The translations under genes and the position numbers were made by a program. This document shows positions 1-64,000 of a stretch of DNA of 64,000 bases, one piece after another (positions within the stretch are counted from its first letter, which is position 1; every line of letters begins with the position of its first letter). The DNA is taken from positions 1 through 64,000 of the forward strand of contig JAOAPR010000112.1 of the NCBI GenBank assembly GCA_025463005.1, read 5' to 3'. The DNA is from Bryobacterales bacterium (lineage in GTDB: Bacteria > Acidobacteriota > Terriglobia > Bryobacterales > Bryobacteraceae). The notes under the pieces are model-generated. The model was not told the origin of the DNA and made no database searches. It saw only the letters and a program-made list of their open reading frames with translations.

Positions 1-22
1 ATAATCGGCGCGAGCGAGTGAT

Positions 23-1696
23 ATGCAAAAGCCGGTGATATTGACAGTCGACGACGATGCGGACGTGCTGCGAGCCATCGAGCGCGATCTGAAGAAACAC
101 TACGAGGACAAGTACCGGGTGCTGCGAGCCGATTCCGGGAAGGCGGCGCTAGATCTCTTGGGCAGGCTGCAAGTGCGGAATGAGGCTGTGGCCCTTATGC
201 TTGTGGATCATCGCATGCCTCAAATGAATGGCGTGGAGATGCTCCAGGAAGCGATCAAACTCTACCCCGACGCCAAGCGCACGCTGCTCACGGCTTACGC
301 CGACACCGATGCCGCCATCCGGGCGATCAACGATGTCCAGCTCAACCATTACTTACTGAAACCCTGGGATCCTCCTGAAACGCAGCTATTTCCGGTTCTC
401 GACGATCTACTGAATGACTGGTACGCCGATTACCATCCGCCCTTTGAAGGGCTTCGGGTGCTCGGCACTCGCTGGTCGTCCAAATCCTATGATGTGCGCA
501 ACTTCCTGGCGCGAAATCAGGTCCCGTATCAGTGGCTGGACGCGGATGCAGCCGACCGAGACCAGGAAGTAGGGCGCCTCATGAAGAGTCTGGCTCCTGA
601 GGATCTTAAGCTGCCCGTGGTGCTGTTCCCGGACGGGAATTGCGTTGCCGACCCTCTGACCCAGGACCTCGCCGAAAGGCTCGGGCTGAGGACCCGCGCA
701 GGTCTGGAGTTTTACGACCTCGCGATCGTCGGCGGTGGACCCGCAGGGCTGGCCGCTGCAGTCTATGGCGCATCAGAGGGATTAAAGACCGTCATGGTGG
801 AGCGGGAGGCACCCGGAGGACAAGCAGCCCTCAGCTCGCGCATCGAGAACTACCTCGGCTTTCCATCCGGCCTGACTGGCGGCGACCTCACGCGCAGAGC
901 TGTCGCTCAAGCGCGGCGGTTCGGCGTGGAAATTGTATCCCCTCGGGAGGCAACCGCGTTGCGTGCCGATGGACCCTATCGCTACCTGCGCCTCAACGAT
1001 GGGACTGAGTTGTCCTGTCACGCGATGCTGCTGGCTACCGGCGTTCAGTGGCGCAAGCTGGACATTCCCGGTATTGATCGCTTGCAAGGCGCGGGCGTTT
1101 ATTACGGCGGTACGGCCACTGAGGCGATCTCCTGCCGAAATGAGGATGTCTATATCATTGGCGGCGCCAATTCGGCTGGACAGGCCGCGATGTTCTTTTC
1201 AAGCTATGCGAGCCAAGTGGTCATGCTGGTGCGCGGCGATTCGCTGGGCGCCACCATGTCCCAATATCTGATCGAGCAGATTCAAGCCACTCCCAACATT
1301 CGCGTCGAATATCGCTCGCGTGTGACGGAGGTGCACGGCGAGGATCGTCTGGAATCGGTTTCCATCATCTGCGATCGGACCGGCGATATGAGTCGCGTGC
1401 CGGCGAATTCACTGTTTGTGTTCATCGGCGCTGAGCCGCACACTGGCTGGCTGGACGGAACCGTGGAGCGAAACGAGCGAGGATTCATTTTGACGGGTCC
1501 GGATCTGTTCAAATCCGGCAAGCGGCCGAAGGGCTGGGCGCTGGAACGCGATCCCAGCCTGCTGGAGACAAATATTCCGGGCGTTTTTGCGGTTGGCGAC
1601 GTTCGTTATGGGTCGGTGAAGCGGGTCGCCTCCGGCGTGGGCGAAGGCTCTGTCGCCATCCAGTTCGTTCATCAATACTTGAGTAACGTATCGTGA
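23..1696 (+). CDS. Receiver domain fused to thioredoxin-reductase-like flavoprotein lacking CxxC
   Basis: A 557-residue three-part protein. Residues 1-125 form a response-regulator receiver with the acidic patch at D10-D12, phospho-acceptor D62 (LVDHRMP), T90 and K113 (LLKPW). Residues about 143-222 look glutaredoxin-like but lack a CxxC. Residues 230-557 are a thioredoxin-reductase-type FAD/NAD(P)H module: FAD-binding GGGPAG at 237-242, a second dinucleotide motif IIGGANSAG near 378 and the C-terminal FAD motif GVFAVGD near 520. Where thioredoxin reductases carry CATC (after GVYY, about 358-371) the sequence reads GGTATEAISC, so the redox-active pair is absent and disulfide reductase activity is doubtful. 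An in-frame TAA at 2-4 shows that 23 is the earliest possible start. The next gene starts in a 4-base GTGA overlap, so the two are probably co-translated. A phosphorylation-controlled flavin/NAD(P)H sensor or oxidoreductase is my inference. Confidence 0.88.
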   Translation: MQKPVILTVDDDADVLRAIERDLKKHYEDKYRVLRADSGKAALDLLGRLQVRNEAVALMLVDHRMPQMNGVEMLQEAIKLYPDAKRTLLTAYADTDAAIRAINDVQLNHYLLKPWDPPETQLFPVLDDLLNDWYADYHPPFEGLRVLGTRWSSKSYDVRNFLARNQVPYQWLDADAADRDQEVGRLMKSLAPEDLKLPVVLFPDGNCVADPLTQDLAERLGLRTRAGLEFYDLAIVGGGPAGLAAAVYGASEGLKTVMVEREAPGGQAALSSRIENYLGFPSGLTGGDLTRRAVAQARRFGVEIVSPREATALRADGPYRYLRLNDGTELSCHAMLLATGVQWRKLDIPGIDRLQGAGVYYGGTATEAISCRNEDVYIIGGANSAGQAAMFFSSYASQVVMLVRGDSLGATMSQYLIEQIQATPNIRVEYRSRVTEVHGEDRLESVSIICDRTGDMSRVPANSLFVFIGAEPHTGWLDGTVERNERGFILTGPDLFKSGKRPKGWALERDPSLLETNIPGVFAVGDVRYGSVKRVASGVGEGSVAIQFVHQYLSNVS

Positions 1697-3105
1697 TCTC
1701 TCCACGCTTGCCCGAACAACCATCCTTGGAAGCCGCGTTGCGGCAGATCGCGATATTTTCGGATCTCACCGATGATCAACTGCGATGGTTTGCCTCCAGC
1801 GGGGAGGAGCTTCGGCTCGCTCCTGGAGAGGCTCTGTTGCACGAAGGCGATCCGGCAGACGCATTATTCGTTTTGCTCGAAGGTGAGATGCGAGGGCGCC
1901 GCGAGAACGGGGGAGGCGATGGTCCTGCCTTTGTGGGACGGGCCGGCGAGGTGACCGGCATGCTCCCGTTCTCCCGCATGACGACTTTCTCATTGACTGC
2001 CCGGGCGACTGCGCCTTCCTGGATTCTGCGCCTGCACAAAGATCACTTCCCGGAGATGCTCGAACGCATTCCTAAGCTGCTGCCGCGGCTGGTCGGCGTT
2101 CTGGCCGATCGAATCCGGGAGTACAGCCGGGCGGAACAGCAACGCGATAAATTGAGCGCGCTCGGCAAGCTTTCTGCCGGATTGGCTCACGAACTCAATA
2201 ACCCCGCTTCCGCGGCCGGGCGGGCCGCCGAGGGTCTTCGAGAGTACATGCGGGAACTTCGCCGGATCAATAAGTTACTGGACGAAACCTCTCTTTCCTG
2301 TGAGGAGCGCTCGTCGCTGGCTTCGTTGGAGGAGCATCTCCTCGACCAGTTGGCGTCCGCGACTCCGCGGGATGCGCTGGAACAAAGCGATCTGGAGGAA
2401 GAATTAGTCTCCTGGTTGAACCGGCGCAGCATACCGAATGCACCCAGGCTCGCCTCAGGGCTCATCGAAGCCGGCGTCGATCGAGCCGCGCTGGAGAAAC
2501 TAGGCGCGAAGTTTCGAGGAGAGGTTCTATCCCGGATTCTTTCGCGCGTCGTATCGTCCGTGGGCGCTGAAAGACTCACGCGGGAGATCGAAGCGAGCAC
2601 TGGACGCATCTCCGAATTGGTCCGCGCGATCAAAGAGTACACCTACATGGACCAAGCGCCGGAACAGGAGGTCGACGTTCATCGCGGCATCGAGAGCACG
2701 CTCACGATGCTGAAATTCCGGCTCAAACACGGCGTCGATGTGAAGCGCGACTTTGATCCCGCCCTGCCCAGGGTCTTCGCCCACGGAAGCGAATTGAACC
2801 AGATCTGGACCAACCTTATCGACAATGCCATCGATGCGATGGGAGGCAAGGGGGAGTTAAGAATCCGGACTTCGAGAGAGCTGGATTTCCTTCTCGTTGA
2901 AATCATCGACAACGGGCCGGGCATTCCCGACTCCGTAAAGCCTCACATCTTCGAGCCATTCTTTACGACGAAAGGCGTCGGCGAAGGCACTGGAATGGGT
3001 CTGGATACCGTTTACCGAATCGTGCGTAGCCATCGTGGAGAAATCTCTGTTGACTCCAAACCGGGGAGAACCAGCTTCCAGGTGCGACTGCCGCTAAAGG
3101 CTTAA
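1693..3105 (+). CDS. Cyclic-nucleotide-binding sensor histidine kinase
   Basis: A 470-residue protein with no predicted membrane segment. Residues about 18-140 form a cyclic nucleotide-binding (CAP/Crp-type) beta-roll (EALLHEGDPADALFVLLEGE). A dimerisation/phospho-acceptor helix follows with H166 in LSAGLAHELNNP. The C-terminal HATPase_c domain shows an N box (LNQIWTNLIDNAID), G1 (DNGPGIP) and G2 (GEGTGMGLD). It begins with GTG overlapping the previous stop by 4 bases. Since the upstream partner carries a receiver domain, the simplest reading is a cognate pair in which this cytosolic kinase phosphorylates D62 of the flavoprotein. The ligand of the cNMP-like domain cannot be told from sequence. 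There is no output DNA-binding domain in the operon. Confidence 0.9.
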   Translation: MISPRLPEQPSLEAALRQIAIFSDLTDDQLRWFASSGEELRLAPGEALLHEGDPADALFVLLEGEMRGRRENGGGDGPAFVGRAGEVTGMLPFSRMTTFSLTARATAPSWILRLHKDHFPEMLERIPKLLPRLVGVLADRIREYSRAEQQRDKLSALGKLSAGLAHELNNPASAAGRAAEGLREYMRELRRINKLLDETSLSCEERSSLASLEEHLLDQLASATPRDALEQSDLEEELVSWLNRRSIPNAPRLASGLIEAGVDRAALEKLGAKFRGEVLSRILSRVVSSVGAERLTREIEASTGRISELVRAIKEYTYMDQAPEQEVDVHRGIESTLTMLKFRLKHGVDVKRDFDPALPRVFAHGSELNQIWTNLIDNAIDAMGGKGELRIRTSRELDFLLVEIIDNGPGIPDSVKPHIFEPFFTTKGVGEGTGMGLDTVYRIVRSHRGEISVDSKPGRTSFQVRLPLKA

Positions 3106-3108
3106 ATT

Positions 3109-3375
3109 ATGGATGAATGTAAGCATTTAGATCAAATCAAAGATGTCCAGCCACACACGAAGGGTTGCGAAGAGTGCTTGAAAATGGGGGATCGGTGGGT
3201 GCATCTTCGCCTCTGCCTAAGCTGTGGGCACGTCGGCTGCTGCGATTCATCGAAGAACAAGCATGCCACCAAGCATTTTCATAGCACCAAGCATCCGATC
3301 ATGCGCTCGCTCGAGCCCGGGGAAGATTGGGGATGGTGTTTTGTGGACCAAGTGGAGCTGGATTTCGCGTCGTAA
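3109..3375 (+). CDS. UBP-type zinc finger protein
   Basis: An 88-residue protein that is almost entirely one ZnF-UBP domain. Cysteines and histidines are arranged as in the family: CKHL near the N-terminus, CEECLKMG, LCLSCGHVGCCDSS, then HATKHFHSTKHP and the W-C-F end. In eukaryotes this fold binds the C-terminus of ubiquitin; bacterial stand-alone versions have no assigned role. It starts 3 bases after the kinase stop, so it belongs to the same transcription unit. A zinc-binding partner or adaptor for the flavoprotein/kinase pair is an inference from position only. Confidence 0.88.
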   Translation: MDECKHLDQIKDVQPHTKGCEECLKMGDRWVHLRLCLSCGHVGCCDSSKNKHATKHFHSTKHPIMRSLEPGEDWGWCFVDQVELDFAS

Positions 3376-3402
3376 GGCTTAGCTGAAAAGGAGCGTCTCC
3401 GG

Positions 3403-3990
3403 ATGTTCGAAAGCATTCTCTGCCAGGTGACGGAGTACGACCCCGCGATTCTAGAATCGTTGATTGAGCTTGCAGTAGAAATAGCACGCGAGGGACGCGA
3501 AGGAAGACGCGTCGGCACGTTGTTTACGCTTGGAGACGAAGATGCCGTTATGGCGAGGTCGCGGTCGTTGATTTTGAATCCTTTGGAAGGCCACCCCGAA
3601 AGCGCGCGCCACATCACCGATCCGAATCTCCGCGGCACGATTAAAGAACTGGCGCAATTGGACGGAGCGTTTGTAGTGAGCGCTGCTGGCATTGTTGTAG
3701 CCGCTTGCCGTTATCTGGATGCGGCCGCTTCGCCGATTGAGCTTCCCCTCGGGCTCGGCAGCCGTCACATTGCCGCCGCTCACATCAGTTCGGCCACCCG
3801 CGCCGTTGGAATCGTGGTCTCGGAAAGCGCTGTCATTCGCCTCTTCTGTCACGGCGGATTGATCGGTGAAATCATTCCGGAACTTTGGATGCTGAAACGC
3901 TACGACTTCCAAAAAGGCAGCCCCATCGTGAAAGAGACCGTCGGAGATCTCGCCGTGATCACGCCGCGCCGTCGCCGGAGCGCATCCTAG
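3403..3990 (+). CDS. Diadenylate cyclase (DAC/DisA_N) domain protein
   Basis: A 195-residue protein made essentially of a DisA_N (DAC) domain, which condenses two ATP into c-di-AMP. The two family signatures are present: DGA at residues 87-89 (LDGAFVV) and RHxAA at 121-125 (GSRHIAA), followed by VSES where DAC proteins have VSEE/VSES. The N-terminal block GTLFTLGD...LNPLEGH matches stand-alone DacZ-like DAC proteins rather than DNA-scanning DisA: no helix-hairpin-helix DNA-binding part follows and there is no CdaA-type transmembrane region. A GGA-rich site (GAAAAGGAG) lies about 10 bases upstream. It sits 27 bases after the zinc finger gene, same strand. Activity is predicted from motifs only. 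Confidence 0.85.
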   Translation: MFESILCQVTEYDPAILESLIELAVEIAREGREGRRVGTLFTLGDEDAVMARSRSLILNPLEGHPESARHITDPNLRGTIKELAQLDGAFVVSAAGIVVAACRYLDAAASPIELPLGLGSRHIAAAHISSATRAVGIVVSESAVIRLFCHGGLIGEIIPELWMLKRYDFQKGSPIVKETVGDLAVITPRRRRSAS

Positions 3991-4020
3991 CAGAGCCGCC
4001 AGGCCGCCGAAGAGTATCGT

Positions 4021-4042
4021 CAGGCACCAATGTTGGTGCTTG
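4021..4042. repeat. Inverted repeat (10-base arms, 2-base centre)
   Basis: CAGGCACCAA and TTGGTGCTTG flank TG; pairing is complete if one G-T pair is allowed. It begins 31 bases after the diadenylate cyclase stop. No T-run follows, so it is not a classic intrinsic terminator; it may be a transcript-end hairpin or a dimeric protein site. Confidence 0.5.
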
Positions 4043-4111
4043 GGCGCTCTCTCGGAATCCCCCGCCGCTTCTGATGCATCCAATCGCGTGGAGGATGTAC
4101 AGCTCGAAGAG

Positions 4112-4141
4112 GTATGGGGACATTTCGTTTCCCCAGCATAC
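4112..4141. repeat. Imperfect inverted repeat in the leader of the STAS/START gene
   Basis: GTATGGGGA and TCCCC...ATAC pair around a 9-10 base centre, with an AGC bulge. It lies in the 211-base gap between the diadenylate cyclase and the next gene, 60 bases before the start at 4202. It could be an RNA leader hairpin or an operator. Apart from this and the repeat at 4021, I see nothing in the gap. Confidence 0.35.
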
Positions 4142-4201
4142 ATTGCAGGTATTCAGCTACGGTGACGCAGCCAATGGGCAATGCGTCCAATGGACAGGGG
4201 C

Positions 4202-5377
4202 ATGAATAGCTCACTTCAGCGAAGACAGGATTTGCGCTACTACATCCATGACGAGGCTGATACGTTCCGCTTCCAGTTGGCAGGCAGGTTGTCGAAAGAC
4301 GGTGCCCGCGACCTGGAACAGGCCTGGATCACTGCTTCCTCGGTGATCGGCGAGAGGCGCGTTATCGTCGACCTCAGTGACCTGACCAGCATCGACCCCG
4401 GCGGGCAGGAACTGCTTACTAGATGGCACGGCCAGGGTGCCCGGCTTGTAGCGATCTCTCATCAGGTGAAAGCGCGGCTCCAGTTGATGACGGATCAACC
4501 CATTGCGGTTCATTCCAGAGCGCCGGCAGCTGCCGTCCGGTGCCGTTTTCGGGCGATACGATTTTTCGTTCCGGCTTTCCTGATGCTCGTGTTCCCGCTG
4601 GGCGCGGCCAACCTCAAGAACGAGACGGTGAAAGCTTGGGACGAATACATTCAGGCGGTGAATCTCAGGATACGCGATCAAGTTGACTCCGGAAAATCTT
4701 TCCTGTGGGTGGACGAATCCCCGGAACGTGGTGCAAAAATCCGGGGAGGAGAAATTGTTGTCTCAGCCGCAGGCAAGAACGTCCCGAAAGACGTTCCCTC
4801 CGGACTGATTCACGATTGGATTGGCGCGGTCTTTATCCCGAACACCACGTTCGACCAGTTCCTGCCGGTGGTCCGTGATTACGCGCGTTACAAGGAGTTT
4901 TACCAGCCCGCCGTTATTGATTCCAAGCCTATCGCGTTGGGCAATGCCGAAGACCGCTTTTCGTTGCTCTTGGCGAATAAGTCATTGTTTCGGAAGACCG
5001 CAGTCGATAGCGATTACAGGTCTTCAGAATTTCGAGTGGATCATCGACGCCGATATACGGTTACCCAAACAACTCGCGTCCAGGAAATAGCGGATTTTGG
5101 CGCAGCCGGCCAGCACGCGCTGCCGGAGGATCAGGGCACCGGGCTTATCTGGCGTCTATTCGCCGTTACCCGGTTCGAGGAACGTGACGGTGGGATGTAT
5201 GTTGAAATCGAAGCGATTGCGTTGAGTCGCGATGTCCCGGCTTCGCTTCGTTGGTTCGTCGACCCGATTATTCGTCACGTGGCAAAAGCCTCGCTCATCA
5301 ACTCGCTTCAACAGACTCGTGATGCCGTGCGTTCGAACTCCGCGCCTGCGAATCGCACTGTCGCAGGAGGCCAATGA
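4202..5377 (+). CDS. STAS-like domain fused to secreted START-like domain
   Basis: A 391-residue protein. Residues about 8-95 resemble a STAS fold (FRFQLAGRLSKDG, VIVDLSDLTSIDPGG). A basic, then hydrophobic stretch follows near residues 115-135 (RFFVPAFLMLVFPLGAA) and looks exactly like a signal peptide or membrane anchor, although it sits in mid-protein. The remainder (about 140-390) resembles START/SRPBCC-like exported proteins common in Acidobacteria (LIHDWIGAVFIP, SRDVPASLRWFVDPI). I chose ATG 4202 because AGGGG lies 3-4 bases upstream; ATGs at 4181 and 4190 are in frame. If the fusion is real, the STAS part is cytosolic and the START part periplasmic. A false fusion of two ancestral genes is possible. 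Confidence 0.7.
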   Translation: MNSSLQRRQDLRYYIHDEADTFRFQLAGRLSKDGARDLEQAWITASSVIGERRVIVDLSDLTSIDPGGQELLTRWHGQGARLVAISHQVKARLQLMTDQPIAVHSRAPAAAVRCRFRAIRFFVPAFLMLVFPLGAANLKNETVKAWDEYIQAVNLRIRDQVDSGKSFLWVDESPERGAKIRGGEIVVSAAGKNVPKDVPSGLIHDWIGAVFIPNTTFDQFLPVVRDYARYKEFYQPAVIDSKPIALGNAEDRFSLLLANKSLFRKTAVDSDYRSSEFRVDHRRRYTVTQTTRVQEIADFGAAGQHALPEDQGTGLIWRLFAVTRFEERDGGMYVEIEAIALSRDVPASLRWFVDPIIRHVAKASLINSLQQTRDAVRSNSAPANRTVAGGQ

Positions 5378-5418
5378 TTCGCATTCTCGAAGGTCGTCTC
5401 GGATGTAAAGGAGACTCG

Positions 5419-5823
5419 ATGGCGCTCGCGATTGAACATCGGACGCAGGAGGGGATCGAGATTCTCGATCTCAGAGGTCGGCTAACCTTAGGAGAAGAGG
5501 ACTTGGTGCTCCGAGATGAGATCGACAAGGCGATAAGCGCGGGGCACACCCGTCTGGTGCTGGATCTTGGCAAGGTGACCGATATCGACACGACGGGCTT
5601 GGGCACACTCTTGTTCGCTCTGGCACAGCTTCGAAATGCCGGGGGTGGATTGGCCTTGGCTGACTTACGGCTTACCCACCTTAAACTACTGGTGCTTGCG
5701 AAGATGGAGGCAGTATTCGAGGTCTTCCACCAGGTCCAGGACGCGGTCAACAGCTTCTTCCCGGAACGCCAAATCCGGCACTATGACGTCTTGGAATTCG
5801 TGGAATCTATGGAGCCGAAGTAG
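5419..5823 (+). CDS. STAS-domain protein (anti-anti-sigma factor type)
   Basis: A 134-residue single STAS domain: EILDLRGRLTLGEEDL, then LVLDLGKVTDIDTTGLGTL, the usual strand-helix that in SpoIIAA-type proteins carries the phosphorylatable Ser/Thr (here T-T before GLG). An upstream in-frame ATG at 5374 overlaps the previous stop as ATGA, but AAAGGAG stands 5 bases before 5419 and the STAS fold begins there, so I prefer 5419. It follows a gene whose N-terminus is also STAS-like. No anti-sigma kinase or phosphatase is visible nearby. Confidence 0.83.
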   Translation: MALAIEHRTQEGIEILDLRGRLTLGEEDLVLRDEIDKAISAGHTRLVLDLGKVTDIDTTGLGTLLFALAQLRNAGGGLALADLRLTHLKLLVLAKMEAVFEVFHQVQDAVNSFFPERQIRHYDVLEFVESMEPK

Positions 5824-5975
5824 CCCCCCTGATCGCTGCTGCCCGCGGCGGCTAACGCTTTAGGTAAGACAAAGCCTGATTTTAGGCACTTGGTTTTGCG
5901 AGTGAACGGGTTTACTCTCAAAGAAGCAGGAACCCTCCTTAAACGCATTCTGAGCACCGAAACTCATCGAATCTT

Positions 5976-7352
5976 ATGTATGAATCGAATCACTTAGCCC
6001 AGTCATCAAAGGCTTTGTGGCGCGCGGATGCGCCGCAGGAGCAAAAATTGGACATTTCGAAGCGGCCGTTTGGCATATGGATGGCTGCCTGCCTGATCGG
6101 CATAACCGTCGCTGTCTCCGTGGGCTGCTCAAGTAGCTCACAAGGGGCGAAGACTACGGATCCGCCGGTCGTCGAGGTGGTGCAAGTCGAACAAAAGGAC
6201 GTTCCGATATACACCGAGTGGGTCGGCACGCTGGACGGAATGGTGAATGCCGACATCAAGGCCCAGGTGTCCGGCTATCTGCTGAGGCAGGATTATACGG
6301 AAGGCTCCTACGTGCAGAAGGGGCAGCTGCTCTTTGAAATCGATCCGCGGCCCTTCCAAGCGGTGGTCGATCAGGGCGAAGGCCAGCTCGCACAAGCCAA
6401 CGGGCAATTGGCGCAAGCGAAAGCGCAACTGACGCAAGCCGAAGCACAACTTGGCGTGGCTGAGGCAAATCAAGTCAGAACCCAGCTCGACGTAGACCGA
6501 TACGTGCCGCTTGCAAAACAGCAGGCCATTACCCAGCAGGATATGGACAACGCCACGCAGAACAACGTGGCGGCTAGAGCCCAGGCGCAGGCTGCGAAGG
6601 CGCAGATTGAAACGGCAAGAGCCCAGATCCAGGGGGCAAATGCGGCGATTCAGGCGGTTACTGCAACGGTGGAGACTGCAAAGCTCAACCTGAGCTTCAC
6701 CCGGCTCACGTCGCCGATCGACGGCCTCGCCGGCATGGCCATGCAACAAGTGGGCGCTCTGGTCAGTCCCGCCAGCGGACCCGTGACCACGGTCTCGACC
6801 GTGAATCCGATCAAGGCTTATTTCACCGCCAGCGAGCAGGAATATCTCGACTTTCATCGGCGCAACCCGACGCCGGCCACTCTGGACGCGGCGAGGAGGG
6901 GCTTGGTGCTGGAACTAATTTTGACGGACGGGAGCATTTATCCGCAGAAGGGAAGCTTCTACTTCGCGGACCGGGAAGTCAGTCCCGGCACCGGCACCAT
7001 TCGCGTAGCAGCTCTTTTCCCGAATCCAGGAAATCTGCTTCGCCCCGGACAGTACGGCAGGGTGCGTACCTCCCTAAGAACCAAGGAGGGCGCATTGCTC
7101 ATCCCACAGCGTGCAGTAACGGAGATGCAAGGGACCTACCAGGTCGCCGTCGTGGACAGCGGGAACAAGATCGCCATCCGGAACGTGAAAACCAGCGATC
7201 GGGTCGGCAACAGCTGGATTGTTGATGAAGGATTGAAGCCGGGTGAACGCGTGGTCGCCGAGGGCGTGCAGAAAGTTCGCGCCGGCATGGTTGTGAATCC
7301 GAAGCCGTACTCGCCGGAAACGGCGGGGGCGGCGGAACCGGCAGGAAAGTAA
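5976..7352 (+). CDS. RND efflux periplasmic adaptor lipoprotein (AcrA/MexA type)
   Basis: A 458-residue membrane-fusion protein that would bridge the inner-membrane pump and outer-membrane channel. After a longer than usual N-terminus (about 35 residues) comes a hydrophobic stretch and a lipobox VSVGC, so it is probably a lipoprotein. Then come the biotinyl-lipoyl half (VSGYLLRQDYTEGSYVQKG), a long alanine/glutamine-rich coiled-coil hairpin (about 130-220, repeated LAQA/QTQAEAQ), the second lipoyl half and the beta-barrel (FTASEQEYLDF, LRPGQYGRVR). It is first of three closely spaced genes (7- and 4-base gaps). The 150-base upstream gap has only a weak hairpin at 5900-5917. No local TetR/MarR regulator is present. 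Confidence 0.93.
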   Translation: MYESNHLAQSSKALWRADAPQEQKLDISKRPFGIWMAACLIGITVAVSVGCSSSSQGAKTTDPPVVEVVQVEQKDVPIYTEWVGTLDGMVNADIKAQVSGYLLRQDYTEGSYVQKGQLLFEIDPRPFQAVVDQGEGQLAQANGQLAQAKAQLTQAEAQLGVAEANQVRTQLDVDRYVPLAKQQAITQQDMDNATQNNVAARAQAQAAKAQIETARAQIQGANAAIQAVTATVETAKLNLSFTRLTSPIDGLAGMAMQQVGALVSPASGPVTTVSTVNPIKAYFTASEQEYLDFHRRNPTPATLDAARRGLVLELILTDGSIYPQKGSFYFADREVSPGTGTIRVAALFPNPGNLLRPGQYGRVRTSLRTKEGALLIPQRAVTEMQGTYQVAVVDSGNKIAIRNVKTSDRVGNSWIVDEGLKPGERVVAEGVQKVRAGMVVNPKPYSPETAGAAEPAGK

Positions 7353-7359
7353 ACCCTTC

Positions 7360-10300
7360 ATGTCCAAGTTCTTCATCCGCCGTCCCATCGTTGCGATGGT
7401 GATCGCGCTGCTGACCGTAATTATCGGTGTGGTCTCCATCGCGGGCTTGCCCGTAGCCCTGTTTCCGCAGATCGCTCCCCCGGAAGTGCAGATTTCAGCC
7501 GTCTACACCGGCGCGGACGCACAGACCATCGAACAGTCCGTTGCCACTCCCATCGAACAGCAGATGAGCGGTGTGGACAACATGAACTACATGTACTCGC
7601 TGAACGCCACGGCTAAGGGCGAACTCAGGATGATTGTGGATTTCGACGTGAAGACGGATCCCAATACGGACCTGATCCTCTCCCAGATGCGTTCGACGCT
7701 CGCGTCATCGCAGCTTCCGGCTGAAGTCAACGCCTACGGCCTCACTGTGCAGAAGACGTTGACCGCGCCTCTGATGCTGCTCAGCCTGAACTCACCGAAT
7801 GGCGCCCTCGACGCCCAGTTCCTGGCTAACTACGCATACATCAACCTTAACGATCAGCTCACGCGGGTACCGGGCATTGGAAGCGTCCAGGTTTTTGGCG
7901 CCGGTCAATATGCGATGCGCTTGTGGGTCAAGCCGGATCAACTGGCCAAGCTCGGCATCACCGTGCCTGAGATCGTCAGCGCTGTCCAGGCACAAAACAC
8001 GGTGAACCCGGCTGGTCAGGTGGGCAGCGAGCCGATTCCCAAGGGTCAGGAATACACCTACTCGGTTCGTGCGCGCGGCCGACGCACGTCCCCGGAGGAG
8101 TTCGGGCAGATTGTGGTCCGTGAAACACCTGACGGTGGGATCGTGCGCGTGAAGGACGTGGCGCGCGTAGAGCTCGGCTCGCAGGATTACACCATCGCCG
8201 GCCGCTTTAACGGCAAGGCCAGCGCCATCATCGCCGTGTACCAGCTACCCGGTTCGAACGCAGTTCAGGCGGCTCAGGGCGTGAACAAACTGATGGAAGA
8301 AGCTAAGAAGCGCTTCCCCGAGGGCATGGATTACGAGGTGGCACTCGACACCACGCACGCCGTTTCGGAGGGAATCAGAGAGATCATCCAAACGCTAGCC
8401 ATCGCGATCTTGCTGGTGATCGTGGTGGTCTATATCTTCCTGCAAGGTTGGCGGGCCACGCTGATTCCCTTGCTCGCGGTGCCGGTTTCACTAATCGGCA
8501 CGTTCATATTCTTCCCGCTCTTCGGCTTTTCCATTAATACGCTATCTCTGTTCGGACTAGTTCTGGCGATCGGCCTGGTGGTGGACGACGCCATCGTCGT
8601 CGTTGAAGCCGTGGAGCGCCACATTGAGAATGGTCTGACACCCAAGGCCGCGGCCTACAAAGCAATGGAAGAGATCTCTGGTCCGGTGATCGGTATCGCG
8701 CTGGTTCTCTCCGCGGTGTTCGTGCCCACGGCGTTCATCCCCGGCATCACGGGACGCCTCTACCAGCAATTCGCGGTGACCATTGCGATCTCCGTGATCC
8801 TTTCCGCATTCAATGCACTTACGCTCAGCCCCGCCCTGGCGGCGATGCTGCTGAAGCCGAAGACGGAGAGCCGCGGGCTGTTGAGAAAGTTCTTCGATTG
8901 GTTCAACCGGGTGTTCGGGCGGGCCACCGATGGATATGTCCGCTGGTCGGGCGTGCTGATCCGAAAGAGCGGAGTAGCCTTGGTGATGCTTGTAGTATTC
9001 GGCATCGCGGCGGCATTCTTCAGCAACAAAGTCCCATCGAGCTTCCTGCCCGATGAGGATCAGGGCTACATGTACGTCAATCTTCAGTTGCCGAATGCGT
9101 CCTCATTTCAACGCACTGATGAAGTTGCGAGAAAAGTCGAGAACATCCTGGCCCAAACTCCAGGCGTCAAGTACACCACGAGTGTGGTTGGGTTCAGTTT
9201 GCTCAGCCTGGTGCGGACCAGTTACAACGCTTTTTTCTTTGTGACGCTGAAGGACTGGGGGGATCGCAAATCCCGAGAGGAGCAGTTTCAAGTTATCAAG
9301 CAGCGCCTGAATGGCGAACTGAGCAAGCTTCCGGAAGGAATTGCGTTCAATTTCTCGCCACCGGCGATCCCCGGAGTGGGCACGTCCGGTGGATTCACTT
9401 TCGTTCTCGAGGACCGGGCAGGCAATGACGTGCCGTTCCTCGCGGCCAACCTGAACAAGTTCGTCGCGGCCGCCAGCAAACGTCCCGAGATTGCCGGACT
9501 GAGTACGACCTTTCTTCCCAGCGTGCCTCAGCAGTTTGTGGATGTGGACGAAGATAAAGTCCTCAAACAAGGCGTGCCCATCAACGATGTTTACCGGACC
9601 ATCCAGACCTTCATGGGCGGGCTGTTTGTGAACTATTTCAATCGGTTTGGCCGGCAGTGGCAGGTCTACATTGAAGCCGAAGGCGAATATCGGACCAGGG
9701 CCGAAAATGTCGGGCAGTTCTACGTGCGAAATAACAAAGGTGAAATGGTGCCCCTTTCCGCGTTAACGAAATTCGAGTCGCGCCCCGGCCCCGAGTTCAC
9801 TATGCGCTTCAACATGTATCGAAGCGCCCAGCTCAACGGCAGTGCCGCGCCCGGCTACAGCTCGGCCCAGGCCATGAAGGCGCTCGAAGAGGTCTTCGAT
9901 GAAACCATGCCGCGCGAGATGGGCTACGACTACATGGCGATGTCGTTCCAGGAGAAGCAGGCACAGCAAGGCATACCGCCGGCCGTAATCTTCGGATTCT
10001 CGCTGCTCTTCGTTTTCCTGATCCTTGCTGCTCTTTATGAGAGCTGGTCTCTGCCCTTCAGTGTGCTCTTGAGCACGCCTGTGGCTATCTTCGGCGCGTT
10101 CTTCATTCTATGGCTGCGTCGCGTGATCCTGGGATGGTTCCTGCCCGCGTACCAGGTGCAGATCGAAAGCGACGTGTACTCGCAAATCGGCTTGGTGATG
10201 CTGATCGGACTGGCCGCCAAGAACGCAATTCTGATTGTCGAATTCGCCAAGGACGAATTTGAGAAGGGGAAGAATTTGGTCGACGCCGCCCTCGAAGGAG

Positions 10301-10566
10301 CCAAGCTCAGACTGCGCCCGATTCTTATGACCTCCTTCGCATTTATCCTCGGTTGCATTCCGCTGTGGACCGCTTCCGGAGCTGGTTCCGTCGCCCGCCA
10401 GATCATGGGGACGACGGTGATCGGAGGAATGTTGGCGGCGAGCGTGGTCGGCATCTTCTTCATCCCGGCAATCTTCTATGTAGTCGAGAAGCTCTCCGGC
10501 GCCGCCAAGAAAGCGCCGGACATCGTGCCGTCAGCACCAACCCCCGCCCCTGTGCAGGGGGACTAA
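7360..10566 (+). CDS. RND multidrug efflux pump, HAE1 family (AcrB type)
   Basis: A 1068-residue inner-membrane proton/drug antiporter of the usual length for HAE1 pumps. It starts MSKFFIRRPIVAMVIAL as the family does. The paired aspartates of the proton relay are in GLVLAIGLVVDDAIVVVE, and the second relay helix has GLAAKNAILIVEFAKDE. Two large periplasmic loops with porter motifs are intact. It works with the adaptor before it and the outer-membrane factor after it. Substrate cannot be predicted. Confidence 0.96.
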   Translation: MSKFFIRRPIVAMVIALLTVIIGVVSIAGLPVALFPQIAPPEVQISAVYTGADAQTIEQSVATPIEQQMSGVDNMNYMYSLNATAKGELRMIVDFDVKTDPNTDLILSQMRSTLASSQLPAEVNAYGLTVQKTLTAPLMLLSLNSPNGALDAQFLANYAYINLNDQLTRVPGIGSVQVFGAGQYAMRLWVKPDQLAKLGITVPEIVSAVQAQNTVNPAGQVGSEPIPKGQEYTYSVRARGRRTSPEEFGQIVVRETPDGGIVRVKDVARVELGSQDYTIAGRFNGKASAIIAVYQLPGSNAVQAAQGVNKLMEEAKKRFPEGMDYEVALDTTHAVSEGIREIIQTLAIAILLVIVVVYIFLQGWRATLIPLLAVPVSLIGTFIFFPLFGFSINTLSLFGLVLAIGLVVDDAIVVVEAVERHIENGLTPKAAAYKAMEEISGPVIGIALVLSAVFVPTAFIPGITGRLYQQFAVTIAISVILSAFNALTLSPALAAMLLKPKTESRGLLRKFFDWFNRVFGRATDGYVRWSGVLIRKSGVALVMLVVFGIAAAFFSNKVPSSFLPDEDQGYMYVNLQLPNASSFQRTDEVARKVENILAQTPGVKYTTSVVGFSLLSLVRTSYNAFFFVTLKDWGDRKSREEQFQVIKQRLNGELSKLPEGIAFNFSPPAIPGVGTSGGFTFVLEDRAGNDVPFLAANLNKFVAAASKRPEIAGLSTTFLPSVPQQFVDVDEDKVLKQGVPINDVYRTIQTFMGGLFVNYFNRFGRQWQVYIEAEGEYRTRAENVGQFYVRNNKGEMVPLSALTKFESRPGPEFTMRFNMYRSAQLNGSAAPGYSSAQAMKALEEVFDETMPREMGYDYMAMSFQEKQAQQGIPPAVIFGFSLLFVFLILAALYESWSLPFSVLLSTPVAIFGAFFILWLRRVILGWFLPAYQVQIESDVYSQIGLVMLIGLAAKNAILIVEFAKDEFEKGKNLVDAALEGAKLRLRPILMTSFAFILGCIPLWTASGAGSVARQIMGTTVIGGMLAASVVGIFFIPAIFYVVEKLSGAAKKAPDIVPSAPTPAPVQGD

Positions 10567-10570
10567 GACC

Positions 10571-11983
10571 ATGCAGAAATCTCCTATCGTTCCAGTTTTC
10601 ATCGCGGCCTTACTCGCCGGCTGCACTGTAGGACCGAATTATCAGCGGCCCACGATACCGGCCCCCAATAGTTTTCGCGCTCCGACGCCGACGACGACCA
10701 CCGATCCCGTATCGCTGGCCGATCTCAAATGGTTTGAGGTTTTCAAGGACCCCCAGCTGCAGGAGCTGGAGCGGACCGCTCTGGCGCAGAACTACGATTT
10801 GCGCGACGCGGTGGCTCGTGTAGAGGCGGCAAGCGCCAATCTCGGTGTCACGCGATCCAATCAGTTTCCGAACCTGGATGCCAGTGCGGACGTCTCCACG
10901 ATTCGATTCTCCCGGAATGGACAGACGCCTCTGCCGGTGGCGTTTGTACCCTCGCAGAATCGTACGTTTGGGTCAGCAACGCTCGGCTTGCTTTCGTTCG
11001 AATTGGACATCTGGGGCCGGCTGCGGCGCGCTACCGAAGCGGCTCGCGCCAATCTTCTGAGCGCGGAAGAGACCCGTAACGCCGTAATGACCACGTTGGT
11101 CAGCGAAGTGGCGAGCGCCTACTTCAGCCTGAGAGAGCTGGACTACCAGTTGGAGATTTCCCAGCGCACGTTGGCTACGCGGCGCGAATCTTTGGACCTG
11201 ATCCGGAACCGTCAGGCCGGAGGCGTAGCAACTCTGCTCGATCTGCGCCAAGGCGAGCAGCTCGTATACGTCGCGGCAGAGATCATTCCAACCCTGCAGC
11301 AAGAAATCGAGCAGACCGAAAATCAGATCAGCCTGCTGCTGGGAAAGAATCCGGGCGATATCCAGCGCGGACAAAGTCTTACTGACCAGATGCTGCCACC
11401 GGACGTGCCCCCAGGATTGCCTTCCTCTTTATTGGAACGCCGGCCCGACATTCGTGCGGCTGAGCAATCCTTGATCGCCGCTAATGCCGAGATCGGCGTC
11501 GCCAAGGCGGCCTATTTTCCGCAAATTAGCTTGTCGGGATTTCTGGGCGGGCAAGGCACCCAGCTCTCGAGGTTGTTCAGCGGGCCCAGCGCCGTCTGGA
11601 ATTTTACGCCGCAAGTGACGCAGCCTATCTTTACGGCCGGACGCCTCAAGTCAGAGGTGAGGCTCTCGCAGGCTATGCGCGATAGTGCTTTGATCCAGTA
11701 CGAGAAGATCATTCAAACTGCCTTTACCGAAGTCTCCAACGCTCTCATCGCTCATCAACGAGTCAGGGAAAGCCGGGTGCAGCAGGAACTACTGGTGGCC
11801 GCGCTGCAGGATCGGACCCGGCTGGCCTACGTCCGCTACCAAGGGGGCGTGGACACACAATTGAATGCTCTTGATGCCGATCGGGACCTGTTTCAGGCCG
11901 AATTGACGCTTTCGCAGATCAGACTCAACGAGCTGAACAGTGTGGTGCAACTCTACAAGGCGCTTGGCGGCGGCTGGCAATAG
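10571..11983 (+). CDS. Outer-membrane efflux lipoprotein (OprM/NodT family)
   Basis: A 470-residue TolC-like channel. The N-terminus MQKSPIVPVFIAALLAGC ends in a lipobox followed by TVGPNYQRP, a strong NodT/OprM-family signature. Two outer-membrane-efflux repeats follow (coiled-coil regions with LERRPDIRAAEQSLIAANAEIGVAKA). The end VQLYKALGGGW is typical. It completes the tripartite RND system and begins 4 bases after the pump stop. Confidence 0.94.
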   Translation: MQKSPIVPVFIAALLAGCTVGPNYQRPTIPAPNSFRAPTPTTTTDPVSLADLKWFEVFKDPQLQELERTALAQNYDLRDAVARVEAASANLGVTRSNQFPNLDASADVSTIRFSRNGQTPLPVAFVPSQNRTFGSATLGLLSFELDIWGRLRRATEAARANLLSAEETRNAVMTTLVSEVASAYFSLRELDYQLEISQRTLATRRESLDLIRNRQAGGVATLLDLRQGEQLVYVAAEIIPTLQQEIEQTENQISLLLGKNPGDIQRGQSLTDQMLPPDVPPGLPSSLLERRPDIRAAEQSLIAANAEIGVAKAAYFPQISLSGFLGGQGTQLSRLFSGPSAVWNFTPQVTQPIFTAGRLKSEVRLSQAMRDSALIQYEKIIQTAFTEVSNALIAHQRVRESRVQQELLVAALQDRTRLAYVRYQGGVDTQLNALDADRDLFQAELTLSQIRLNELNSVVQLYKALGGGWQ

Positions 11984-12005
11984 GATAGCCGCAGAGAATT
12001 AACCT

Positions 12006-12018
12006 CCAAACCGTTTGG
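12006..12018. repeat. Short inverted repeat between the RND operon and the reductase gene
   Basis: CCAAAC and GTTTGG around a single C. It lies 22 bases after the efflux operon and about 50 bases before the reductase start. It is short enough to be chance; a small operator is possible. Confidence 0.2.
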
Positions 12019-12070
12019 CCGCCTCCGAATGGCTCGCGACATGCACGACGTTGCGCAGCAGGAGGATGAA

Positions 12071-13090
12071 ATGAGTCTACCTAAACGCCCGCTTGGATCG
12101 AGTGGAGTCGAAATCACCACTGTTGGTTTCGGAGCATGGGCGATCGGAGGCGGCGGCTGGGCCTTTGGCTGGGGCGCGCAAGACGATGACGCCTCCCTTG
12201 CGACGATGCGGCACGCTATCGATTTGGGCATTACATGGATCGATACGGCTGCGGTTTACGGCTTAGGGCATTCGGAAGAACTTGTCGGGCGGTTCCTGCA
12301 TGAGCTCTCAGCTTCGGAGCGTCCTTTCGTTTTCACCAAATGTGGACTCGTTTGGGACGAGCACAATCCGATGGCAGAGCCCCGACGGATTCTCAAGCCT
12401 GAATCGATTCGGAAGGAATGCGATGCGTCGCTGCGCCGGCTGCGCGTGGAATGCATTGATCTTTACCAGTTTCATTGGCCGGATGAAACCGGTACTCCGG
12501 TCGAGGATTCCTGGGGAGAGATGGTTCGGCTGATCGAACGAGGCAAGATCCGACTGCCTGGAGTCTCTAACTTCAACGTACCGCTGCTTCAGCGCTGCGA
12601 GGCGGTCCGGCACGTGGATTCCTTGCAACCGCCATTCTCACTGATTCGGCGAGACACCGCTGCCCAGGAAATCCCGTGGTGCCTGGAACATAAAACTGGC
12701 GTTATCTGTTATAGCCCTATGCAATCGGGCTTGCTGACGGACAACTTTTCGGCCGATCAGGTGGCTCGATTTGCTTGGGATGATTGGCGCCGCCGCTCAC
12801 CCGAGTTCAAGGAGCCCCGGTTGAGTCGTAATCTGGCCCTGCGTGACGCGCTGCGTCCGATTGCGCAAAGGCACGGCACGACGGTATCCGCGGTCGCAGT
12901 CGCGTGGACCATCGCTTGGCCCGGAGTGACCGGAGCCATCGTCGGTGCCCGGTCGCCCAGTCAGGTGGATGGATGGATCGGCGCAGCCACGCTTGAGCTG
13001 ACCAGCGCCGACCTCGAGGAAATATCCAACGCCATTGTGCGCACCGGCGCAGGTACCGGCCCGACGGTCCGACAATTGCAGCACGCGTAG
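12071..13090 (+). CDS. Aldo/keto reductase
   Basis: A 339-residue NADPH-dependent oxidoreductase of the AKR family with all four catalytic positions: D58, Y63 (IDTAAVYG), K90 (FVFTK) and H135 (LYQFHWPDE). The C-terminal cofactor region reads GTTVSAVAVAWTIAWPGVTGAIVGARSPSQ. I chose ATG 12071 because AGGAGG precedes it by 5 bases and the family N-terminus (RPLGSSGVEITTVGFG) starts there; an upstream ATG at 12029 is in frame but has no support. Substrate unknown. Confidence 0.93.
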   Translation: MSLPKRPLGSSGVEITTVGFGAWAIGGGGWAFGWGAQDDDASLATMRHAIDLGITWIDTAAVYGLGHSEELVGRFLHELSASERPFVFTKCGLVWDEHNPMAEPRRILKPESIRKECDASLRRLRVECIDLYQFHWPDETGTPVEDSWGEMVRLIERGKIRLPGVSNFNVPLLQRCEAVRHVDSLQPPFSLIRRDTAAQEIPWCLEHKTGVICYSPMQSGLLTDNFSADQVARFAWDDWRRRSPEFKEPRLSRNLALRDALRPIAQRHGTTVSAVAVAWTIAWPGVTGAIVGARSPSQVDGWIGAATLELTSADLEEISNAIVRTGAGTGPTVRQLQHA

Positions 13091-13190
13091 TGAGTTGTCG
13101 GCGGCTAGACGGCCCGCGCCCAATAGTCGATAGAAAGGGTGAATTGGATCAAAAGGCTCAGCTGTTGCACGCGCATAAACCACCTTCGCA

Positions 13191-13206
13191 TGGCACCCTA
13201 GCTGCA
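13191..13206 (+). promoter_or_regulatory. Possible sigma-54 -24/-12 element
   Basis: TGGCAC-N5-CTGCA matches the RpoN consensus TGGCAC-N5-TTGCA with one mismatch and correct GG-to-GC spacing. It would start transcription near 13217, only about 4 bases before the ATG at 13221, which is uncomfortably close. Confidence 0.25.
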
Positions 13207-13220
13207 CCTTAGAGTTTGCC

Positions 13221-13670
13221 ATGAGTACAACAGGTCTTGAGGTCTTCGATCGGACTATACATAGAACCAATATCTGGCTCAAGGATTTGATGCAGATGTT
13301 GGATTTTGAGGACAGGCATGAAGCGTACCACGCCCTCAGGGCCGTTCTGCATTCGCTGCGTGACCGGCTCACGGTTGAGGAAGCCGCTCACTTCGCGGCG
13401 CAGTTGCCGATGCTAATCCGAGGCTTCTATTACGAGGGTTGGGATCCGACTGGCAAGCCGTTAAAGGAACGTCATAGAGACGAGTTCCTGATGCGTATTG
13501 ACGAGGAACTAAGGCCCTATGAGATCAATGCTGAAGCGGCCGCCCGAGCAGTGTTCCTGCTACTGGCGAACCGGATCAGCGAAGGAGAAATCGAAGACAT
13601 TGAGCATGTTTTGCCCAGGGAGATACGGGATTTGTGGCCGTCCAAGGTTGACCAAGGACGACCGCAATAG
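13221..13670 (+). CDS. DUF2267 family protein
   Basis: A 149-residue soluble helical protein that matches DUF2267: WLKDLMQMLDFEDRHEAY, ALRAVLHSLRDRLTVEEA, AQLPMLIRGFYYEGWDP and the C-terminal ISEGEIEDIEHVLPREIRDLWP. Function is unknown. Members often sit beside PRPP synthetase-like, phosphoribosyltransferase or universal-stress genes, as here. The next gene follows 9 bases after its stop. Confidence 0.88.
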   Translation: MSTTGLEVFDRTIHRTNIWLKDLMQMLDFEDRHEAYHALRAVLHSLRDRLTVEEAAHFAAQLPMLIRGFYYEGWDPTGKPLKERHRDEFLMRIDEELRPYEINAEAAARAVFLLLANRISEGEIEDIEHVLPREIRDLWPSKVDQGRPQ

Positions 13671-13679
13671 GCGTGACGA

Positions 13680-14633
13680 TTGCCGAGCAACAGCTTCACG
13701 ATTTTGGCAGGTACGGCCAATCCGCCCCTGGCGGCCGCGATTGCGCGGGAGTTGGGCGTAGCGCTCGGCGCATGTGCGGTCGGCCGCTTCCCCGACGGCG
13801 AGGTGATGGTACAGCTTCACGATCCAGTTCGACGCAAAGACGTCTTCCTCGTGCAGCCGACCTCGTCTCCAGTCAACGACCATCTCATGGAGCTGCTCGC
13901 CATGGCAGATGCGTGCCGGCGCGCCGCCGCTGCAAGCATCACCGCCATCGTGCCGTACTTCGGCTATGGCCGGGCGGACAAGCGGCATGGACGCCGTGAG
14001 CCAATCACGGGGCGGGTGGTTGCCGATCTCTTGCAGGTCGTGGGGATTTCGCACGTAGTCACTGTGGATCTGCACACCCCACAGATCGAAGGCTTCTTTC
14101 ATGCCCCTGTGGATAGTCTTACGGCGGTACCGATCCTTTGCGAGGCGCTGTCAGATCGAGTGTCGCCGGACTGGCTCATCGTGTCGACGGACGTCGGACG
14201 GGTACAGATGGCGGCGTGTTACGCGCAATGCCTGGGTCTACCAGTCGTCATACTACGCAAGCGGCGCAACAGCGCCTCACAAACCGAAGTAACCCACATT
14301 GTCGGAGATGTGTCGAACCGATCATGCCTCTTAGTGGACGACATCGTCTCGACGGGCGGCACGTTGGCCGAGAGCATCACAGCACTTCTCAAAGCCGGGG
14401 CTCGACCGGACATCATCATCGCGGTGACCCACGGACTATTGCTCCCGGGCGCGCGAGAGAAACTGGATCATCCTGCCGTGCGAGAAGTATTCGTCACCGA
14501 TAGCGTGGGGGTGCCCAGAGAGGGTTGGCCGGCGCTGCACGTCGTCTCGATTGCCCCTCTAATTGCAGGCGCACTGGAGAGGCTCTTGGAAACGCGCGGA
14601 GACGCGCGGCATAAGACGACGAGCCCTTCATGA
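13680..14633 (+). CDS. prs: Ribose-phosphate pyrophosphokinase (divergent PRPP synthetase)
   Basis: A 317-residue enzyme, normal length, expected to make PRPP from ribose-5-phosphate and ATP. The PRPP-binding loop is LLVDDIVSTGGTL and the metal-binding segment VTVDLHTPQIEGFF. The flexible ATP loop reads YGRADKRHGRREPIT where housekeeping enzymes have YARQDRK...REPIS, and TDVGRVQMA replaces PDVGGVKRA, so this is probably a second, specialised copy. The start is TTG at 13680, forced by the conserved N-terminus FTILAGTANP right after it; there is no good ribosome-binding site, and coupling to the DUF2267 gene is likely. Confidence 0.88.
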   Translation: MPSNSFTILAGTANPPLAAAIARELGVALGACAVGRFPDGEVMVQLHDPVRRKDVFLVQPTSSPVNDHLMELLAMADACRRAAAASITAIVPYFGYGRADKRHGRREPITGRVVADLLQVVGISHVVTVDLHTPQIEGFFHAPVDSLTAVPILCEALSDRVSPDWLIVSTDVGRVQMAACYAQCLGLPVVILRKRRNSASQTEVTHIVGDVSNRSCLLVDDIVSTGGTLAESITALLKAGARPDIIIAVTHGLLLPGAREKLDHPAVREVFVTDSVGVPREGWPALHVVSIAPLIAGALERLLETRGDARHKTTSPS

Positions 14634-14659
14634 TGTCGAATCGAAGCCGCAACCGAGCT

Positions 14660-16177
14660 TCAGCGCACTTGCGGGAATCCTAAATCCACTTTGCTGGTTC
14701 CAGGATCCGGCCAACGACTGGTGACAACCTTAGTGCGGGTATAGAACTGCACTCCTTCGGGACCGTAGATATGAAGATCGCCGAACAGTGAGGCCTTCCA
14801 GCCTCCGAAGCTGTAATAGGACACGGGAACGGGAATTGGGACGTTCACACCCACCATGCCCGCGTCCACATCGAATTGAAACTGCCGCGCTGCGCCGCCA
14901 TCGCGGGTGAAAATCGCCACGCCATTGCCGTAGGGGTTCTCGTTGATGATGCGCAGTGCCCGATCGTAGGTATCGGCCCGGACGACACTCAGTACGGGTC
15001 CGAAGATTTCATCGCGATAGCACCGCATATCGGGCTCCACGTGGTCCAGCAGGGATGTTCCCAGGAAGAAGCCGTCACGCTTGAAGGCAGGATCCTGGCG
15101 CCCGTCCACAGCTACGGTCGCGCCTTCCGAAGCCGCATTTGCAACATACGACGCCACGCGGTCGCGGTGCTCGCGTGTAATCAGCGGGCCCATCTCGTTG
15201 CCCTCTTCCATGCCTGGACCGACCTTGATCTTGGTCATCCTTTCGCGGATCGCGGCTATCAATGGATCGGCGACGCCACCCACGGCCACGACCACCGAAA
15301 TCGCCATGCAACGCTCGCCGGCCGATCCATAAGCCGCCGACACGGCGGCATCGGCCGCCATGCCGAGGTCGGCATCCGGCAACACCAGCATGTGATTCTT
15401 GGCGCCTCCCAGAGCTTGCACGCGTTTGCCGTTGCGAGTTCCCGTTTGGTAGATGGACCGCGCGACCGGAGTGGATCCGACAAAGCTTATCGCCTTCACA
15501 TCCGGATGCTCGAGGAAACGGTCGACTGCAACTTTATCGCCCTGCACCACGTTGAAGACACCGTCGGGCACGCCGGCTTTCTTCAAAAGCTCCGCCATGT
15601 ACAGACTGACAGACGGATCTTTCTCCGATGGCTTCAGGATGAAGGTGTTGCCGCACGCAATCGCGTTGGCGAACATCCACATCGGCACCATGGCGGGAAA
15701 GTTAAAGGGCGTGATGCCTACTACGACGCCGAGTGGTTGCCGGATCTGGTAGACATCGATACCGCGGCTGGCCTGCTCGGAAAATCCGCCTTTGAGGAGG
15801 TTGGGGATTCCGCAGGCGAATTCGATGTTCTCGAGGCCGCGGGCCACTTCGCCCATGGCATCCGGAACGGTCTTGCCATGCTCGGCGGTGAGCATCTCCG
15901 CGATCCTGCGGCGATTCGCGTCCACCAGCTCGCGCAGCTTGAACATCACTTCAGCGCGGCGCGAAAGGGCTGAGGCGCGCCACTCGACGAAGGCTTGCTT
16001 GGCGATCTCGACGGCCTGGTCGACCTCGGTCGCACTTGCGAACCCGACCTTGGCCTGCGCCTGGCCTGTGGCCGGGTTCCAGACGGTACCGGAACGTCCC
16101 GACTCCGATGCGACCAGCTTTCCGCCAATCCAGTGGCTTACCGTTCGTACTTGTGTGCTGACGTCCGCAATCGCCAT
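14660..16177 (-). CDS. mmsA: CoA-acylating methylmalonate/malonate-semialdehyde dehydrogenase
   Basis: A 505-residue aldehyde dehydrogenase. The catalytic cysteine is C290 (GSAGERCMA). The preceding ALGGAKNHMLVLPDAD and the N-terminal ITPFNFPAMVPMWMF are characteristic of the MmsA/IolA group, which turns methylmalonate or malonate semialdehyde plus CoA into propionyl- or acetyl-CoA and CO2. It is last in a six-gene pyrimidine operon, 9 bases behind the amidohydrolase, with GAGGTGA before its ATG. There it would oxidise malonate semialdehyde made from beta-alanine. Confidence 0.94.
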   Translation of the reverse strand: MAIADVSTQVRTVSHWIGGKLVASESGRSGTVWNPATGQAQAKVGFASATEVDQAVEIAKQAFVEWRASALSRRAEVMFKLRELVDANRRRIAEMLTAEHGKTVPDAMGEVARGLENIEFACGIPNLLKGGFSEQASRGIDVYQIRQPLGVVVGITPFNFPAMVPMWMFANAIACGNTFILKPSEKDPSVSLYMAELLKKAGVPDGVFNVVQGDKVAVDRFLEHPDVKAISFVGSTPVARSIYQTGTRNGKRVQALGGAKNHMLVLPDADLGMAADAAVSAAYGSAGERCMAISVVVAVGGVADPLIAAIRERMTKIKVGPGMEEGNEMGPLITREHRDRVASYVANAASEGATVAVDGRQDPAFKRDGFFLGTSLLDHVEPDMRCYRDEIFGPVLSVVRADTYDRALRIINENPYGNGVAIFTRDGGAARQFQFDVDAGMVGVNVPIPVPVSYYSFGGWKASLFGDLHIYGPEGVQFYTRTKVVTSRWPDPGTSKVDLGFPQVR

Positions 16178-16186
16178 ACTTTCACC

Positions 16187-17428
16187 TCACGTACTCAAGA
16201 TCCACTTGGCGGTTTTCCCGGCCAGCTTGCCGAAGGCCTGAACCGCCATTTCCAGGTGCTCTTCCTTTGTGTCTTCAATCTTATTGTGACTGATACCGCG
16301 AAGCGACTGGACGAACATCATCACGGTGGGTATGCCCGCCCGAGCCACTTCAGCCGCATCGTGCAAAGGTCCGGAGGGCAGCCGATGCACGACCCCGGCA
16401 GTCTCCTTTACAGCCTGTTCGCACAAGTCGACCAGGGCGGGGTGGAACGGCACGGGCTCGATATTCCAGATGCGCGACCACTCGACGGTGCAACGTTCCT
16501 CTTGCGCGAATCGTTCGCTTGCCTGGCGGGCTTCGTTATACATGCCTGACAAGATCGCGGCATCGAGATCCCGCTGGTCGAGAGTAGCCTCGCAGCGTCC
16601 GACAACAGCAGTGACGATTCCAGGAAACGTCTTGACACTTCCCATGGTGGACACCGCGTCGGGATGCTTTCCGGCGATCGTGCGGATTTCGAGCGCCAGC
16701 TTGGCCGCGGCCGCAAGCGCGTCGCGACGAACAGCCATGGGCGTGGACCCCGAGTGCGCTTCCTGCCCGTGGAACGAGACCGCGTGCCGCTCCACACCCT
16801 TGGTGCCGAGCACGGCTCCCAGCGGCAGCCCCAAACCTTCCAGCACCGGACCCTGCTCGATGTGCAATTCCAGGTAAGCGGCGGCGTGCGCTTGTTCACG
16901 GCGGGCCTCCGGGAAACGATCGATCTCGACTCCGCAGCGTCGCAACGCGTCTTCGAGTCGAACGCCGTCTTTGTCGGTTCTGCCGCGATCGGAGTCGATG
17001 GTATCCGTGCCCGCAAACGCGGAGGAACCAAGCAGGCTGCGACCAAAGCGGGCGCCCTCTTCGTCGGCCCAATCGACAAGCCGAATAGTGACCGGCGGAC
17101 GGCCGTTATGGGCGCGTACGAACCCGCGCAGAGTTTCCAACGCCGTCATCACACCGAGACAACCGTCAAGCCATCCGCCGTTCGGCACGGAATCCAGATG
17201 ACTGCCTAGGATCAGGGCCTTGTTCGATTCCCCGTCGAGCGTAATCCAATGATTACCCGCAGCATCGTAGTGACGCTCGACCGGAAGTCCCTCTAGTTTC
17301 GAAGTGAACCACTCGCGCGCCTTGAGCCACATGTCGCTCCAGGCGATCCGCTGGGCGCCGTTTTCGTCGCCGGTCAGCGCGCGGAGTTCCTTGAGCTCGG
17401 CAATGGTGCGTTTGGGATCGACATGCAT
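16187..17428 (-). CDS. N-carbamoyl-beta-alanine amidohydrolase (M20 hydantoinase/carbamoylase family)
   Basis: A 413-residue di-metal amidase of the HyuC/AmaB type. Metal ligands are visible: H77 (LGSHLDSV), D88 (GGWLDG), E123/E124 (ADEEG), H189 (LELHIEQGP) and a C-terminal histidine in GISHNK. The family includes beta-ureidopropionase, L-carbamoylase and allantoate amidohydrolase, which are hard to separate by eye. Position directly after dihydropyrimidinase (4-base gap) and before mmsA makes N-carbamoyl-beta-alanine hydrolysis the best call. Confidence 0.9.
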   Translation of the reverse strand: MHVDPKRTIAELKELRALTGDENGAQRIAWSDMWLKAREWFTSKLEGLPVERHYDAAGNHWITLDGESNKALILGSHLDSVPNGGWLDGCLGVMTALETLRGFVRAHNGRPPVTIRLVDWADEEGARFGRSLLGSSAFAGTDTIDSDRGRTDKDGVRLEDALRRCGVEIDRFPEARREQAHAAAYLELHIEQGPVLEGLGLPLGAVLGTKGVERHAVSFHGQEAHSGSTPMAVRRDALAAAAKLALEIRTIAGKHPDAVSTMGSVKTFPGIVTAVVGRCEATLDQRDLDAAILSGMYNEARQASERFAQEERCTVEWSRIWNIEPVPFHPALVDLCEQAVKETAGVVHRLPSGPLHDAAEVARAGIPTVMMFVQSLRGISHNKIEDTKEEHLEMAVQAFGKLAGKTAKWILST

Positions 17429-17432
17429 ATGG

Positions 17433-18812
17433 TCAGAAATATGCAGGGTCTCGCTTCAGCAACCGGCCGCGCCCGCGCTCGCCCACGAACTTACCGTCTC
17501 GCACCTGGACTTTGCCCCGCACGGTCACGAGCGAGGGACGGCCTTCAACTTCCATCCCTTCGAATCCACTGTAATCGCAGTTCGTGTGTTGCGTCGCGGC
17601 GGAGATTTTGCCGCGGTACTCCGGGTCGAACACCACCAGATCCGCGTCGCTACCGACCGCGATGGTCCCCTTCCGGGGAAGGAGGCCGAACAACCTCGCC
17701 GCGCGAGTGCTGGCGGCGTCCACAAAACGGTGCAGGTCCAGCGTCCCGCGTTTTACGCCGTAGGTGTATAAGAGGCTCACGCGTTCTTCGATGCCAGGAA
17801 TCCCATTGGGGATTTGCGTGAAGGCGTCATTACCGAGCAATTTCTGAGACGTATCAAACGGGCAATGGTCAGTGCCGATGGTATCGATCGAGCCCATCGC
17901 CAATGCGTTCCAGAGCACTTTTTGATTGTCCCGTTCGCGCAGCGGCGGTGACATGACATGTTTCATGCCCTCGACGCCGGCTCTTTCCGCGTAAGTCTTG
18001 TCGAGAAGGAGATGAGGCAAAACCGATTCCACCCAAATTCGGATGCCTCGGGACTTGGCGGCCATGGCTGCCTCCAACGCATCTTTGCAGGAAAGGTGCA
18101 CCACGTATCCCGCTGCGCCAGTGATTCCGAGAAACGTCGCGAACCGGTTTGTCCCTTCGGCTTCAACTGCCTGCGGCCGGCTCGGCTCATGCCACTCGGG
18201 TCCAGTTTTACCTTGCGCCAGGAGGCTTTGCTGCAGGCGACCTACGAGTTCAGCGTTTTCGCAATGAGCTGTGACGATGACTCCCAGCTTCTTGGCCAAT
18301 TGAAGAGTCTGGTACATTTCCCCATCGTCGACGCCGAAGAAATTCTTGTAGGCGAGGAAGATCTTGAAGGACGCGATCCCATCCGCCACAATCTCGCGGA
18401 GCTGTCCTTCGGTCTGATCTCCGAATTTGGTGACCGACATATGGAAGGTGTAGTCGCACGCGCTCGATCCCTGGGCCTTCGACTTCCACAATTGATACCC
18501 TTCAAGCGCGTCATCGAGGCGGGAAGGGCAGCACATTTCGATATACGTCGTCGTGCCCCCAATCAACGCGGCGATACTTCCGGTTTCGTGCGTGTCCTTC
18601 GCGAAGGTCGCCATGAACGGCAGGTAGATGTGGACGTGCGGATCAATGAATCCGGGGAACAGCAGCTTACCCGTAGCGTCGATGACTTCGGCGCCGGGCG
18701 GAGCCTCCAGGTTCCGGCCAATACGGGTGATGGTTTCGTCCTCGGCGTAAACGTCGCCGCGATAACGCGAATCCGCCGTTACGATGTCTGCGTTTCGAAT
18801 CAGAAGCGCCAT
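17433..18812 (-). CDS. hydA: Dihydropyrimidinase
   Basis: A 459-residue cyclic amidohydrolase that opens dihydrouracil to N-carbamoyl-beta-alanine. Metal motif HVH in FIDPHVHIYLPF, carboxylated lysine in SFKIFLAYKN, histidines in TAHCENAEL and VVHLSCKDA, and the aspartate in GTDHCPFD are all in place. It starts 15 bases after preA. Hydantoin cannot be excluded as a substrate, but preA/preT upstream argue for dihydropyrimidines. Confidence 0.93.
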   Translation of the reverse strand: MALLIRNADIVTADSRYRGDVYAEDETITRIGRNLEAPPGAEVIDATGKLLFPGFIDPHVHIYLPFMATFAKDTHETGSIAALIGGTTTYIEMCCPSRLDDALEGYQLWKSKAQGSSACDYTFHMSVTKFGDQTEGQLREIVADGIASFKIFLAYKNFFGVDDGEMYQTLQLAKKLGVIVTAHCENAELVGRLQQSLLAQGKTGPEWHEPSRPQAVEAEGTNRFATFLGITGAAGYVVHLSCKDALEAAMAAKSRGIRIWVESVLPHLLLDKTYAERAGVEGMKHVMSPPLRERDNQKVLWNALAMGSIDTIGTDHCPFDTSQKLLGNDAFTQIPNGIPGIEERVSLLYTYGVKRGTLDLHRFVDAASTRAARLFGLLPRKGTIAVGSDADLVVFDPEYRGKISAATQHTNCDYSGFEGMEVEGRPSLVTVRGKVQVRDGKFVGERGRGRLLKRDPAYF

Positions 18813-18827
18813 GGAAACCCGACGAGT

Positions 18828-20213
18828 TTAGTGGACATGAATGCCCGCCTCTCTACGATATTTTTCCATAGCCTCCCAATCCTCAGTTACTTCAGGGCGA
18901 GACTTCACCAGTTGATCCCAAGTGACAGGCTCCCGGCCGGAGGGCACTTCCACCATCGAAATGCACTGGTCCACAGGGCAAATGTTGTAGCACAAACGGC
19001 AGCCGACGCAATCCACTTCACGCACGCGCGGATTCGGACGCGTTTCGGTGGCCTCCTGCTTGCCGTTCGAGCTTACCGCGTATGAGTAGGGCTGGACCAG
19101 ATTCCCTTTGGCGTCGATCAAATCAATACACTGGTGCGCCGTGTCGTTGCAGGCAACATAGCAGAGGTTGCACTGGATGCATTTCCTCGAATCGATGCGA
19201 GCCACCGCGCGGAAGGAAAGATCGAGGTCTTTAAAATCAGAGATACGACCCAGGCTCCGCGCAGTTACTTCAGGAATGGTTCGAAAACCCTTCGCGTCCA
19301 TCCAGTTCGAGAGGCCGTCGCATAGGTCCTCGACGATCCGGTAGCCATAGTGCATCACCGCGGTGCAGACCTGAAGACTCGATGCGCCGAGCAGCAGGAA
19401 TTCCGCTGCATCTTTCCAGGTTGTGATTCCGCCCATCGCCGAGATCGGCAATCGGGAACCATGCACCACGTCGTCCGATCCGAGCGCGGCGAGCATGTTC
19501 AAGGCGATCGGTTTCACGGCAGGCCCCGCGTAACCGCCGTGGCCGCCTTTGCCTCCGATGTTGGGCGAAATTTCTAGCGTATCGAGGTCCACGCCGGTGA
19601 TCGAATTGAGCGTGTTGATTAACGACAGTGCGTTCGCACCGGCCGCCACCGCCGCACGCGCGGGGCTTACGATGTTCGTGATGTTGGGGGTGAGCTTGAC
19701 GATAACAGGAATGTGAGCTGCCTCCATCACCCAGCGCGTGATCTGCTCGCAATACTCGGGCACCTGACCCACGGCAGCGCCCATGCCGCGTTCGCTCATA
19801 CCGTGAGGACAGCCGTAGTTCAGTTCGATACCATCAGCCCCAGTATCCTCGATTTGGCGGATAATATCGTGCCAGGATTCCGGCTTGGACTCGACCATCG
19901 CGGAAACCAGGACGGCCCGATCCGGCCACGCGCGCTTCACGTCGGCGATTTCGCGGAGGTTGACATCTAAGGGACGGTCCGAAATCAGCTCGACATTGTT
20001 GATGCCGAGCATACGCTGGCCGCCGTGATGCCATGCCCCATAGCGATTCGAAACATTTAATACGGGCGGGCCGATGGTCTTCCATACTGCACCGCCCCAG
20101 CCGGCTTCAAAAGCCCGGTGAATTTGCGCGCCCGAGTTGGCCGGGGGGGCCGACGCCAGCCAGAACGGATTCGGCGAACGGATACCGGCGAAATTGATAC
20201 TGAGATCAGCCAT
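18828..20213 (-). CDS. preA: NAD-dependent dihydropyrimidine dehydrogenase, catalytic subunit PreA
   Basis: A 461-residue FMN enzyme of the dihydroorotate dehydrogenase fold followed by two [4Fe-4S] motifs (CIQCNLCYVACN and CVGCRLCYNICP). The substrate loop GCPHGMSERGMGAAVGQ has a valine where the mammalian enzyme has the active-site cysteine; other bacterial PreA proteins also lack it as far as I recall. It reduces uracil/thymine with electrons passed from PreT. Its ATG overlaps the preT stop by 8 bases, and AGGAA lies before it. Confidence 0.94.
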   Translation of the reverse strand: MADLSINFAGIRSPNPFWLASAPPANSGAQIHRAFEAGWGGAVWKTIGPPVLNVSNRYGAWHHGGQRMLGINNVELISDRPLDVNLREIADVKRAWPDRAVLVSAMVESKPESWHDIIRQIEDTGADGIELNYGCPHGMSERGMGAAVGQVPEYCEQITRWVMEAAHIPVIVKLTPNITNIVSPARAAVAAGANALSLINTLNSITGVDLDTLEISPNIGGKGGHGGYAGPAVKPIALNMLAALGSDDVVHGSRLPISAMGGITTWKDAAEFLLLGASSLQVCTAVMHYGYRIVEDLCDGLSNWMDAKGFRTIPEVTARSLGRISDFKDLDLSFRAVARIDSRKCIQCNLCYVACNDTAHQCIDLIDAKGNLVQPYSYAVSSNGKQEATETRPNPRVREVDCVGCRLCYNICPVDQCISMVEVPSGREPVTWDQLVKSRPEVTEDWEAMEKYRREAGIHVH

Positions 20214-21519
20214 TTGTATTTCCTGTGTTCAGTCGAAGATGGATCGCCGCGGCAGCGAGTTTACCGTCCTGAACTGCCATGACCGTCGATGCCGAGTTCT
20301 TGGCGCGAATGCAGTCGCCCCCGGCAAAGACGCCCGTAAGACTGGTTTCCAAATCGGTGTTGACCTTGATGAAACCCCGGTCGACTTCGAGGCCCAGCAT
20401 CTGGGCGAGAGGAGGTTTCTGCTGGCCCACGGCCTTCACAATTTGATCCGCGGGAATCACAAACTCACCGTTTCCTGCGGGCTGCGCACTGCGTCGGCCG
20501 GAACTATCGGGTTCTCCCAATTCCATGTGGACGCAAGCCAAGCCGGTAACGCGTCCGCCATCGGAAAGGACACGCACGGGCTGCGTCAGAAAGCGGAACT
20601 CGACGCCTTCCTTCTTCACGAAATCGTATTCGTGCGGATACGCGCTCATCTCGTGTTCGGAGCGGCGATAGATCATGGTCACCTGATCCGCTCCCAGCCG
20701 CTTGGCAACGGTGGCACAGTCGATCGCGGTGTTTCCGGCACCGATCACCAGGACGTTGCGGCCGATGCACATCCCACTGGGGTTTAGTTTGCTTTGTTCG
20801 ATGTAGTCGAGGCCATCCACGATCAGTTCTTCCCCGGGGATCCCCATGACTTGAGTTGCCCCGAGACCCGGACTGAGGAAGATCGCGTCGAAACGCTTTC
20901 GAAGATCTTCCAGCGTGAGATTCAGGCCGAGCTCCGCGCCAGTTTCGATGTGAACACCCAGGCTTTCGATCATGCGGACTTCTTCGAGCGATGCCTCGAT
21001 CGGCTCGCGCAGGGCGATAATTCCGTAGGTCGAGAGGCCCCCGCCAAGAGGGCGCTTTTCGAAGATCGTGACACTGTGGCCGCGGCGAGCCAGCTCTCCG
21101 GCGCACGAAAGCCCCGCGGGGCCCGAGCCAATGACCGCAACACTCCGGCCATTCTGCGGCGCGCGCTTGACCACGTCTTTTCCAGACACATGGTCCATCG
21201 CGTACCGCTGCAGCCGGCCGATCATGATGGGATTGTGATCATGGCCGAGCACGCAAGCGCCCTCGCACAGTTCCTGAACGGGACATACGCGAGCGCACGT
21301 CGCGCCCAGCAGATTCGCTTCGAGGATCGTTCTAGCCGAACCGATCAAATTGTCCGTCGAGATTTTCTTTATGAAACGCGGAATGTCGATGTGTGTGGGA
21401 CAGGCGTGGGTACACGGGGCATCGTAGCAAAAGAGGCACCGGTTCGCCTCCACCAAGGCTTCCTGCGGGCTCAGCGGCGGAAGCTGCTCGGCCAGACCCT
21501 TAGTCGCGGCCACGTTCAA
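20206..21519 (-). CDS. preT: NAD-dependent dihydropyrimidine dehydrogenase, flavin subunit PreT
   Basis: A 437-residue GltD-like flavoprotein. The N-terminal Fe-S domain has cysteines in CLFCYDAPCTHACP and ATCARVCPVQELCEGAC; then FAD (VIGSGPAGLSCAGE) and NAD(P)H (VLVIGAGNTAIDCA) motifs, and a C-terminal GVFAGGDCIR. It moves electrons from NADH to PreA. The start is TTG at 21519 with AGGAG 4-5 bases upstream, lying 20 bases inside the end of the permease gene, which points to translational coupling. Confidence 0.94.
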   Translation of the reverse strand: MNVAATKGLAEQLPPLSPQEALVEANRCLFCYDAPCTHACPTHIDIPRFIKKISTDNLIGSARTILEANLLGATCARVCPVQELCEGACVLGHDHNPIMIGRLQRYAMDHVSGKDVVKRAPQNGRSVAVIGSGPAGLSCAGELARRGHSVTIFEKRPLGGGLSTYGIIALREPIEASLEEVRMIESLGVHIETGAELGLNLTLEDLRKRFDAIFLSPGLGATQVMGIPGEELIVDGLDYIEQSKLNPSGMCIGRNVLVIGAGNTAIDCATVAKRLGADQVTMIYRRSEHEMSAYPHEYDFVKKEGVEFRFLTQPVRVLSDGGRVTGLACVHMELGEPDSSGRRSAQPAGNGEFVIPADQIVKAVGQQKPPLAQMLGLEVDRGFIKVNTDLETSLTGVFAGGDCIRAKNSASTVMAVQDGKLAAAAIHLRLNTGNTNG

Positions 21520-22936
21520 CTATCTCCTGACGAAGATCGTGTACCCGCGCCGCCGCGGGCCTATGCCCGGACATGAGCACAACGTACGACGCGGCTGACA
21601 CCGCAAACCCGACAAACCAGGCGTAATCATACAGCCACCGCAACGATGGAACTGCGAGTCCCAAGAGGGCCACGACGACTCCAAACGACAGACTCACGAG
21701 AGCACGAGGGTTGACGCCCTTCGAGTATTCATATTCGCCACCTCTCCGGTAAAGATCGTCCACGTTGAGCGAACGCCCGCGCACAATGAAATAATCGGCG
21801 ATCATCACCCCGGCAATAGGGCCTAGCAAGCCTGAATATCCGACCAGCCACCCGAAAATATAGGCGCTGTAATCGCTCAAGAGCCTCCACGGCATCATCA
21901 GCACTCCCACGATCCCCGTGATAAATCCTCCCGTTCGGAACGAGATCAGGCGTGGATTCAGGTTGGAGAAATCGTTCGAAGGCGATACTACATTGGCAGC
22001 GACGTTGGTATTCAAGGTCGCAATGAGAATCGCGATCAACGCAATGAACGCAACCAGAGGCTGGTGAAAGCGGCCGATGAGCGCCACGGGATCCCAGATC
22101 GCCTCTCCGAACAGCACCACCGACGCTGACGTGACAGCAACCCCGATGAATGAATAGAGAGTCATCGCCGTCGGCAGGCCCAAGGCTTGGCCAAGCGCCT
22201 GGTCGCGCTGGCTTCGGGCATAGCGCGTGAAATCCGGAATATTTAGGGCGACTGTGGCCCAAAACCCCACCATAGCCGTAAGAGACGGGACGAAAAACTT
22301 CAAGAAAGAGCCGCCATCCTGAAACTTGCTCGGCGAGCTTAGCACGGGACCGAAGCCGCCGGCCTTATTCGTGATCCACCACAGCATCAGCAGCCCGACC
22401 CCCAACATGAACGGTGCCCCGATTCCCTCCAGGAAGCGAATGGTATCAATACCTTTCCAAATGACAAAAATATTGAGCAGCCAAAACGCTCCGAAACAGA
22501 GCCAGACCATCCGAGGATCTGACGCGGCAGGCCACAGAATCTGGAGCATGGAGTGGATGGCTTGGCCGCCGATCCAGGTTTGGATTCCGAACCAGCCGCA
22601 CGCGACCAGCGCCCTGAGAACGGCCGGGATGTTCGCGCCGCGGACGCCGAACGACGCTCGCACCAACACCGGAAACGGGATGCCGTACTTCGCGCCCGCG
22701 TGGGCGTTGAGCAGCATCGGAACCAGGACGATTAAGTTCCCGAGCAGGATGGTCCCCACAGCCTGCCACCAGTTCATCCCGCCAGCGATCAGACCGGAGG
22801 CGAGCATATAGGTGGGGATGCATACACTCATCGCCACCCACAGCGAGATGTAGTTGTAGAGACCCCAGGTGCGCTTGGCTAGCGCGACCGGGGCCAGGTC
22901 GTCGTTATATAGGCTGGGATCGCGCTCCGTTGACAT
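21500..22936 (-). CDS. NCS1-family nucleobase:cation symporter
   Basis: A 478-residue, roughly 12-helix permease. N-terminal NDDLAPVALAKRTWGLYNYISLW, GWFGIQTWIGGQAI and FTRYARS are NCS1 signatures (Mhp1/PyrP-like carriers of hydantoin, uracil, allantoin). As first gene of the pyrimidine operon it most likely imports uracil, thymine or dihydropyrimidines. AGGAA precedes the ATG. The 61 bases between it and the TonB receptor stop upstream must hold the operon promoter, unless it reads through from the receptor gene. Confidence 0.93.
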   Translation of the reverse strand: MSTERDPSLYNDDLAPVALAKRTWGLYNYISLWVAMSVCIPTYMLASGLIAGGMNWWQAVGTILLGNLIVLVPMLLNAHAGAKYGIPFPVLVRASFGVRGANIPAVLRALVACGWFGIQTWIGGQAIHSMLQILWPAASDPRMVWLCFGAFWLLNIFVIWKGIDTIRFLEGIGAPFMLGVGLLMLWWITNKAGGFGPVLSSPSKFQDGGSFLKFFVPSLTAMVGFWATVALNIPDFTRYARSQRDQALGQALGLPTAMTLYSFIGVAVTSASVVLFGEAIWDPVALIGRFHQPLVAFIALIAILIATLNTNVAANVVSPSNDFSNLNPRLISFRTGGFITGIVGVLMMPWRLLSDYSAYIFGWLVGYSGLLGPIAGVMIADYFIVRGRSLNVDDLYRRGGEYEYSKGVNPRALVSLSFGVVVALLGLAVPSLRWLYDYAWFVGFAVSAASYVVLMSGHRPAAARVHDLRQEIVERGRD

Positions 22937-22997
22937 TCGTTCCTGGCGAGATTATCGCATCAAACGAACGCCTTACGTAACGTGGCTTGCTTGCACG

Positions 22998-25964
22998 CTA
23001 GAAAATCAACCTGACGCCCAGTTGCGCCTGACGAGGGTCGCCTAACCCGCTGGTGACCGTTCCATCGAAGTTGAACAGAAGCCCGGTGACTTCGGGCTTC
23101 TTGGGATTGGCAGAGTTGAACAGGTTGAACACGTCCACCGCCCCTTGCACGTTGAGACGTTCGCTGAGCTTGAACGTCTTCGCGGCCCGAAAATCGAACG
23201 AGAAGAATTCGTTGTTTTTCCGAAGGGTATTCCGTTTGATGATGGTCCCATTTGCCTGGATACGGTCCTGCGGGGTATTGCCGACGCTAATCGGCTGAGC
23301 GGAGCGGGCGCTGAAACGAGGCGAGAATTCGATGCCCCATGGAGCCTGGTACAACGCGTAGCCATTGAAACGATGGCGCTGGTCGCGGTCGGAGTAATTG
23401 TACTCCGGCTTGAAGTTGTTGGCCACCGCGTAGCGGAAGCTGAACGGATCGCGCTCGTTGTCGTCATCCGAGTAGTCCGTCGAAAGCTGGTAGTTCCAGG
23501 TGAATTGGAATCTCCGCGACAACTGCTTCGTCATTCCAACCGTAAGCCCGCGGAACAGCGATTTGGCTGACGATTCGACTGTGGTGAGCGTCCCGATTCC
23601 ATTCTTTCCGTCCGCGCCCAAGCCTGTCGAGAACGGCGAGCCAAATACTGGGTCGTTCCGATCCACAAAGCGCGTCAGGTGCACGGCTTTGGCGTAAGCG
23701 AAATCCGCGAATACCTTGAGCGATGGAGCCAGAGCCTGCTCAAATCCTGCCGACCAGGAATACGTGCGAGGGTTGGTGTAGTTCTTATCGAAGACGAACA
23801 CACTGGGGTGGTCGACCGGCAGGTTGCTGGCGTTGGGAATGATGTCAGGATACGCCGGTGGAGTGACTCCGAAGCCGTTGAACGTGGAGTCCCGGTAAAG
23901 CGTCTGGCCGATGGAGCCATTAGTTGAACGCGGGCTGGCTAATTGCAATCCGGGAGTGCGCGCGTAGAAGATCCCCCCGTTGATGCGGATGACGCTCTTG
24001 CCCTTGCCGGCCGGGTCCCAGGTGATCCCCAGCCGCGGCTGGAACTGCTTCATCGAAGACGGAATGTTCCCGTCGGAGGGGAATCCTTTCTTTCCGATCA
24101 ATCCCGCAAAGAATACCTGACTGGCGGGCGTCTGCGGTTCGGGTTCCACCTGTGCGTCCCAGCGCAGCCCGTAGCTCAGCGTCAGCTTGCGATTGACCTG
24201 CCACTTGTCCTGAATAAACAGCGCCGGCTCGAGCACCGGGATCGATTGCGTGCCCGCCTGATTCACCGATTTCCCGTTGACGCCGGTAAACTGCAGGAAC
24301 AACAACAGAGGTCCGGTAATGCTCGAGCCAGTCGGACACGCTCCGTTCGCATTGGACGTGCCGTTGCTGCACTCGACGTACTTGGGGCCCTGATTTACGT
24401 AGTTGATGAACCCGTTAACGCTCGAGAAAATAAATCGTCCGTTGCCGAAGCCGATAAACGTCTGAGTGGTCGAGGTACGGTTGAATTCGAAGCCGGCCTT
24501 GATGTTGTGAGAGCCTTTGATCCAGGTAATGTTGTCGTTTATCTGAAAGCGCGTGTCGTGGTCCTCCACCGGAATGAAGAACGGCTCGCCGAAGCGGTAG
24601 GAGCCCGCAAAATCTACGCCCGTGTCGGGAAGAGGCCGGCCGGTGCCGCTAATCGTGGGCCCGCCGTAGGGTCTGGGCCGGTCTTCGCGCGAGACCTGGA
24701 AGCGGAGCTCGTTGAGCATGACCGGACTCAAGGTGGTGTTGAGCGATCCGCTGATGGTGTTCGCAAAATCCCGCTCAATCGCATTCGCACTACGCGCATA
24801 GGAATCAACGTCAAATGTTCCGTTTTCCTGGCGCGAGCGGGAATAGTTGTACCGCATCGTAAAGATGTTGCTGTCATTGACCAGATAATCGATCTTGCCG
24901 AGTATGGCATTGGCGTCGTTGGTGCGCGTAATCGGGCCGTTTTCATTGGTGATCCCGAACTTAGTGGCGAACAGGCTCACCAGCCGCGGGTCGATGCGAG
25001 CCGGGTTGGTCTGCTTGGTTTGCCGGAAGATCTGCTGATCGTAAGCGGCAAAATAGAACACCTTGTCCTTCTTGATGGGACCGCCGATGGTTCCGCCGAA
25101 TTGATTCTGGTTGAAGTCGCTGATAGGCGTGCCGTCGGACTGGGCCGCGGTCAGAGCCGACTGTTTGAAATACTCGTGCGCCGTGCCATGAAGCTGATTC
25201 GTGCCCGATTTGGTCACCACGTTCACAAATCCGCCCGAGCTACGGCCGAATTCCGGTGGAGCGCCATCAGCCACCACGGAGAACTCTTTCACCGCGTCCA
25301 GGTTGACTGTAAACGCCGGACGCTGCCCGCCACGCTGTTCCCCGAAGAAAGGATTATTGTTATCGGCCCCGTCGATGGCGACGTTGTTGTTAATGCCCTT
25401 CTGCCCGTTGATGGAAATTTCGTTCCCATCAGGACCCTGGACAATCGCCACACCGGGAGTCAGGTTCATGAAGTCGTAGAAGTTGCGGCCGTTGTTGGGG
25501 AGCGTTTGAATGGAGTTCCTGTCGATATAGCTGGCGCTCTCCGAAGAGCTGGTTTCAACAATCGGAGCGCTGGCTTCCACGTTAATGGTTTCAGCTACGT
25601 TGGCGACGCTGAGGCCCACCGAGAGAGAGATGGTCTGGCCGACAGCAAGATCGAATCCTTGCCGGACCATCGTGCCGAACCGCGGCGCGGAGGCGGTCAC
25701 CCTGTACCCGCCCAACGGAAGCAGCACGGCACGGAATCTTCCGGCTTCATCCGTCGTGATCTTGCGCTGATAGTTGGTGTCGACGTTCAGAACGACGATG
25801 CTCGCTCCCGGAATTGCGGCGCCGGATGGATCTGTGACAATGCCCTCGATCGTGCCGGTGTTCGCCTGCGACTGAGCCCAGCCCGGCTGAACAACAAAAG
25901 CCGCACACAAAACTGCCATCAAAACCCAGGTCGTAGAAAGCCGGCGGGAAACAAAATTCTCCAT
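22998..25964 (-). CDS. TonB-dependent receptor with carboxypeptidase-regulatory domain
   Basis: A 988-residue outer-membrane receptor. Signal peptide to about residue 32 (ending GWAQ), a CarboxypepD_reg beta-sandwich at about 35-115 (GTIEGIVTDPSGAAIPGAS), a plug near 120-260 (LPNNGRNFYDFMNLTPGV, GTNQLHGTAHEYFKQS) and a barrel ending in QAQLGVRLIF with terminal F. It lies upstream of, and on the same strand as, the pyrimidine operon with only 61 bases between, so it may supply pyrimidines or nucleosides across the outer membrane; that is positional inference. AAGGGG precedes the ATG. Confidence 0.92.
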   Translation of the reverse strand: MENFVSRRLSTTWVLMAVLCAAFVVQPGWAQSQANTGTIEGIVTDPSGAAIPGASIVVLNVDTNYQRKITTDEAGRFRAVLLPLGGYRVTASAPRFGTMVRQGFDLAVGQTISLSVGLSVANVAETINVEASAPIVETSSSESASYIDRNSIQTLPNNGRNFYDFMNLTPGVAIVQGPDGNEISINGQKGINNNVAIDGADNNNPFFGEQRGGQRPAFTVNLDAVKEFSVVADGAPPEFGRSSGGFVNVVTKSGTNQLHGTAHEYFKQSALTAAQSDGTPISDFNQNQFGGTIGGPIKKDKVFYFAAYDQQIFRQTKQTNPARIDPRLVSLFATKFGITNENGPITRTNDANAILGKIDYLVNDSNIFTMRYNYSRSRQENGTFDVDSYARSANAIERDFANTISGSLNTTLSPVMLNELRFQVSREDRPRPYGGPTISGTGRPLPDTGVDFAGSYRFGEPFFIPVEDHDTRFQINDNITWIKGSHNIKAGFEFNRTSTTQTFIGFGNGRFIFSSVNGFINYVNQGPKYVECSNGTSNANGACPTGSSITGPLLLFLQFTGVNGKSVNQAGTQSIPVLEPALFIQDKWQVNRKLTLSYGLRWDAQVEPEPQTPASQVFFAGLIGKKGFPSDGNIPSSMKQFQPRLGITWDPAGKGKSVIRINGGIFYARTPGLQLASPRSTNGSIGQTLYRDSTFNGFGVTPPAYPDIIPNASNLPVDHPSVFVFDKNYTNPRTYSWSAGFEQALAPSLKVFADFAYAKAVHLTRFVDRNDPVFGSPFSTGLGADGKNGIGTLTTVESSAKSLFRGLTVGMTKQLSRRFQFTWNYQLSTDYSDDDNERDPFSFRYAVANNFKPEYNYSDRDQRHRFNGYALYQAPWGIEFSPRFSARSAQPISVGNTPQDRIQANGTIIKRNTLRKNNEFFSFDFRAAKTFKLSERLNVQGAVDVFNLFNSANPKKPEVTGLLFNFDGTVTSGLGDPRQAQLGVRLIF

Positions 25965-26180
25965 ACGAACCCCTTTTCTCTTTTATTTGTTTTCGGTTAC
26001 GGCGAGGCCGACGGGGCCGGTGGGGCAGTTGCTCTGCGACAAGGTAGAGCACTCACGCACGCGTTACGGTGACGTTCGGCAGAGCTTGATCGCCCTTGCA
26101 TGAATATACTGTTGCAAAGGAGTATACACCAGATTTCACGCGAAAACGTCCAAAACTTACTGTATTTGTGACGCTGTAAT
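25965..26180. promoter_or_regulatory. Divergent intergenic promoter region
   Basis: A 216-base AT-richer gap between the TonB receptor (minus) and the DinB-like gene (plus). On the minus strand TATACT at 26126-26121 is a fair -10 hexamer, with no clear -35 at 16-18 bases. No gene is visible. Confidence 0.3.
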
Positions 26181-27044
26181 ATGGAAAGAATGACGGCGGC
26201 GACCCCCAACCGCGCACTGCGGCCTATTCTTTGCGCGCCACTGCTGCGGAGAGTGGATCGCGAGCTGGTGGCGCTGCTCAGGTCGCTGGAACCTTCCGAT
26301 TGGGACGCCCAGACGGTTGCGCCACAGTGGAAGGTTCGCGACGTTGCAGCTCATCTTTTGGATACGCAATTACGCAAACTGTCCCTGGCTCGCGATGGCT
26401 GGTTCGTGGAGAGCCCGCCGGCCCCCGGAGAGCTGGCCACGTTCATCCACCGGTTGAATCGCGAAGGCGTGACGGTCTTCCGGCGCCTGAGCCCTACAGT
26501 GCTGACTGCATTGCTGGAGCGGGCGGGCGAGGAAAGCGCCACGTTTCACGAAGCGCTGGATCCATTTGCCCCGGCCGCGTTCGCAGTGAGCTGGGCAGGA
26601 GAGGCCGAGTCGCTCAACTGGTTCGATACCGTGCGAGAACTGACCGAGCGTTGGCATCACCAGCAGCAGATCCGACTGGCCATCGATCCCGCAGGCGGCG
26701 GGCCCGGCATCATGACCCGGGAACTGTACGACCCAGTGCTCGACGCGTTCCTGCGAGGGCTGCCGCACTCGTTCCGGAATGTTGCGGCTGCCGAAGGAAC
26801 GTTGCTCAAAATCCAAGTTTCGGGCGACGCGGGTGGCGCGTGGCTGCTCGAGCGAGACAGCCGTTGGACCCTCGTAACCAGTTCGACCGCGATGCCATCC
26901 GCCGAGGTCACGATTCCTCAGGAAATCGCCTGGCGCGTGTTCACCAAGGGGATCGACAAGGCGGCGGCCCTGGCTGAATCGCGGATCGAGGGAGACCGGG
27001 CGTTGGGCGAACGGGTCTTCGATCTTACGGCAATCGTGGCCTGA
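26181..27044 (+). CDS. DinB-like / maleylpyruvate isomerase N-terminal domain protein
   Basis: A 287-residue protein with the four-helix DinB/MDMPI fold. WKVRDVAAHLLDTQ provides the first metal histidine, and the later helix RELTERWHHQQQIR supplies the HxxxH-like pair. The C-terminal part (about 195-287) resembles the sterol-carrier-like tail of mycothiol-dependent isomerases (VTIPQEIAWRVFTKG). The thiol-dependent reaction is unknown. It is 45 bases before the aminotransferase and probably co-transcribed with it. Confidence 0.8.
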   Translation: MERMTAATPNRALRPILCAPLLRRVDRELVALLRSLEPSDWDAQTVAPQWKVRDVAAHLLDTQLRKLSLARDGWFVESPPAPGELATFIHRLNREGVTVFRRLSPTVLTALLERAGEESATFHEALDPFAPAAFAVSWAGEAESLNWFDTVRELTERWHHQQQIRLAIDPAGGGPGIMTRELYDPVLDAFLRGLPHSFRNVAAAEGTLLKIQVSGDAGGAWLLERDSRWTLVTSSTAMPSAEVTIPQEIAWRVFTKGIDKAAALAESRIEGDRALGERVFDLTAIVA

Positions 27045-27089
27045 AGCGTCGCGGAACTTGCGACATACTGGTGAGAAGCGGAGGAGCAC

Positions 27090-28403
27090 TTGACCAAAGA
27101 CGAGATTATTCTGGCCAACCAGGAGTGCCTGTTTCCCGCAGTCTTTCACTACTTCCGCGAGCCATTGGTGCTGACCAGAGCCAAGGATCAGTTCGTCTGG
27201 GATGCCGATGGCAACCAGTATCTGGACTTCTTCGGCGGCATTCTGACCGTGAGCGTCGGCCACTGCAATGAGAAGGTGAACCAGGCGGTTCACGCACAAG
27301 TGGACAAGCTCCAGCACGTTTCTACCGTTTTTCCTACCGAACCGCAGGCGGCGCTGGCACGGAAGATTTCGACGATTGCTCCCGGGGACGGCTGGAAATC
27401 ATTTTTCACCAGCAGTGGGACGGAAGCCAACGAGATGGCGATTCTTGCAGCGCGGTGCTTCACCGGATCCTCCGACATCATCGCGTTGCGGCATTCCTAT
27501 CACGGCCGGTCGTCGCTGGCGATGGGGATCACGGGTCAGGCAGGCTGGAAGCTCGGTCCGCCGGTGCAAACCGGAATCACGTTTGCACATAATGCCTATT
27601 GCTACCGGTGTCCCTTCGGTCTGACCTACCCGGATTGCGAAGTCCGCTGCGCGCAGGACGTCGACGAGCTGATTCGCACCACCACCACGGGACAAATCGC
27701 GGGAATGATCGCGGAGCCGATCCAAGGCGTCGGCGGATTCATCACGCCACCCAAAGAGTATTTCAAGATCGTTTCCAAGATCGTACGCGAGTATGGCGGC
27801 ATCTGCATCAGCGACGAAGTGCAGACTGGCTGGGGCCGTACCGGCGATCGTTGGTGGGGAATCGAACAATGGGACGTCACGCCGGACATCGTCACCAGCG
27901 CCAAGGGTTTGGCGAACGGATTCCCGATCGGCCTGACCGCCGCCCGGCCGGAGGTGGCCGATAGCGTTAAGAAACTCACGATCTCCACATTCGGCGGCGG
28001 CCCAATTCCCACCGCGGCTGCAAAAGCCGTCATCGATTTGATTGAAGAGGAGGATCTCGCAGGCAACGCGGCGACGGTAGGAGCTCATTTGCGCGCGAGT
28101 TTGGAGGATTTGAAAGAAAAGTATCCTCTAATCGGCGATGTCAGGGGCATGGGACTCATGCAAGCTATCGAGCTGGTGCAAGACCGCGGTTCCAAAGCGC
28201 CTGCTACCGCCGAAACTCTCCGGCTGATGGAAGTGGCACGTGAAAACCGTATCTTGATCGGACGGGGCGGATTGAACGGCAACGTAATCCGAATCTCGCC
28301 TCCGCTCAACATCGGTATCGCGGACGTGGACATCTTCATCCGCACTTTGGATGCGAGCTTGGCTCAGGTCTGTGCGCCCGCCTTCTCTGGATCCGCAGGA
28401 TAA
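27090..28403 (+). CDS. Class III PLP aminotransferase (AGXT2-like), probable beta-alanine aminotransferase
   Basis: A 437-residue fold-type I aminotransferase. The PLP lysine is K272 (TSAKGLANGFPIG), preceded by ISDEVQTGWGRTG; SSGTEANEMA binds the cofactor phosphate. AYCYRCPFGLTYPDC is typical of the AGXT2/PYD4-like branch that uses beta-alanine, 3-aminoisobutyrate or alanine with glyoxylate or pyruvate. Start TTG at 27090 with GGAGGAG 4 bases upstream. Together with the minus-strand operon it would complete uracil to malonate semialdehyde. Substrate is inferred from context. Confidence 0.85.
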   Translation: MTKDEIILANQECLFPAVFHYFREPLVLTRAKDQFVWDADGNQYLDFFGGILTVSVGHCNEKVNQAVHAQVDKLQHVSTVFPTEPQAALARKISTIAPGDGWKSFFTSSGTEANEMAILAARCFTGSSDIIALRHSYHGRSSLAMGITGQAGWKLGPPVQTGITFAHNAYCYRCPFGLTYPDCEVRCAQDVDELIRTTTTGQIAGMIAEPIQGVGGFITPPKEYFKIVSKIVREYGGICISDEVQTGWGRTGDRWWGIEQWDVTPDIVTSAKGLANGFPIGLTAARPEVADSVKKLTISTFGGGPIPTAAAKAVIDLIEEEDLAGNAATVGAHLRASLEDLKEKYPLIGDVRGMGLMQAIELVQDRGSKAPATAETLRLMEVARENRILIGRGGLNGNVIRISPPLNIGIADVDIFIRTLDASLAQVCAPAFSGSAG

Positions 28404-28630
28404 CCTCAATCCACGATCGCGTTATCTCCTGGGCGAGAAGCCGGATCGCACCGTCGTTCCCCGGACTGGTCTGGTTCGATCAGTCGACGAGAAATCGCCC
28501 TCCCGCGGTCTCTTCTTTATGCGGGACTCTTTCAAAGGAAAGCCCAAGCGATTCTTAGCACTCTAACGATTCAATCCTCCCGGTGGGTATTGGGCTCGGA
28601 CGAATACGCCGAGTGAAACTTCGCGCGGAG

Positions 28631-29419
28631 CTACTTGGGGACGTTCTGCGAATCCGAGGGCGTGCATTTTCCGCCCTCGCAGCGGTTATTCTCCTCACAA
28701 ACCTGTTCGTAAATCGACCAAGTGGGATGAAGCTTCATTTGAAACTCTTGCGACCAGGGTTTGGTGAAGATCTTCGGATCGTCAATGGTGATCTCATAAG
28801 CAGCAGTGGTCGCGTCAATGTAATGGAGACGCTCGACGGTGTGCAGGGCGTCGCTGTGCCATTGGTTACTGGCGGCCAGCGTCCATTCCCTTAAGCCGAT
28901 GGTGTCAATCACCAACGTGTCTCCTTCCCACTTGGCTACAGCATCTCCCATGTACGTAAGGTCGACTTCCTTGGGATGGGGCTTATCGAGCGGGATCACG
29001 CGAAAGAAATGCATGTACTCGTAAAGGATCGCGACCATGCCGGGTGTCTGGATAATCTGCTGCGCATACGGAGCCAGCACCTGCCGGGGATGTCCATCCG
29101 GCAAGCACAGCGCTGTGGGGTCATCATGGCGAAGATCTCCCGTCGGCGCCTGATGAAATAGCGCTTCCGCACCGGGCACCAGAGCAGGCATCCTGTTGCG
29201 ATCGAAGCTGGTCACGATCGGTGTGTCCGTATCGTTGGGCCCGACTTTATGCGTAAATCCAGGACCCGCCCACACGCCGGAAAAGTTCGGCTTGCCATTC
29301 GGCATGCGGGGCACGCCGCGAGCCGTAGCGGCTGCCTGCTGCGCAGCGGCAGGCAAAATCGCCAGCAAGGCGACCAGTGCCGCCGCGGTCATAAACGGCA
29401 CGAACAAATGCTTTCGCAC
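28631..29419 (-). CDS. Secreted WEGD-family protein (copy 1)
   Basis: A 262-residue exported protein of a family repeated five times in this window. After a signal peptide (MRKHLFVPF...LPAAAQQ) come PNGKPNFSGVW, TALCLPDGHPR, then ILYEYMHFFRVIPLD, AKWEGDTLVIDT, LHTVERLHYID, ITIDDPKIFTKPW and YEQVCEENN. No enzyme signature is recognised. I chose the GTG at 29419 (AGGGGAG 8-9 bases upstream) over an ATG at 29491 that would lengthen the signal peptide and overlap the upstream gene. It lies 40 bases downstream of a DUF6152 gene on the same strand. Confidence 0.8.
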   Translation of the reverse strand: MRKHLFVPFMTAAALVALLAILPAAAQQAAATARGVPRMPNGKPNFSGVWAGPGFTHKVGPNDTDTPIVTSFDRNRMPALVPGAEALFHQAPTGDLRHDDPTALCLPDGHPRQVLAPYAQQIIQTPGMVAILYEYMHFFRVIPLDKPHPKEVDLTYMGDAVAKWEGDTLVIDTIGLREWTLAASNQWHSDALHTVERLHYIDATTAAYEITIDDPKIFTKPWSQEFQMKLHPTWSIYEQVCEENNRCEGGKCTPSDSQNVPK

Positions 29420-29459
29420 GTTGAACACTCCCCTTGGCCTCGGCAGCCGCGCTTCGCGA

Positions 29460-29894
29460 TTACTTCTTGCTGGTGGTCGAATTTGGAGCAACCGGTTCGG
29501 TCGGCCTAAGCACCTGGTCTTGTCCGATCAACGCATCCCGCCCATCTGCGAACGTAACGACATTGCCTGAAGCATTATTCGAGCCGTCCTTGGCTTGATG
29601 TCCGGTGATCGTCAGCACCTCTCCGATTTTCAGGCTGCTCTTGGTGATGCCTCTCCTTTGCAACATACCCGGAGGTGAGGCGGAGAAGCCCCAATTCACC
29701 ACCTTGCCGTTCTGATCCTTGACGTCCAGATACACCCAAATGTGAGGATTGGCCCACTCGACCTTAGTAAGCACGCCGGTCATCTTGATCGGTTTTTGCG
29801 TGTCGAACTCCGCCGTATATGCGTGGTGCGCAAAGATCGGCACTGCCGCGGCCAGTATGAAACTTGTCGCCAAAATCGCTAGCTTTGTCGTCAT
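29460..29894 (-). CDS. DUF6152 family secreted protein (copy 1)
   Basis: A 144-residue exported protein: signal peptide to about 22 followed at once by HHAYTAEFD, then GVLTKVEWANPHIWVYLDVKD, ASPPGMLQRRGITKSSLK and VLTITGHQAKDGS. This matches DUF6152, small beta-rich proteins of unknown function. The paired histidines next to the mature N-terminus and the NPH motif suggest metal or cofactor binding (inference). A second copy at 49607 has the same partner gene downstream. Confidence 0.85.
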   Translation of the reverse strand: MTTKLAILATSFILAAAVPIFAHHAYTAEFDTQKPIKMTGVLTKVEWANPHIWVYLDVKDQNGKVVNWGFSASPPGMLQRRGITKSSLKIGEVLTITGHQAKDGSNNASGNVVTFADGRDALIGQDQVLRPTEPVAPNSTTSKK

Positions 29895-30066
29895 CGCGAT
29901 ATCGCCCGTAGGGGTCGTTCACCGGCTGGTACGCCCAATTCTACTTGCGGCTTTGCAATTGTGTCAAACATGCGCGGCGGCGCGGCGTGCAAAACACGCT
30001 ACTATCAACTAGCAAGTCCACGCCACGACTGGGCCATCGGCTTCCACGTTGAGGGAAGGAAATTAC

Positions 30067-30894
30067 ATGCAGATTCGGCTCGGCTACGAATTAAACTACG
30101 ATTTCCCCCAATCCACGCCGATGATCCTGGCGTTGAGCATCCATTATTCACGCGCCTCGGACATCATCATTCCGGATTATCTGACCACCGAACCGTCCGT
30201 ACCGATCGGAGGGTATCGCGATGGTTTCGGTAACTGGTGTACCCGGGTCGTCGCGCCGCGCGGGCGATTCCGAATCAAAACCGACGGGCTCATCCGCGAT
30301 ACCGGCCAACCGGACAGGATCGTTGCCGATGCCCGTCAGCATGGGGTGCAGGATCTGCCGGAAGAGACGCTGGTCTTCCTGTTGGGCAGCCGTTATTGCG
30401 AGACGGATCTGCTGTCCCCGATGGCTTGGGACATGTTCGGGCAGTCCGACCCTGGTTGGGCGCGCGTGCAGGCGATCTGCGATTATGTGCATAATCTGAT
30501 CGCCTTCGACTATCAGCAGGCGCGCGCCACACGGACCGCTTGGCAAGCCTTGAACGAGTGCACCGGAGTCTGCCGCGACTACGCACACCTCGCCATTACA
30601 TTTTGCCGCTGCCTTAATATTCCGGCCCGCTATTGCACGGGTTATCTAGGGGATATGGGGACTCCCCCGCCCTACGGCGTCGGGGATTTTGCCGCATGGT
30701 TTGAAGTCTATATCGGGGGCGGCTGGCACACCTTCGACGCGCGCAACAATACGCCACGGATCGGCCGCGTTCTGCTGGCGCGAGGCCGCGATGCGTCCGA
30801 CGTTGCGATCGCGACAACTTTCGGCCCAAACACGCTGGAAAGCTTCAAAGTCTGGACTGACGAGGCCTCCGAGTCCATCGGCCCCGTCCATTGA
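30067..30894 (+). CDS. Transglutaminase-like protein, histidine-less type (paralogue 1)
   Basis: A 275-residue cytosolic protein with a transglutaminase-like core. The nucleophile region is CTGVCRDYAHLAITFCRCL (C169), and the acid position is D224 (TFDARNNTPRIGR). At the place of the catalytic histidine (DxHAW in the family) it has DFAAW, alanine at 209. The paralogue at 31705 aligns without gaps over these positions. ATG 30067 is preceded by AAGGA at 7 bases; an upstream ATG at 30049 adds six residues. It may use another histidine (for example H221) or be non-hydrolytic. Confidence 0.83.
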   Translation: MQIRLGYELNYDFPQSTPMILALSIHYSRASDIIIPDYLTTEPSVPIGGYRDGFGNWCTRVVAPRGRFRIKTDGLIRDTGQPDRIVADARQHGVQDLPEETLVFLLGSRYCETDLLSPMAWDMFGQSDPGWARVQAICDYVHNLIAFDYQQARATRTAWQALNECTGVCRDYAHLAITFCRCLNIPARYCTGYLGDMGTPPPYGVGDFAAWFEVYIGGGWHTFDARNNTPRIGRVLLARGRDASDVAIATTFGPNTLESFKVWTDEASESIGPVH

Positions 30895-30910
30895 AACAGA
30901 GAAATGGACG

Positions 30911-31468
30911 TTAGCGCCCGGTTTCGCGCGACGCACCCTGCGAGCTGACCTTCTTCTCGCCCGCCGAGGAAATATCCTGCGCGCCGGTCTGCTCCAGAAT
31001 CTCCTTAGCCCGCGAGACTTCGTCGGAGGTTTCGCAGTGCACGGAGACCAGGATGCCGCCTTCTTTAATTCGTCCCTCGTAGCGCTTGGCTTCGTATTCA
31101 GGGATACCCATCCCAACCAGCGCTCCAACCAGGCCCCCGACCGCCCCTCCGGCGCCCATTCCAGCCAGCGCCGCCATGATCGGTCCCGCGGCGATCAGGG
31201 GTCCAACGCCCGGAATACTGAGCGCCCCGATCCCCGCCAGTAGGCCCAAGGCGCCTCCGATCACGCCACCGGTTGCGGCACCGGCTGCCGCGCCTTCAGG
31301 GGCCTTTGTGTTCTTCTCATGCGCGAATTCTTTGGTGCTGTGTTCGTCTGACATCAGCACTGAGATGTCGTTGGTGCTGAATCCGGCCGAGGTCAAGCGC
31401 TCTATCGCCTGTTCGGCCTGCGCCCGGCCTCTGTAAATGCCGAAAACTGCAGTGTTCTTACCAGCCAT
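30911..31468 (-). CDS. General stress protein 17M-like, glycine-zipper protein
   Basis: A 185-residue protein: an N-terminal alpha/beta domain like general-stress 17M/YflT proteins (AVFGIYRGRAQAEQAIERL, FSTNDISVLMSD), a long Gly/Ala-rich hydrophobic segment with GxxxG repeats (about 58-122) that could insert in a membrane, and a second ferredoxin-like part (GGILVSVHCETSDEVSRAKEIL). GGAG lies before the ATG. It is encoded opposite to, and between, the two short transglutaminase paralogues. Function unknown. Confidence 0.75.
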   Translation of the reverse strand: MAGKNTAVFGIYRGRAQAEQAIERLTSAGFSTNDISVLMSDEHSTKEFAHEKNTKAPEGAAAGAATGGVIGGALGLLAGIGALSIPGVGPLIAAGPIMAALAGMGAGGAVGGLVGALVGMGIPEYEAKRYEGRIKEGGILVSVHCETSDEVSRAKEILEQTGAQDISSAGEKKVSSQGASRETGR

Positions 31469-31704
31469 AGTGACTCCTTAGATCAGTCTCAAGATTCCTT
31501 GAGCCAACGCAGTGTTAGATCCCGGCCTGGACCAGCCGTTTCTACTCCCGGGTTAATGCAGGATCTGGAGAGTCATCTAGTCCACTGGTCTTATGCTTGC
31601 TGGAGTTTTTTCAGGCTGAAGCTCTGAGATAAAATGTGGGCTGCCACGTTTGCACATCGGCTACGCACGCCCTCGCTCCGATCCTGAGAAGGAAAGAAAC
31701 GAAC

Positions 31705-32514
31705 ATGCTGATCCGGCTGGGCTACGACATACAATTTGAGCTTCCCACCGACGTTCCTTTTATCGGTCTGGTGAACGTTCACCCATCGCGGTGGGCCGAT
31801 CTTCGAGAGCCCGACCAAGTGACCATCGAACCCGCCACGCCTGTAACCTGCTACGCCGATTCCTTCGGAAACCGAAGTACCAGATTCATGGCGCGGAAAG
31901 GAACCGTCCGGCTGTACAACTCGACTCTGATCGAAGATCCCGGCGCTCCCGACCCTGTGAATCCCTACGCTCGAGAAATCTGCGTCGAACACCTTCCGCA
32001 AGAGACCTTGATCTACCTTCTGGCTAGCCGCTATTGCGAGGTGGATCTGCTATCGAACACCGCGGCCCAGATGTTCGGCGGGTTGCCGCGGGGATGGCAG
32101 CGAGTGCAGGCGGTTTGCGACTTTGTGCAAAGCCACGTCACATTCGGCTACGCTCACGCCCGCTCTACCCGGACAGCGCTCGAAGTCTTCAATGAACGGG
32201 TGGGCGTCTGCCGCGATTTTCAGCATCTCGCCGTGACGTTATGCCGCTGTTTAAACATCCCGGCGCGCTATGTAACCGGATATCTCGGGGATATCGGCGT
32301 CCCCCCCGTCGATTGCCCAATGGATTTCAGTGCCTGGTTCGAAGTGTACCTGGAGGATCGTTGGTGGACCTTTGACGCGCGCCACAATACGCCCAGGATC
32401 GGGCGGGTTCTCATGGCGACTGGCCGGGACGCGGCGGACGTGGCGATCACAACTTGTTTCGGAGCGGCCTATCTGAAAAAGTTTGAGGTCGTCACCGAAG
32501 AGGTTTCTAGCTAA
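31705..32514 (+). CDS. Transglutaminase-like protein, histidine-less type (paralogue 2)
   Basis: A 269-residue paralogue of the 30067 gene with identical spacing: C169 in RVGVCRDFQHLAVTLCRCL, S209 in DFSAW where the catalytic histidine is expected, and D224 in TFDARHNTPRIGR. ATG 31705 is chosen from alignment with the paralogue and from AAGGA about 13 bases upstream; an ATG at 31636 would add a poorly supported leader. Its stop overlaps by 4 bases, tail to tail, the stop of the canonical transglutaminase on the other strand. The 236-base gap upstream shows no other gene. Confidence 0.83.
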   Translation: MLIRLGYDIQFELPTDVPFIGLVNVHPSRWADLREPDQVTIEPATPVTCYADSFGNRSTRFMARKGTVRLYNSTLIEDPGAPDPVNPYAREICVEHLPQETLIYLLASRYCEVDLLSNTAAQMFGGLPRGWQRVQAVCDFVQSHVTFGYAHARSTRTALEVFNERVGVCRDFQHLAVTLCRCLNIPARYVTGYLGDIGVPPVDCPMDFSAWFEVYLEDRWWTFDARHNTPRIGRVLMATGRDAADVAITTCFGAAYLKKFEVVTEEVSS

Positions 32515-33392
32515 GATTCGTCCAACGGCTCCATCTCTACGCCAACATCGAGCTCATGGTCGCGGCCTCCCAGGATAACGCCGCGCACGGGACTCACGTC
32601 ACCGTAATCGCGGCCCCAGGCGAGCGTGACGTGACCCTGGGACGGGATCAAATTATTAGTAGGATCCACGTCCAGCCAGCCCGTACCGGGACAATACACC
32701 GACACCCAGGCATGCGAGGCATCTGCGCCGATCAGTCTGGGACGGCCGGGTGGGGGCCATGTCCGCAGATATCCGCTTACGTACCTGGCAGGCAAGCCCA
32801 ACGAGCGCAAGCACGCTACTTGCAAATGAGCGAAGTCCTGACAGACACCCCTCCTGAGGCGAAGCACTTCATCCGGCGAGGTCCTTACATTGGTTGCTTT
32901 TGAATCGAAGCGGAAATCGTTGTAAATGCGTCCGGTGAAATCAAGTAAAGCTTCGGTTAGCGGCCGCGCGGGCGTAAACGATCGCGATGCATACTCTGCA
33001 AACACCGCGCCCGGTTTGACACGAGGCGACTCGAACACAAATTGATAAGCATCGAGCCCTGCCGGACTCAGGTCGGCCGGCAGACATCGGGCCACGTCGT
33101 CCCAGGCCGGTGAGGTGTCAGGCCAGACTACCGAATCGCCATCAATGAGAACCATGCTCCGGGCTTCGATGTTCAGCTCTTCATGGGGTTCCTGGATGGT
33201 GAAGAGAGTCACTGGATTGCCAAAGTAATCCACTCGTTCGCTTAGCCCGGAGGGAGCCGGCGTTACCAGCAACTCGTGCGACGTACAGGTGTGGTGCGGT
33301 TTGGTCCGCGGGGTCAGGTACGCCACATGATTCCCGAAAGAGACAGGATGCTTGTACTTGTAGGTCGTTTTATGAACGATACGGTAAGTCAT
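32511..33392 (-). CDS. Transglutaminase family protein with intact triad
   Basis: A 293-residue cytosolic cysteine protease/transglutaminase-like protein: N-terminal beta domain (YRIVHKTTYKYKHPVSFGNH) and a core with C184 (RRGVCQDFAHL), H227 (DASHAWVSVY) and D243 (WLDVDPTNN). Bacterial relatives act as peptidases or amidases. Its ATG overlaps the stop of the ATP-grasp gene by 4 bases (ATGA), so the two are coupled. Confidence 0.93.
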   Translation of the reverse strand: MTYRIVHKTTYKYKHPVSFGNHVAYLTPRTKPHHTCTSHELLVTPAPSGLSERVDYFGNPVTLFTIQEPHEELNIEARSMVLIDGDSVVWPDTSPAWDDVARCLPADLSPAGLDAYQFVFESPRVKPGAVFAEYASRSFTPARPLTEALLDFTGRIYNDFRFDSKATNVRTSPDEVLRLRRGVCQDFAHLQVACLRSLGLPARYVSGYLRTWPPPGRPRLIGADASHAWVSVYCPGTGWLDVDPTNNLIPSQGHVTLAWGRDYGDVSPVRGVILGGRDHELDVGVEMEPLDES

Positions 33393-35881
33393 CCGCCCAT
33401 ACTGATCGGGAAAGTGCGCGCATGGTTGAAGTACGTGAGCGAAATGTTATCCGCCCAGGAAGGCAGCAGGTTGTGGACAAAGCCAAGAGAACCTTCGAGT
33501 TGCGCATGCCCTTCGACCCCCCACCCAGTCCGTCCGCTGCCCGGCAGCGGAAAATCCAGCTTCTGAAGGTCCAAACCTCGTAGGCGGCTTTGCGCGTGCA
33601 GGATTGCGTCCAAATCGTCCGACGAATGACGGGGCAGCTTTCGATATAGGTCAGCCAAATGAGCTACTTGGAAGTTCAAAGATCGTGGATTGGATTCATC
33701 CGCCATCAACAGGTCCAGCACCGCCACGGGCTGCAGGGTCGTGAAGTAGCGCGATCGGTAGGTCATGGAACTATCTGCCACTTCGAGTAAATACTCCAGC
33801 AGAGGCCAGCTTTCCTCGTCGAATTGCGTGGTCAATTCCTGCATCTGCCTAACCGAGTACATCGCGCGCTCCAGCCGGCGCCCCAGACTCATGAAAAGCC
33901 AGCCCGGTCCGCGAGTAATATTTTCCCGTTCCATGCCGGAAAATGCGGAGAGTAGCTCCAGGCACCCGCTGAGTACGGCCGAGTACTCGATAAACAGCAT
34001 GTACTCCTCGGTGTGAGCGGAATTGGCCAGCTCTACGACGAGTCGCGACATATCCTCGGATAGCCGCTCGCGAAGATTTCCGCCGACGCGCTGGACCTCG
34101 GCCAAGGTCGAGGCGAGGCTGTCCGGCCGCTCGGCGTCCGACATTAGAGAGACGAGTTCGTCTTCCAGCTCGCGCGGGGTGGCAGGCCGGTCTTCTGGCA
34201 GAATGCTGTGCTGCGAGTCAAAACAACTGTGCAGGCGAAACAGGCACTTCAGTTCGGCCTTACTGGCTCGCCGGACGCGCGTCATCAGGCAGCGCAGCAG
34301 GCGCGCGATGCACTCTGACCGTTCCGCATAGCGGCCCAGCCAAAAAAGGTGGTCCGCGGCGCGGCTCGGCAGGTCTGCGAGCACGTGTTGCAGTTGAACT
34401 GGCTGGTTCCGCGGGCGCAGCATGCTGAACGTGTCCACCGCTCCGTCCCACAAAACCCACGCGTCTTTGCTGCGGCCGCCGCGCTGCATGGAGACCACCG
34501 GGCCATCGGCTCCGGCGACGCGCACCAGGCCGCCCGGCATCGCGACCCAACCGGAATTGGTATTCAGAACATACGTCCGCAGCACAAGGCTTCGCGAATA
34601 AACATGGCCGTGGTCCCACACCGGGGCCGTGGAGAGAGGCACCTGTTCCTGCGCCACGAATTCGTAAGGGCGTGCACGCACCTGATCGCCGATTTTCTGC
34701 CTTTCCGCCTTTGCGAGGCCGGCGCCGAAGATGGGCTCCATTCCACGCAACGGGAACGCCGGTTTAACCACTACCTGATCCAAATGGTGCAGCACCCAAT
34801 CCAGCGCGTAATCCTGACCGCACCACCAGGTCGCGACAGAAGGCAATTTGAGCGGCTCGCCCAGCAGTTTCCTCGCAAGACCCGGGAGAAACGGCATAAT
34901 GGCCGCAGTCTCGATCACGCCGCTTCCCAGCGCATTTGCCACCACTACATTTCCGGCGCTGATCGCATCTACTAATCCCGCAACTCCCAGGAGCGAATCG
35001 CCGCGCAGCTCGAGCGGATCGCAGAAACTGTCGTCAATCCGGCGGAGGATCACGTCCACGGGTTGCAGGCCTTCCACGGTTTTCAGGTAGACGCGCCGAT
35101 CGCGAACTGTTAGATCGGCTCCCTCGACCAGCGTGAATCCAAGATACCTAGCCAGGTAGGAATGCTCGAAGTAAGTCTCGTTGAATGGTCCCGGCGTCAG
35201 CAGCACCGCGCGTGGGTGATCGGACCTCGCTAAACCGAGCAGCGCGTCACGCTGGGCCCGGAAAAACGAAGCCAGACGTCTGACGTTCGCCGTGTGGAAC
35301 GCGTCCGGCAGAACGTCTGAGACGATCGTGCGATTTTCGAGCGCATATCCCGTTCCCGAAGGCGATTGCGTGCGGTCCGCGAGCACCCACCAGGTGCCGT
35401 CCGGCGAGCGCGCCAGGTCCACCGCGAGCAGATGCAGATACGATTGCTTCGGAACCGCGACTCCCGTCAGCGGCCGCAAAAAGGCCGGATTCGCAAAGAG
35501 TAAAGCCGACGGAAGGTCCCCGTTTGAAACCAGGTTGCGAGCGCCGTAGATATCCTCGAGGAGCAGGCTGAGCAGATGAGCCCGTTGAATGATGCCCGCC
35601 TCGATGACACGCCACTCTTCCGGCGAGATAAGAAGCGGGATCGGATCGATCGCCAGCGGCCGGCTTGCGCCCTGAGGATCCGTGTAGATGTTGTAGGTGA
35701 CCCCGTTTTCCCGAATTCGACGTTCAGCACGCTCCCAGCGGCGCGCCAGTTCGTCGGTTCCGATGGCCTGAAGCGACTCGATGAAGTGCGCCCAGTGCGG
35801 CCTGGGAGTTACTCCATCTGGAGCGAGCTCATTATAAACCGACTGGTCGAGTAACGGAATTTGAAGCAGATCAGCGATCAT
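33389..35881 (-). CDS. Circularly permuted ATP-grasp / alpha-E fusion protein
   Basis: An 830-residue fusion. Residues about 60-490 are a circularly permuted ATP-grasp (DUF404/DUF407 type): ENRTIVSDVLPDAF, AVLLTPGPFNETYFEH, ANALGSGVIETAAIMPFLP and VVKPAFP. From about 505 (SRAADHLFWLGRYAERSE) to the end runs an alpha-E (DUF403) helical domain. In other genomes these are often separate neighbouring genes. ATP-grasp enzymes of this class are predicted amide/peptide ligases acting with transglutaminase-like peptidases; no product is known to me. Confidence 0.92.
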   Translation of the reverse strand: MIADLLQIPLLDQSVYNELAPDGVTPRPHWAHFIESLQAIGTDELARRWERAERRIRENGVTYNIYTDPQGASRPLAIDPIPLLISPEEWRVIEAGIIQRAHLLSLLLEDIYGARNLVSNGDLPSALLFANPAFLRPLTGVAVPKQSYLHLLAVDLARSPDGTWWVLADRTQSPSGTGYALENRTIVSDVLPDAFHTANVRRLASFFRAQRDALLGLARSDHPRAVLLTPGPFNETYFEHSYLARYLGFTLVEGADLTVRDRRVYLKTVEGLQPVDVILRRIDDSFCDPLELRGDSLLGVAGLVDAISAGNVVVANALGSGVIETAAIMPFLPGLARKLLGEPLKLPSVATWWCGQDYALDWVLHHLDQVVVKPAFPLRGMEPIFGAGLAKAERQKIGDQVRARPYEFVAQEQVPLSTAPVWDHGHVYSRSLVLRTYVLNTNSGWVAMPGGLVRVAGADGPVVSMQRGGRSKDAWVLWDGAVDTFSMLRPRNQPVQLQHVLADLPSRAADHLFWLGRYAERSECIARLLRCLMTRVRRASKAELKCLFRLHSCFDSQHSILPEDRPATPRELEDELVSLMSDAERPDSLASTLAEVQRVGGNLRERLSEDMSRLVVELANSAHTEEYMLFIEYSAVLSGCLELLSAFSGMERENITRGPGWLFMSLGRRLERAMYSVRQMQELTTQFDEESWPLLEYLLEVADSSMTYRSRYFTTLQPVAVLDLLMADESNPRSLNFQVAHLADLYRKLPRHSSDDLDAILHAQSRLRGLDLQKLDFPLPGSGRTGWGVEGHAQLEGSLGFVHNLLPSWADNISLTYFNHARTFPISMGG

Positions 35882-35992
35882 AGCTGCCGGCTCTTATGCC
35901 GTTGTAGAGATCGTAAAGTCCATTGATTCCTGAAAAGCGGCTTGCTTCCGATCATAACAGCCCGACAGTGTGACGGCGCGTATACGCGATTT

Positions 35993-38900
35993 TCAGGCCG
36001 AGCGGCGTAAATCCAGCGTCAACGGAAATTCCGGATTGTTTTCTTCCAGTGGAATCGCGATCGGACCTGGAGTGTGACCGGTGGGGGTGAAGCGAGCCAG
36101 GCGGCGGCTTTCGGCCTCGTTCGCGTTTACGGGAAATTGTTCGTTAGCCCTTCCGCCGGGGTGAGAAACGTGATACGTGCAGCCCCCAATGGCGTGGCCG
36201 GACCATGTATCCACCAGGTCGAAGACCAGAGGCGCATGCACCGGAATGTTGGGATGCAGGCACGAGGGGGGCTGCCACGCACGATATCTGACGCCCGCCA
36301 CAAACTCCCCTGTTTCGCGTCCCGGATGCAGTGGCACGCGCCGGCCGTTGCAGACGACTACAAAGCGCGGGTCGACTAACCCCGATACTTTGACCTGTAG
36401 CCGCTCTACCGACGAATCTACGTTTCGCACCGTTGCGCTACCCGAGGCTTCTTCGCCCAATACGTTCCAGGGCTCCAGAGCATGCCGCAATTCCAGATGA
36501 ATGCCTCGCCGGGTGATGGAGCCGACGGCCGGAAATCGAAACTCGAAGTGGGGCGCGAACCACTCCGTTTGAAAAGCGTAGCCGGCCCTCTTCAAGTCTT
36601 CCAGAACGTCTTCCCAGTCAAGAAGCACGAAATGCGGCAACAGGAAACGTTCGTGAAGAGCGGTGCCCCAGCGCACAAGTTTTTCCTTGTGCGGACTCCG
36701 CCAGAAGCGGGCGATCAGGGCCCGCACAAGCAACTGTTGCGTGAGACTCATCCGCGCGTGCGGGGGCATCTCAAATGCGCGCAGCTCGACCAGTCCAAGC
36801 CGCGATCCCGCCGCCTCCGGCGGGTACAGCTTGTCGATACACAGCTCCGCGCGATGCGTGTTGCCGGTAACGTCGATAAGCAAATTGCGAAACACGCGAT
36901 CCACCGTCCAGGGCGTGATGTTGGGCGTGCCCGCATCTGGAATCTGGCTGAAAGCGATTTCCAGCTCGTAGAGCGAATCGGTGCGCGCCTCGTCCACCCG
37001 CGGATGCTGGCTGGTTGGACCGATGAACAGCCCGGAGAAAAGATACGACAAGGACGGGTGGTTTTGCCAGTACCCGACCAGGCTTCTCAAAAGATCGGGG
37101 CGTCGCAGGAACGGGCTGTCGTCCGGGGTGGCTCCGCCGAGCACCACGTGATTTCCACCGCCGGTTCCAGAATGCCGGCCGTCGATCATGAATTTCTCGG
37201 TGCCTAGACGACACTGGCGCGCCAGTTCATATAGCTCCGTGGTGTTTTCGACCAGTTCATCCCAGCCCCCGACGGGTTGGACGTTCACCTCGATGACACC
37301 CGGGTCGGGCGTGACCTTGAGAACCGAAATACGCGGATCGTATGGCGGCGTGTAACCCTCGATCATCACCGGCATCCGAAGATGCGCCGCAGTGTCCTCA
37401 ATGGCCGCAACCAGGTCCAGGTAGTCCGCCAGGTACTCGACCGGCGGCATGAACACGAAGAGCTTTCCGTCGCGGGGCTGGATACATATTGCGGGACGTG
37501 ACACCCACTTCGAAGACTCGCCTTTCTTCAGCGCCTCAGGGTCGCGGGACGGCGGTTCCGGTTCGTCCGGAAAAGGCGGCGCGCTAAATAGGTCGGGCCT
37601 TCGTTGAGGTTTTTCCGGAAGCTTGTCGCGCTTCTGAAACGGATCCGGATCGTAGCTCCATTGGACGTCTTCCGGCTTGGTCCACGGTAGAGAGTCCAGC
37701 GGCAAACGGTATCCCATCGCAGAATCGCCGGGGATGAGAAACAGATGCTCCGGCCGAACAAACCACGGCTGGCTGGTCCAGCGCGGATTCCCAGTTTTGG
37801 AGGGTATCCGGCGAAGAGGAAGGAAGTATCCCACGGTCGCGCCCAGACCTTGTTCGAACACACGCGCCAACTGTTCGCGATCCGTTGGATCTTTCAGCTT
37901 CGAATCGAGAGGGTCGACATTGCCTGGCAGCCTACGTTCTTTCCACAGATAGTAGAAGACGTCTTCATATGCGGGCGTGATGAAGGACGAGCTTACCTGG
38001 AGGCGCCGCGTTAGAGTTTCGAGAAATAACTTCGCACTCGCGGCCGTATGTTTATAGTCCTTTTTTTCGTCGGCGATCAGACCGGGATCTTCCCAAATCG
38101 CCACGCCGTCCTTGCGCCAGTAACAGCCGAGAGCCCAGCGCGGCAGCAGCTCGCCCGGATACCACTTGCCTTGACCGAAATGCAATAAGGCGCCGGATGT
38201 AAAGCCGTCGCGCAGCTTGAGAAGCAGTTCGACAGCCAGCTTTCGTTTTTGCGGACCAAGGGCGCTGCTGGTCCACTCGGGACCGTCGGCGTCGTCAACG
38301 GAGACGAAGGTAGGTTCGCCACCCATCGTGAGCCGTACGTCTCCCTTGCGCAAATCAGCCTCGACTTTTTGCCCGAGAGCCGAGATGTCCCGCCACTGTT
38401 CCTCGCTATAAGGCTTGGTAACCCGGGACGATTCAAAGATCCGCTGAACCGTCATCTCATGACGGAACTCCGTGTTACAGGGATCGAGTAGCCCGGAGAC
38501 GGGAGCAGCGCTGCTTGCGTCGGGTGTGCACGCCAGGGGGATGTGACCCTCGCCGGCGAGCATTCCCGACGTTGGGTCGAGTCCAACCCAACCGGCACCG
38601 GGCAGGTAGACTTCCGCCCACGCATGCAGATCTGTAAAATCGGCGGCCGGTCCGGCGGGTCCCTCTAAGGGTTTGACGTCGGCCGCAAGTTGAATAAGGT
38701 AACCGGAGACGAAGCGCGCCGCAAGTCCCAGATTGCGAAGAATCTGGACCAGCAGCCACGCCGAATCCCTGCATGAACCTGTGCCGAGATTGAGCGTCTG
38801 CTCGCACGTCTGGACGCCCGGCTCCATACGAATGACGTAGCCGATTTCGCTTCGCAGACGCTGATTAAGGGCCACAAGAAAGTCGATCGTACGCACGCTT

Positions 38901-39310
38901 TCGCGCGGCACTTTACTTAAGAAAGAGCAGAGAGCCGGTCCGACTGATTCGGTCTCGAGGAAGGGACGCAATTCCCGGGCAACTTCAGCGTTGTATGAAA
39001 ACGGATATCGCTCCGCGCTCGGCTCAAGAAAAAAGTCGAACGGATTGAACACCGCCATCTCGATAACCAGATCCACCTCGACCAGAAACTGCGTCGTGGG
39101 CTCAGGAAACACCAGGCGTGCGAGATAATTGGCTTGCGGGTCTTGCTGCCAGTTGATGAAGTGGTTCTTCGGATCTATTTTCAGCGAGTAGCTGAGAATC
39201 GGGTTGCGGGAATGCGGCGCCGGACGGAGCCGTACGATTTGAGGACCGAGATTAACCCTGCGGTCGTATAGATAGTGCGTTTTGTGATTCAGCGCAACGT
39301 GAATCGCCAT
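35993..39310 (-). CDS. Transglutaminase-DUF2126 protein
   Basis: An 1105-residue protein. Residues 1-90: transglutaminase N-terminal beta domain (HVALNHKTHYLYDRRVNLGP). Residues about 150-260: peptidase core with C180 (GTGSCRDSAWL), H229 (DLHAWAEVY) and D245 (GLDPTSG). Residues about 300-1105: DUF2126 (VRLTMGGEPTFVSVDD, FMPPVEYLADYLDLVAAIE, GRHSGTGGGNHVVLGG, LRPGR-like end), which I recall being related to amidoligase-type enzymes and found beside alpha-E/ATP-grasp genes. It is first of three minus-strand genes, 111 bases ahead of the ATP-grasp gene. Confidence 0.93.
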   Translation of the reverse strand: MAIHVALNHKTHYLYDRRVNLGPQIVRLRPAPHSRNPILSYSLKIDPKNHFINWQQDPQANYLARLVFPEPTTQFLVEVDLVIEMAVFNPFDFFLEPSAERYPFSYNAEVARELRPFLETESVGPALCSFLSKVPRESVRTIDFLVALNQRLRSEIGYVIRMEPGVQTCEQTLNLGTGSCRDSAWLLVQILRNLGLAARFVSGYLIQLAADVKPLEGPAGPAADFTDLHAWAEVYLPGAGWVGLDPTSGMLAGEGHIPLACTPDASSAAPVSGLLDPCNTEFRHEMTVQRIFESSRVTKPYSEEQWRDISALGQKVEADLRKGDVRLTMGGEPTFVSVDDADGPEWTSSALGPQKRKLAVELLLKLRDGFTSGALLHFGQGKWYPGELLPRWALGCYWRKDGVAIWEDPGLIADEKKDYKHTAASAKLFLETLTRRLQVSSSFITPAYEDVFYYLWKERRLPGNVDPLDSKLKDPTDREQLARVFEQGLGATVGYFLPLRRIPSKTGNPRWTSQPWFVRPEHLFLIPGDSAMGYRLPLDSLPWTKPEDVQWSYDPDPFQKRDKLPEKPQRRPDLFSAPPFPDEPEPPSRDPEALKKGESSKWVSRPAICIQPRDGKLFVFMPPVEYLADYLDLVAAIEDTAAHLRMPVMIEGYTPPYDPRISVLKVTPDPGVIEVNVQPVGGWDELVENTTELYELARQCRLGTEKFMIDGRHSGTGGGNHVVLGGATPDDSPFLRRPDLLRSLVGYWQNHPSLSYLFSGLFIGPTSQHPRVDEARTDSLYELEIAFSQIPDAGTPNITPWTVDRVFRNLLIDVTGNTHRAELCIDKLYPPEAAGSRLGLVELRAFEMPPHARMSLTQQLLVRALIARFWRSPHKEKLVRWGTALHERFLLPHFVLLDWEDVLEDLKRAGYAFQTEWFAPHFEFRFPAVGSITRRGIHLELRHALEPWNVLGEEASGSATVRNVDSSVERLQVKVSGLVDPRFVVVCNGRRVPLHPGRETGEFVAGVRYRAWQPPSCLHPNIPVHAPLVFDLVDTWSGHAIGGCTYHVSHPGGRANEQFPVNANEAESRRLARFTPTGHTPGPIAIPLEENNPEFPLTLDLRRSA

Positions 39311-39423
39311 AAGTCGTTCCAGTGTTCTTGAGTTACTGGCTCACAGCACGGGGAGGCAGCCCCAAAAGAAGTCTGCGAAAGGTCGCTTAGCAGTTATTAC
39401 GGTTAACTGAGGGTAGCACGGAT

Positions 39424-40107
39424 TTGTGGCGAAACAGGTTTCAACGCTTGAGTGAAACAATACTGGTGGTCTATCGTGAATTGTCAGCGGCCCAGCCGTA
39501 TGCCCGCGCGCTTGAAGCCGCCGGTGTGCAACCCCTGCTAGAGGAAGCGCGACCCGGCCTCGAGATCGGCAGGTGTTCCGGGCTTTTGCTCACTGGCGGC
39601 ACCGACGTTAATCCAGCACTCTACGGCGAACCCGCGGGTCCAGTAACAGAGCAGCCCGATGAGGAGCGCGACTCAGTCGAAGCGGCCCTTATCGACGAAG
39701 CTCTGGCTCGCGACCTTCCGCTGCTCGCGATTTGCCGGGGAATGCAGATGCTCAACGTACGTCTGGGAGGCAGTCTGATCCAGCACCTGCCGGGAGCCTC
39801 GCGCCATGTCAGGCGCACTCCGGACAAAGGCCTGCCGGCTCATCACGTGACTATCGAACCTGGCACCCTCCTGGCTGGCATCGCCCAACGCGAGACCTGG
39901 GAAGTCAACTCCCGGCACCACCAGGCCGTTGCGCGACTCGGAAGCGGATTGCGAGTGTCCGCCAAGGATCCTGAGGACGGAGTTATCGAAGCAATCGAAC
40001 TCCCCGGGCGGCGCTACGTTCTCGCGGTTCAATGGCATCCGGAAAATCAGGCTGCGGAGGATCCCGAGCAGCGCAGGCTCTTCGAGAACTTCGCCGACGC
40101 GCTTTGA
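39424..40107 (+). CDS. Gamma-glutamyl-GABA hydrolase-like protein (peptidase C26)
   Basis: A 227-residue class-I glutamine-amidotransferase fold hydrolase of the PuuD type. The nucleophile is C104 in LAICRGMQMLNV, and H205/E207 in AVQWHPENQ complete the triad; LLTGGTDVNPALYGE is a family signature. Only non-ATG starts exist: TTG 39424 or TTG 39448; the conserved part begins just after the latter. It is divergent from the DUF2126 gene over about 113 bases. In this context it may cleave gamma-glutamyl or amide bonds of the cluster product (inference). Confidence 0.87.
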   Translation: MWRNRFQRLSETILVVYRELSAAQPYARALEAAGVQPLLEEARPGLEIGRCSGLLLTGGTDVNPALYGEPAGPVTEQPDEERDSVEAALIDEALARDLPLLAICRGMQMLNVRLGGSLIQHLPGASRHVRRTPDKGLPAHHVTIEPGTLLAGIAQRETWEVNSRHHQAVARLGSGLRVSAKDPEDGVIEAIELPGRRYVLAVQWHPENQAAEDPEQRRLFENFADAL

Positions 40108-40155
40108 CCCAGTGACCTATGGGCTAGATGCACATCGATCGGAGACTGCTGGGGT

Positions 40156-40161
40156 TATACT
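40156..40161 (+). promoter_or_regulatory. -10-like hexamer next to start codon
   Basis: TATACT lies 6 bases before the ATG of the quinoprotein gene; no good -35 is present at 16-18 bases. Transcription from it would start at or beside the ATG. Confidence 0.3.
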
Positions 40162-40167
40162 TTTTCC

Positions 40168-42087
40168 ATGAAACGACCGGCTTGGATTCTCTCCATCCTG
40201 TTCGGTAGCTCGTTGGCGCTATCCCCGCAAACAAAGGAATCGTCGCGACAGGTTGAATGGCTCTACTACGGCGGCGATCCGGGCGGGGCCAGATACTCGC
40301 CGCTCGCCGATATCAATGCCGAAAACATAGCACGGCTCCAAGTCGCCTGGCAATGGAAGCATTGGGAGGCGCCCCTAGAACAGTTTGGAACCACGCCAGG
40401 TTTCTTCGAGAACACGCCCCTGATGATCGATGGTGTGCTCTACGTCACCACGCCTTACAACAGTATCGCTGCGCTGGATGCTGAGACCGGGAAAGAACTA
40501 TGGCGCTTCGACGGAGAGGCCTACAAGCTCGGCCAGATTCTGTCGGGAAGCGGATGGAAGCTGCGCGGAACGGCTTTCTGGCGCGATGGCAACAAGCTGC
40601 GCCTTTTCCTCAACAGCCGGCATCGGCTGTTCTCTCTGGATGCCCAGTCTGGAAAGCCGGTTTCCTCCTTTGGGGACAACGGAGTAGTGTCACTGGTCGA
40701 CGGCCTGCCGCGCATTTCCGACATAAAGCACGCCACGCAAAGCTCAGCCGCGGTTGTATACAAAGATCTGGTCATCCTTGGCAGCCAGATCCCCGACCGG
40801 GTTCAGCTGCCCGATCCAGCAGGCTATGTGCAAGCCTTCCACGCGCGCACCGGCAAGCGAGTGTGGAGCTTCTCGGTGATTCCGCAATCGTCCAAGGATC
40901 CCGGCGCCGAAACGTGGGAGAACGGCTCCTGGCGAACCAGCGGCCATGGCAACGTTTGGGCGCCGATGACGCTCGACGAGTCGCGTGGGCTGCTCTACGT
41001 GCCCACATCGACCCCATCCAGCGACTATTACGGCGGCCAGCGCCCCGGAGCGAATCTATTCGCCGAGTCGCTGGTCTGCCTGGAAGCCGCCACCGGCAAA
41101 ATCAAGTGGTACTTCCAAACCGTCCACCACGGCCTGTGGGACTGGGACAATCCGGCGCCGCCCAACCTGGTAACCATCACTGTGAATGGCCGGCGGATCG
41201 ATGCGGTGGCCCAGATCACCAAGCAAGGCTTCACTTACGTGTTCGATCGGGTCACGGGGCAACCGGTCTGGCCCATTGTCGAACGTGCCGTGCCGACGGA
41301 TAGCGACGTGCCCGGCGAGAAGCCTTATCCGACCCAGCCGTTCCCCACCAAGCCCCCGCCGTTTGTCGCACAAGGTGTTTCGCTCGAGGATGCCAACAAC
41401 CTGACGCCCGAAATCAAGGCTTTAGCGCAGGAACAAATGCGGAAATTTCGAATTGGTCCGATGTTTACGCCGCCCTCGCTCGAAGGGACGCTCCAGCGCC
41501 CATCGCAGGGTGGAGGAGCTAACTGGGGCGGCGCGGCATTCGATCCCGAGACCGGCTATCTGTTCGTGCGCGCGGCCAATGCGGTGGGCCTGAACCGGCT
41601 TGCAAAAAACGATGGTAGCGATCCCCTGGTGGCGGTCGACTACTCGAATGTTTTCGCGCGCGGCGGCGAATCCGTCAGCCTGCCGGGTGGTCTTCCTCTG
41701 AACTCGCCGCCCTACGCAGTCCTGACCGCGATTGATTTGAATCGAGGCGAGATCGCGTGGCAGTCGCCGTTGGGCGAAGGAAGTCCCGCGCTGCGCAATC
41801 ATCCGATGTTGAAAGGCGTTACGCTACCGGATCGCTTGGGATCGCCGAACAGCCGCGGCGGCGCGATGGTGACCCGGAGCGGGCTGGTATTCATCGGCGG
41901 CGGAGACGGCTACTTGTACGCATTCGATAAGAAGACCGGCAAGGAAGTCTGGCGTGGAAAGGTTCCGTATGAGAATGCCGCGGTTCCGATGACCTATCGC
42001 ACGCGTGCCGGCCGGCAGTTCGTCGTCATAGCCACGGGCACAGGAGCCGAAAACGCGCTGGTGGCCTTCGCAATCGGAAACCAGTAA
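40168..42087 (+). CDS. PQQ-dependent quinoprotein dehydrogenase (glucose/quinate type)
   Basis: A 639-residue exported eight-bladed propeller. Signal peptide to about residue 20; repeats with tryptophan docking motifs (ALDAETGKELWRFDG, YVFDRVTGQPVWP, YLYAFDKKTGKEVWRGK). TVHHGLWDWDNPAPPNLV and VAQITKQGFTYVFDR are hallmarks of membrane-glucose/quinate dehydrogenase-type quinoproteins. No cytochrome c domain or N-terminal membrane region, so it should be soluble periplasmic and need a separate electron acceptor. No pqq biosynthesis gene is in the window. Substrate unknown. Confidence 0.92.
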   Translation: MKRPAWILSILFGSSLALSPQTKESSRQVEWLYYGGDPGGARYSPLADINAENIARLQVAWQWKHWEAPLEQFGTTPGFFENTPLMIDGVLYVTTPYNSIAALDAETGKELWRFDGEAYKLGQILSGSGWKLRGTAFWRDGNKLRLFLNSRHRLFSLDAQSGKPVSSFGDNGVVSLVDGLPRISDIKHATQSSAAVVYKDLVILGSQIPDRVQLPDPAGYVQAFHARTGKRVWSFSVIPQSSKDPGAETWENGSWRTSGHGNVWAPMTLDESRGLLYVPTSTPSSDYYGGQRPGANLFAESLVCLEAATGKIKWYFQTVHHGLWDWDNPAPPNLVTITVNGRRIDAVAQITKQGFTYVFDRVTGQPVWPIVERAVPTDSDVPGEKPYPTQPFPTKPPPFVAQGVSLEDANNLTPEIKALAQEQMRKFRIGPMFTPPSLEGTLQRPSQGGGANWGGAAFDPETGYLFVRAANAVGLNRLAKNDGSDPLVAVDYSNVFARGGESVSLPGGLPLNSPPYAVLTAIDLNRGEIAWQSPLGEGSPALRNHPMLKGVTLPDRLGSPNSRGGAMVTRSGLVFIGGGDGYLYAFDKKTGKEVWRGKVPYENAAVPMTYRTRAGRQFVVIATGTGAENALVAFAIGNQ

Positions 42088-42099
42088 GTTTCGCGGACT

Positions 42100-43092
42100 T
42101 TATCTTTCGACTTTCGTACCGAGGCCCTGGGCCTCCAAGTCGCGCGCGCCCTGGAGCGCGTCGAACATCATGTAATTGCCCTCGTGACAGGCGTACTCGT
42201 AGATCTTATACTCCGGATCCAGTTTGAAGGGATAACGGAGCGTATAGGGCTTGGTCCACACGTTCGGATCGCTGATGGTGGCTTCCCATATAAGCTCGTC
42301 GGGAGCGGTGCGCGTGAAACGTTCCGTCACTTTGGCCGCATCAGTATAGCGGCCGCCAGAGGCGGATTCCGGCCTCAAATTGGTGGTCTCAACCACCAGC
42401 GTGTTCCCCTCCCAGTGACCGACCGAGTTGCCCATGTAGGTCTTGATATCTTTGCCGATGTGAGAACGCCCGTCGGTCGGAATGACCCGCTGTTCGTGAA
42501 CCATTTCAGAGCGGATCACGACATATCCGGGAGCCTGGATAATCTCGTTTCCGTAGTCGTACAACGTGTACAGCATGGTGGAAGGGAAGCCGCGCGTAAT
42601 GCAGCGGCTATAGTAGTCGAAATCCACCCAGGAATCGACTTTGTCGGGGAAGTGCTGACCCGGACCCAGGCCGCCTCGCTCCGCCTGAAGAATGGCACGG
42701 GCCTGCGGCGTCAAGGGAGGCATTTTCCCATCCGGCGGATCCACTACCAGCGAAGTTTGCTTGTGCGGCTTTCCGATCTCGGAGAAGTTCGACGGAGGTC
42801 CGATTCCCACGCGTCCGGTATTTGCTGGGGATTGTTGGCGAGCTTCAAATTGCTTCGCCGTCTGAGCCTGCCTTTGAGCGACCTCGTCATCCGAGAGGAT
42901 GTTCTCTTTGACGTTCGCAGGCCGCTCCCTCGGGATATTGAACTGTGCCGGCCAGTTTCCCTGGAGATCCGGATCGCCCCACGGAGTCTTGGGCGGCGCA
43001 TAGGTTTTCGAGTTGGCCGGCGAGGTCTGCCCCACCATCGAGAGAGAGAAGGCGACAAATACAGCGGCCACCGTGACAAATCGATGCCTCAT
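42100..43092 (-). CDS. Secreted WEGD-family protein (copy 2)
   Basis: A 330-residue exported member of the family, with a longer N-terminal part (PPKTPWGDPDLQGNW) after the signal peptide. Core motifs: SRCITRGFPSTM, VIRSEMVHEQRVIPTDGR, MGNSVGHWEGNTLVVETTNL, KVTERFTRTAPDEL, ATISDPNVWTKPY and IYEYACHEGNY. It is the most divergent in spacing but keeps both cysteines shared by all five copies. It is convergent with the quinoprotein gene (12-base gap). Confidence 0.8.
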   Translation of the reverse strand: MRHRFVTVAAVFVAFSLSMVGQTSPANSKTYAPPKTPWGDPDLQGNWPAQFNIPRERPANVKENILSDDEVAQRQAQTAKQFEARQQSPANTGRVGIGPPSNFSEIGKPHKQTSLVVDPPDGKMPPLTPQARAILQAERGGLGPGQHFPDKVDSWVDFDYYSRCITRGFPSTMLYTLYDYGNEIIQAPGYVVIRSEMVHEQRVIPTDGRSHIGKDIKTYMGNSVGHWEGNTLVVETTNLRPESASGGRYTDAAKVTERFTRTAPDELIWEATISDPNVWTKPYTLRYPFKLDPEYKIYEYACHEGNYMMFDALQGARDLEAQGLGTKVER

Positions 43093-43237
43093 TTGATTCT
43101 CCCTTCAAGCCGGTGCTAATATAGCGCGCTGATTCTAGCACCGCTTGGGAACGGTAGCCAGGCTGGTCATGAGGCTTGACTCTCTCGACTAATCTTGCTT
43201 CACTTGCGATTGGACTTCCGCCACTCTTAGGAGCGCT

Positions 43238-44260
43238 TTGACAACCATGAACATGACGCAGACCGGACCCCGTTTGAGATATCTCGGATTTCTACTCGCA
43301 TTGCCCTTGGCGGCGGGCACAGTTCGTATCATCCAGACGAATAGCGCCGGGGACAATGTCTCCATCATCGATCCTGTGACGAACAAGGTCGTCGGAGAGA
43401 TCCACGGTATTGAGGTAAACCACGGTGCGGCGGCGGCTCCCGACGGAAGCCGCTACTACATCAGTAATGAAGGACAAAGCACGCTGGATATTGTTGACCA
43501 AAAGACCTTAAAGGTCACCAAGAGCATACCCCTCACCGGTCACCCGAACAATATCGCGATCAGTAAAGATGGACGGCGAGTCTATGTCTCCATTGCCGTG
43601 GCGCCGGGCGCTATCGATGTCATCGACACAACCTCCCAGGAGAGGGTCAAGAGCATTCCGGTGAAGGGTGCTGTGCACAATACCTACGTCACACCGGATG
43701 GGAAGTTTGTTGTCAGCGGCTCCATCCAATCCAAAACGATCACTGTGATTGACTCCAAGACCGAGGAGCCCTTATGGTCTCTCACGATGGACCTGGGCAT
43801 TCGTCCCATGGCGTTCGCGACCAATCCAGATGGGAGCACCAAATGGATTTTTGTTCAACTTTCGGCGCTGAACGGATTTGCCGTGGTGGATTTCGCGACC
43901 CGTAAAGAGATCAATCGGATCAAGCTTCCTGCTCTACCCGCGGGAAAGGCCCCCTATCCGGTGGGTGGAAACGAGTCTCACGGGATGGCGGTTACCTCCG
44001 ATGGAAAGATCCTGGTGGTCAACAGCAGATTGAACAGCTCGATCTACTTTTACTCGATCCCGGACTTGAAGCTGGTGGGCAGCACAGAAGTTGGTCGGTC
44101 CCCCGACTGGGTGACGCTCACACCGGACGGCAAGACAGCTTATGTGGCCAACGCCGCATCCAACTCGGTATCGGTGGTCGATATCAAGTCCATGAAAGAG
44201 GTCACACGCATTCCCGTTGGCGAGGTTCCGAAGCGGAACATAACGGCGGTGCTCCCCTAA
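43238..44260 (+). CDS. YVTN/YncE-type beta-propeller protein
   Basis: A 340-residue exported seven-bladed propeller: signal peptide (FLLALPLAAG), then repeats of the form VSIIDPVTNKVVGEI, LDIVDQKTLKVTKSIPLTG, PDGKTAYVANAASNSVSVVDI. Such proteins bind partners or cofactors and often sit next to quinoproteins; no catalytic residues are recognisable. TTG 43238 has AGGAG 4 bases upstream; an ATG at 43247 is the alternative. Confidence 0.85.
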   Translation: MTTMNMTQTGPRLRYLGFLLALPLAAGTVRIIQTNSAGDNVSIIDPVTNKVVGEIHGIEVNHGAAAAPDGSRYYISNEGQSTLDIVDQKTLKVTKSIPLTGHPNNIAISKDGRRVYVSIAVAPGAIDVIDTTSQERVKSIPVKGAVHNTYVTPDGKFVVSGSIQSKTITVIDSKTEEPLWSLTMDLGIRPMAFATNPDGSTKWIFVQLSALNGFAVVDFATRKEINRIKLPALPAGKAPYPVGGNESHGMAVTSDGKILVVNSRLNSSIYFYSIPDLKLVGSTEVGRSPDWVTLTPDGKTAYVANAASNSVSVVDIKSMKEVTRIPVGEVPKRNITAVLP

Positions 44261-44272
44261 GGCTGCCCACTA

Positions 44273-45463
44273 TCAAGCGTTGTTGACTCTCTTGCCGCCC
44301 ATCACGACCGCATACGGTACCAGTTTACGGTGGCCCGTGCGTCGGGTCTTATAGTTATCTACGAAATCGAAGTCGCCTTCCCGAAGGTCGAACACGGCTA
44401 CGTCTGCGATCGCACCAGTCCGGAGCGTGCCATAGCTTCTTAGCTCCGGAATTGCGCGCGCCGCGTTGGTTGTCGCACGAGCGATCACCTGGTCGACCGG
44501 CATTCCGAGTAAGAGGAACTTCGACAGGACATTCGGCAGATTAATGACTTGATCCGTCAGCCCCGCTGCCGTCAAGTCGGACGAAATGGTATCGGGCAGG
44601 AATCCTTGTTGAATGGCGCGCTCCGCCACCTCCCAGGTCCAGTGAGCAGTCCGGCCGTTGCCAACATCGAACAGAATCCCGCGGCGCCTCGCGTCAAGGA
44701 CTTGCGGCAGGACGCGGCCATTGTCATCCAGCATGCCGTGTGGCGCGGGAGCATACATATGGGTGACGATGTCGCCCGGCCGGAGCAGCGCGAGGATGCC
44801 CGGAAGGGGTGACGCGGTGTCGCCGACGTGGACCATGATGGGAATCTTCAACGGATCCGCTACTTGTCGAGCGCGACGAACCGCTTCCAGATCGTGCTCT
44901 CCCGCGACAGAACGCGAAAGCCGGGCCTTGATTCCGACGATCCAATCGCGCGAGCGCTCAACAGCGCGCCGAGCCGCGGGAACGTCGGCTTTATCGATAT
45001 CCAGCAACTCGGTCCCACCATCCGCCAGGCCGCGACCTGAAATGTTCAAGAGAATCCGCACGCGGTTGGGTGCGTTTTGCGCGACTTTTATCAATTCATC
45101 CACGTTCAGGGCGCCGCGTGAGCCGCCATCGACCTGAGACGTGACACCAGTCGAGAGACACTGTGCTGGCGTTAGTTCCTTCTCGGCAACATGAGTGTGG
45201 ATGTCGATGAGCCCAGGGGTCACCAGCTTGCCACCGGCTTCGATTACCTCCGCGGCAGAGGACGAGGCGATATTCGGGCGGATCGCGACGATCTTACCGC
45301 CGCGAATGGCGACGTCGGCCACGCGGTCGATGCGCTGCGCGGCATCCAGAACGCGTCCACCTTTTATGACCAAGTCATATTCCGCGGCGAATAACTGCGG
45401 GGCTCGGTTGAGCAAAATTGGAGCGGCGGCACTGGCGCGGAGAAGCTGGCGGCGAGTCAACAT
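44273..45463 (-). CDS. Tat-exported amidohydrolase (dihydroorotase-like)
   Basis: A 396-residue metal-dependent hydrolase. The N-terminus TRRQLLRASAAAPILL is a twin-arginine signal. Metal ligands: H89 and H91 (GLIDIHTH), carboxylated-lysine position K179 (GIKARLS), histidines in IMVHVGD and IVTHMYAP and the aspartate in SSDLTA. Related proteins (EF_0837/AHA_3915-like amidohydrolases) have poorly known substrates, sometimes N-acylated amino acids. I use the ATG at 45463, which starts the Tat signal; an ATG at 45499 adds 12 residues and crowds the divergent gene. Confidence 0.85.
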   Translation of the reverse strand: MLTRRQLLRASAAAPILLNRAPQLFAAEYDLVIKGGRVLDAAQRIDRVADVAIRGGKIVAIRPNIASSSAAEVIEAGGKLVTPGLIDIHTHVAEKELTPAQCLSTGVTSQVDGGSRGALNVDELIKVAQNAPNRVRILLNISGRGLADGGTELLDIDKADVPAARRAVERSRDWIVGIKARLSRSVAGEHDLEAVRRARQVADPLKIPIMVHVGDTASPLPGILALLRPGDIVTHMYAPAPHGMLDDNGRVLPQVLDARRRGILFDVGNGRTAHWTWEVAERAIQQGFLPDTISSDLTAAGLTDQVINLPNVLSKFLLLGMPVDQVIARATTNAARAIPELRSYGTLRTGAIADVAVFDLREGDFDFVDNYKTRRTGHRKLVPYAVVMGGKRVNNA

Positions 45464-45506
45464 TGACGGGGTCCCAGCGAAGTATACACCAAACGGCATT
45501 TAGTGT

Positions 45507-45512
45507 ATTCTT
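45507..45512 (+). promoter_or_regulatory. -10-like hexamer next to start codon
   Basis: TATTCT lies 6 bases before the ATG at 45519; no -35 match at 16-18 bases. Confidence 0.25.
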
Positions 45513-45518
45513 CCCACC

Positions 45519-46959
45519 ATGAAGCGATTCCTTCTCTTCGGGTGTATGATCTCAGGCCTGCTGGCGGCGCCTGCGCTCGCGCAGGGAAGCGCGCGGGCGA
45601 GCAACATGGACCTGGTGGGCTACAGCGACCTGCAAACCCGAAGCGCGTATCAGCCCGTTATCCAAAAGCAGGGAGCACGCTGGATCGCCTACATCGGGCA
45701 CCACGGCGGCGAGCAGCTTAACCCGCTTACAGGGAAGACCGAGCCGAACGGGACTTCGGTTGTCGACGTCACCGATCCCCGCCATCCGGTGTACCTTGCG
45801 CACATCCCAGGAGAACCGAAGGACCGCACAGGAGAAGCCGGCGGAGCTTCGATGGTTCGCGTGTGCAGCGGCAACGATCTGCCCCATGCCGGAAAAGACA
45901 GGTTTTATATGTTACGCAGTTATGGCAACAGCGCCCACGAAATGTGGGATGTCACTGATCCTGCGAAACCCAACCGCTTTGAACGTCATCGTGAGCGGCC
46001 TTCAAGACACGCATAAGAGTTGGTGGGAATGCGACACCGGCATCGCGTACCTGGTCTCCGGTGTTCTCGGGTGGCGCACCTCGCGCATGGCGCAGATCTA
46101 CGATCTGAGCGATCCCGCCAAGCCGGTCTTCATTCGGAATTTCGGCTTGCCCGGACAGCAGCCTGGCGCCAAAGGGCCGGCCCCCGGTGGCCTGCATGGA
46201 CCCGTATCGACCGGACCGAAGGGCAATCGCGTGTACTTCGCCTATGACAACTCACGGGACGGCGTGATCGAGATCGTCGATCGGCAAAAGCTATTGACCG
46301 GGCCGGGCGAGCCCACCGATGAAAACCTGCGCGCTCCCGTGATTGCCAGGGTCGATTTGCCGGCCGACATGGGCGCGCACAACGTGTTTCCGATGCTTCG
46401 CATGGCACTCCCCGAATTCGCCAAACAAAGGGACGGCAAGGTGAAGGATTTCCTCGTGCTCATCGGCGAAACAGTTGCCAACGAATGTCAGGAAAATCGG
46501 CAAATGTTGCGGATCTTCGACATCAGCACGGAATCGAAACCGGTCGGTGTGTCGACCTGGACGGTCCCGGAGGACAGCGGGAACTTCTGCACCGCAGGGG
46601 GACGGTTCGGCATGCATTCCTCGAACGAGAATTTCACGCCGGTGTACTACAATCGCGTGGTGTTTATCGCGCATTTCAACGCGGGGGTACGCGCACTCGA
46701 CATCCGCGATCCATACCGCCTGAAGGAGATCGGGTATTACATTCCCGCGGTTACTGACAAGACCGACCAGCGATGCACCGGGCAAGGCCGCGGACAAGGT
46801 GATGATCAGCATTGCAAAACCGCGATTCAGACGAACAACGTCGAAGTGGATGATCGGGGCTACATCTATGCAGTCGATCGCGCTAATACCGGCATGCACA
46901 TCCTGGAGCTGACCGGCGCGGCTCGACAAGTAGCCGATTTCACCAAAGCGGCGCGGTGA
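45519..46959 (+). pseudogene. LVIVD-repeat exported beta-propeller protein, broken by a 1-base frameshift
   Basis: Two frames together encode one protein of about 479 residues. The first frame (45519-46016) gives a signal peptide and QNP-like blades (GTSVVDVTDPRHPVYLAHI, WDVTDPAKP) and then ends in unrelated residues. The protein continues in the next frame from about 45970 (TALNVIVSGLQDTHKSWW, MAQIYDLSDPAKPVFIRNF, GVRALDIRDPYRLKEIGYY) to 46959. Removing one C from the CCC at 45969-45971 restores DPAKPTALNVIVSG, and the total (1441 bases) then becomes a multiple of three. The rest shows no decay, so a sequencing/assembly error or a very recent mutation is likely. Confidence 0.85.
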
Positions 46960-46971
46960 CTCCGGATCCCG

Positions 46972-47736
46972 TCACTTACCCGGCAGGTGCTCCACGTCCT
47001 TGTTGTTTTCGTTGCAGATGAATTCCAGCAGTTCCGTATCCGGCAGCAGGTGCACGTCTTGAGTCACGGTCCAGGGCCTGGTGTAAGCTTTGGAGTCGTC
47101 GATGGTGATTTGAAGGTCCATGTGCCCGAAGTCGCGTCGCCGGAAGCGTTCGATCACATGCAAGGCGTCGGTGGAAGGCCGGCCTAACTGGTCCAGCCAA
47201 GCCTTGCCATTGAACCCCTTCGTGTCCACAACAAGCGTATCGCCCTCCCACTTCCCTACCGAGTAACCCATCCAGGACGGATTGGTGTCGGGCGCCACCT
47301 CGCGGCCATCCAGAAAAATCTGCCGCCAGAGATTGAAGGCTTCATACGCGATCACGATGAAGCGTGGCGTCTGAACGATCTTCCACGGCGCGGGAGCAGC
47401 GTCGATCTTGGGCACGCCTTGGGGCAGGCAGTTGGCGTCCGGGTCTTCCTTGGAATGCGATCCGTCGATGCGCTGCTCGAACACCGCCTTGGCCCACGGC
47501 TGATAGGGAACTTGATCCGGTTTGAGGTCGACGGCAATATCGCGAAGGTACTTGTTGGCGTTCGGTTCCCACACACCCGACAAGTCCGGCGTTCGGTCGG
47601 GCAAGCGCGGCGCGGGCGCGGAAAGATTCGCCTTGCCGTCCGGCGTGCGTGGAATGGGCGCCGGCGGGACTTTGGTCCACTGCGCCCAAAGCGGCATGGA
47701 CATCATCATCAGGAATACGGCCATTCGTAGTTGCAT
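46972..47736 (-). CDS. Secreted WEGD-family protein (copy 3)
   Basis: A 254-residue exported protein giving the clearest family consensus: signal peptide ending LWAQ, PIPRTPDGKANLSAPAPR, TPDLSGVWEPN, ANCLPQGVPKIDAAPAPWKI, IVIAYEAFNLWRQIFLDGRE, WMGYSVGKWEGDTLVVDTKG, WLDQLGRPSTDALHVIERF, RRRDFGHMDLQITIDD, LLPDTELLEFICNENNKD. Most similar to copy 5. No known catalytic motif; the conserved W-E-G-D, D-x-x-F-x-x-x-W and E-R-F-x-R positions could form an active site (inference). It lies 10 bases behind the GlcG-like gene, same strand. Confidence 0.83.
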   Translation of the reverse strand: MQLRMAVFLMMMSMPLWAQWTKVPPAPIPRTPDGKANLSAPAPRLPDRTPDLSGVWEPNANKYLRDIAVDLKPDQVPYQPWAKAVFEQRIDGSHSKEDPDANCLPQGVPKIDAAPAPWKIVQTPRFIVIAYEAFNLWRQIFLDGREVAPDTNPSWMGYSVGKWEGDTLVVDTKGFNGKAWLDQLGRPSTDALHVIERFRRRDFGHMDLQITIDDSKAYTRPWTVTQDVHLLPDTELLEFICNENNKDVEHLPGK

Positions 47737-47746
47737 TAAGACCTCA

Positions 47747-48238
47747 CTATTTCAAAAGCTCCGCCACCTTCGCGATGCCTGCTTTCGCACACGCATCATC
47801 GGTCTCCTGGCTGGACCCCGAGCTGCCGACGCCTCCGATTGTGTCGTTGCCCACCTGGATGGGCACACCCCCGCCCAATGCCAGGATGTCCGCGATGTCA
47901 CGCTGCGCCGCGTACGCCGGATCGCTCGTGCGTTTCTGAAACTCGAGCGTAGTGGTGCGGAACATGCGCGCCGTGTAGGCCTTGCGACGGGCCATGTCCG
48001 CCTGCTGGGCAGTGGCCTGTTCATCGCGCAGGATCACCATCACCTGGCCTGCCCGGTCGACGACGGCCACCGCGGTATTGAAGCCTTTTGACTTGCACGC
48101 CGCGAGCGCTGCTTCGGCGATCATCTTTGCCATGGGCAGTGACAGATTGCGCTGGGTAATTAAACCTTGCGGGGTCGCCGGGACCGACGCTACTACGGCC
48201 AAGGCAATTCCCACCCAGGTTTTCAATGTGTAGGACAT
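47747..48238 (-). CDS. GlcG/HbpS-family heme-binding-like protein, exported
   Basis: A 163-residue protein with a signal peptide (VGIALAVVASVPATPQG) before a DUF336/GlcG-HbpS domain: NLSLPMAKMIAEAALAACKSKG, TAVAVVDRAGQVMVILRDEQ, ALGGGVPIQVGNDTIGGVG, GSSQETDDACAKAGIAKV. HbpS is an extracellular heme-degrading sensor partner; many GlcG proteins accompany oxidoreductases. It shares a 39-base divergent promoter gap with the acetyltransferase gene. Confidence 0.9.
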   Translation of the reverse strand: MSYTLKTWVGIALAVVASVPATPQGLITQRNLSLPMAKMIAEAALAACKSKGFNTAVAVVDRAGQVMVILRDEQATAQQADMARRKAYTARMFRTTTLEFQKRTSDPAYAAQRDIADILALGGGVPIQVGNDTIGGVGSSGSSQETDDACAKAGIAKVAELLK

Positions 48239-48262
48239 CGCACCTCCAATCGGCTGAATGAT

Positions 48263-48268
48263 TATACT
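48263..48268 (+). promoter_or_regulatory. -10-like hexamer in the divergent gap
   Basis: TATACT lies 9 bases before the ATG at 48278 in the 39-base gap between divergent genes; no -35 match at 16-18 bases. Confidence 0.3.
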
Positions 48269-48277
48269 CGCTTCACA

Positions 48278-48796
48278 ATGGAGTTGGCCGTGCTACAACT
48301 CGTATCTGAAATCATGGAACGCCTCACTGAAGTCAGTGTCCGCCCTGCGACGCTCGATGACGCCGAATTCCTGGTTCGCGGCAATGCGCAGCTGGCTCTT
48401 GAAACCGAAAATCTTTCTCTCGACATGGATCGCCTGCGCAGCGGAGTCCATGCCGTGTTCGAAGATCCTGCGCGCGGATTCTATCTGATCGCGGAAGTTA
48501 ACGGCACGCGCGTTGGCCAGATGATGATCACCTACGAGTGGTCCGACTGGCGCAGTGGCGTGTTCTGGTGGATCCAAAGCGTGTACGTCTTACCTGAGCT
48601 GCGACGCCGCGGCGTCTTTCGCGCCCTCTATGGTCGAGTAGAAGAGCTCGCGCGCCAGCAAGGCACCGTATGCGGGCTGCGCCTGTATGTTGACGTCCAC
48701 AACGAGCGGGCCCAGGCGACGTATCGCCGCTGCGGTATGCATGAAAGCGCGTACCGCCTGTTTGAAGTCGACAACGTCCTACCCCGGCAAGGGTGA
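48278..48796 (+). CDS. GNAT family N-acetyltransferase
   Basis: A 172-residue single GNAT domain: VSVRPATLDDAEFLV at the N-terminus, WWIQSVYVLPELRRRGVFRAL as the acetyl-CoA pyrophosphate loop (Q/RxxGxG/A form RRRGVF) and LYVDVHNERAQATYRRCGM at the end. Start at 48278 or 48314; neither has a clear ribosome-binding site. Substrate unknown. It is a cytosolic protein in a row of exported ones. Confidence 0.87.
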   Translation: MELAVLQLVSEIMERLTEVSVRPATLDDAEFLVRGNAQLALETENLSLDMDRLRSGVHAVFEDPARGFYLIAEVNGTRVGQMMITYEWSDWRSGVFWWIQSVYVLPELRRRGVFRALYGRVEELARQQGTVCGLRLYVDVHNERAQATYRRCGMHESAYRLFEVDNVLPRQG

Positions 48797-48806
48797 TAAC
48801 TGCGTG

Positions 48807-49592
48807 CTACTTGGCGTCGCCGAGTCCTTCCGGGCACGCGAACTCCCGAAGCTCGTCGTTTCCCGATGTCGCCTTTCGATAGGTTTTAACGGTTTGCCAA
48901 GGCTTGGTGAGTGCTTTGGGATCAGTGACGGTGATCCGATCCTCCAAAAGGCCGGGACTGGTAAACCGGATGCGCTCCTTGATCGTCATCGCGTCGCTAT
49001 GCGGCGAGAAACCTTCGATGAACGAGTTCTCGTGCAGCGCGACCGTGTCTACAACCAGCGTGTCGCCTTCCCAGTGACCCGTCGAGTAACCAGCATAAGT
49101 GGGATCATCCAGAACCTTCTGGGTAGGCTTGCGCCCGTCCAGGTAAACACGCCGCAACGCGTCGTTCAGCTCGCTAAAGAAGGTGATCTTGTCCTTGGTC
49201 TGCATGACTTCCATCCCGTACGCCATGCTCATCATCGCCGGCATCCCGGGCGGCAGGCACTTGGCGGTGTTGTCGTACTCCGAGGAACCAGCCATGCGCG
49301 ATTTCCGGATCACTTCCCACTTCGCCATGTACTCGGGTGTAAGCGACGGAGCATCCGGTGAACGCCCCTGTGAGCCATCCGCGAGCGGCGCCGACTGGGC
49401 GGGTCGTGGCGGCGGGCCTTTCTCTTTTCCTGTAGCCGCAGGCCCCTTTCCCGCGGCAGGCGCTTGCGGAACGGCGGCCGCACCGAACGGATTAAGCGGA
49501 TAGTAGACGCCGGAAAAATCCGGCGTGGCCTGAGCGTAGAGCGCGGGAATCGCCAGGCTTAACAAAGACAGGATTGATTTCCGGATCGTCAT
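48807..49592 (-). CDS. Secreted WEGD-family protein (copy 4)
   Basis: A 261-residue exported member. Signal peptide MTIRKSILSLLSLAIPALYAQ, TPDFSGVYYP, then a Pro/Ala/Gly/Lys-rich linker (about 40-75), AKCLPPGMPAM, TFFSELNDALRRVYLDGRK, GYSTGHWEGDTLVVDTVAL, TIKERIRFTSPGLLEDRITV and ELREFACPEG. ATG 49592 has GAGGA 4 bases upstream; the frame is open further upstream but runs over the DUF6152 gene. It follows that gene by 14 bases, repeating the arrangement seen at 28631-29894. Confidence 0.83.
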   Translation of the reverse strand: MTIRKSILSLLSLAIPALYAQATPDFSGVYYPLNPFGAAAVPQAPAAGKGPAATGKEKGPPPRPAQSAPLADGSQGRSPDAPSLTPEYMAKWEVIRKSRMAGSSEYDNTAKCLPPGMPAMMSMAYGMEVMQTKDKITFFSELNDALRRVYLDGRKPTQKVLDDPTYAGYSTGHWEGDTLVVDTVALHENSFIEGFSPHSDAMTIKERIRFTSPGLLEDRITVTDPKALTKPWQTVKTYRKATSGNDELREFACPEGLGDAK

Positions 49593-49606
49593 AAGGTCCT
49601 CAGCGC

Positions 49607-49999
49607 CTATTGTGTAGGAGGCGGCGCGTTCGGAAGAATCGTGCCATCCGCCTTCGTCACGCGGGCAACCAGACCCGTTTTCGAGCCGTCCCTCGCGGGG
49701 CTCATGTCGACAGTTATCGTCTCGCCCGGCTTGAGCGAGCTCTTCGTCCAGCCGGCGCGGAGCAGCACTCCTGGCGCACGACCCTCCACAGCCCAATCTA
49801 CTTTCGCTCCCTTGCCATCGTCGACCGTCAGGAGCACCCACGTATGCGGATTCCTCCACTGAAAATCCTTGACGACTCCTGTGATCGTGATGACCTTAGT
49901 CACCTCGAATGCCACGTTGCTGTGGTGTGCCAAGCCTGGCGACGGATCGAAGAGCGCCGCCCCAAGCACGGCCGAAAGAGCGATGAAATGTGCCCGCAT
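49607..49999 (-). CDS. DUF6152 family secreted protein (copy 2)
   Basis: A 130-residue exported protein: signal peptide (IALSAVLGAALFDPSPGLA), then HHSNVAFEVTKVITITGVVK, WRNPHTWVLLTVDDGKG, APGVLLRAGWTKSSLKPGE and VDMSPARDGSKTG. It aligns along its length with the copy at 29460, and shares HH, NPHxWV, RxGxTKSSLK and DGS. It sits between WEGD copies 5 (upstream) and 4 (downstream), all minus strand, so the three probably form one transcription unit (43- and 14-base gaps). Confidence 0.85.
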   Translation of the reverse strand: MRAHFIALSAVLGAALFDPSPGLAHHSNVAFEVTKVITITGVVKDFQWRNPHTWVLLTVDDGKGAKVDWAVEGRAPGVLLRAGWTKSSLKPGETITVDMSPARDGSKTGLVARVTKADGTILPNAPPPTQ

Positions 50000-50042
50000 C
50001 GTCGTTCACCCCCAAAAAGTCTTCTGTAGCATATCAGGACGT

Positions 50043-51107
50043 TTACTGCTTCCGCACGGCCTTTCGATCATTATCTCCGCCATGGTAGATGAACCCCGTG
50101 ATCCTGTCCTGGGGATCCCGCGCGAATTCGATCCAGTCTCCGTTCGTGCGCGATACGAAGACGGTCTCCGATTTAGCCGCCAGCGGTAGCTTGAGGGGGT
50201 TCGCGCCTTCCTGCAGGAACAGCAGATCGCCGTCGAATGTGATCGCGGCGGGGCGCCCCGGTGCGTACTCGTAAGTCCCCACATACCGCGAGAGGACGTT
50301 GGGCGCAAGGCTGGTTATTTCCGTTCCTCCGAGCATATGCGGGACGGAGCGGTCATTCTCGCACACGCTCTCCAGAAGGTCGGTGTCGGGCGTCAACGTT
50401 TTGTCCATCCTGAACGAAAACGGTCTTGTAAACGCCTTTGGATCGTCGATGGTCATCTCCAGATCCATGTGTCCGAAATCGCGGCGCCGAAAACGTTCGG
50501 TAATATGAAGAGCTTCCGTGTGAGGATGGCCTTCGATGTCAAGCCAGCTTCTGTCATTGAAGCCCGCGGTATCGACCACCAGCGTGTCTCGATCCCAATG
50601 CCCCACCGAGTATCCCATCCAGGCGGGGTTGGGGTCTTTGGGAAGCTCACGGCCATCAGTGAAGATCGTTCGATGAACGCTATTGGTGGTGCCCTGATAC
50701 AGAATCACGATCACTCCAGGGCTTTGAATGAACCGCGCCAAGTCAACCATGTGGTAGTACGCGAAGGGGTCAGGCAGGCAATTCGCCCGCGGCGCGTCCT
50801 TCCCCATATCACGGACGCGCTGCTGGTAGAGTGCCTCCGCCCATGGCTGAATATCGCTGGGCTTCAGGTCTCTTGCAACATTCCGATCGTAACTACCCGC
50901 CCCGGGTCCTCGCCAGACGCCGGACAGATCCGGCTTACCATCCGGAGTGCGCGGTGAGGGCGCGGAAAGATTCGGCCTGCCGTCCGCCGTTCGCGGAATT
51001 CCAGGGGTCGGATAGTCGAGCCACTGCGCCGGGGCCTGCGTGGAGAGTAAGAACGCGATGCCTGTTGCACTCCAGAGTCTCCAGCCGATGTTGTGCTTCT
51101 TCGACAT
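50043..51107 (-). CDS. Secreted WEGD-family protein with extra C-terminal domain (copy 5)
   Basis: A 354-residue exported protein. Family core as in copy 3 (PGIPRTADGRPNLSAPSPR, PDLSGVW, RANCLPDPFAY, VIVILYQGTTNSVHRTIFTD, WMGYSVGHWDRDTLVVDTAG, RRRDFGHMDLEMTIDD, LLESVCEND), but the W-E-G-D motif is W-D-R-D. About 85 extra C-terminal residues (from VLSRYVGTYEYAPGRPAAI) look like a beta-rich domain of the kind fused to some beta-lactamase-like hydrolases. First gene of the 51107-48807 group. Confidence 0.82.
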   Translation of the reverse strand: MSKKHNIGWRLWSATGIAFLLSTQAPAQWLDYPTPGIPRTADGRPNLSAPSPRTPDGKPDLSGVWRGPGAGSYDRNVARDLKPSDIQPWAEALYQQRVRDMGKDAPRANCLPDPFAYYHMVDLARFIQSPGVIVILYQGTTNSVHRTIFTDGRELPKDPNPAWMGYSVGHWDRDTLVVDTAGFNDRSWLDIEGHPHTEALHITERFRRRDFGHMDLEMTIDDPKAFTRPFSFRMDKTLTPDTDLLESVCENDRSVPHMLGGTEITSLAPNVLSRYVGTYEYAPGRPAAITFDGDLLFLQEGANPLKLPLAAKSETVFVSRTNGDWIEFARDPQDRITGFIYHGGDNDRKAVRKQ

Positions 51108-51152
51108 AATCTGGATTCACCCCTTTCAGAGTGTAACGCCACGTTTATTCGG

Positions 51153-51158
51153 TATTCT
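51153..51158 (+). promoter_or_regulatory. -10-like hexamer next to start codon
   Basis: TATTCT lies 7 bases before the ATG at 51166; no -35 match at 16-18 bases. AGGG also lies just before the ATG. Confidence 0.25.
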
Positions 51159-51165
51159 CAGGGCA

Positions 51166-52497
51166 ATGACTTTGACTGTAGACACGAGTGCGAAGGAGCG
51201 GGTGCAGTACGGTAAGAAGCGGCGCGATACCGTCGGCCGGGCGGCTCAGGCGAATTTGCGCCCGAAGAATCGGCAATTCGATCCGATCACGGTACTGCAG
51301 GTAGCGGATGAAGGCCGAATACCGCAGCTATTGCCGCTCAAGTACGCACGCATGAAGGCGTCTCCGTTCGCGTTCTTTCGTGGTGCGGTGTCGATCATGG
51401 CAGCGGACCTGGGACGGTTACCGAATACAGGTCTGCGCGTTCAACTCTGCGGGGACGCTCATGTCCAGAACCTCGGCTCCTTCGCGGCTCCGGACGGCAA
51501 CCTGGTTTTTGATCTAAACGATTTCGATGAGACCGTTCGCGGACCGTGGGAATGGGATGTCAAGCGAATGGCCACAAGCATTATACTGGCGGGCCAGGAT
51601 TCCGGTCACAATCGCGCCGCCTGCAGTGATGCGGCGGAGGCCTTCGTGGGGAGTTATTGCCGGTCGATTTTTGAGTTCTCGCAACAGCCGATCCTGCAAG
51701 TGGCTCGCCATCAGATCAAGCGCGAGTGGCGTGTTCAGCCGATCCAATTGGCGCTGCGGCGCTCGGAACGCGCGCGCCCGCTGGATTTGCTGCAGAAGTT
51801 AACGGAATCGAACGGCCGCGGACAGCCGCGTTTTCGTGACCTGCGGCCGCTCTCCTGGCGGATCCGAGGAGAAAATGCCCGGGAGATTCTCGGCTCTCTC
51901 GGCGAATATCGCAATAATCTTGCTCCTGAGCGGCGGCATCTCTTTAACCTCTTTCGGCCGATTGATGTGGGGTTCAAAGTGGTCGGCACGGGCAGCGTTG
52001 GCCTGAGGGATTACGTGGTGCTGTTTGAGGGGAACGGTGCGCAGGATCCAATGTTTCTGCAAATCAAACAGGAGGTTGCGTCGGCGTATGCGCCATACCT
52101 TCAGAAACCCGTTCAGCAACATCAGGGTCGACGTGCTGCCGAGGGACAGCGGGCCGTGCAATCCGTGTCAGACCTGCTGCTCGGCTGGACCACCATTGGG
52201 CGCCATCACTACCTGGTACGCCAGCTCAACGATCGCAAGGGCAGCATCAATCTACAGCACCTGCGAGACGGAGGATTGAAAAGCCTGGCACTGGTCGCAG
52301 GCGAGCTACTGGCGCGCGGGCACGCCCGGTCCGGTGATGCGTGCGAAATTCGCGGATACTGTGGCTCAGGCGTGAAGATGGCGAAGGCGTTGCGCGATTT
52401 CGCGTGCGCCTATGCGGACCAGACCGAAGCCGACTACGGAGCGTTCGTAAGGGCCATCAGGAGCGGGAAGATCAAGGTGGCCGAAGAAGCCCGCTAA
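51166..52497 (+). CDS. DUF2252 family protein
   Basis: A 443-residue soluble protein matching DUF2252: MKASPFAFFRGAVSIMA, LRVQLCGDAHVQNLGSFAAP, VFDLNDFDETVRGPWEWDVK, RPIDVGFKVVGTGSVGLRDY. The GDAHxxNFG / DFD arrangement resembles aminoglycoside-phosphotransferase/kinase folds, so a kinase-like activity is plausible, but the family is uncharacterised. I used ATG 51166; the frame is open upstream into the divergent gene without similarity. Codon use is like its neighbours. Confidence 0.9.
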   Translation: MTLTVDTSAKERVQYGKKRRDTVGRAAQANLRPKNRQFDPITVLQVADEGRIPQLLPLKYARMKASPFAFFRGAVSIMAADLGRLPNTGLRVQLCGDAHVQNLGSFAAPDGNLVFDLNDFDETVRGPWEWDVKRMATSIILAGQDSGHNRAACSDAAEAFVGSYCRSIFEFSQQPILQVARHQIKREWRVQPIQLALRRSERARPLDLLQKLTESNGRGQPRFRDLRPLSWRIRGENAREILGSLGEYRNNLAPERRHLFNLFRPIDVGFKVVGTGSVGLRDYVVLFEGNGAQDPMFLQIKQEVASAYAPYLQKPVQQHQGRRAAEGQRAVQSVSDLLLGWTTIGRHHYLVRQLNDRKGSINLQHLRDGGLKSLALVAGELLARGHARSGDACEIRGYCGSGVKMAKALRDFACAYADQTEADYGAFVRAIRSGKIKVAEEAR

Positions 52498-52538
52498 CGG
52501 GAATGGAATCCCGTTGGTCCGATGACGCGCCGGCGTGT

Positions 52539-55500
52539 TTAGAACTGCAATCGAGCGACGATGCTGCCTTGCCGCGGCACCGGAGGGTTGCTCGCTGGCG
52601 TGGTGTTGATGTAGCCGAAGCCGGCGGTGGTCAGGCCGGCCGCGTTCTTAGTCTGCGTCGCCTGTGAATTCGTCGCCGTCGGGTTGGGCACTTGCGTTCG
52701 ATTGAACACGTTGGTGAACTCCATGCGAATATTCACGGTGGCTCGCTCCCGGATCCGGAAAATCCGGCCCAGACTTAAGTTCTCCACGGGACGACGCTCG
52801 AACCGGTAGTCGTTATAGTATGCCGCCGCGCTACCGAATTGACCGGCCGCGGGCTGGGTCCATGCCGCGGGATTCAGCACGAACTGTTTGTTCGGATCGA
52901 AACAGTGGCAGTTCAGATCTTGGGTGAACAGAGGTACATCCGGCACACGATTCGCATAGCTGCCCGTCGCGGGACTGGTGACGTTCCGAAGCAGCAACGT
53001 ATTGATCGCGTTCTGAGCGAAGGGAGCCTGGATCGGCAGTCCGCTCCCATACTGGAGAAATGCGCCGAGGCTCCAATCGCGGACCACCCAGGACAGCACG
53101 TTGTTGGTGTGAAATGCGGGTACCTCGTAGTTGGCCGAAATGTTGAATACCAGCGGCCGGTTGTACTGGGAAATGTACTTGTTCTGCTGCCGGTTGAATA
53201 CGTCGTTGATGGACGCGCCACCGATGCTCCCCGGAATCACGTTACTCTCCGCGCCGATGTTGAGCTCCTTCTGCCAGCTAAACGCGGCGGTGTAGGATAG
53301 TCCGCGGGAGAACCGCTGGGTTGCCTTCAATTGCAGCGAGTCGTACCAGGTCTTGCCTAAGGGCGACCACATATAAGTAATGGATGTGAATTGCGGGAAC
53401 GGCCGCAACGACTGCGCGACGGTCGATCCCACCGGGAAACCCGAGTACGGCAGTTTGTTCTGAAACCGGCCGGCATTTGCTGAACTGACTGGGGCCGTGA
53501 GGATGGTGCGGTCGGCGGGGTTGTTGATGTCGAGCCCGTAGAGCTTCAGCGTATCCGGGGTGAGCGCATTGACGTCGATGAGCCCAGGCGCGTTCCACCA
53601 CACTCCGCGATTCCCTACATAGGACGCCTCCACCGCCAGGTTCCGGAATATCTCACGCTGGAGCCCGATGCTCCACTGATACTGTCTGGGCGGCCGGCCG
53701 GCGTTCTGGTCGATGGCGATCCGTGGCGGCGTAAGTGAGTTCGGCAAAGGCACCTGTCCCGGATCGAAGTTCGGCCACGGACTTGGCGTAAAGGGTACGC
53801 CGGTTTTCAGATTCATGGCCGCGCGGCCGTAAGAGGGCGAACTGAAGGGGTTCGGGGTAGAAATTCGCGAGACGGAACCGTTGCTATCTGCAGTGCCGGC
53901 GTAAACGATGCCCCAGCCAACACGCAGCACGGTCTTGGAGGTGATCTGATACGCGACTCCCAGACGCGGAGCAAAGGCCAAAGCGTAATTGTGGGCGAAC
54001 TCGCAGTCGCAGCGTCCGGGTCCATCGCCCTCGAAGATCACAGCTCCCGGATGTCCGCCGGCGGAGGGGTTCGGTGCGGTGGGAGAGAAATTCGCCCATC
54101 GGCCCCGGTCGTCTTTGATGTAGCCGGAGTAGTCATATCGCAAGCCGTAATCCATCGTCAGCTTGCGAGTAATCTTCCAGGTGTCCTGAGCGAAGAAGCC
54201 CCATTGCGTTTTTACCGGACGTGATGAGATGGGCGTTGAGATTTGCCCGTTATCGACCAAGCCCAAGAGGAAGCTCGCATAAGGGAATCCCACAGTGCCG
54301 CCTGAAAGATTTTGCCCGTTGGCGGAAGGAAGTCCGGTTTCCGGCGATCCCACGCACGGCGATTGGCAAGTAAATGAGTAAATGCCGTTGGTGGCGGTAT
54401 AGAGCGTGCCGGGATATGCCTCGATGCGCAACTCCGCGCCGGCTTTATACGTGTGGTTATTCCTGACCCATGTGAGGCTCGCGTTCGCCGTGGGCTTGGC
54501 ATAGAAAAGATTGCGGTTGGAGCCCGGGCCCATGTCCTTCATGCCGCCCTGGGCGTTGGTCATTCCCTGGAACGCCGGGAACATGCGCTTGGTGGTTGCT
54601 CCGCGCAGTCCCAAACTGGTTTCGGCGTCGTAGCTCGAGATCGGCGCGTGATCGTCGAAGACCACATCCTGAAAACCCGCGCCGAAATGCAGCAGCATGG
54701 TCGGCGTCAGGGTGTGTTCGTAATTCAGGCGATAGAGGCGCGACGTGATGAAACTTCCGATGGCGGTGGTAATCGGGGAAGGCAGACCGTCCGATGCGCC
54801 CAGCGTAGGAGAGTATTGGCTCCGCGTTGAGGTGCGTGAGAAGTAGAAGGAAAGCCTCCCTTTGGGGCCCACCGCCTGGTCGATCTTGAATGCGGGAATA
54901 CCAGTGACCCGGTCACTGCGATACGCCGGCAGAAAATTGTTGATCAGACCGGAACCGGTCGGCTGCGGAATGAGTTTCTGAACGTTCACCGCGACGGGGT
55001 CCATCTGGGCCGGCAGAATCGCGTTGTTGGTGAAGGGGTCCCGGATGATCTGGCCATTGGGGGCTGCGCGCTCCGTGTTCGGATCGTAGATCGTCCCCTC
55101 GATAATCGGACGGCCGATCGGATCGGTGGCTAGAGTCCGGCCGGTTCGCGCCGCGCTGAAATCGCCGGCACGATAGGCCAGCGTGGGAATCGTCTGGGGA
55201 GTGTTGTTGATGTTCTGGAATTCGCGGAACTGCTCAAAGTTGAAAAAGAAAAACGTCTTGTCGTGGCCGTTGTACACCTTGGGAATATACGCGGGACCGC
55301 CGAGAGTAAAGCCATAGTCGTTGCGCCGCGCCACGGGCCGGATCAGATTTCCGTTCTTGTCATCGGTGAAGGGCGTACCTGCGTTCAATACTTCATTCAC
55401 CAGGTAATCGTAGGCGCTCCCGTGGAGCTGGTTGGTGCCCGACTTCATGGTGACGTTGAAGAATCCGCCGCCCACCTGCCCATATTCGGCGGCGAAGTTA

Positions 55501-56168
55501 CTGGTTTGAATCGCGAACTCCTGGATCGAATCCACGCTCGGTTGGAGTTGGGCGGGCACGCCAGGCGTAAAACCGTTGCTCGCGTCCTGTCCTTCCACGC
55601 GGAAGGACTGCGTGTTGTTGGGAGAACCGTTGATGCGCACGATGGAATTGGGCACCCAATACGTGCCAGGGATTAACTGCGTCACAGCGTAGGGATTCCG
55701 AATGCCCGCGCTTCCGGCTGCGGCTCCGATTCCTAATACTGGCAGGCTGTCCAGGCGATCGGTGCTGACGTTGTGACTCAACTCGCCACTCTCGGTTTTT
55801 AACAGCGGAGCGGCCTCTGTCACCGTGATGGATTCCGCGGCCGAGCCCACCTCGAGACTCACGTCGATGCGTAAGGTCTGAGCGACTTCGACCGTCAAGC
55901 CTTGCCGGACATACTTTTTGAACCCGGGCACAGTGACCGTGATCTCGTAGGCGCCGGCCGGCAATTGCGAGAGCGTGTAGTTGCCTGTGGTGGTGCTCGC
56001 GGCCTGGTACGTGGCTCCGGTTTCCACGTTCCTGCCTTGGACCGGAGCGTTTGCAATCACCGCGCCTGCGGGATCTGCAATTGTTCCGGTGATGGTGCCG
56101 CGGTCGCCTTGGGCGAAGACCACCGAAGCAAAGATGATTACACACGCCGCCGACACATGTAGTCGCAT
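52539..56168 (-). CDS. Oar-like TonB-dependent receptor (paralogue A)
   Basis: A 1209-residue outer-membrane protein. Signal peptide to about 19, CarboxypepD_reg domain (GTITGTIADPAGAVIANAPV), plug (AAPLLKTESGELSH, GTNQLHGSAYDYLVNEVL) and a large barrel ending GSIVARLQF. Two cysteine motifs stand out in the barrel part: CDC (GPGRCDCEFAHNYALAF) and CHC (DLNCHCFDPNK). Both are kept in paralogue B, which is the next receptor at 60434. GGAGG lies 6 bases before the ATG. Substrate unknown. Confidence 0.92.
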   Translation of the reverse strand: MRLHVSAACVIIFASVVFAQGDRGTITGTIADPAGAVIANAPVQGRNVETGATYQAASTTTGNYTLSQLPAGAYEITVTVPGFKKYVRQGLTVEVAQTLRIDVSLEVGSAAESITVTEAAPLLKTESGELSHNVSTDRLDSLPVLGIGAAAGSAGIRNPYAVTQLIPGTYWVPNSIVRINGSPNNTQSFRVEGQDASNGFTPGVPAQLQPSVDSIQEFAIQTSNFAAEYGQVGGGFFNVTMKSGTNQLHGSAYDYLVNEVLNAGTPFTDDKNGNLIRPVARRNDYGFTLGGPAYIPKVYNGHDKTFFFFNFEQFREFQNINNTPQTIPTLAYRAGDFSAARTGRTLATDPIGRPIIEGTIYDPNTERAAPNGQIIRDPFTNNAILPAQMDPVAVNVQKLIPQPTGSGLINNFLPAYRSDRVTGIPAFKIDQAVGPKGRLSFYFSRTSTRSQYSPTLGASDGLPSPITTAIGSFITSRLYRLNYEHTLTPTMLLHFGAGFQDVVFDDHAPISSYDAETSLGLRGATTKRMFPAFQGMTNAQGGMKDMGPGSNRNLFYAKPTANASLTWVRNNHTYKAGAELRIEAYPGTLYTATNGIYSFTCQSPCVGSPETGLPSANGQNLSGGTVGFPYASFLLGLVDNGQISTPISSRPVKTQWGFFAQDTWKITRKLTMDYGLRYDYSGYIKDDRGRWANFSPTAPNPSAGGHPGAVIFEGDGPGRCDCEFAHNYALAFAPRLGVAYQITSKTVLRVGWGIVYAGTADSNGSVSRISTPNPFSSPSYGRAAMNLKTGVPFTPSPWPNFDPGQVPLPNSLTPPRIAIDQNAGRPPRQYQWSIGLQREIFRNLAVEASYVGNRGVWWNAPGLIDVNALTPDTLKLYGLDINNPADRTILTAPVSSANAGRFQNKLPYSGFPVGSTVAQSLRPFPQFTSITYMWSPLGKTWYDSLQLKATQRFSRGLSYTAAFSWQKELNIGAESNVIPGSIGGASINDVFNRQQNKYISQYNRPLVFNISANYEVPAFHTNNVLSWVVRDWSLGAFLQYGSGLPIQAPFAQNAINTLLLRNVTSPATGSYANRVPDVPLFTQDLNCHCFDPNKQFVLNPAAWTQPAAGQFGSAAAYYNDYRFERRPVENLSLGRIFRIRERATVNIRMEFTNVFNRTQVPNPTATNSQATQTKNAAGLTTAGFGYINTTPASNPPVPRQGSIVARLQF

Positions 56169-56333
56169 GAGACGCCTCCTCGAACCCGTGAACGCTCCAG
56201 TGGAGTGTATGGCAGGATCGGGTGGGTGTCAAGGGCAATGTTTCTAAAGGGTTGACGCCCATCATACGATGTGATAACCTGCGCGCGGTTGAGGATCCTG
56301 GGCGAGAAGCACGTCTTTACTAAGGAGGCAAGC

Positions 56334-58976
56334 TTGACCAAGCGAACAGCCGTAGCGTCAATGGTTTGGGGACTCGCGGTCACTGTAGTGATCTTGACTT
56401 CCTCCCGCGCGGAACAACCGGTCTCATTTACCAGCGATATTAAGCCCATTATGGAAGCGAGCTGTTGGAATTGTCACGGCCCGTCCATGCAGCTTTCGAA
56501 GCTCGATCTGCGAACTCGCGAGAGCGCTCTCAAGGGCGGCGAACACGGTCCTGCAATCGTTCCGGGCAAAGCTGACGAGAGCCGGTTGTATCGCTTGGTC
56601 GCAGGCCTCGAAAAGCCGGCCATGCCTATGGATGGCAGCAAGCTCACAGCCGCACAAATCGCTGCCTTCAAAACTTGGATTAACGACGGCGCTCATTGGG
56701 ACCTCGCGGCGGCGCCTGCGGTTTCGACCAGCGCGTCGCCTTCGAGCGCTCCATTACCTGGATCCGAGGCTCCGCAACTGCCGCCCGGCGCTCGCGACTA
56801 CTGGGCGTTCAAGCTGCCGGCTCAAGCGCCTCTGCCCAATGTTGGCGCGAATCTCAAAAACCCGATTGATCGATTTCTGGAAGCCGCGCGTCAGGAAAAA
56901 GGTCTGAAGCCGGCTCCGAAAGCCGATCGTCTTACGTTGCTTCGCCGGGCGTATCTCGACCTGATCGGGATGCCGCCCACACCGGCTCAGACCGCTGAGT
57001 TTATGGCGGACAACTCCCCGGATGCCTGGCCCAAGTTGATCGATAAGCTGCTGGCATCGCCGCATTACGGTGAACGGTGGGGACGCCACTGGCTGGACGT
57101 CGCACGATACGCCGATTCCGCCGGCTACGAGGACGATCACGATCGTCCCAACGTGTGGCGTTACCGCGACTACGTGGTCAAGTCGTTCAATGACGACAAA
57201 CCGTACAGCGATTTCATCACCGAGCAGCTCGCAGGCGATGAAATCGATAACCGCACCAACGACACCTACATCGCCACGAATTTCCTGCGCGCCGGTCCGC
57301 GCGTCGAAGCTCGCGAGAAGGACAACCCGCAGTACCGTTACGACTACCTGGATGACGTGATTGCAACTGTCGGCAAGGGCATGATGGGCCTGACGATGCA
57401 GTGCGCGCGCTGCCACAATCATAAGTTCGATCCCATCCTGCAGAAGGACTACTACGCCATGCAGGCGAGCTTCTGGGGTTATGTCGAGACCACTTATCCG
57501 CTGGCCTCCAAGGACGAGGTCGACGCGTACAACAAGAAAGTAGCGGAAATCACGGCCAAGCAGGCTCCCATGCGGAGTGAGATCCGCAAAATCGAAGCGC
57601 CCTATCGGCAGAAGTTGATGGCGGAAGCGATTAAGAAAGACTTCCCCGAGTTGGTGCAAAAAGCGGTCGCGAAGCCGGAAGCGGAACGTACGGAAGGTGA
57701 GCGCCTGCTCGCGGATCAGGTGCTGAAGAGCGCTCAGTTCAAGCTTCCGATCGACGAAACCATGACGCCGGAAGAACTGGCGCGCAAGAAGGAACTCAAT
57801 AAGCAGATCGCGGAGCTTGAAAAGCAGCGTCCCAAGCCATTGCCGATGGCGGATATCACGACCGACGGCGATTACCGCTTCTCTCCGCGCGCGGCGGGCG
57901 ACGAAGCGCTTCCGGGCAAAGCTGGTACCAAGGAAGACGAGATCGAGGGAAGCTTCCTGCATACCGGTCCTGGCAAATACAAAGTTCCGCCTTCCTATTT
58001 ATTGGTCCGCGGCGACATGAACAGCAGAGGCGCGCAGATGCAGCCGGGATTTCTAACGGTCGCCACTTTCGGGACTCCGCCGACTGAGATTGAAAGGCCC
58101 GACGGCCACACCTCGGGGCGCAGGCTAGCGTTTGCACAATGGCTGACCTCGGCCGATAACCCGCTTACCGCCCGCGTAGCGGTGAACCGTATTTGGGCGC
58201 ACCATTTCGGCAAAGGAATCGTCGGAACCCTCGATAACTTCGGCAAGATGGGCGATCAGCCTACTCATCAGGAGCTGCTGGATTGGCTGGCGGTCGAATT
58301 CCGAAAGCAGGGATGGAGCATCAAGCAGATGCACCGGCTGATGATGACATCGGACGCGTACCAGATGGCATCCCGCTACAACGACGAGGCTGCACTGTCG
58401 AAAGATCCCAACGACGACTACCTCTGGCGGTATCGCATTCAAAGGCTCGACGCGGAAGTGGTCCGCGACAGCATCATGAGCGCCGCCGGCACCATCGACT
58501 TGTCCATGGGCGGTCCGCCAGTCTTCCCGCATATCCAGCCCGAGCTTCTCAAGGCTGTCAGCTTCGGCTCCATACACGGCATCTATAGAAATCAGGACGA
58601 CGGGCCGGCAGTCTGGCGTCGCAGTCTCTATATCTATAACAAGCGCAATCTGCCCTTCCCCATGATGCAGGTGTTCGATCAGCCCGACCTCAATATATCC
58701 TTCGGGGCTCGTTTAGTGTCCACAGTTCCTACACAAGCCCTAACGCTGATGAACAACGAATTCGTAGCGCGGCAAGCCAAGCTGTTTGCGGACCGGGTCA
58801 AGGAAACCGCGGGCCCGGATCCCGCCAAACAAGTGGATACCGCGTACCGCCTGGCATTGACGCGGCCTCCGACGGCGAAAGAATTATCGCTTGGCGTCGA
58901 GATGGTAAAGAGTCAGTCCCTGGTCGACTTCGCCAACGTAGTGCTGAACTTGAACGAATTCCTGTACACGGAGTAG
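56334..58976 (+). CDS. Planctomycete-type cytochrome c / DUF1549-DUF1553 protein
   Basis: An 880-residue exported protein. Signal segment (VWGLAVTVVILTSS), then a PSCyt1 heme-c-type motif C44-W-N-C47-H48 (SCWNCHG), a DUF1549/PSCyt2 domain (RFLEAARQEKGLKPAP, LASPHYGERWGRHWLDVARYADSAG, LTMQCARCHNHKFDPI), a charged helical region (about 420-530) and DUF1553 (NPLTARVAVNRIWAHHFGKG, ALTLMNNEFVARQAK). CARCHNH is a second heme-like CxxCH. I chose TTG 56334 because AAGGAGG stands 5 bases before it. It pairs with the DUF1501 gene 6 bases later. Confidence 0.92.
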   Translation: MTKRTAVASMVWGLAVTVVILTSSRAEQPVSFTSDIKPIMEASCWNCHGPSMQLSKLDLRTRESALKGGEHGPAIVPGKADESRLYRLVAGLEKPAMPMDGSKLTAAQIAAFKTWINDGAHWDLAAAPAVSTSASPSSAPLPGSEAPQLPPGARDYWAFKLPAQAPLPNVGANLKNPIDRFLEAARQEKGLKPAPKADRLTLLRRAYLDLIGMPPTPAQTAEFMADNSPDAWPKLIDKLLASPHYGERWGRHWLDVARYADSAGYEDDHDRPNVWRYRDYVVKSFNDDKPYSDFITEQLAGDEIDNRTNDTYIATNFLRAGPRVEAREKDNPQYRYDYLDDVIATVGKGMMGLTMQCARCHNHKFDPILQKDYYAMQASFWGYVETTYPLASKDEVDAYNKKVAEITAKQAPMRSEIRKIEAPYRQKLMAEAIKKDFPELVQKAVAKPEAERTEGERLLADQVLKSAQFKLPIDETMTPEELARKKELNKQIAELEKQRPKPLPMADITTDGDYRFSPRAAGDEALPGKAGTKEDEIEGSFLHTGPGKYKVPPSYLLVRGDMNSRGAQMQPGFLTVATFGTPPTEIERPDGHTSGRRLAFAQWLTSADNPLTARVAVNRIWAHHFGKGIVGTLDNFGKMGDQPTHQELLDWLAVEFRKQGWSIKQMHRLMMTSDAYQMASRYNDEAALSKDPNDDYLWRYRIQRLDAEVVRDSIMSAAGTIDLSMGGPPVFPHIQPELLKAVSFGSIHGIYRNQDDGPAVWRRSLYIYNKRNLPFPMMQVFDQPDLNISFGARLVSTVPTQALTLMNNEFVARQAKLFADRVKETAGPDPAKQVDTAYRLALTRPPTAKELSLGVEMVKSQSLVDFANVVLNLNEFLYTE

Positions 58977-58982
58977 CTCAAT

Positions 58983-60428
58983 ATGAAGAACTTCTGGTCC
59001 AGACGAGATTTTCTGTTTCGCTCCGGAGGCGGCATCAGCGGAGTGGCGCTGGCGTACTTGATGAATCAGGACGGCCTGCTTGGCGCTTCGAGCGACGCCT
59101 GCGAGGTTCCGACTGTGGGTGGCAACCCCTTCGCCGTGAAACCGTCGCACTTCAAGCCGCGGGCAAAGGCGGTGATCTCGCTGTTCATGAGCGGCGGCGT
59201 CAGCCAGGTGGATACGTTCGATCCCAAGCCGGCGTTGGATAAGTACGCCGGGCAACCGATGACCGGTCATGGCGACGTCGTGGTGCGGCAGGGTTACCCC
59301 GGTCCGCTCATGCCCAGTCCGTTCACCTTCAAGAAGTACGGGCAGTGCGGCATGGACGTATCAGAGCTGTTTCCGAACATCGCGAAGAAAGTGGATGAGA
59401 TCGCTTTCATGCGCTCGGTGTACGGGCGATCGAACGACCATACCCAGGCGCACTACGAAATGCAGTCGGGCCAGATCCGGTCGGGCTATCCGGCCATGGG
59501 TTCCTGGATCACCTACGGGTTGGGTTCCGAGAATTCGGGTTTGCCGGGATTCGTGGTGCTGCACGATTACCGGGGCGGTCCCATCGGCGGCCCCCAGGTA
59601 TGGAGTTCGGGATTCCTTCCGGCAGCCTATCAGGGCACGCCGTTCCGCGCTTCGGGCGATCCCATCGTGGACCTGAAACCGCCTGCGGGCGTTACCAAGG
59701 AACAGCAACGCTCTCGTTTAGACATGCTGGCCAAGTTGAACGAGATGCATCTCGAAGGACATCCCGGAAGCTCGGAGCTGGCCGCCCGCATTTCTTCCTA
59801 CGAGCTGGCGTTCCGGATGCAGGATTGCGCGCCTGCCGTGGTGGACATCAACAATGAATCGGATGCCACCAAGAAGTTGTACGGGCTGGACCAGGAAGTC
59901 ACCGAGCCGTTCGGCCGACAGTGCCTGCTGGCGCGCCGTCTGGTCGAAAACGGGGTGAGGTTCGTGCAGCTGTTCCACGGTGGCATGGGCAACCAGTCCT
60001 ACGACACGTGGGACGCTCACGAAGGCGTCAAGGCTAACCATACGCAGCACGCCGCCGAGTCGGATCTGCCTATTGCCGGATTACTGACCGACTTAAAAGC
60101 CCGCGGGCTGCTCGATTCCACGCTAGTGATCTGGCACAGCGAGTTCGGGCGCATGCCGATCTCGCAACGAGGTATTGGTCGCGACCATAATCCCGGCACG
60201 CTGACCTGCTGGATGACCGGCGCGGGAATCAAGGGCGGGCAAATCATCGGAGCCAGCGATGAGTTCGGCTACAAGGCCGAACAGCAGACCATCTCCTATC
60301 ATGATTTGCACGCGTCCATACTGCACCTTTTAGGCGTGGATCACACCAAGCTCACCTACCGCTTCAACGGCCGCAATATGCGGCTGACGGATGTTTACGG
60401 CGAGTTAATTCCGCAAATCGTCGCCTAA
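58983..60428 (+). CDS. DUF1501 family Tat-exported protein (alkaline-phosphatase-like fold)
   Basis: A 481-residue protein with a twin-arginine signal (WSRRDFLFRSGGG). DUF1501 motifs: AKAVISLFMSGGVSQVDTFD, MRSVYGRSNDHTQAHYEMQ, LLDSTLVIWHSEFGRMP, GRDHNPGTLTCWMTGAGIKG. The fold is sulfatase/phosphatase-like, with function unknown. It is translated directly after the DUF1549/DUF1553 gene, the usual pairing in Planctomycetes, Verrucomicrobia and Acidobacteria. Confidence 0.93.
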   Translation: MKNFWSRRDFLFRSGGGISGVALAYLMNQDGLLGASSDACEVPTVGGNPFAVKPSHFKPRAKAVISLFMSGGVSQVDTFDPKPALDKYAGQPMTGHGDVVVRQGYPGPLMPSPFTFKKYGQCGMDVSELFPNIAKKVDEIAFMRSVYGRSNDHTQAHYEMQSGQIRSGYPAMGSWITYGLGSENSGLPGFVVLHDYRGGPIGGPQVWSSGFLPAAYQGTPFRASGDPIVDLKPPAGVTKEQQRSRLDMLAKLNEMHLEGHPGSSELAARISSYELAFRMQDCAPAVVDINNESDATKKLYGLDQEVTEPFGRQCLLARRLVENGVRFVQLFHGGMGNQSYDTWDAHEGVKANHTQHAAESDLPIAGLLTDLKARGLLDSTLVIWHSEFGRMPISQRGIGRDHNPGTLTCWMTGAGIKGGQIIGASDEFGYKAEQQTISYHDLHASILHLLGVDHTKLTYRFNGRNMRLTDVYGELIPQIVA

Positions 60429-60433
60429 AGCTC

Positions 60434-63400
60434 CTAAAACGTAAATCGCCCGACCAGCACGCCGTTTCGCGGGGCGATGTTTACCACGGCTGCGAGTCCG
60501 GCGCCGCCGACCTGTGTCGTCGTGTTGATCGCTCCGAATCCGGAGTTCGGATTGACGTTCCCATTCGGCAGGAGTGATTTGGTCTCCGCAATATCCGTGT
60601 TCCGCGGGTCATTGAAGAAAGCTCGATTGAAGATGTTGTTGAACTCAATCCTTATATTGAAGTTGGCTTTTTCCGTGATCCGGAACGTCCGGCCCAAACT
60701 CATGCTTTCCGACGGACGGCGCTGCTTCCGATAATCGCCATAATAAGCCGCCGATGTGCCGAACGTGCCTACATCCGGCTGGGCCCACGCCTTGGGATTC
60801 AGCACATAGGTCTTGTTCGGATCGAAGCAATGACAGTTCAGATCGGCCAGGAACAGCGGCTCACCCGGCACGCGGTTGGCGAAAGTGGTTTGGAACAGGA
60901 GCGAACTCAAACCCGTGCTCTGCGTAGCCGTCGGGACCGGCATCGGCAAGCCGCTCCGGTATGCGAGCGCGGTTCCGAAGGTCCAATCCCGGGCCGCCCA
61001 CGACAGCCACTTGTTGATTTTCGGAGCGGGAGTTATATAACTGATCGCTATGGTCGTTTGCAGCGGCGAGTCATAGATGGAAAGATACTTCTGGTTCGCG
61101 CGGTTGAAGACGTCGTTAAAACTCGCATTTCCCGTGGTTCCCGGGTTGGGATCCCGCTCGGTACCGATCGTGAGCGTCTTAGACCAGGAGAAGGTGCTGA
61201 AGAAAGACAGGCCGTGAGAGAGGCGCTTGGTGACCTTGGCCTGCAACGAGTCGTACCAGGTGTTGCCCAATGGCGCGAAATCGATGCTGATATTCGTGAA
61301 TTGGGGATAAGGCCGTAACGCCTGGGCCACGGTAACACCGCTAGTGGGGAAACCTGGATACGGCGCCCTGATCCCACGCTGCACTGCCGCCGCCGAACTG
61401 ATCGACGACGTCAGCAGGTTCTGATCCGCTGTCTTGGTGACATCGATCCCGCGAGCAAGCAGATCCGCCGGGTTGATGGCGTTGAGATTGACCAGGCCGT
61501 TCGACTCCCACCAGATCCCGCGATTTCCCACGTACTCGGCTTCGACTACCAAGTCGCGATTTATTTCGCGCTGGAACCCGACGCTCCACTGATATTGCCG
61601 CGCGGGCCGCCCCGCGTTCTGATCGAGCTCCGCGGTTCCATAGGGTGCAGGCGCGACGGTCGCGTTCGCAGGATACTGGCCTGGATTCAGGTTCGGCCAA
61701 GTCGGAGGATAGTATTGAGTCGGGTAACCATTCGCGAGGATCGAAATGGGGTCGCCAAAGCTCGCACTCGCAGTGCGCGTAGCGCCCGCGAGGGTCGGTG
61801 CATAGCCATTGCCCTGCTCCGTCCCGTTGTACACGATGCCGAACCCGCCGCGGAACACCGTCTTTGAGTTGATCTGATACGCGATTCCCAGCCGCGGTCC
61901 GAAAGCCCACGGATAGTTGTGAGCGAGCTGGCAGTCGCAGTGGCCCGGTCCGGAGCCTTCAAAAATCGCGGCTCCCGGCAGGTTCCCGACGGTCGGATTC
62001 GGCAACGTGCGAGAGAAGAACGGCGCGCGCCCGTACTGCTCCTTCAGATACGTCGAGTAATCGTAGCGAAGCCCGTAATCGAGCGTCAGCTTGCGTGTCA
62101 CTTTCCAGGAATCCTGCACGTACAGCCCGGTTTGAGATTTCCCAAGCCGCGGATACACGGGATAGGAGATGCTCACGTTGTTGACCAGGCCCAGCAGAAA
62201 GCTGGCGTACCCCAGTCCGACATTGGAGCCGTTCACGGCAGTTTGCTGAAAGGGTTGTCCGGTCTGCGATGGCGAGAACCCGTAGCTGCCGGTGGTGCCT
62301 GACTCACCGTGGACCGGGTATCCTTCGATTTTCACCTCGCCCCCAAACTTGAAGCTGTGATTGTTCTTGACCGTCGTGATGCTGGCGTTAAAGGTCGGGC
62401 GCTGCGTATATTGGAGGGCCCCGGCGTTCGAGCCGACATTCTTCATACCGCCCGCGATGGTTGAGGAGATTCCGGTGATGGCGGGGAAGTACCGGTTGAC
62501 GATCGCCCCCTTCAATCCCAGCTCTTTTTCCGCGTTATAGTTGACGACGTCTCCAGTGGTGGTAACCGATGGAACCCAGAACTGAACCTCAAAGAAGCCC
62601 GCGCCCACATGCAGCAACGTGGTCGGCGTCAATGTGTGGTCATAATTCAGCCGCGTTGTGAAGGTGGGGATGAAAGAAGCGATGTAGGTTCCCAGTGGAT
62701 CGGGCAGGCCGTCGGCGGCGCCGAAAGTGGTCGAAATAGGCTGATTAAGTTTCTTGTGCGAGTAGTAGAAGGACAACTTCCCCTTGGACTTAACTGACTG
62801 ATCAATTTTGTAGGCATAGCTGGTATCGACCGCGGTACCTGAGAATACAGGTTGATAGTTGTTGACGATCGCAGTCGCCTGAGGACCTATGGGCTGCGGA
62901 AACAGACTCTGGATCTTCAAGGCGATCGGATCGAAGCGCGTTGCGTCCGAAATCCTGTTACCCACAAATGGGTCGCGGAATATTTTGCCGGTGGCCGGAT
63001 CCGTCCGTGTGGTCCTGGGGTCGTAAATCATGCCTTCGAGCATGTTGCGTCCCTGCGGATCGACCCCGATCAGCTTGGCGTTGGAAAGGATGGCGGTCGC
63101 GAAATCGCCCTGCCGGTAGGCCGCGGTGGGAACCGTATTCACCACTGTGTTGAACGTCTGGGTTTCGCGGAACTGCTCGAAGTTAAAGAAGAAGAATGTT
63201 TTGTCGTGGCCGTTGTAAATTTTCGGAACCCACACCGGACCACCCGCCGTGAAGCCGTAATCATTCCTTCTGACGCGGGCTCGCGGATTGCCGTCCGCAT
63301 TTCCCGTGTTATAGGGCCGCCCCGCGTTGAACGCTTCGTTGACGAGATAGTCAAAGCCGCTTCCGTGGAATTGATTGGTGCCGGACTTCACCGTCATGTT

Positions 63401-64000
63401 GAGGACACCGCCGCCGGCCTGACCATATTCAGCGGCGTAGTTACTGGTTTGAATCGTCACTTCCTGGATGGCGTCGACCCCCTGGGCGCCCTGCATCGGA
63501 GTGGCGGGGATGCCGGAATTATTTGCTTCCTGACCCTCGATGCGCACCGATTGCGTGTTGTTGGGCGCGCCGCTGATGCGAAGCTCCTGACCGCTTTGAT
63601 ATGTCCCTGGGACAATTTGCGCCACGTTGTACATGCTCCGGATTTGTCCCCCGATGGACCACATAGGAAGCTCATCCAGGAATTTATACGCGATATTGTG
63701 GCTCAGGTCGCCGGTCTCCGTCTTGAGTAGCGCAGCCGCCTCGGTGACCGTGACGGATTCCGCCGCGGAACCCACTTCGAGAGAGACGTCGATACGCAAC
63801 ACTTGCGCTACCTGAACGGCTAGACCTTGCCGGACAGATCTTTTGAATCCGGGCACGCTTACGGACACATCATAAGTGCCGGCCGGCAATTGCGAGATCG
63901 TGTAGTTGCCGGTGCTTGAGCTCGCCACGTCATAAACAGCGCCGGTTTCCGTGTTCTTGGCTTGAATCGGAGCATTGGCGACTACGGCGCCGGCTGGGTC
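60434..64000 (-). CDS. Oar-like TonB-dependent receptor (paralogue B), 5' end outside the window
   Basis: At least 1188 residues; the frame is open to the last base of the window and the residues up to there (DPAGAVVANAPIQAKNTETG) align with residues of paralogue A's CarboxypepD_reg domain, so the signal peptide and true start lie beyond 64000. Plug motifs (AALLKTETGDLSH, GTNQFHGSGFDYLVNEAF) and the barrel end (GVLVGRFTF) are present. It shares CDC (GPGHCDCQLAHNYPWAF) and CHC (DLNCHCFDPNK) with paralogue A. Its stop is 5 bases from the convergent DUF1501 stop. Confidence 0.92.
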   Translation of the reverse strand, partial: DPAGAVVANAPIQAKNTETGAVYDVASSSTGNYTISQLPAGTYDVSVSVPGFKRSVRQGLAVQVAQVLRIDVSLEVGSAAESVTVTEAAALLKTETGDLSHNIAYKFLDELPMWSIGGQIRSMYNVAQIVPGTYQSGQELRISGAPNNTQSVRIEGQEANNSGIPATPMQGAQGVDAIQEVTIQTSNYAAEYGQAGGGVLNMTVKSGTNQFHGSGFDYLVNEAFNAGRPYNTGNADGNPRARVRRNDYGFTAGGPVWVPKIYNGHDKTFFFFNFEQFRETQTFNTVVNTVPTAAYRQGDFATAILSNAKLIGVDPQGRNMLEGMIYDPRTTRTDPATGKIFRDPFVGNRISDATRFDPIALKIQSLFPQPIGPQATAIVNNYQPVFSGTAVDTSYAYKIDQSVKSKGKLSFYYSHKKLNQPISTTFGAADGLPDPLGTYIASFIPTFTTRLNYDHTLTPTTLLHVGAGFFEVQFWVPSVTTTGDVVNYNAEKELGLKGAIVNRYFPAITGISSTIAGGMKNVGSNAGALQYTQRPTFNASITTVKNNHSFKFGGEVKIEGYPVHGESGTTGSYGFSPSQTGQPFQQTAVNGSNVGLGYASFLLGLVNNVSISYPVYPRLGKSQTGLYVQDSWKVTRKLTLDYGLRYDYSTYLKEQYGRAPFFSRTLPNPTVGNLPGAAIFEGSGPGHCDCQLAHNYPWAFGPRLGIAYQINSKTVFRGGFGIVYNGTEQGNGYAPTLAGATRTASASFGDPISILANGYPTQYYPPTWPNLNPGQYPANATVAPAPYGTAELDQNAGRPARQYQWSVGFQREINRDLVVEAEYVGNRGIWWESNGLVNLNAINPADLLARGIDVTKTADQNLLTSSISSAAAVQRGIRAPYPGFPTSGVTVAQALRPYPQFTNISIDFAPLGNTWYDSLQAKVTKRLSHGLSFFSTFSWSKTLTIGTERDPNPGTTGNASFNDVFNRANQKYLSIYDSPLQTTIAISYITPAPKINKWLSWAARDWTFGTALAYRSGLPMPVPTATQSTGLSSLLFQTTFANRVPGEPLFLADLNCHCFDPNKTYVLNPKAWAQPDVGTFGTSAAYYGDYRKQRRPSESMSLGRTFRITEKANFNIRIEFNNIFNRAFFNDPRNTDIAETKSLLPNGNVNPNSGFGAINTTTQVGGAGLAAVVNIAPRNGVLVGRFTF

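Follow-up and report, generated by a model that had tools for sequence, protein, structure and literature searches.

A recurrent, probably functional linkage of DUF6152 and WEGD proteins in Acidobacteriota and Gammaproteobacteria

The genes for DUF6152 and WEGD proteins are linked, and the linkage is real and old and probably functional. From gene adjacency, co-occurrence across genomes and natural single-gene fusions, we consider a physical partnership of the two proteins likely.

Results

Gene layout of the window

The window is the whole 64,000-nucleotide stretch of a Bryobacterales contig (JAOAPR010000112.1) that was analysed. A DUF6152 gene is followed on the same strand by a WEGD gene twice in it, as stated in a preliminary description of this DNA, and the open reading frames give the 40- and 14-base gaps and the minus strand for both pairs. 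The relevant features, with their supporting evidence, are the following.

28631-29419, minus: WEGD gene of the first pair, GTG start, 40 bases past the DUF6152 gene (open reading frame)
28634-29341, minus: part of the first-pair WEGD modelled by AlphaFold2
29460-29894, minus: DUF6152 gene of the first pair (open reading frame; PF19649, 98.0 bits)
40168-42087: PQQ dehydrogenase gene, converging on the WEGD gene at 42100-43092 with a 12-base gap
42100-43092, minus: additional WEGD gene with no DUF6152 neighbour (WEGD search)
46972-47736, minus: additional WEGD gene, downstream of the second pair (open reading frame, WEGD search)
47747-48238, minus: HbpS-like gene between two WEGD genes (PF03928, 111.3 bits)
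48807-49592, minus: WEGD gene of the second pair, 14 bases past the DUF6152 gene (open reading frame; no Pfam match)
49607-49999, minus: DUF6152 gene of the second pair (open reading frame; PF19649, 104.4 bits; alignment; translation)
49844-49846, minus: third His of this protein (NPH, residue 52; alignment, translation)
49922-49927, minus: His-His codons of this protein (translation)
49928-49999, minus: putative signal peptide of this protein (by eye)
50043-51107, minus: WEGD gene 43 bases upstream of the second-pair DUF6152 gene (open reading frame, Pfam scan)
about 50082-50303, minus: C-terminal DUF3471 domain of the preceding WEGD gene (Pfam)

The extra WEGD gene just upstream of the second pair had also been described correctly, and a WEGD-DUF6152-WEGD run with gaps of 43 and 14 bases extends on the minus strand from 51107 to 48807. 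Five WEGD genes occur in the window altogether; those named earlier are all present, whereas the copies at 42100-43092 and 46972-47736 had been overlooked. Both DUF6152 proteins score far above the Pfam cut-off of 27 for this family (PF19649). They share 43% identity and their partner WEGD proteins 30%, so the pairs do not stem from a fresh duplication, in agreement with the earlier view that they are diverged. The HbpS-like gene is a possible member of the cluster, and one other HbpS-like gene occurs among the own-genome neighbours. The DUF3471 domain was absent from the three other window WEGD copies scanned alongside. Between the two pairs (30049-39310) lies a cluster of transglutaminase-like, circularly permuted ATP-grasp, Alpha-E and DUF2126 genes.

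Adjacency and co-occurrence

The genome from which the window comes (6.36 Mb) contains 57 DUF6152 matches, as against none in any of 14 control genomes, and 147 WEGD matches, scoring having covered 150 of the 206 candidates and the matches including some that are pieces of one gene. Of the 57 DUF6152 matches, 41 have a WEGD match no more than 600 bp away, compared with about 2.5 expected from the 4.45% of the genome covered by WEGD matches and their margins; adjacency, the check named beforehand, is far above chance. The corresponding binomial P is 1e-42 and assumes an independence that paralogues do not have. When the search was extended to diverged calycins, the number of adjacent DUF6152 genes rose from 41 to 44. 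Since the remaining 13 of 57 still lack any calycin gene in the flanking 600 bp, DUF6152 may also act alone.

A similar picture was obtained in seven genomes from five other families of the phylum, where 47 of 70 DUF6152 domains have a WEGD within 600 bp (42 on the same strand, one fused and four on the opposite strand) and 23 have none; this count comes from regions centred on DUF6152 and excludes some copies of genome G053, one of G141 and all those of G114, G133, G142 and G151. Among 149 genomes of the phylum, our own included, DUF6152 is present in 12, WEGD in 13 and both in 12, in eight genera, and the lone genome with WEGD only is 75% complete.

Copy numbers vary widely, from 1 to 73 DUF6152 copies in each of fifteen relatives within the genus, while four genomes labelled as gammaproteobacterial have 18, 19, 57 and 22. 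In the order of one of these gammaproteobacteria, 19 of 145 sampled genomes match DUF6152 (18 above the cut-off, 15 single). The accessible part of a study on Solibacter (PMC3174227) describes many diverged paralogues, and that part has no mention of the DUF6152-WEGD pair.

Such very large expansions would also be expected if DUF6152 and WEGD acted separately, their linkage being a by-product of joint cluster duplication in paralogue-rich genomes. This explanation would likewise fit the variable gene order of the 41 adjacent cases, in which the nearest WEGD is downstream on the same strand in 24, upstream on the same strand in 16 and on the opposite strand in one, and the low share of WEGD matches (46 of 147) that lie within 600 bp of a DUF6152. 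Nevertheless, the presence of both gene orders indicates separate assembly or rearrangement with the linkage retained, and the co-occurrence in eight genera and the fusions found in two phyla (see below) argue in the same direction. We regard separate action as unlikely.

Single-gene fusions

DUF6152 followed by WEGD in one reading frame was found in 35 open reading frames of own and related loci, in one further case in G141 and in 20 cases, 19 of them distinct, in loci of the four gammaproteobacterial genomes. The distinct fusions total 52 across Acidobacteriota and Gammaproteobacteria, three having been encountered twice; because the loci were picked partly for resemblance to a fusion (80 of 327 kept) or for long frames, this number does not provide a frequency. 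One WEGD tree (369 rows), on which several supports are weak, implies at least five changes between fused and single states.

In Bryobacterales and Gammaproteobacteria, a single DUF6152 gene and a WEGD gene usually come after the fusion, and a gene for a small exported protein (about 130 residues) often stands before it. A c-type cytochrome often precedes it as well, mostly in Acidobacteriota loci. In the DUF6152-centred loci, all 59 open reading frames like the small exported protein, and 16 of 17 cytochrome-like ones, lie within 2.5 kb of DUF6152. The small protein (GHPLTGTW motif; locus L049, 7280-7684) occurs in two phyla, and the one copy scanned had no Pfam match. Six loci (L059, L078, L094, L095, L104 and L115) come from a metagenome bin labelled Bordetella parapertussis, which is probably mislabelled, since the L059 fusion groups inside Acidobacteriota.

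Co-divergence of the partners

The distances within the two families are correlated in three of four sets of pairs. In our own genome, r is 0.694 for 25 pairs with DUF6152 followed by WEGD (p <= 0.0002; shuffled control with mean -0.002 and maximum 0.444) and 0.748 for ten pairs with an upstream WEGD (p <= 0.0002), and in the other families it is 0.499 for 28 pairs with an upstream WEGD (p <= 0.0002). The 14 DUF6152-then-WEGD pairs of the other families show no co-divergence (r 0.127, p 0.21). Joint duplication alone could produce correlated distances, and on this point separate action of the two proteins would predict the same outcome. The maintained two-protein exported system proposed earlier is supported by adjacency in eight genomes of six families, by co-occurrence and by natural fusions, and by co-divergence in all but one of the sets.

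Predicted structures

An AlphaFold2 model of a fusion from a related genome (L049, 361 residues), built on 148 aligned rows, reached a mean pLDDT of 92.1, with only 74 for the first ten residues, and a pTM of 0.87. Were the two domains placed independently, the pTM would hardly be expected to rise above the fraction that the larger one contributes, about 0.7, so their relative placement is confidently predicted, even if the short linker may help. This result speaks indirectly to the co-folding check suggested beforehand. The alignments comprise A6 with 148 rows (33 fusions, 60 of 96 single DUF6152 and 55 of 117 single WEGD proteins), A8 with 120 of 125 listed rows, A4, from which two of the 57 DUF6152 were omitted as fragments, and A5 with 12 rows.

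The DUF6152 part of the fusion model is an OB fold, matching PriB (4apv; Z 9.7, 81 aligned residues, 2.3 A) with SSB entries tied. The WEGD of the first pair was modelled with a pLDDT of 86.3 and a pTM of 0.85, and superimposes on CRBPII (7lsq) with Z 10.0 over 118 residues at 3.8 A; 49 of the 50 structure matches listed for it are of FABP/CRBP type and the other is Oplophorus luciferase. In Foldseek, neither model had a match with E below 0.001 (best E for WEGD 1.4e-3). Sequence searches against solved structures gave no match for the WEGD profile and four for the DUF6152 or fusion profile, all with E 0.27 or worse.

WEGD proteins resemble the calycins (FABP, CRBP and lipocalins) in their predicted barrel and in the G-x-W motif of its first strand, in which Gly is present in 99% and Trp in 91% of 120 aligned rows. 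They differ from calycins by a long insertion after the first strand and by two invariant cysteines, which likely form a disulfide; the other invariant residues in these rows are one Gly, one Glu and one Asp. Another difference is that no calycin family was matched by Pfam in the 120 WEGD rows, two of which had weak hits in unrelated families (E 0.06), and that nothing in Pfam or NCBIfam scored above cut-off in the WEGD part of four scanned proteins. On the strength of the model, we regard a calycin-type barrel as the likely fold of WEGD.

Conserved histidines of DUF6152

We examined 308 distinct DUF6152 domains, 307 of which are complete, one being cut short. A His-His pair at a signal-peptidase-like site is found in 292 of the 307. 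In 282 of these the residue at -1 is Ala, and all 292 have the third His, which in our own genome lies within Asn-Pro-His in 54 of 57 domains. All three histidines are present in every one of the 255 complete single-domain copies. The 15 domains without His-His are all fusions, and the third His is lost in eight of them (six Arg, two Ser) and kept in seven. They all belong to a single part of the fusion tree with 17 rows, and as two rows there keep His-His, the loss probably occurred on several lines. Some loci were found by an AHHS pattern, which biases the counts toward His-His and not toward the third His. The three histidine columns are also spanned by the Pfam profile. This joint conservation and loss is the best evidence for a common role of the histidines, and it names no metal.

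In the fusion model, an 18-residue strand lies between the starting His-His and the third His, the latter being predicted in the turn after the first long strand of the barrel. The ends of this strand flank one face in the usual OB topology, so a single site of three histidines is possible; in the model, however, the starting pair and the third His may not form one site. We consider a candidate metal site in DUF6152 plausible, if tentative, and copper at this site less likely than a metal in general and somewhat doubtful.

Alternatively, DUF6152 and WEGD could form a complex that has no metal, in which the OB fold acts as an adaptor or folding partner and His-His serves partner contact or stability. 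The fusions and the confident domain arrangement suit such a complex, OB folds accept many kinds of ligands, and the third His is kept in seven of the 15 domains that have no His-His. On the other hand, of the 13 own-genome DUF6152 genes with no calycin neighbour, the 12 whose N terminus is complete all carry both His-His and the third His, and because these neighbourless copies keep the motif, it serves more than contact with an adjacent WEGD. We judge a metal-free complex rather unlikely, ranking it below the metal-bearing candidate.

Genomic context and comparison with copper proteins

The same-strand neighbours in our own genome are varied and include cytochrome c, PQQ dehydrogenase, metallo-beta-lactamase, HbpS, transporters and outer-membrane barrels. 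No neighbour enzyme dominates: each kind occurs at most 3 times among the 80 neighbours scanned, out of 86. In a second arrangement, some DUF6152 genes are accompanied by an exported metallo-beta-lactamase; of 17 open reading frames for such an enzyme, 12 lie within 2.5 kb of a DUF6152. Loci L042, L044, L045, L191, L192 and L213 of this arrangement also contain diverged calycin-like genes, with a weak DUF6644 match in L045.

One own-genome DUF6152 gene (L043, 6738-7121) is clustered with SCO1 and DUF420, both identified by Pfam, and with two genes that sequence features suggest to be CtaA and CtaB. This cluster, together with a predicted OB fold like that of CusF and SilF, would be consistent with DUF6152 being a CusF- or SCO1-type copper chaperone for respiratory or exported copper enzymes. 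A DUF6152 gene is nevertheless found in only one of 30 SCO1 loci taken from relatives and our own genome, namely our own, and is absent from 10 of the 11 in which DUF420 and the next gene are both visible (the loci reach 1.5 kb to each side, and 8 of the 19 with DUF420 are not fully covered beyond it). As the SCO1-adjacent DUF6152 is private to our own genome, the context gives no pointer to copper, and the copper-assembly reading of this neighbour was rejected.

DUF6152 resembles CusF and SilF in being a small exported barrel with a predicted OB fold and conserved His and Trp. We know of no pairing of CusF or SilF with a calycin. A homology to CusF found no support, hhalign giving a probability of only 8% against the two CusF sequences of the same genome that were compared. 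Pfam matched the two window DUF6152 proteins to PF19649 only and not to CusF_Ec; CusF is not among the best 50 PDB matches listed for the DUF6152 model, an absence that excludes nothing. CusF and SilF are periplasmic Cu(I)/Ag(I) chaperones with a His-Met-Met-Trp ligand set (PMC10656224), which is unmatched in DUF6152, whose part of alignment A6 has no conserved Met. A chaperone role of the CusF or SCO1 type appears highly improbable.

The histidine-brace copper proteins (LPMO, CopC, PmoB and X325) have a mature N-terminal His and a further His, as given in the accessible sections of PMC10952591. DUF6152 likewise has an apparent N-terminal His after its putative signal peptide and a further conserved His, and differs from them in its predicted OB fold and its two adjacent starting histidines. 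A search of the accessible literature returned nothing on DUF6152 or PF19649, on a histidine brace with an OB fold, or on WEGD in Acidobacteria.

Discussion

We tentatively propose one exported two-protein module, in which WEGD would handle a small molecule and DUF6152 would contribute a histidine metal site. The export is suggested by putative signal peptides, recognised by eye, and, for DUF6152, by a motif that resembles a cleavage site, Ala|His-His. DUF6152 and WEGD would be the two subunits of this module: the WEGD barrel would capture a small, probably hydrophobic molecule, and DUF6152 might dock on it and supply the metal site. By analogy with other proteins starting with histidine, copper would be the most likely metal. 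The many paralogues could differ in the substrates that they serve, each alongside other exported enzymes and c-type cytochromes.

VtrA and VtrC offer a comparison, as they form a calycin-type barrel built by both proteins. The module proposed here would likewise have an exported calycin-type barrel and two proteins, with DUF6152 being instead a separate predicted OB fold. The periplasmic bile-salt receptor VtrA/VtrC is described as involving two proteins in the accessible part of PMC4933562. A bolder and quite improbable extension of the proposed module is that DUF6152, as a novel kind of OB-fold protein dedicated to metal binding at a brace-like copper site with an N-terminal histidine, and the calycin make up a periplasmic copper oxygenase-type enzyme; linked c-type cytochromes would deliver its electrons, and dozens of substrate-specific paralogues would act on soil aromatics or lipids.

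About 200 matches in one genome belong to these two families of unknown function, and the same pair, fused or side by side, recurs in two phyla. The fusions are ready constructs, and the pairing is directly testable. Some soil bacteria hold dozens of copies of this undescribed exported pair and, if it is indeed a metal-bearing binding module, it would represent a large unrecognised layer of extracytoplasmic compound handling in soil bacteria.
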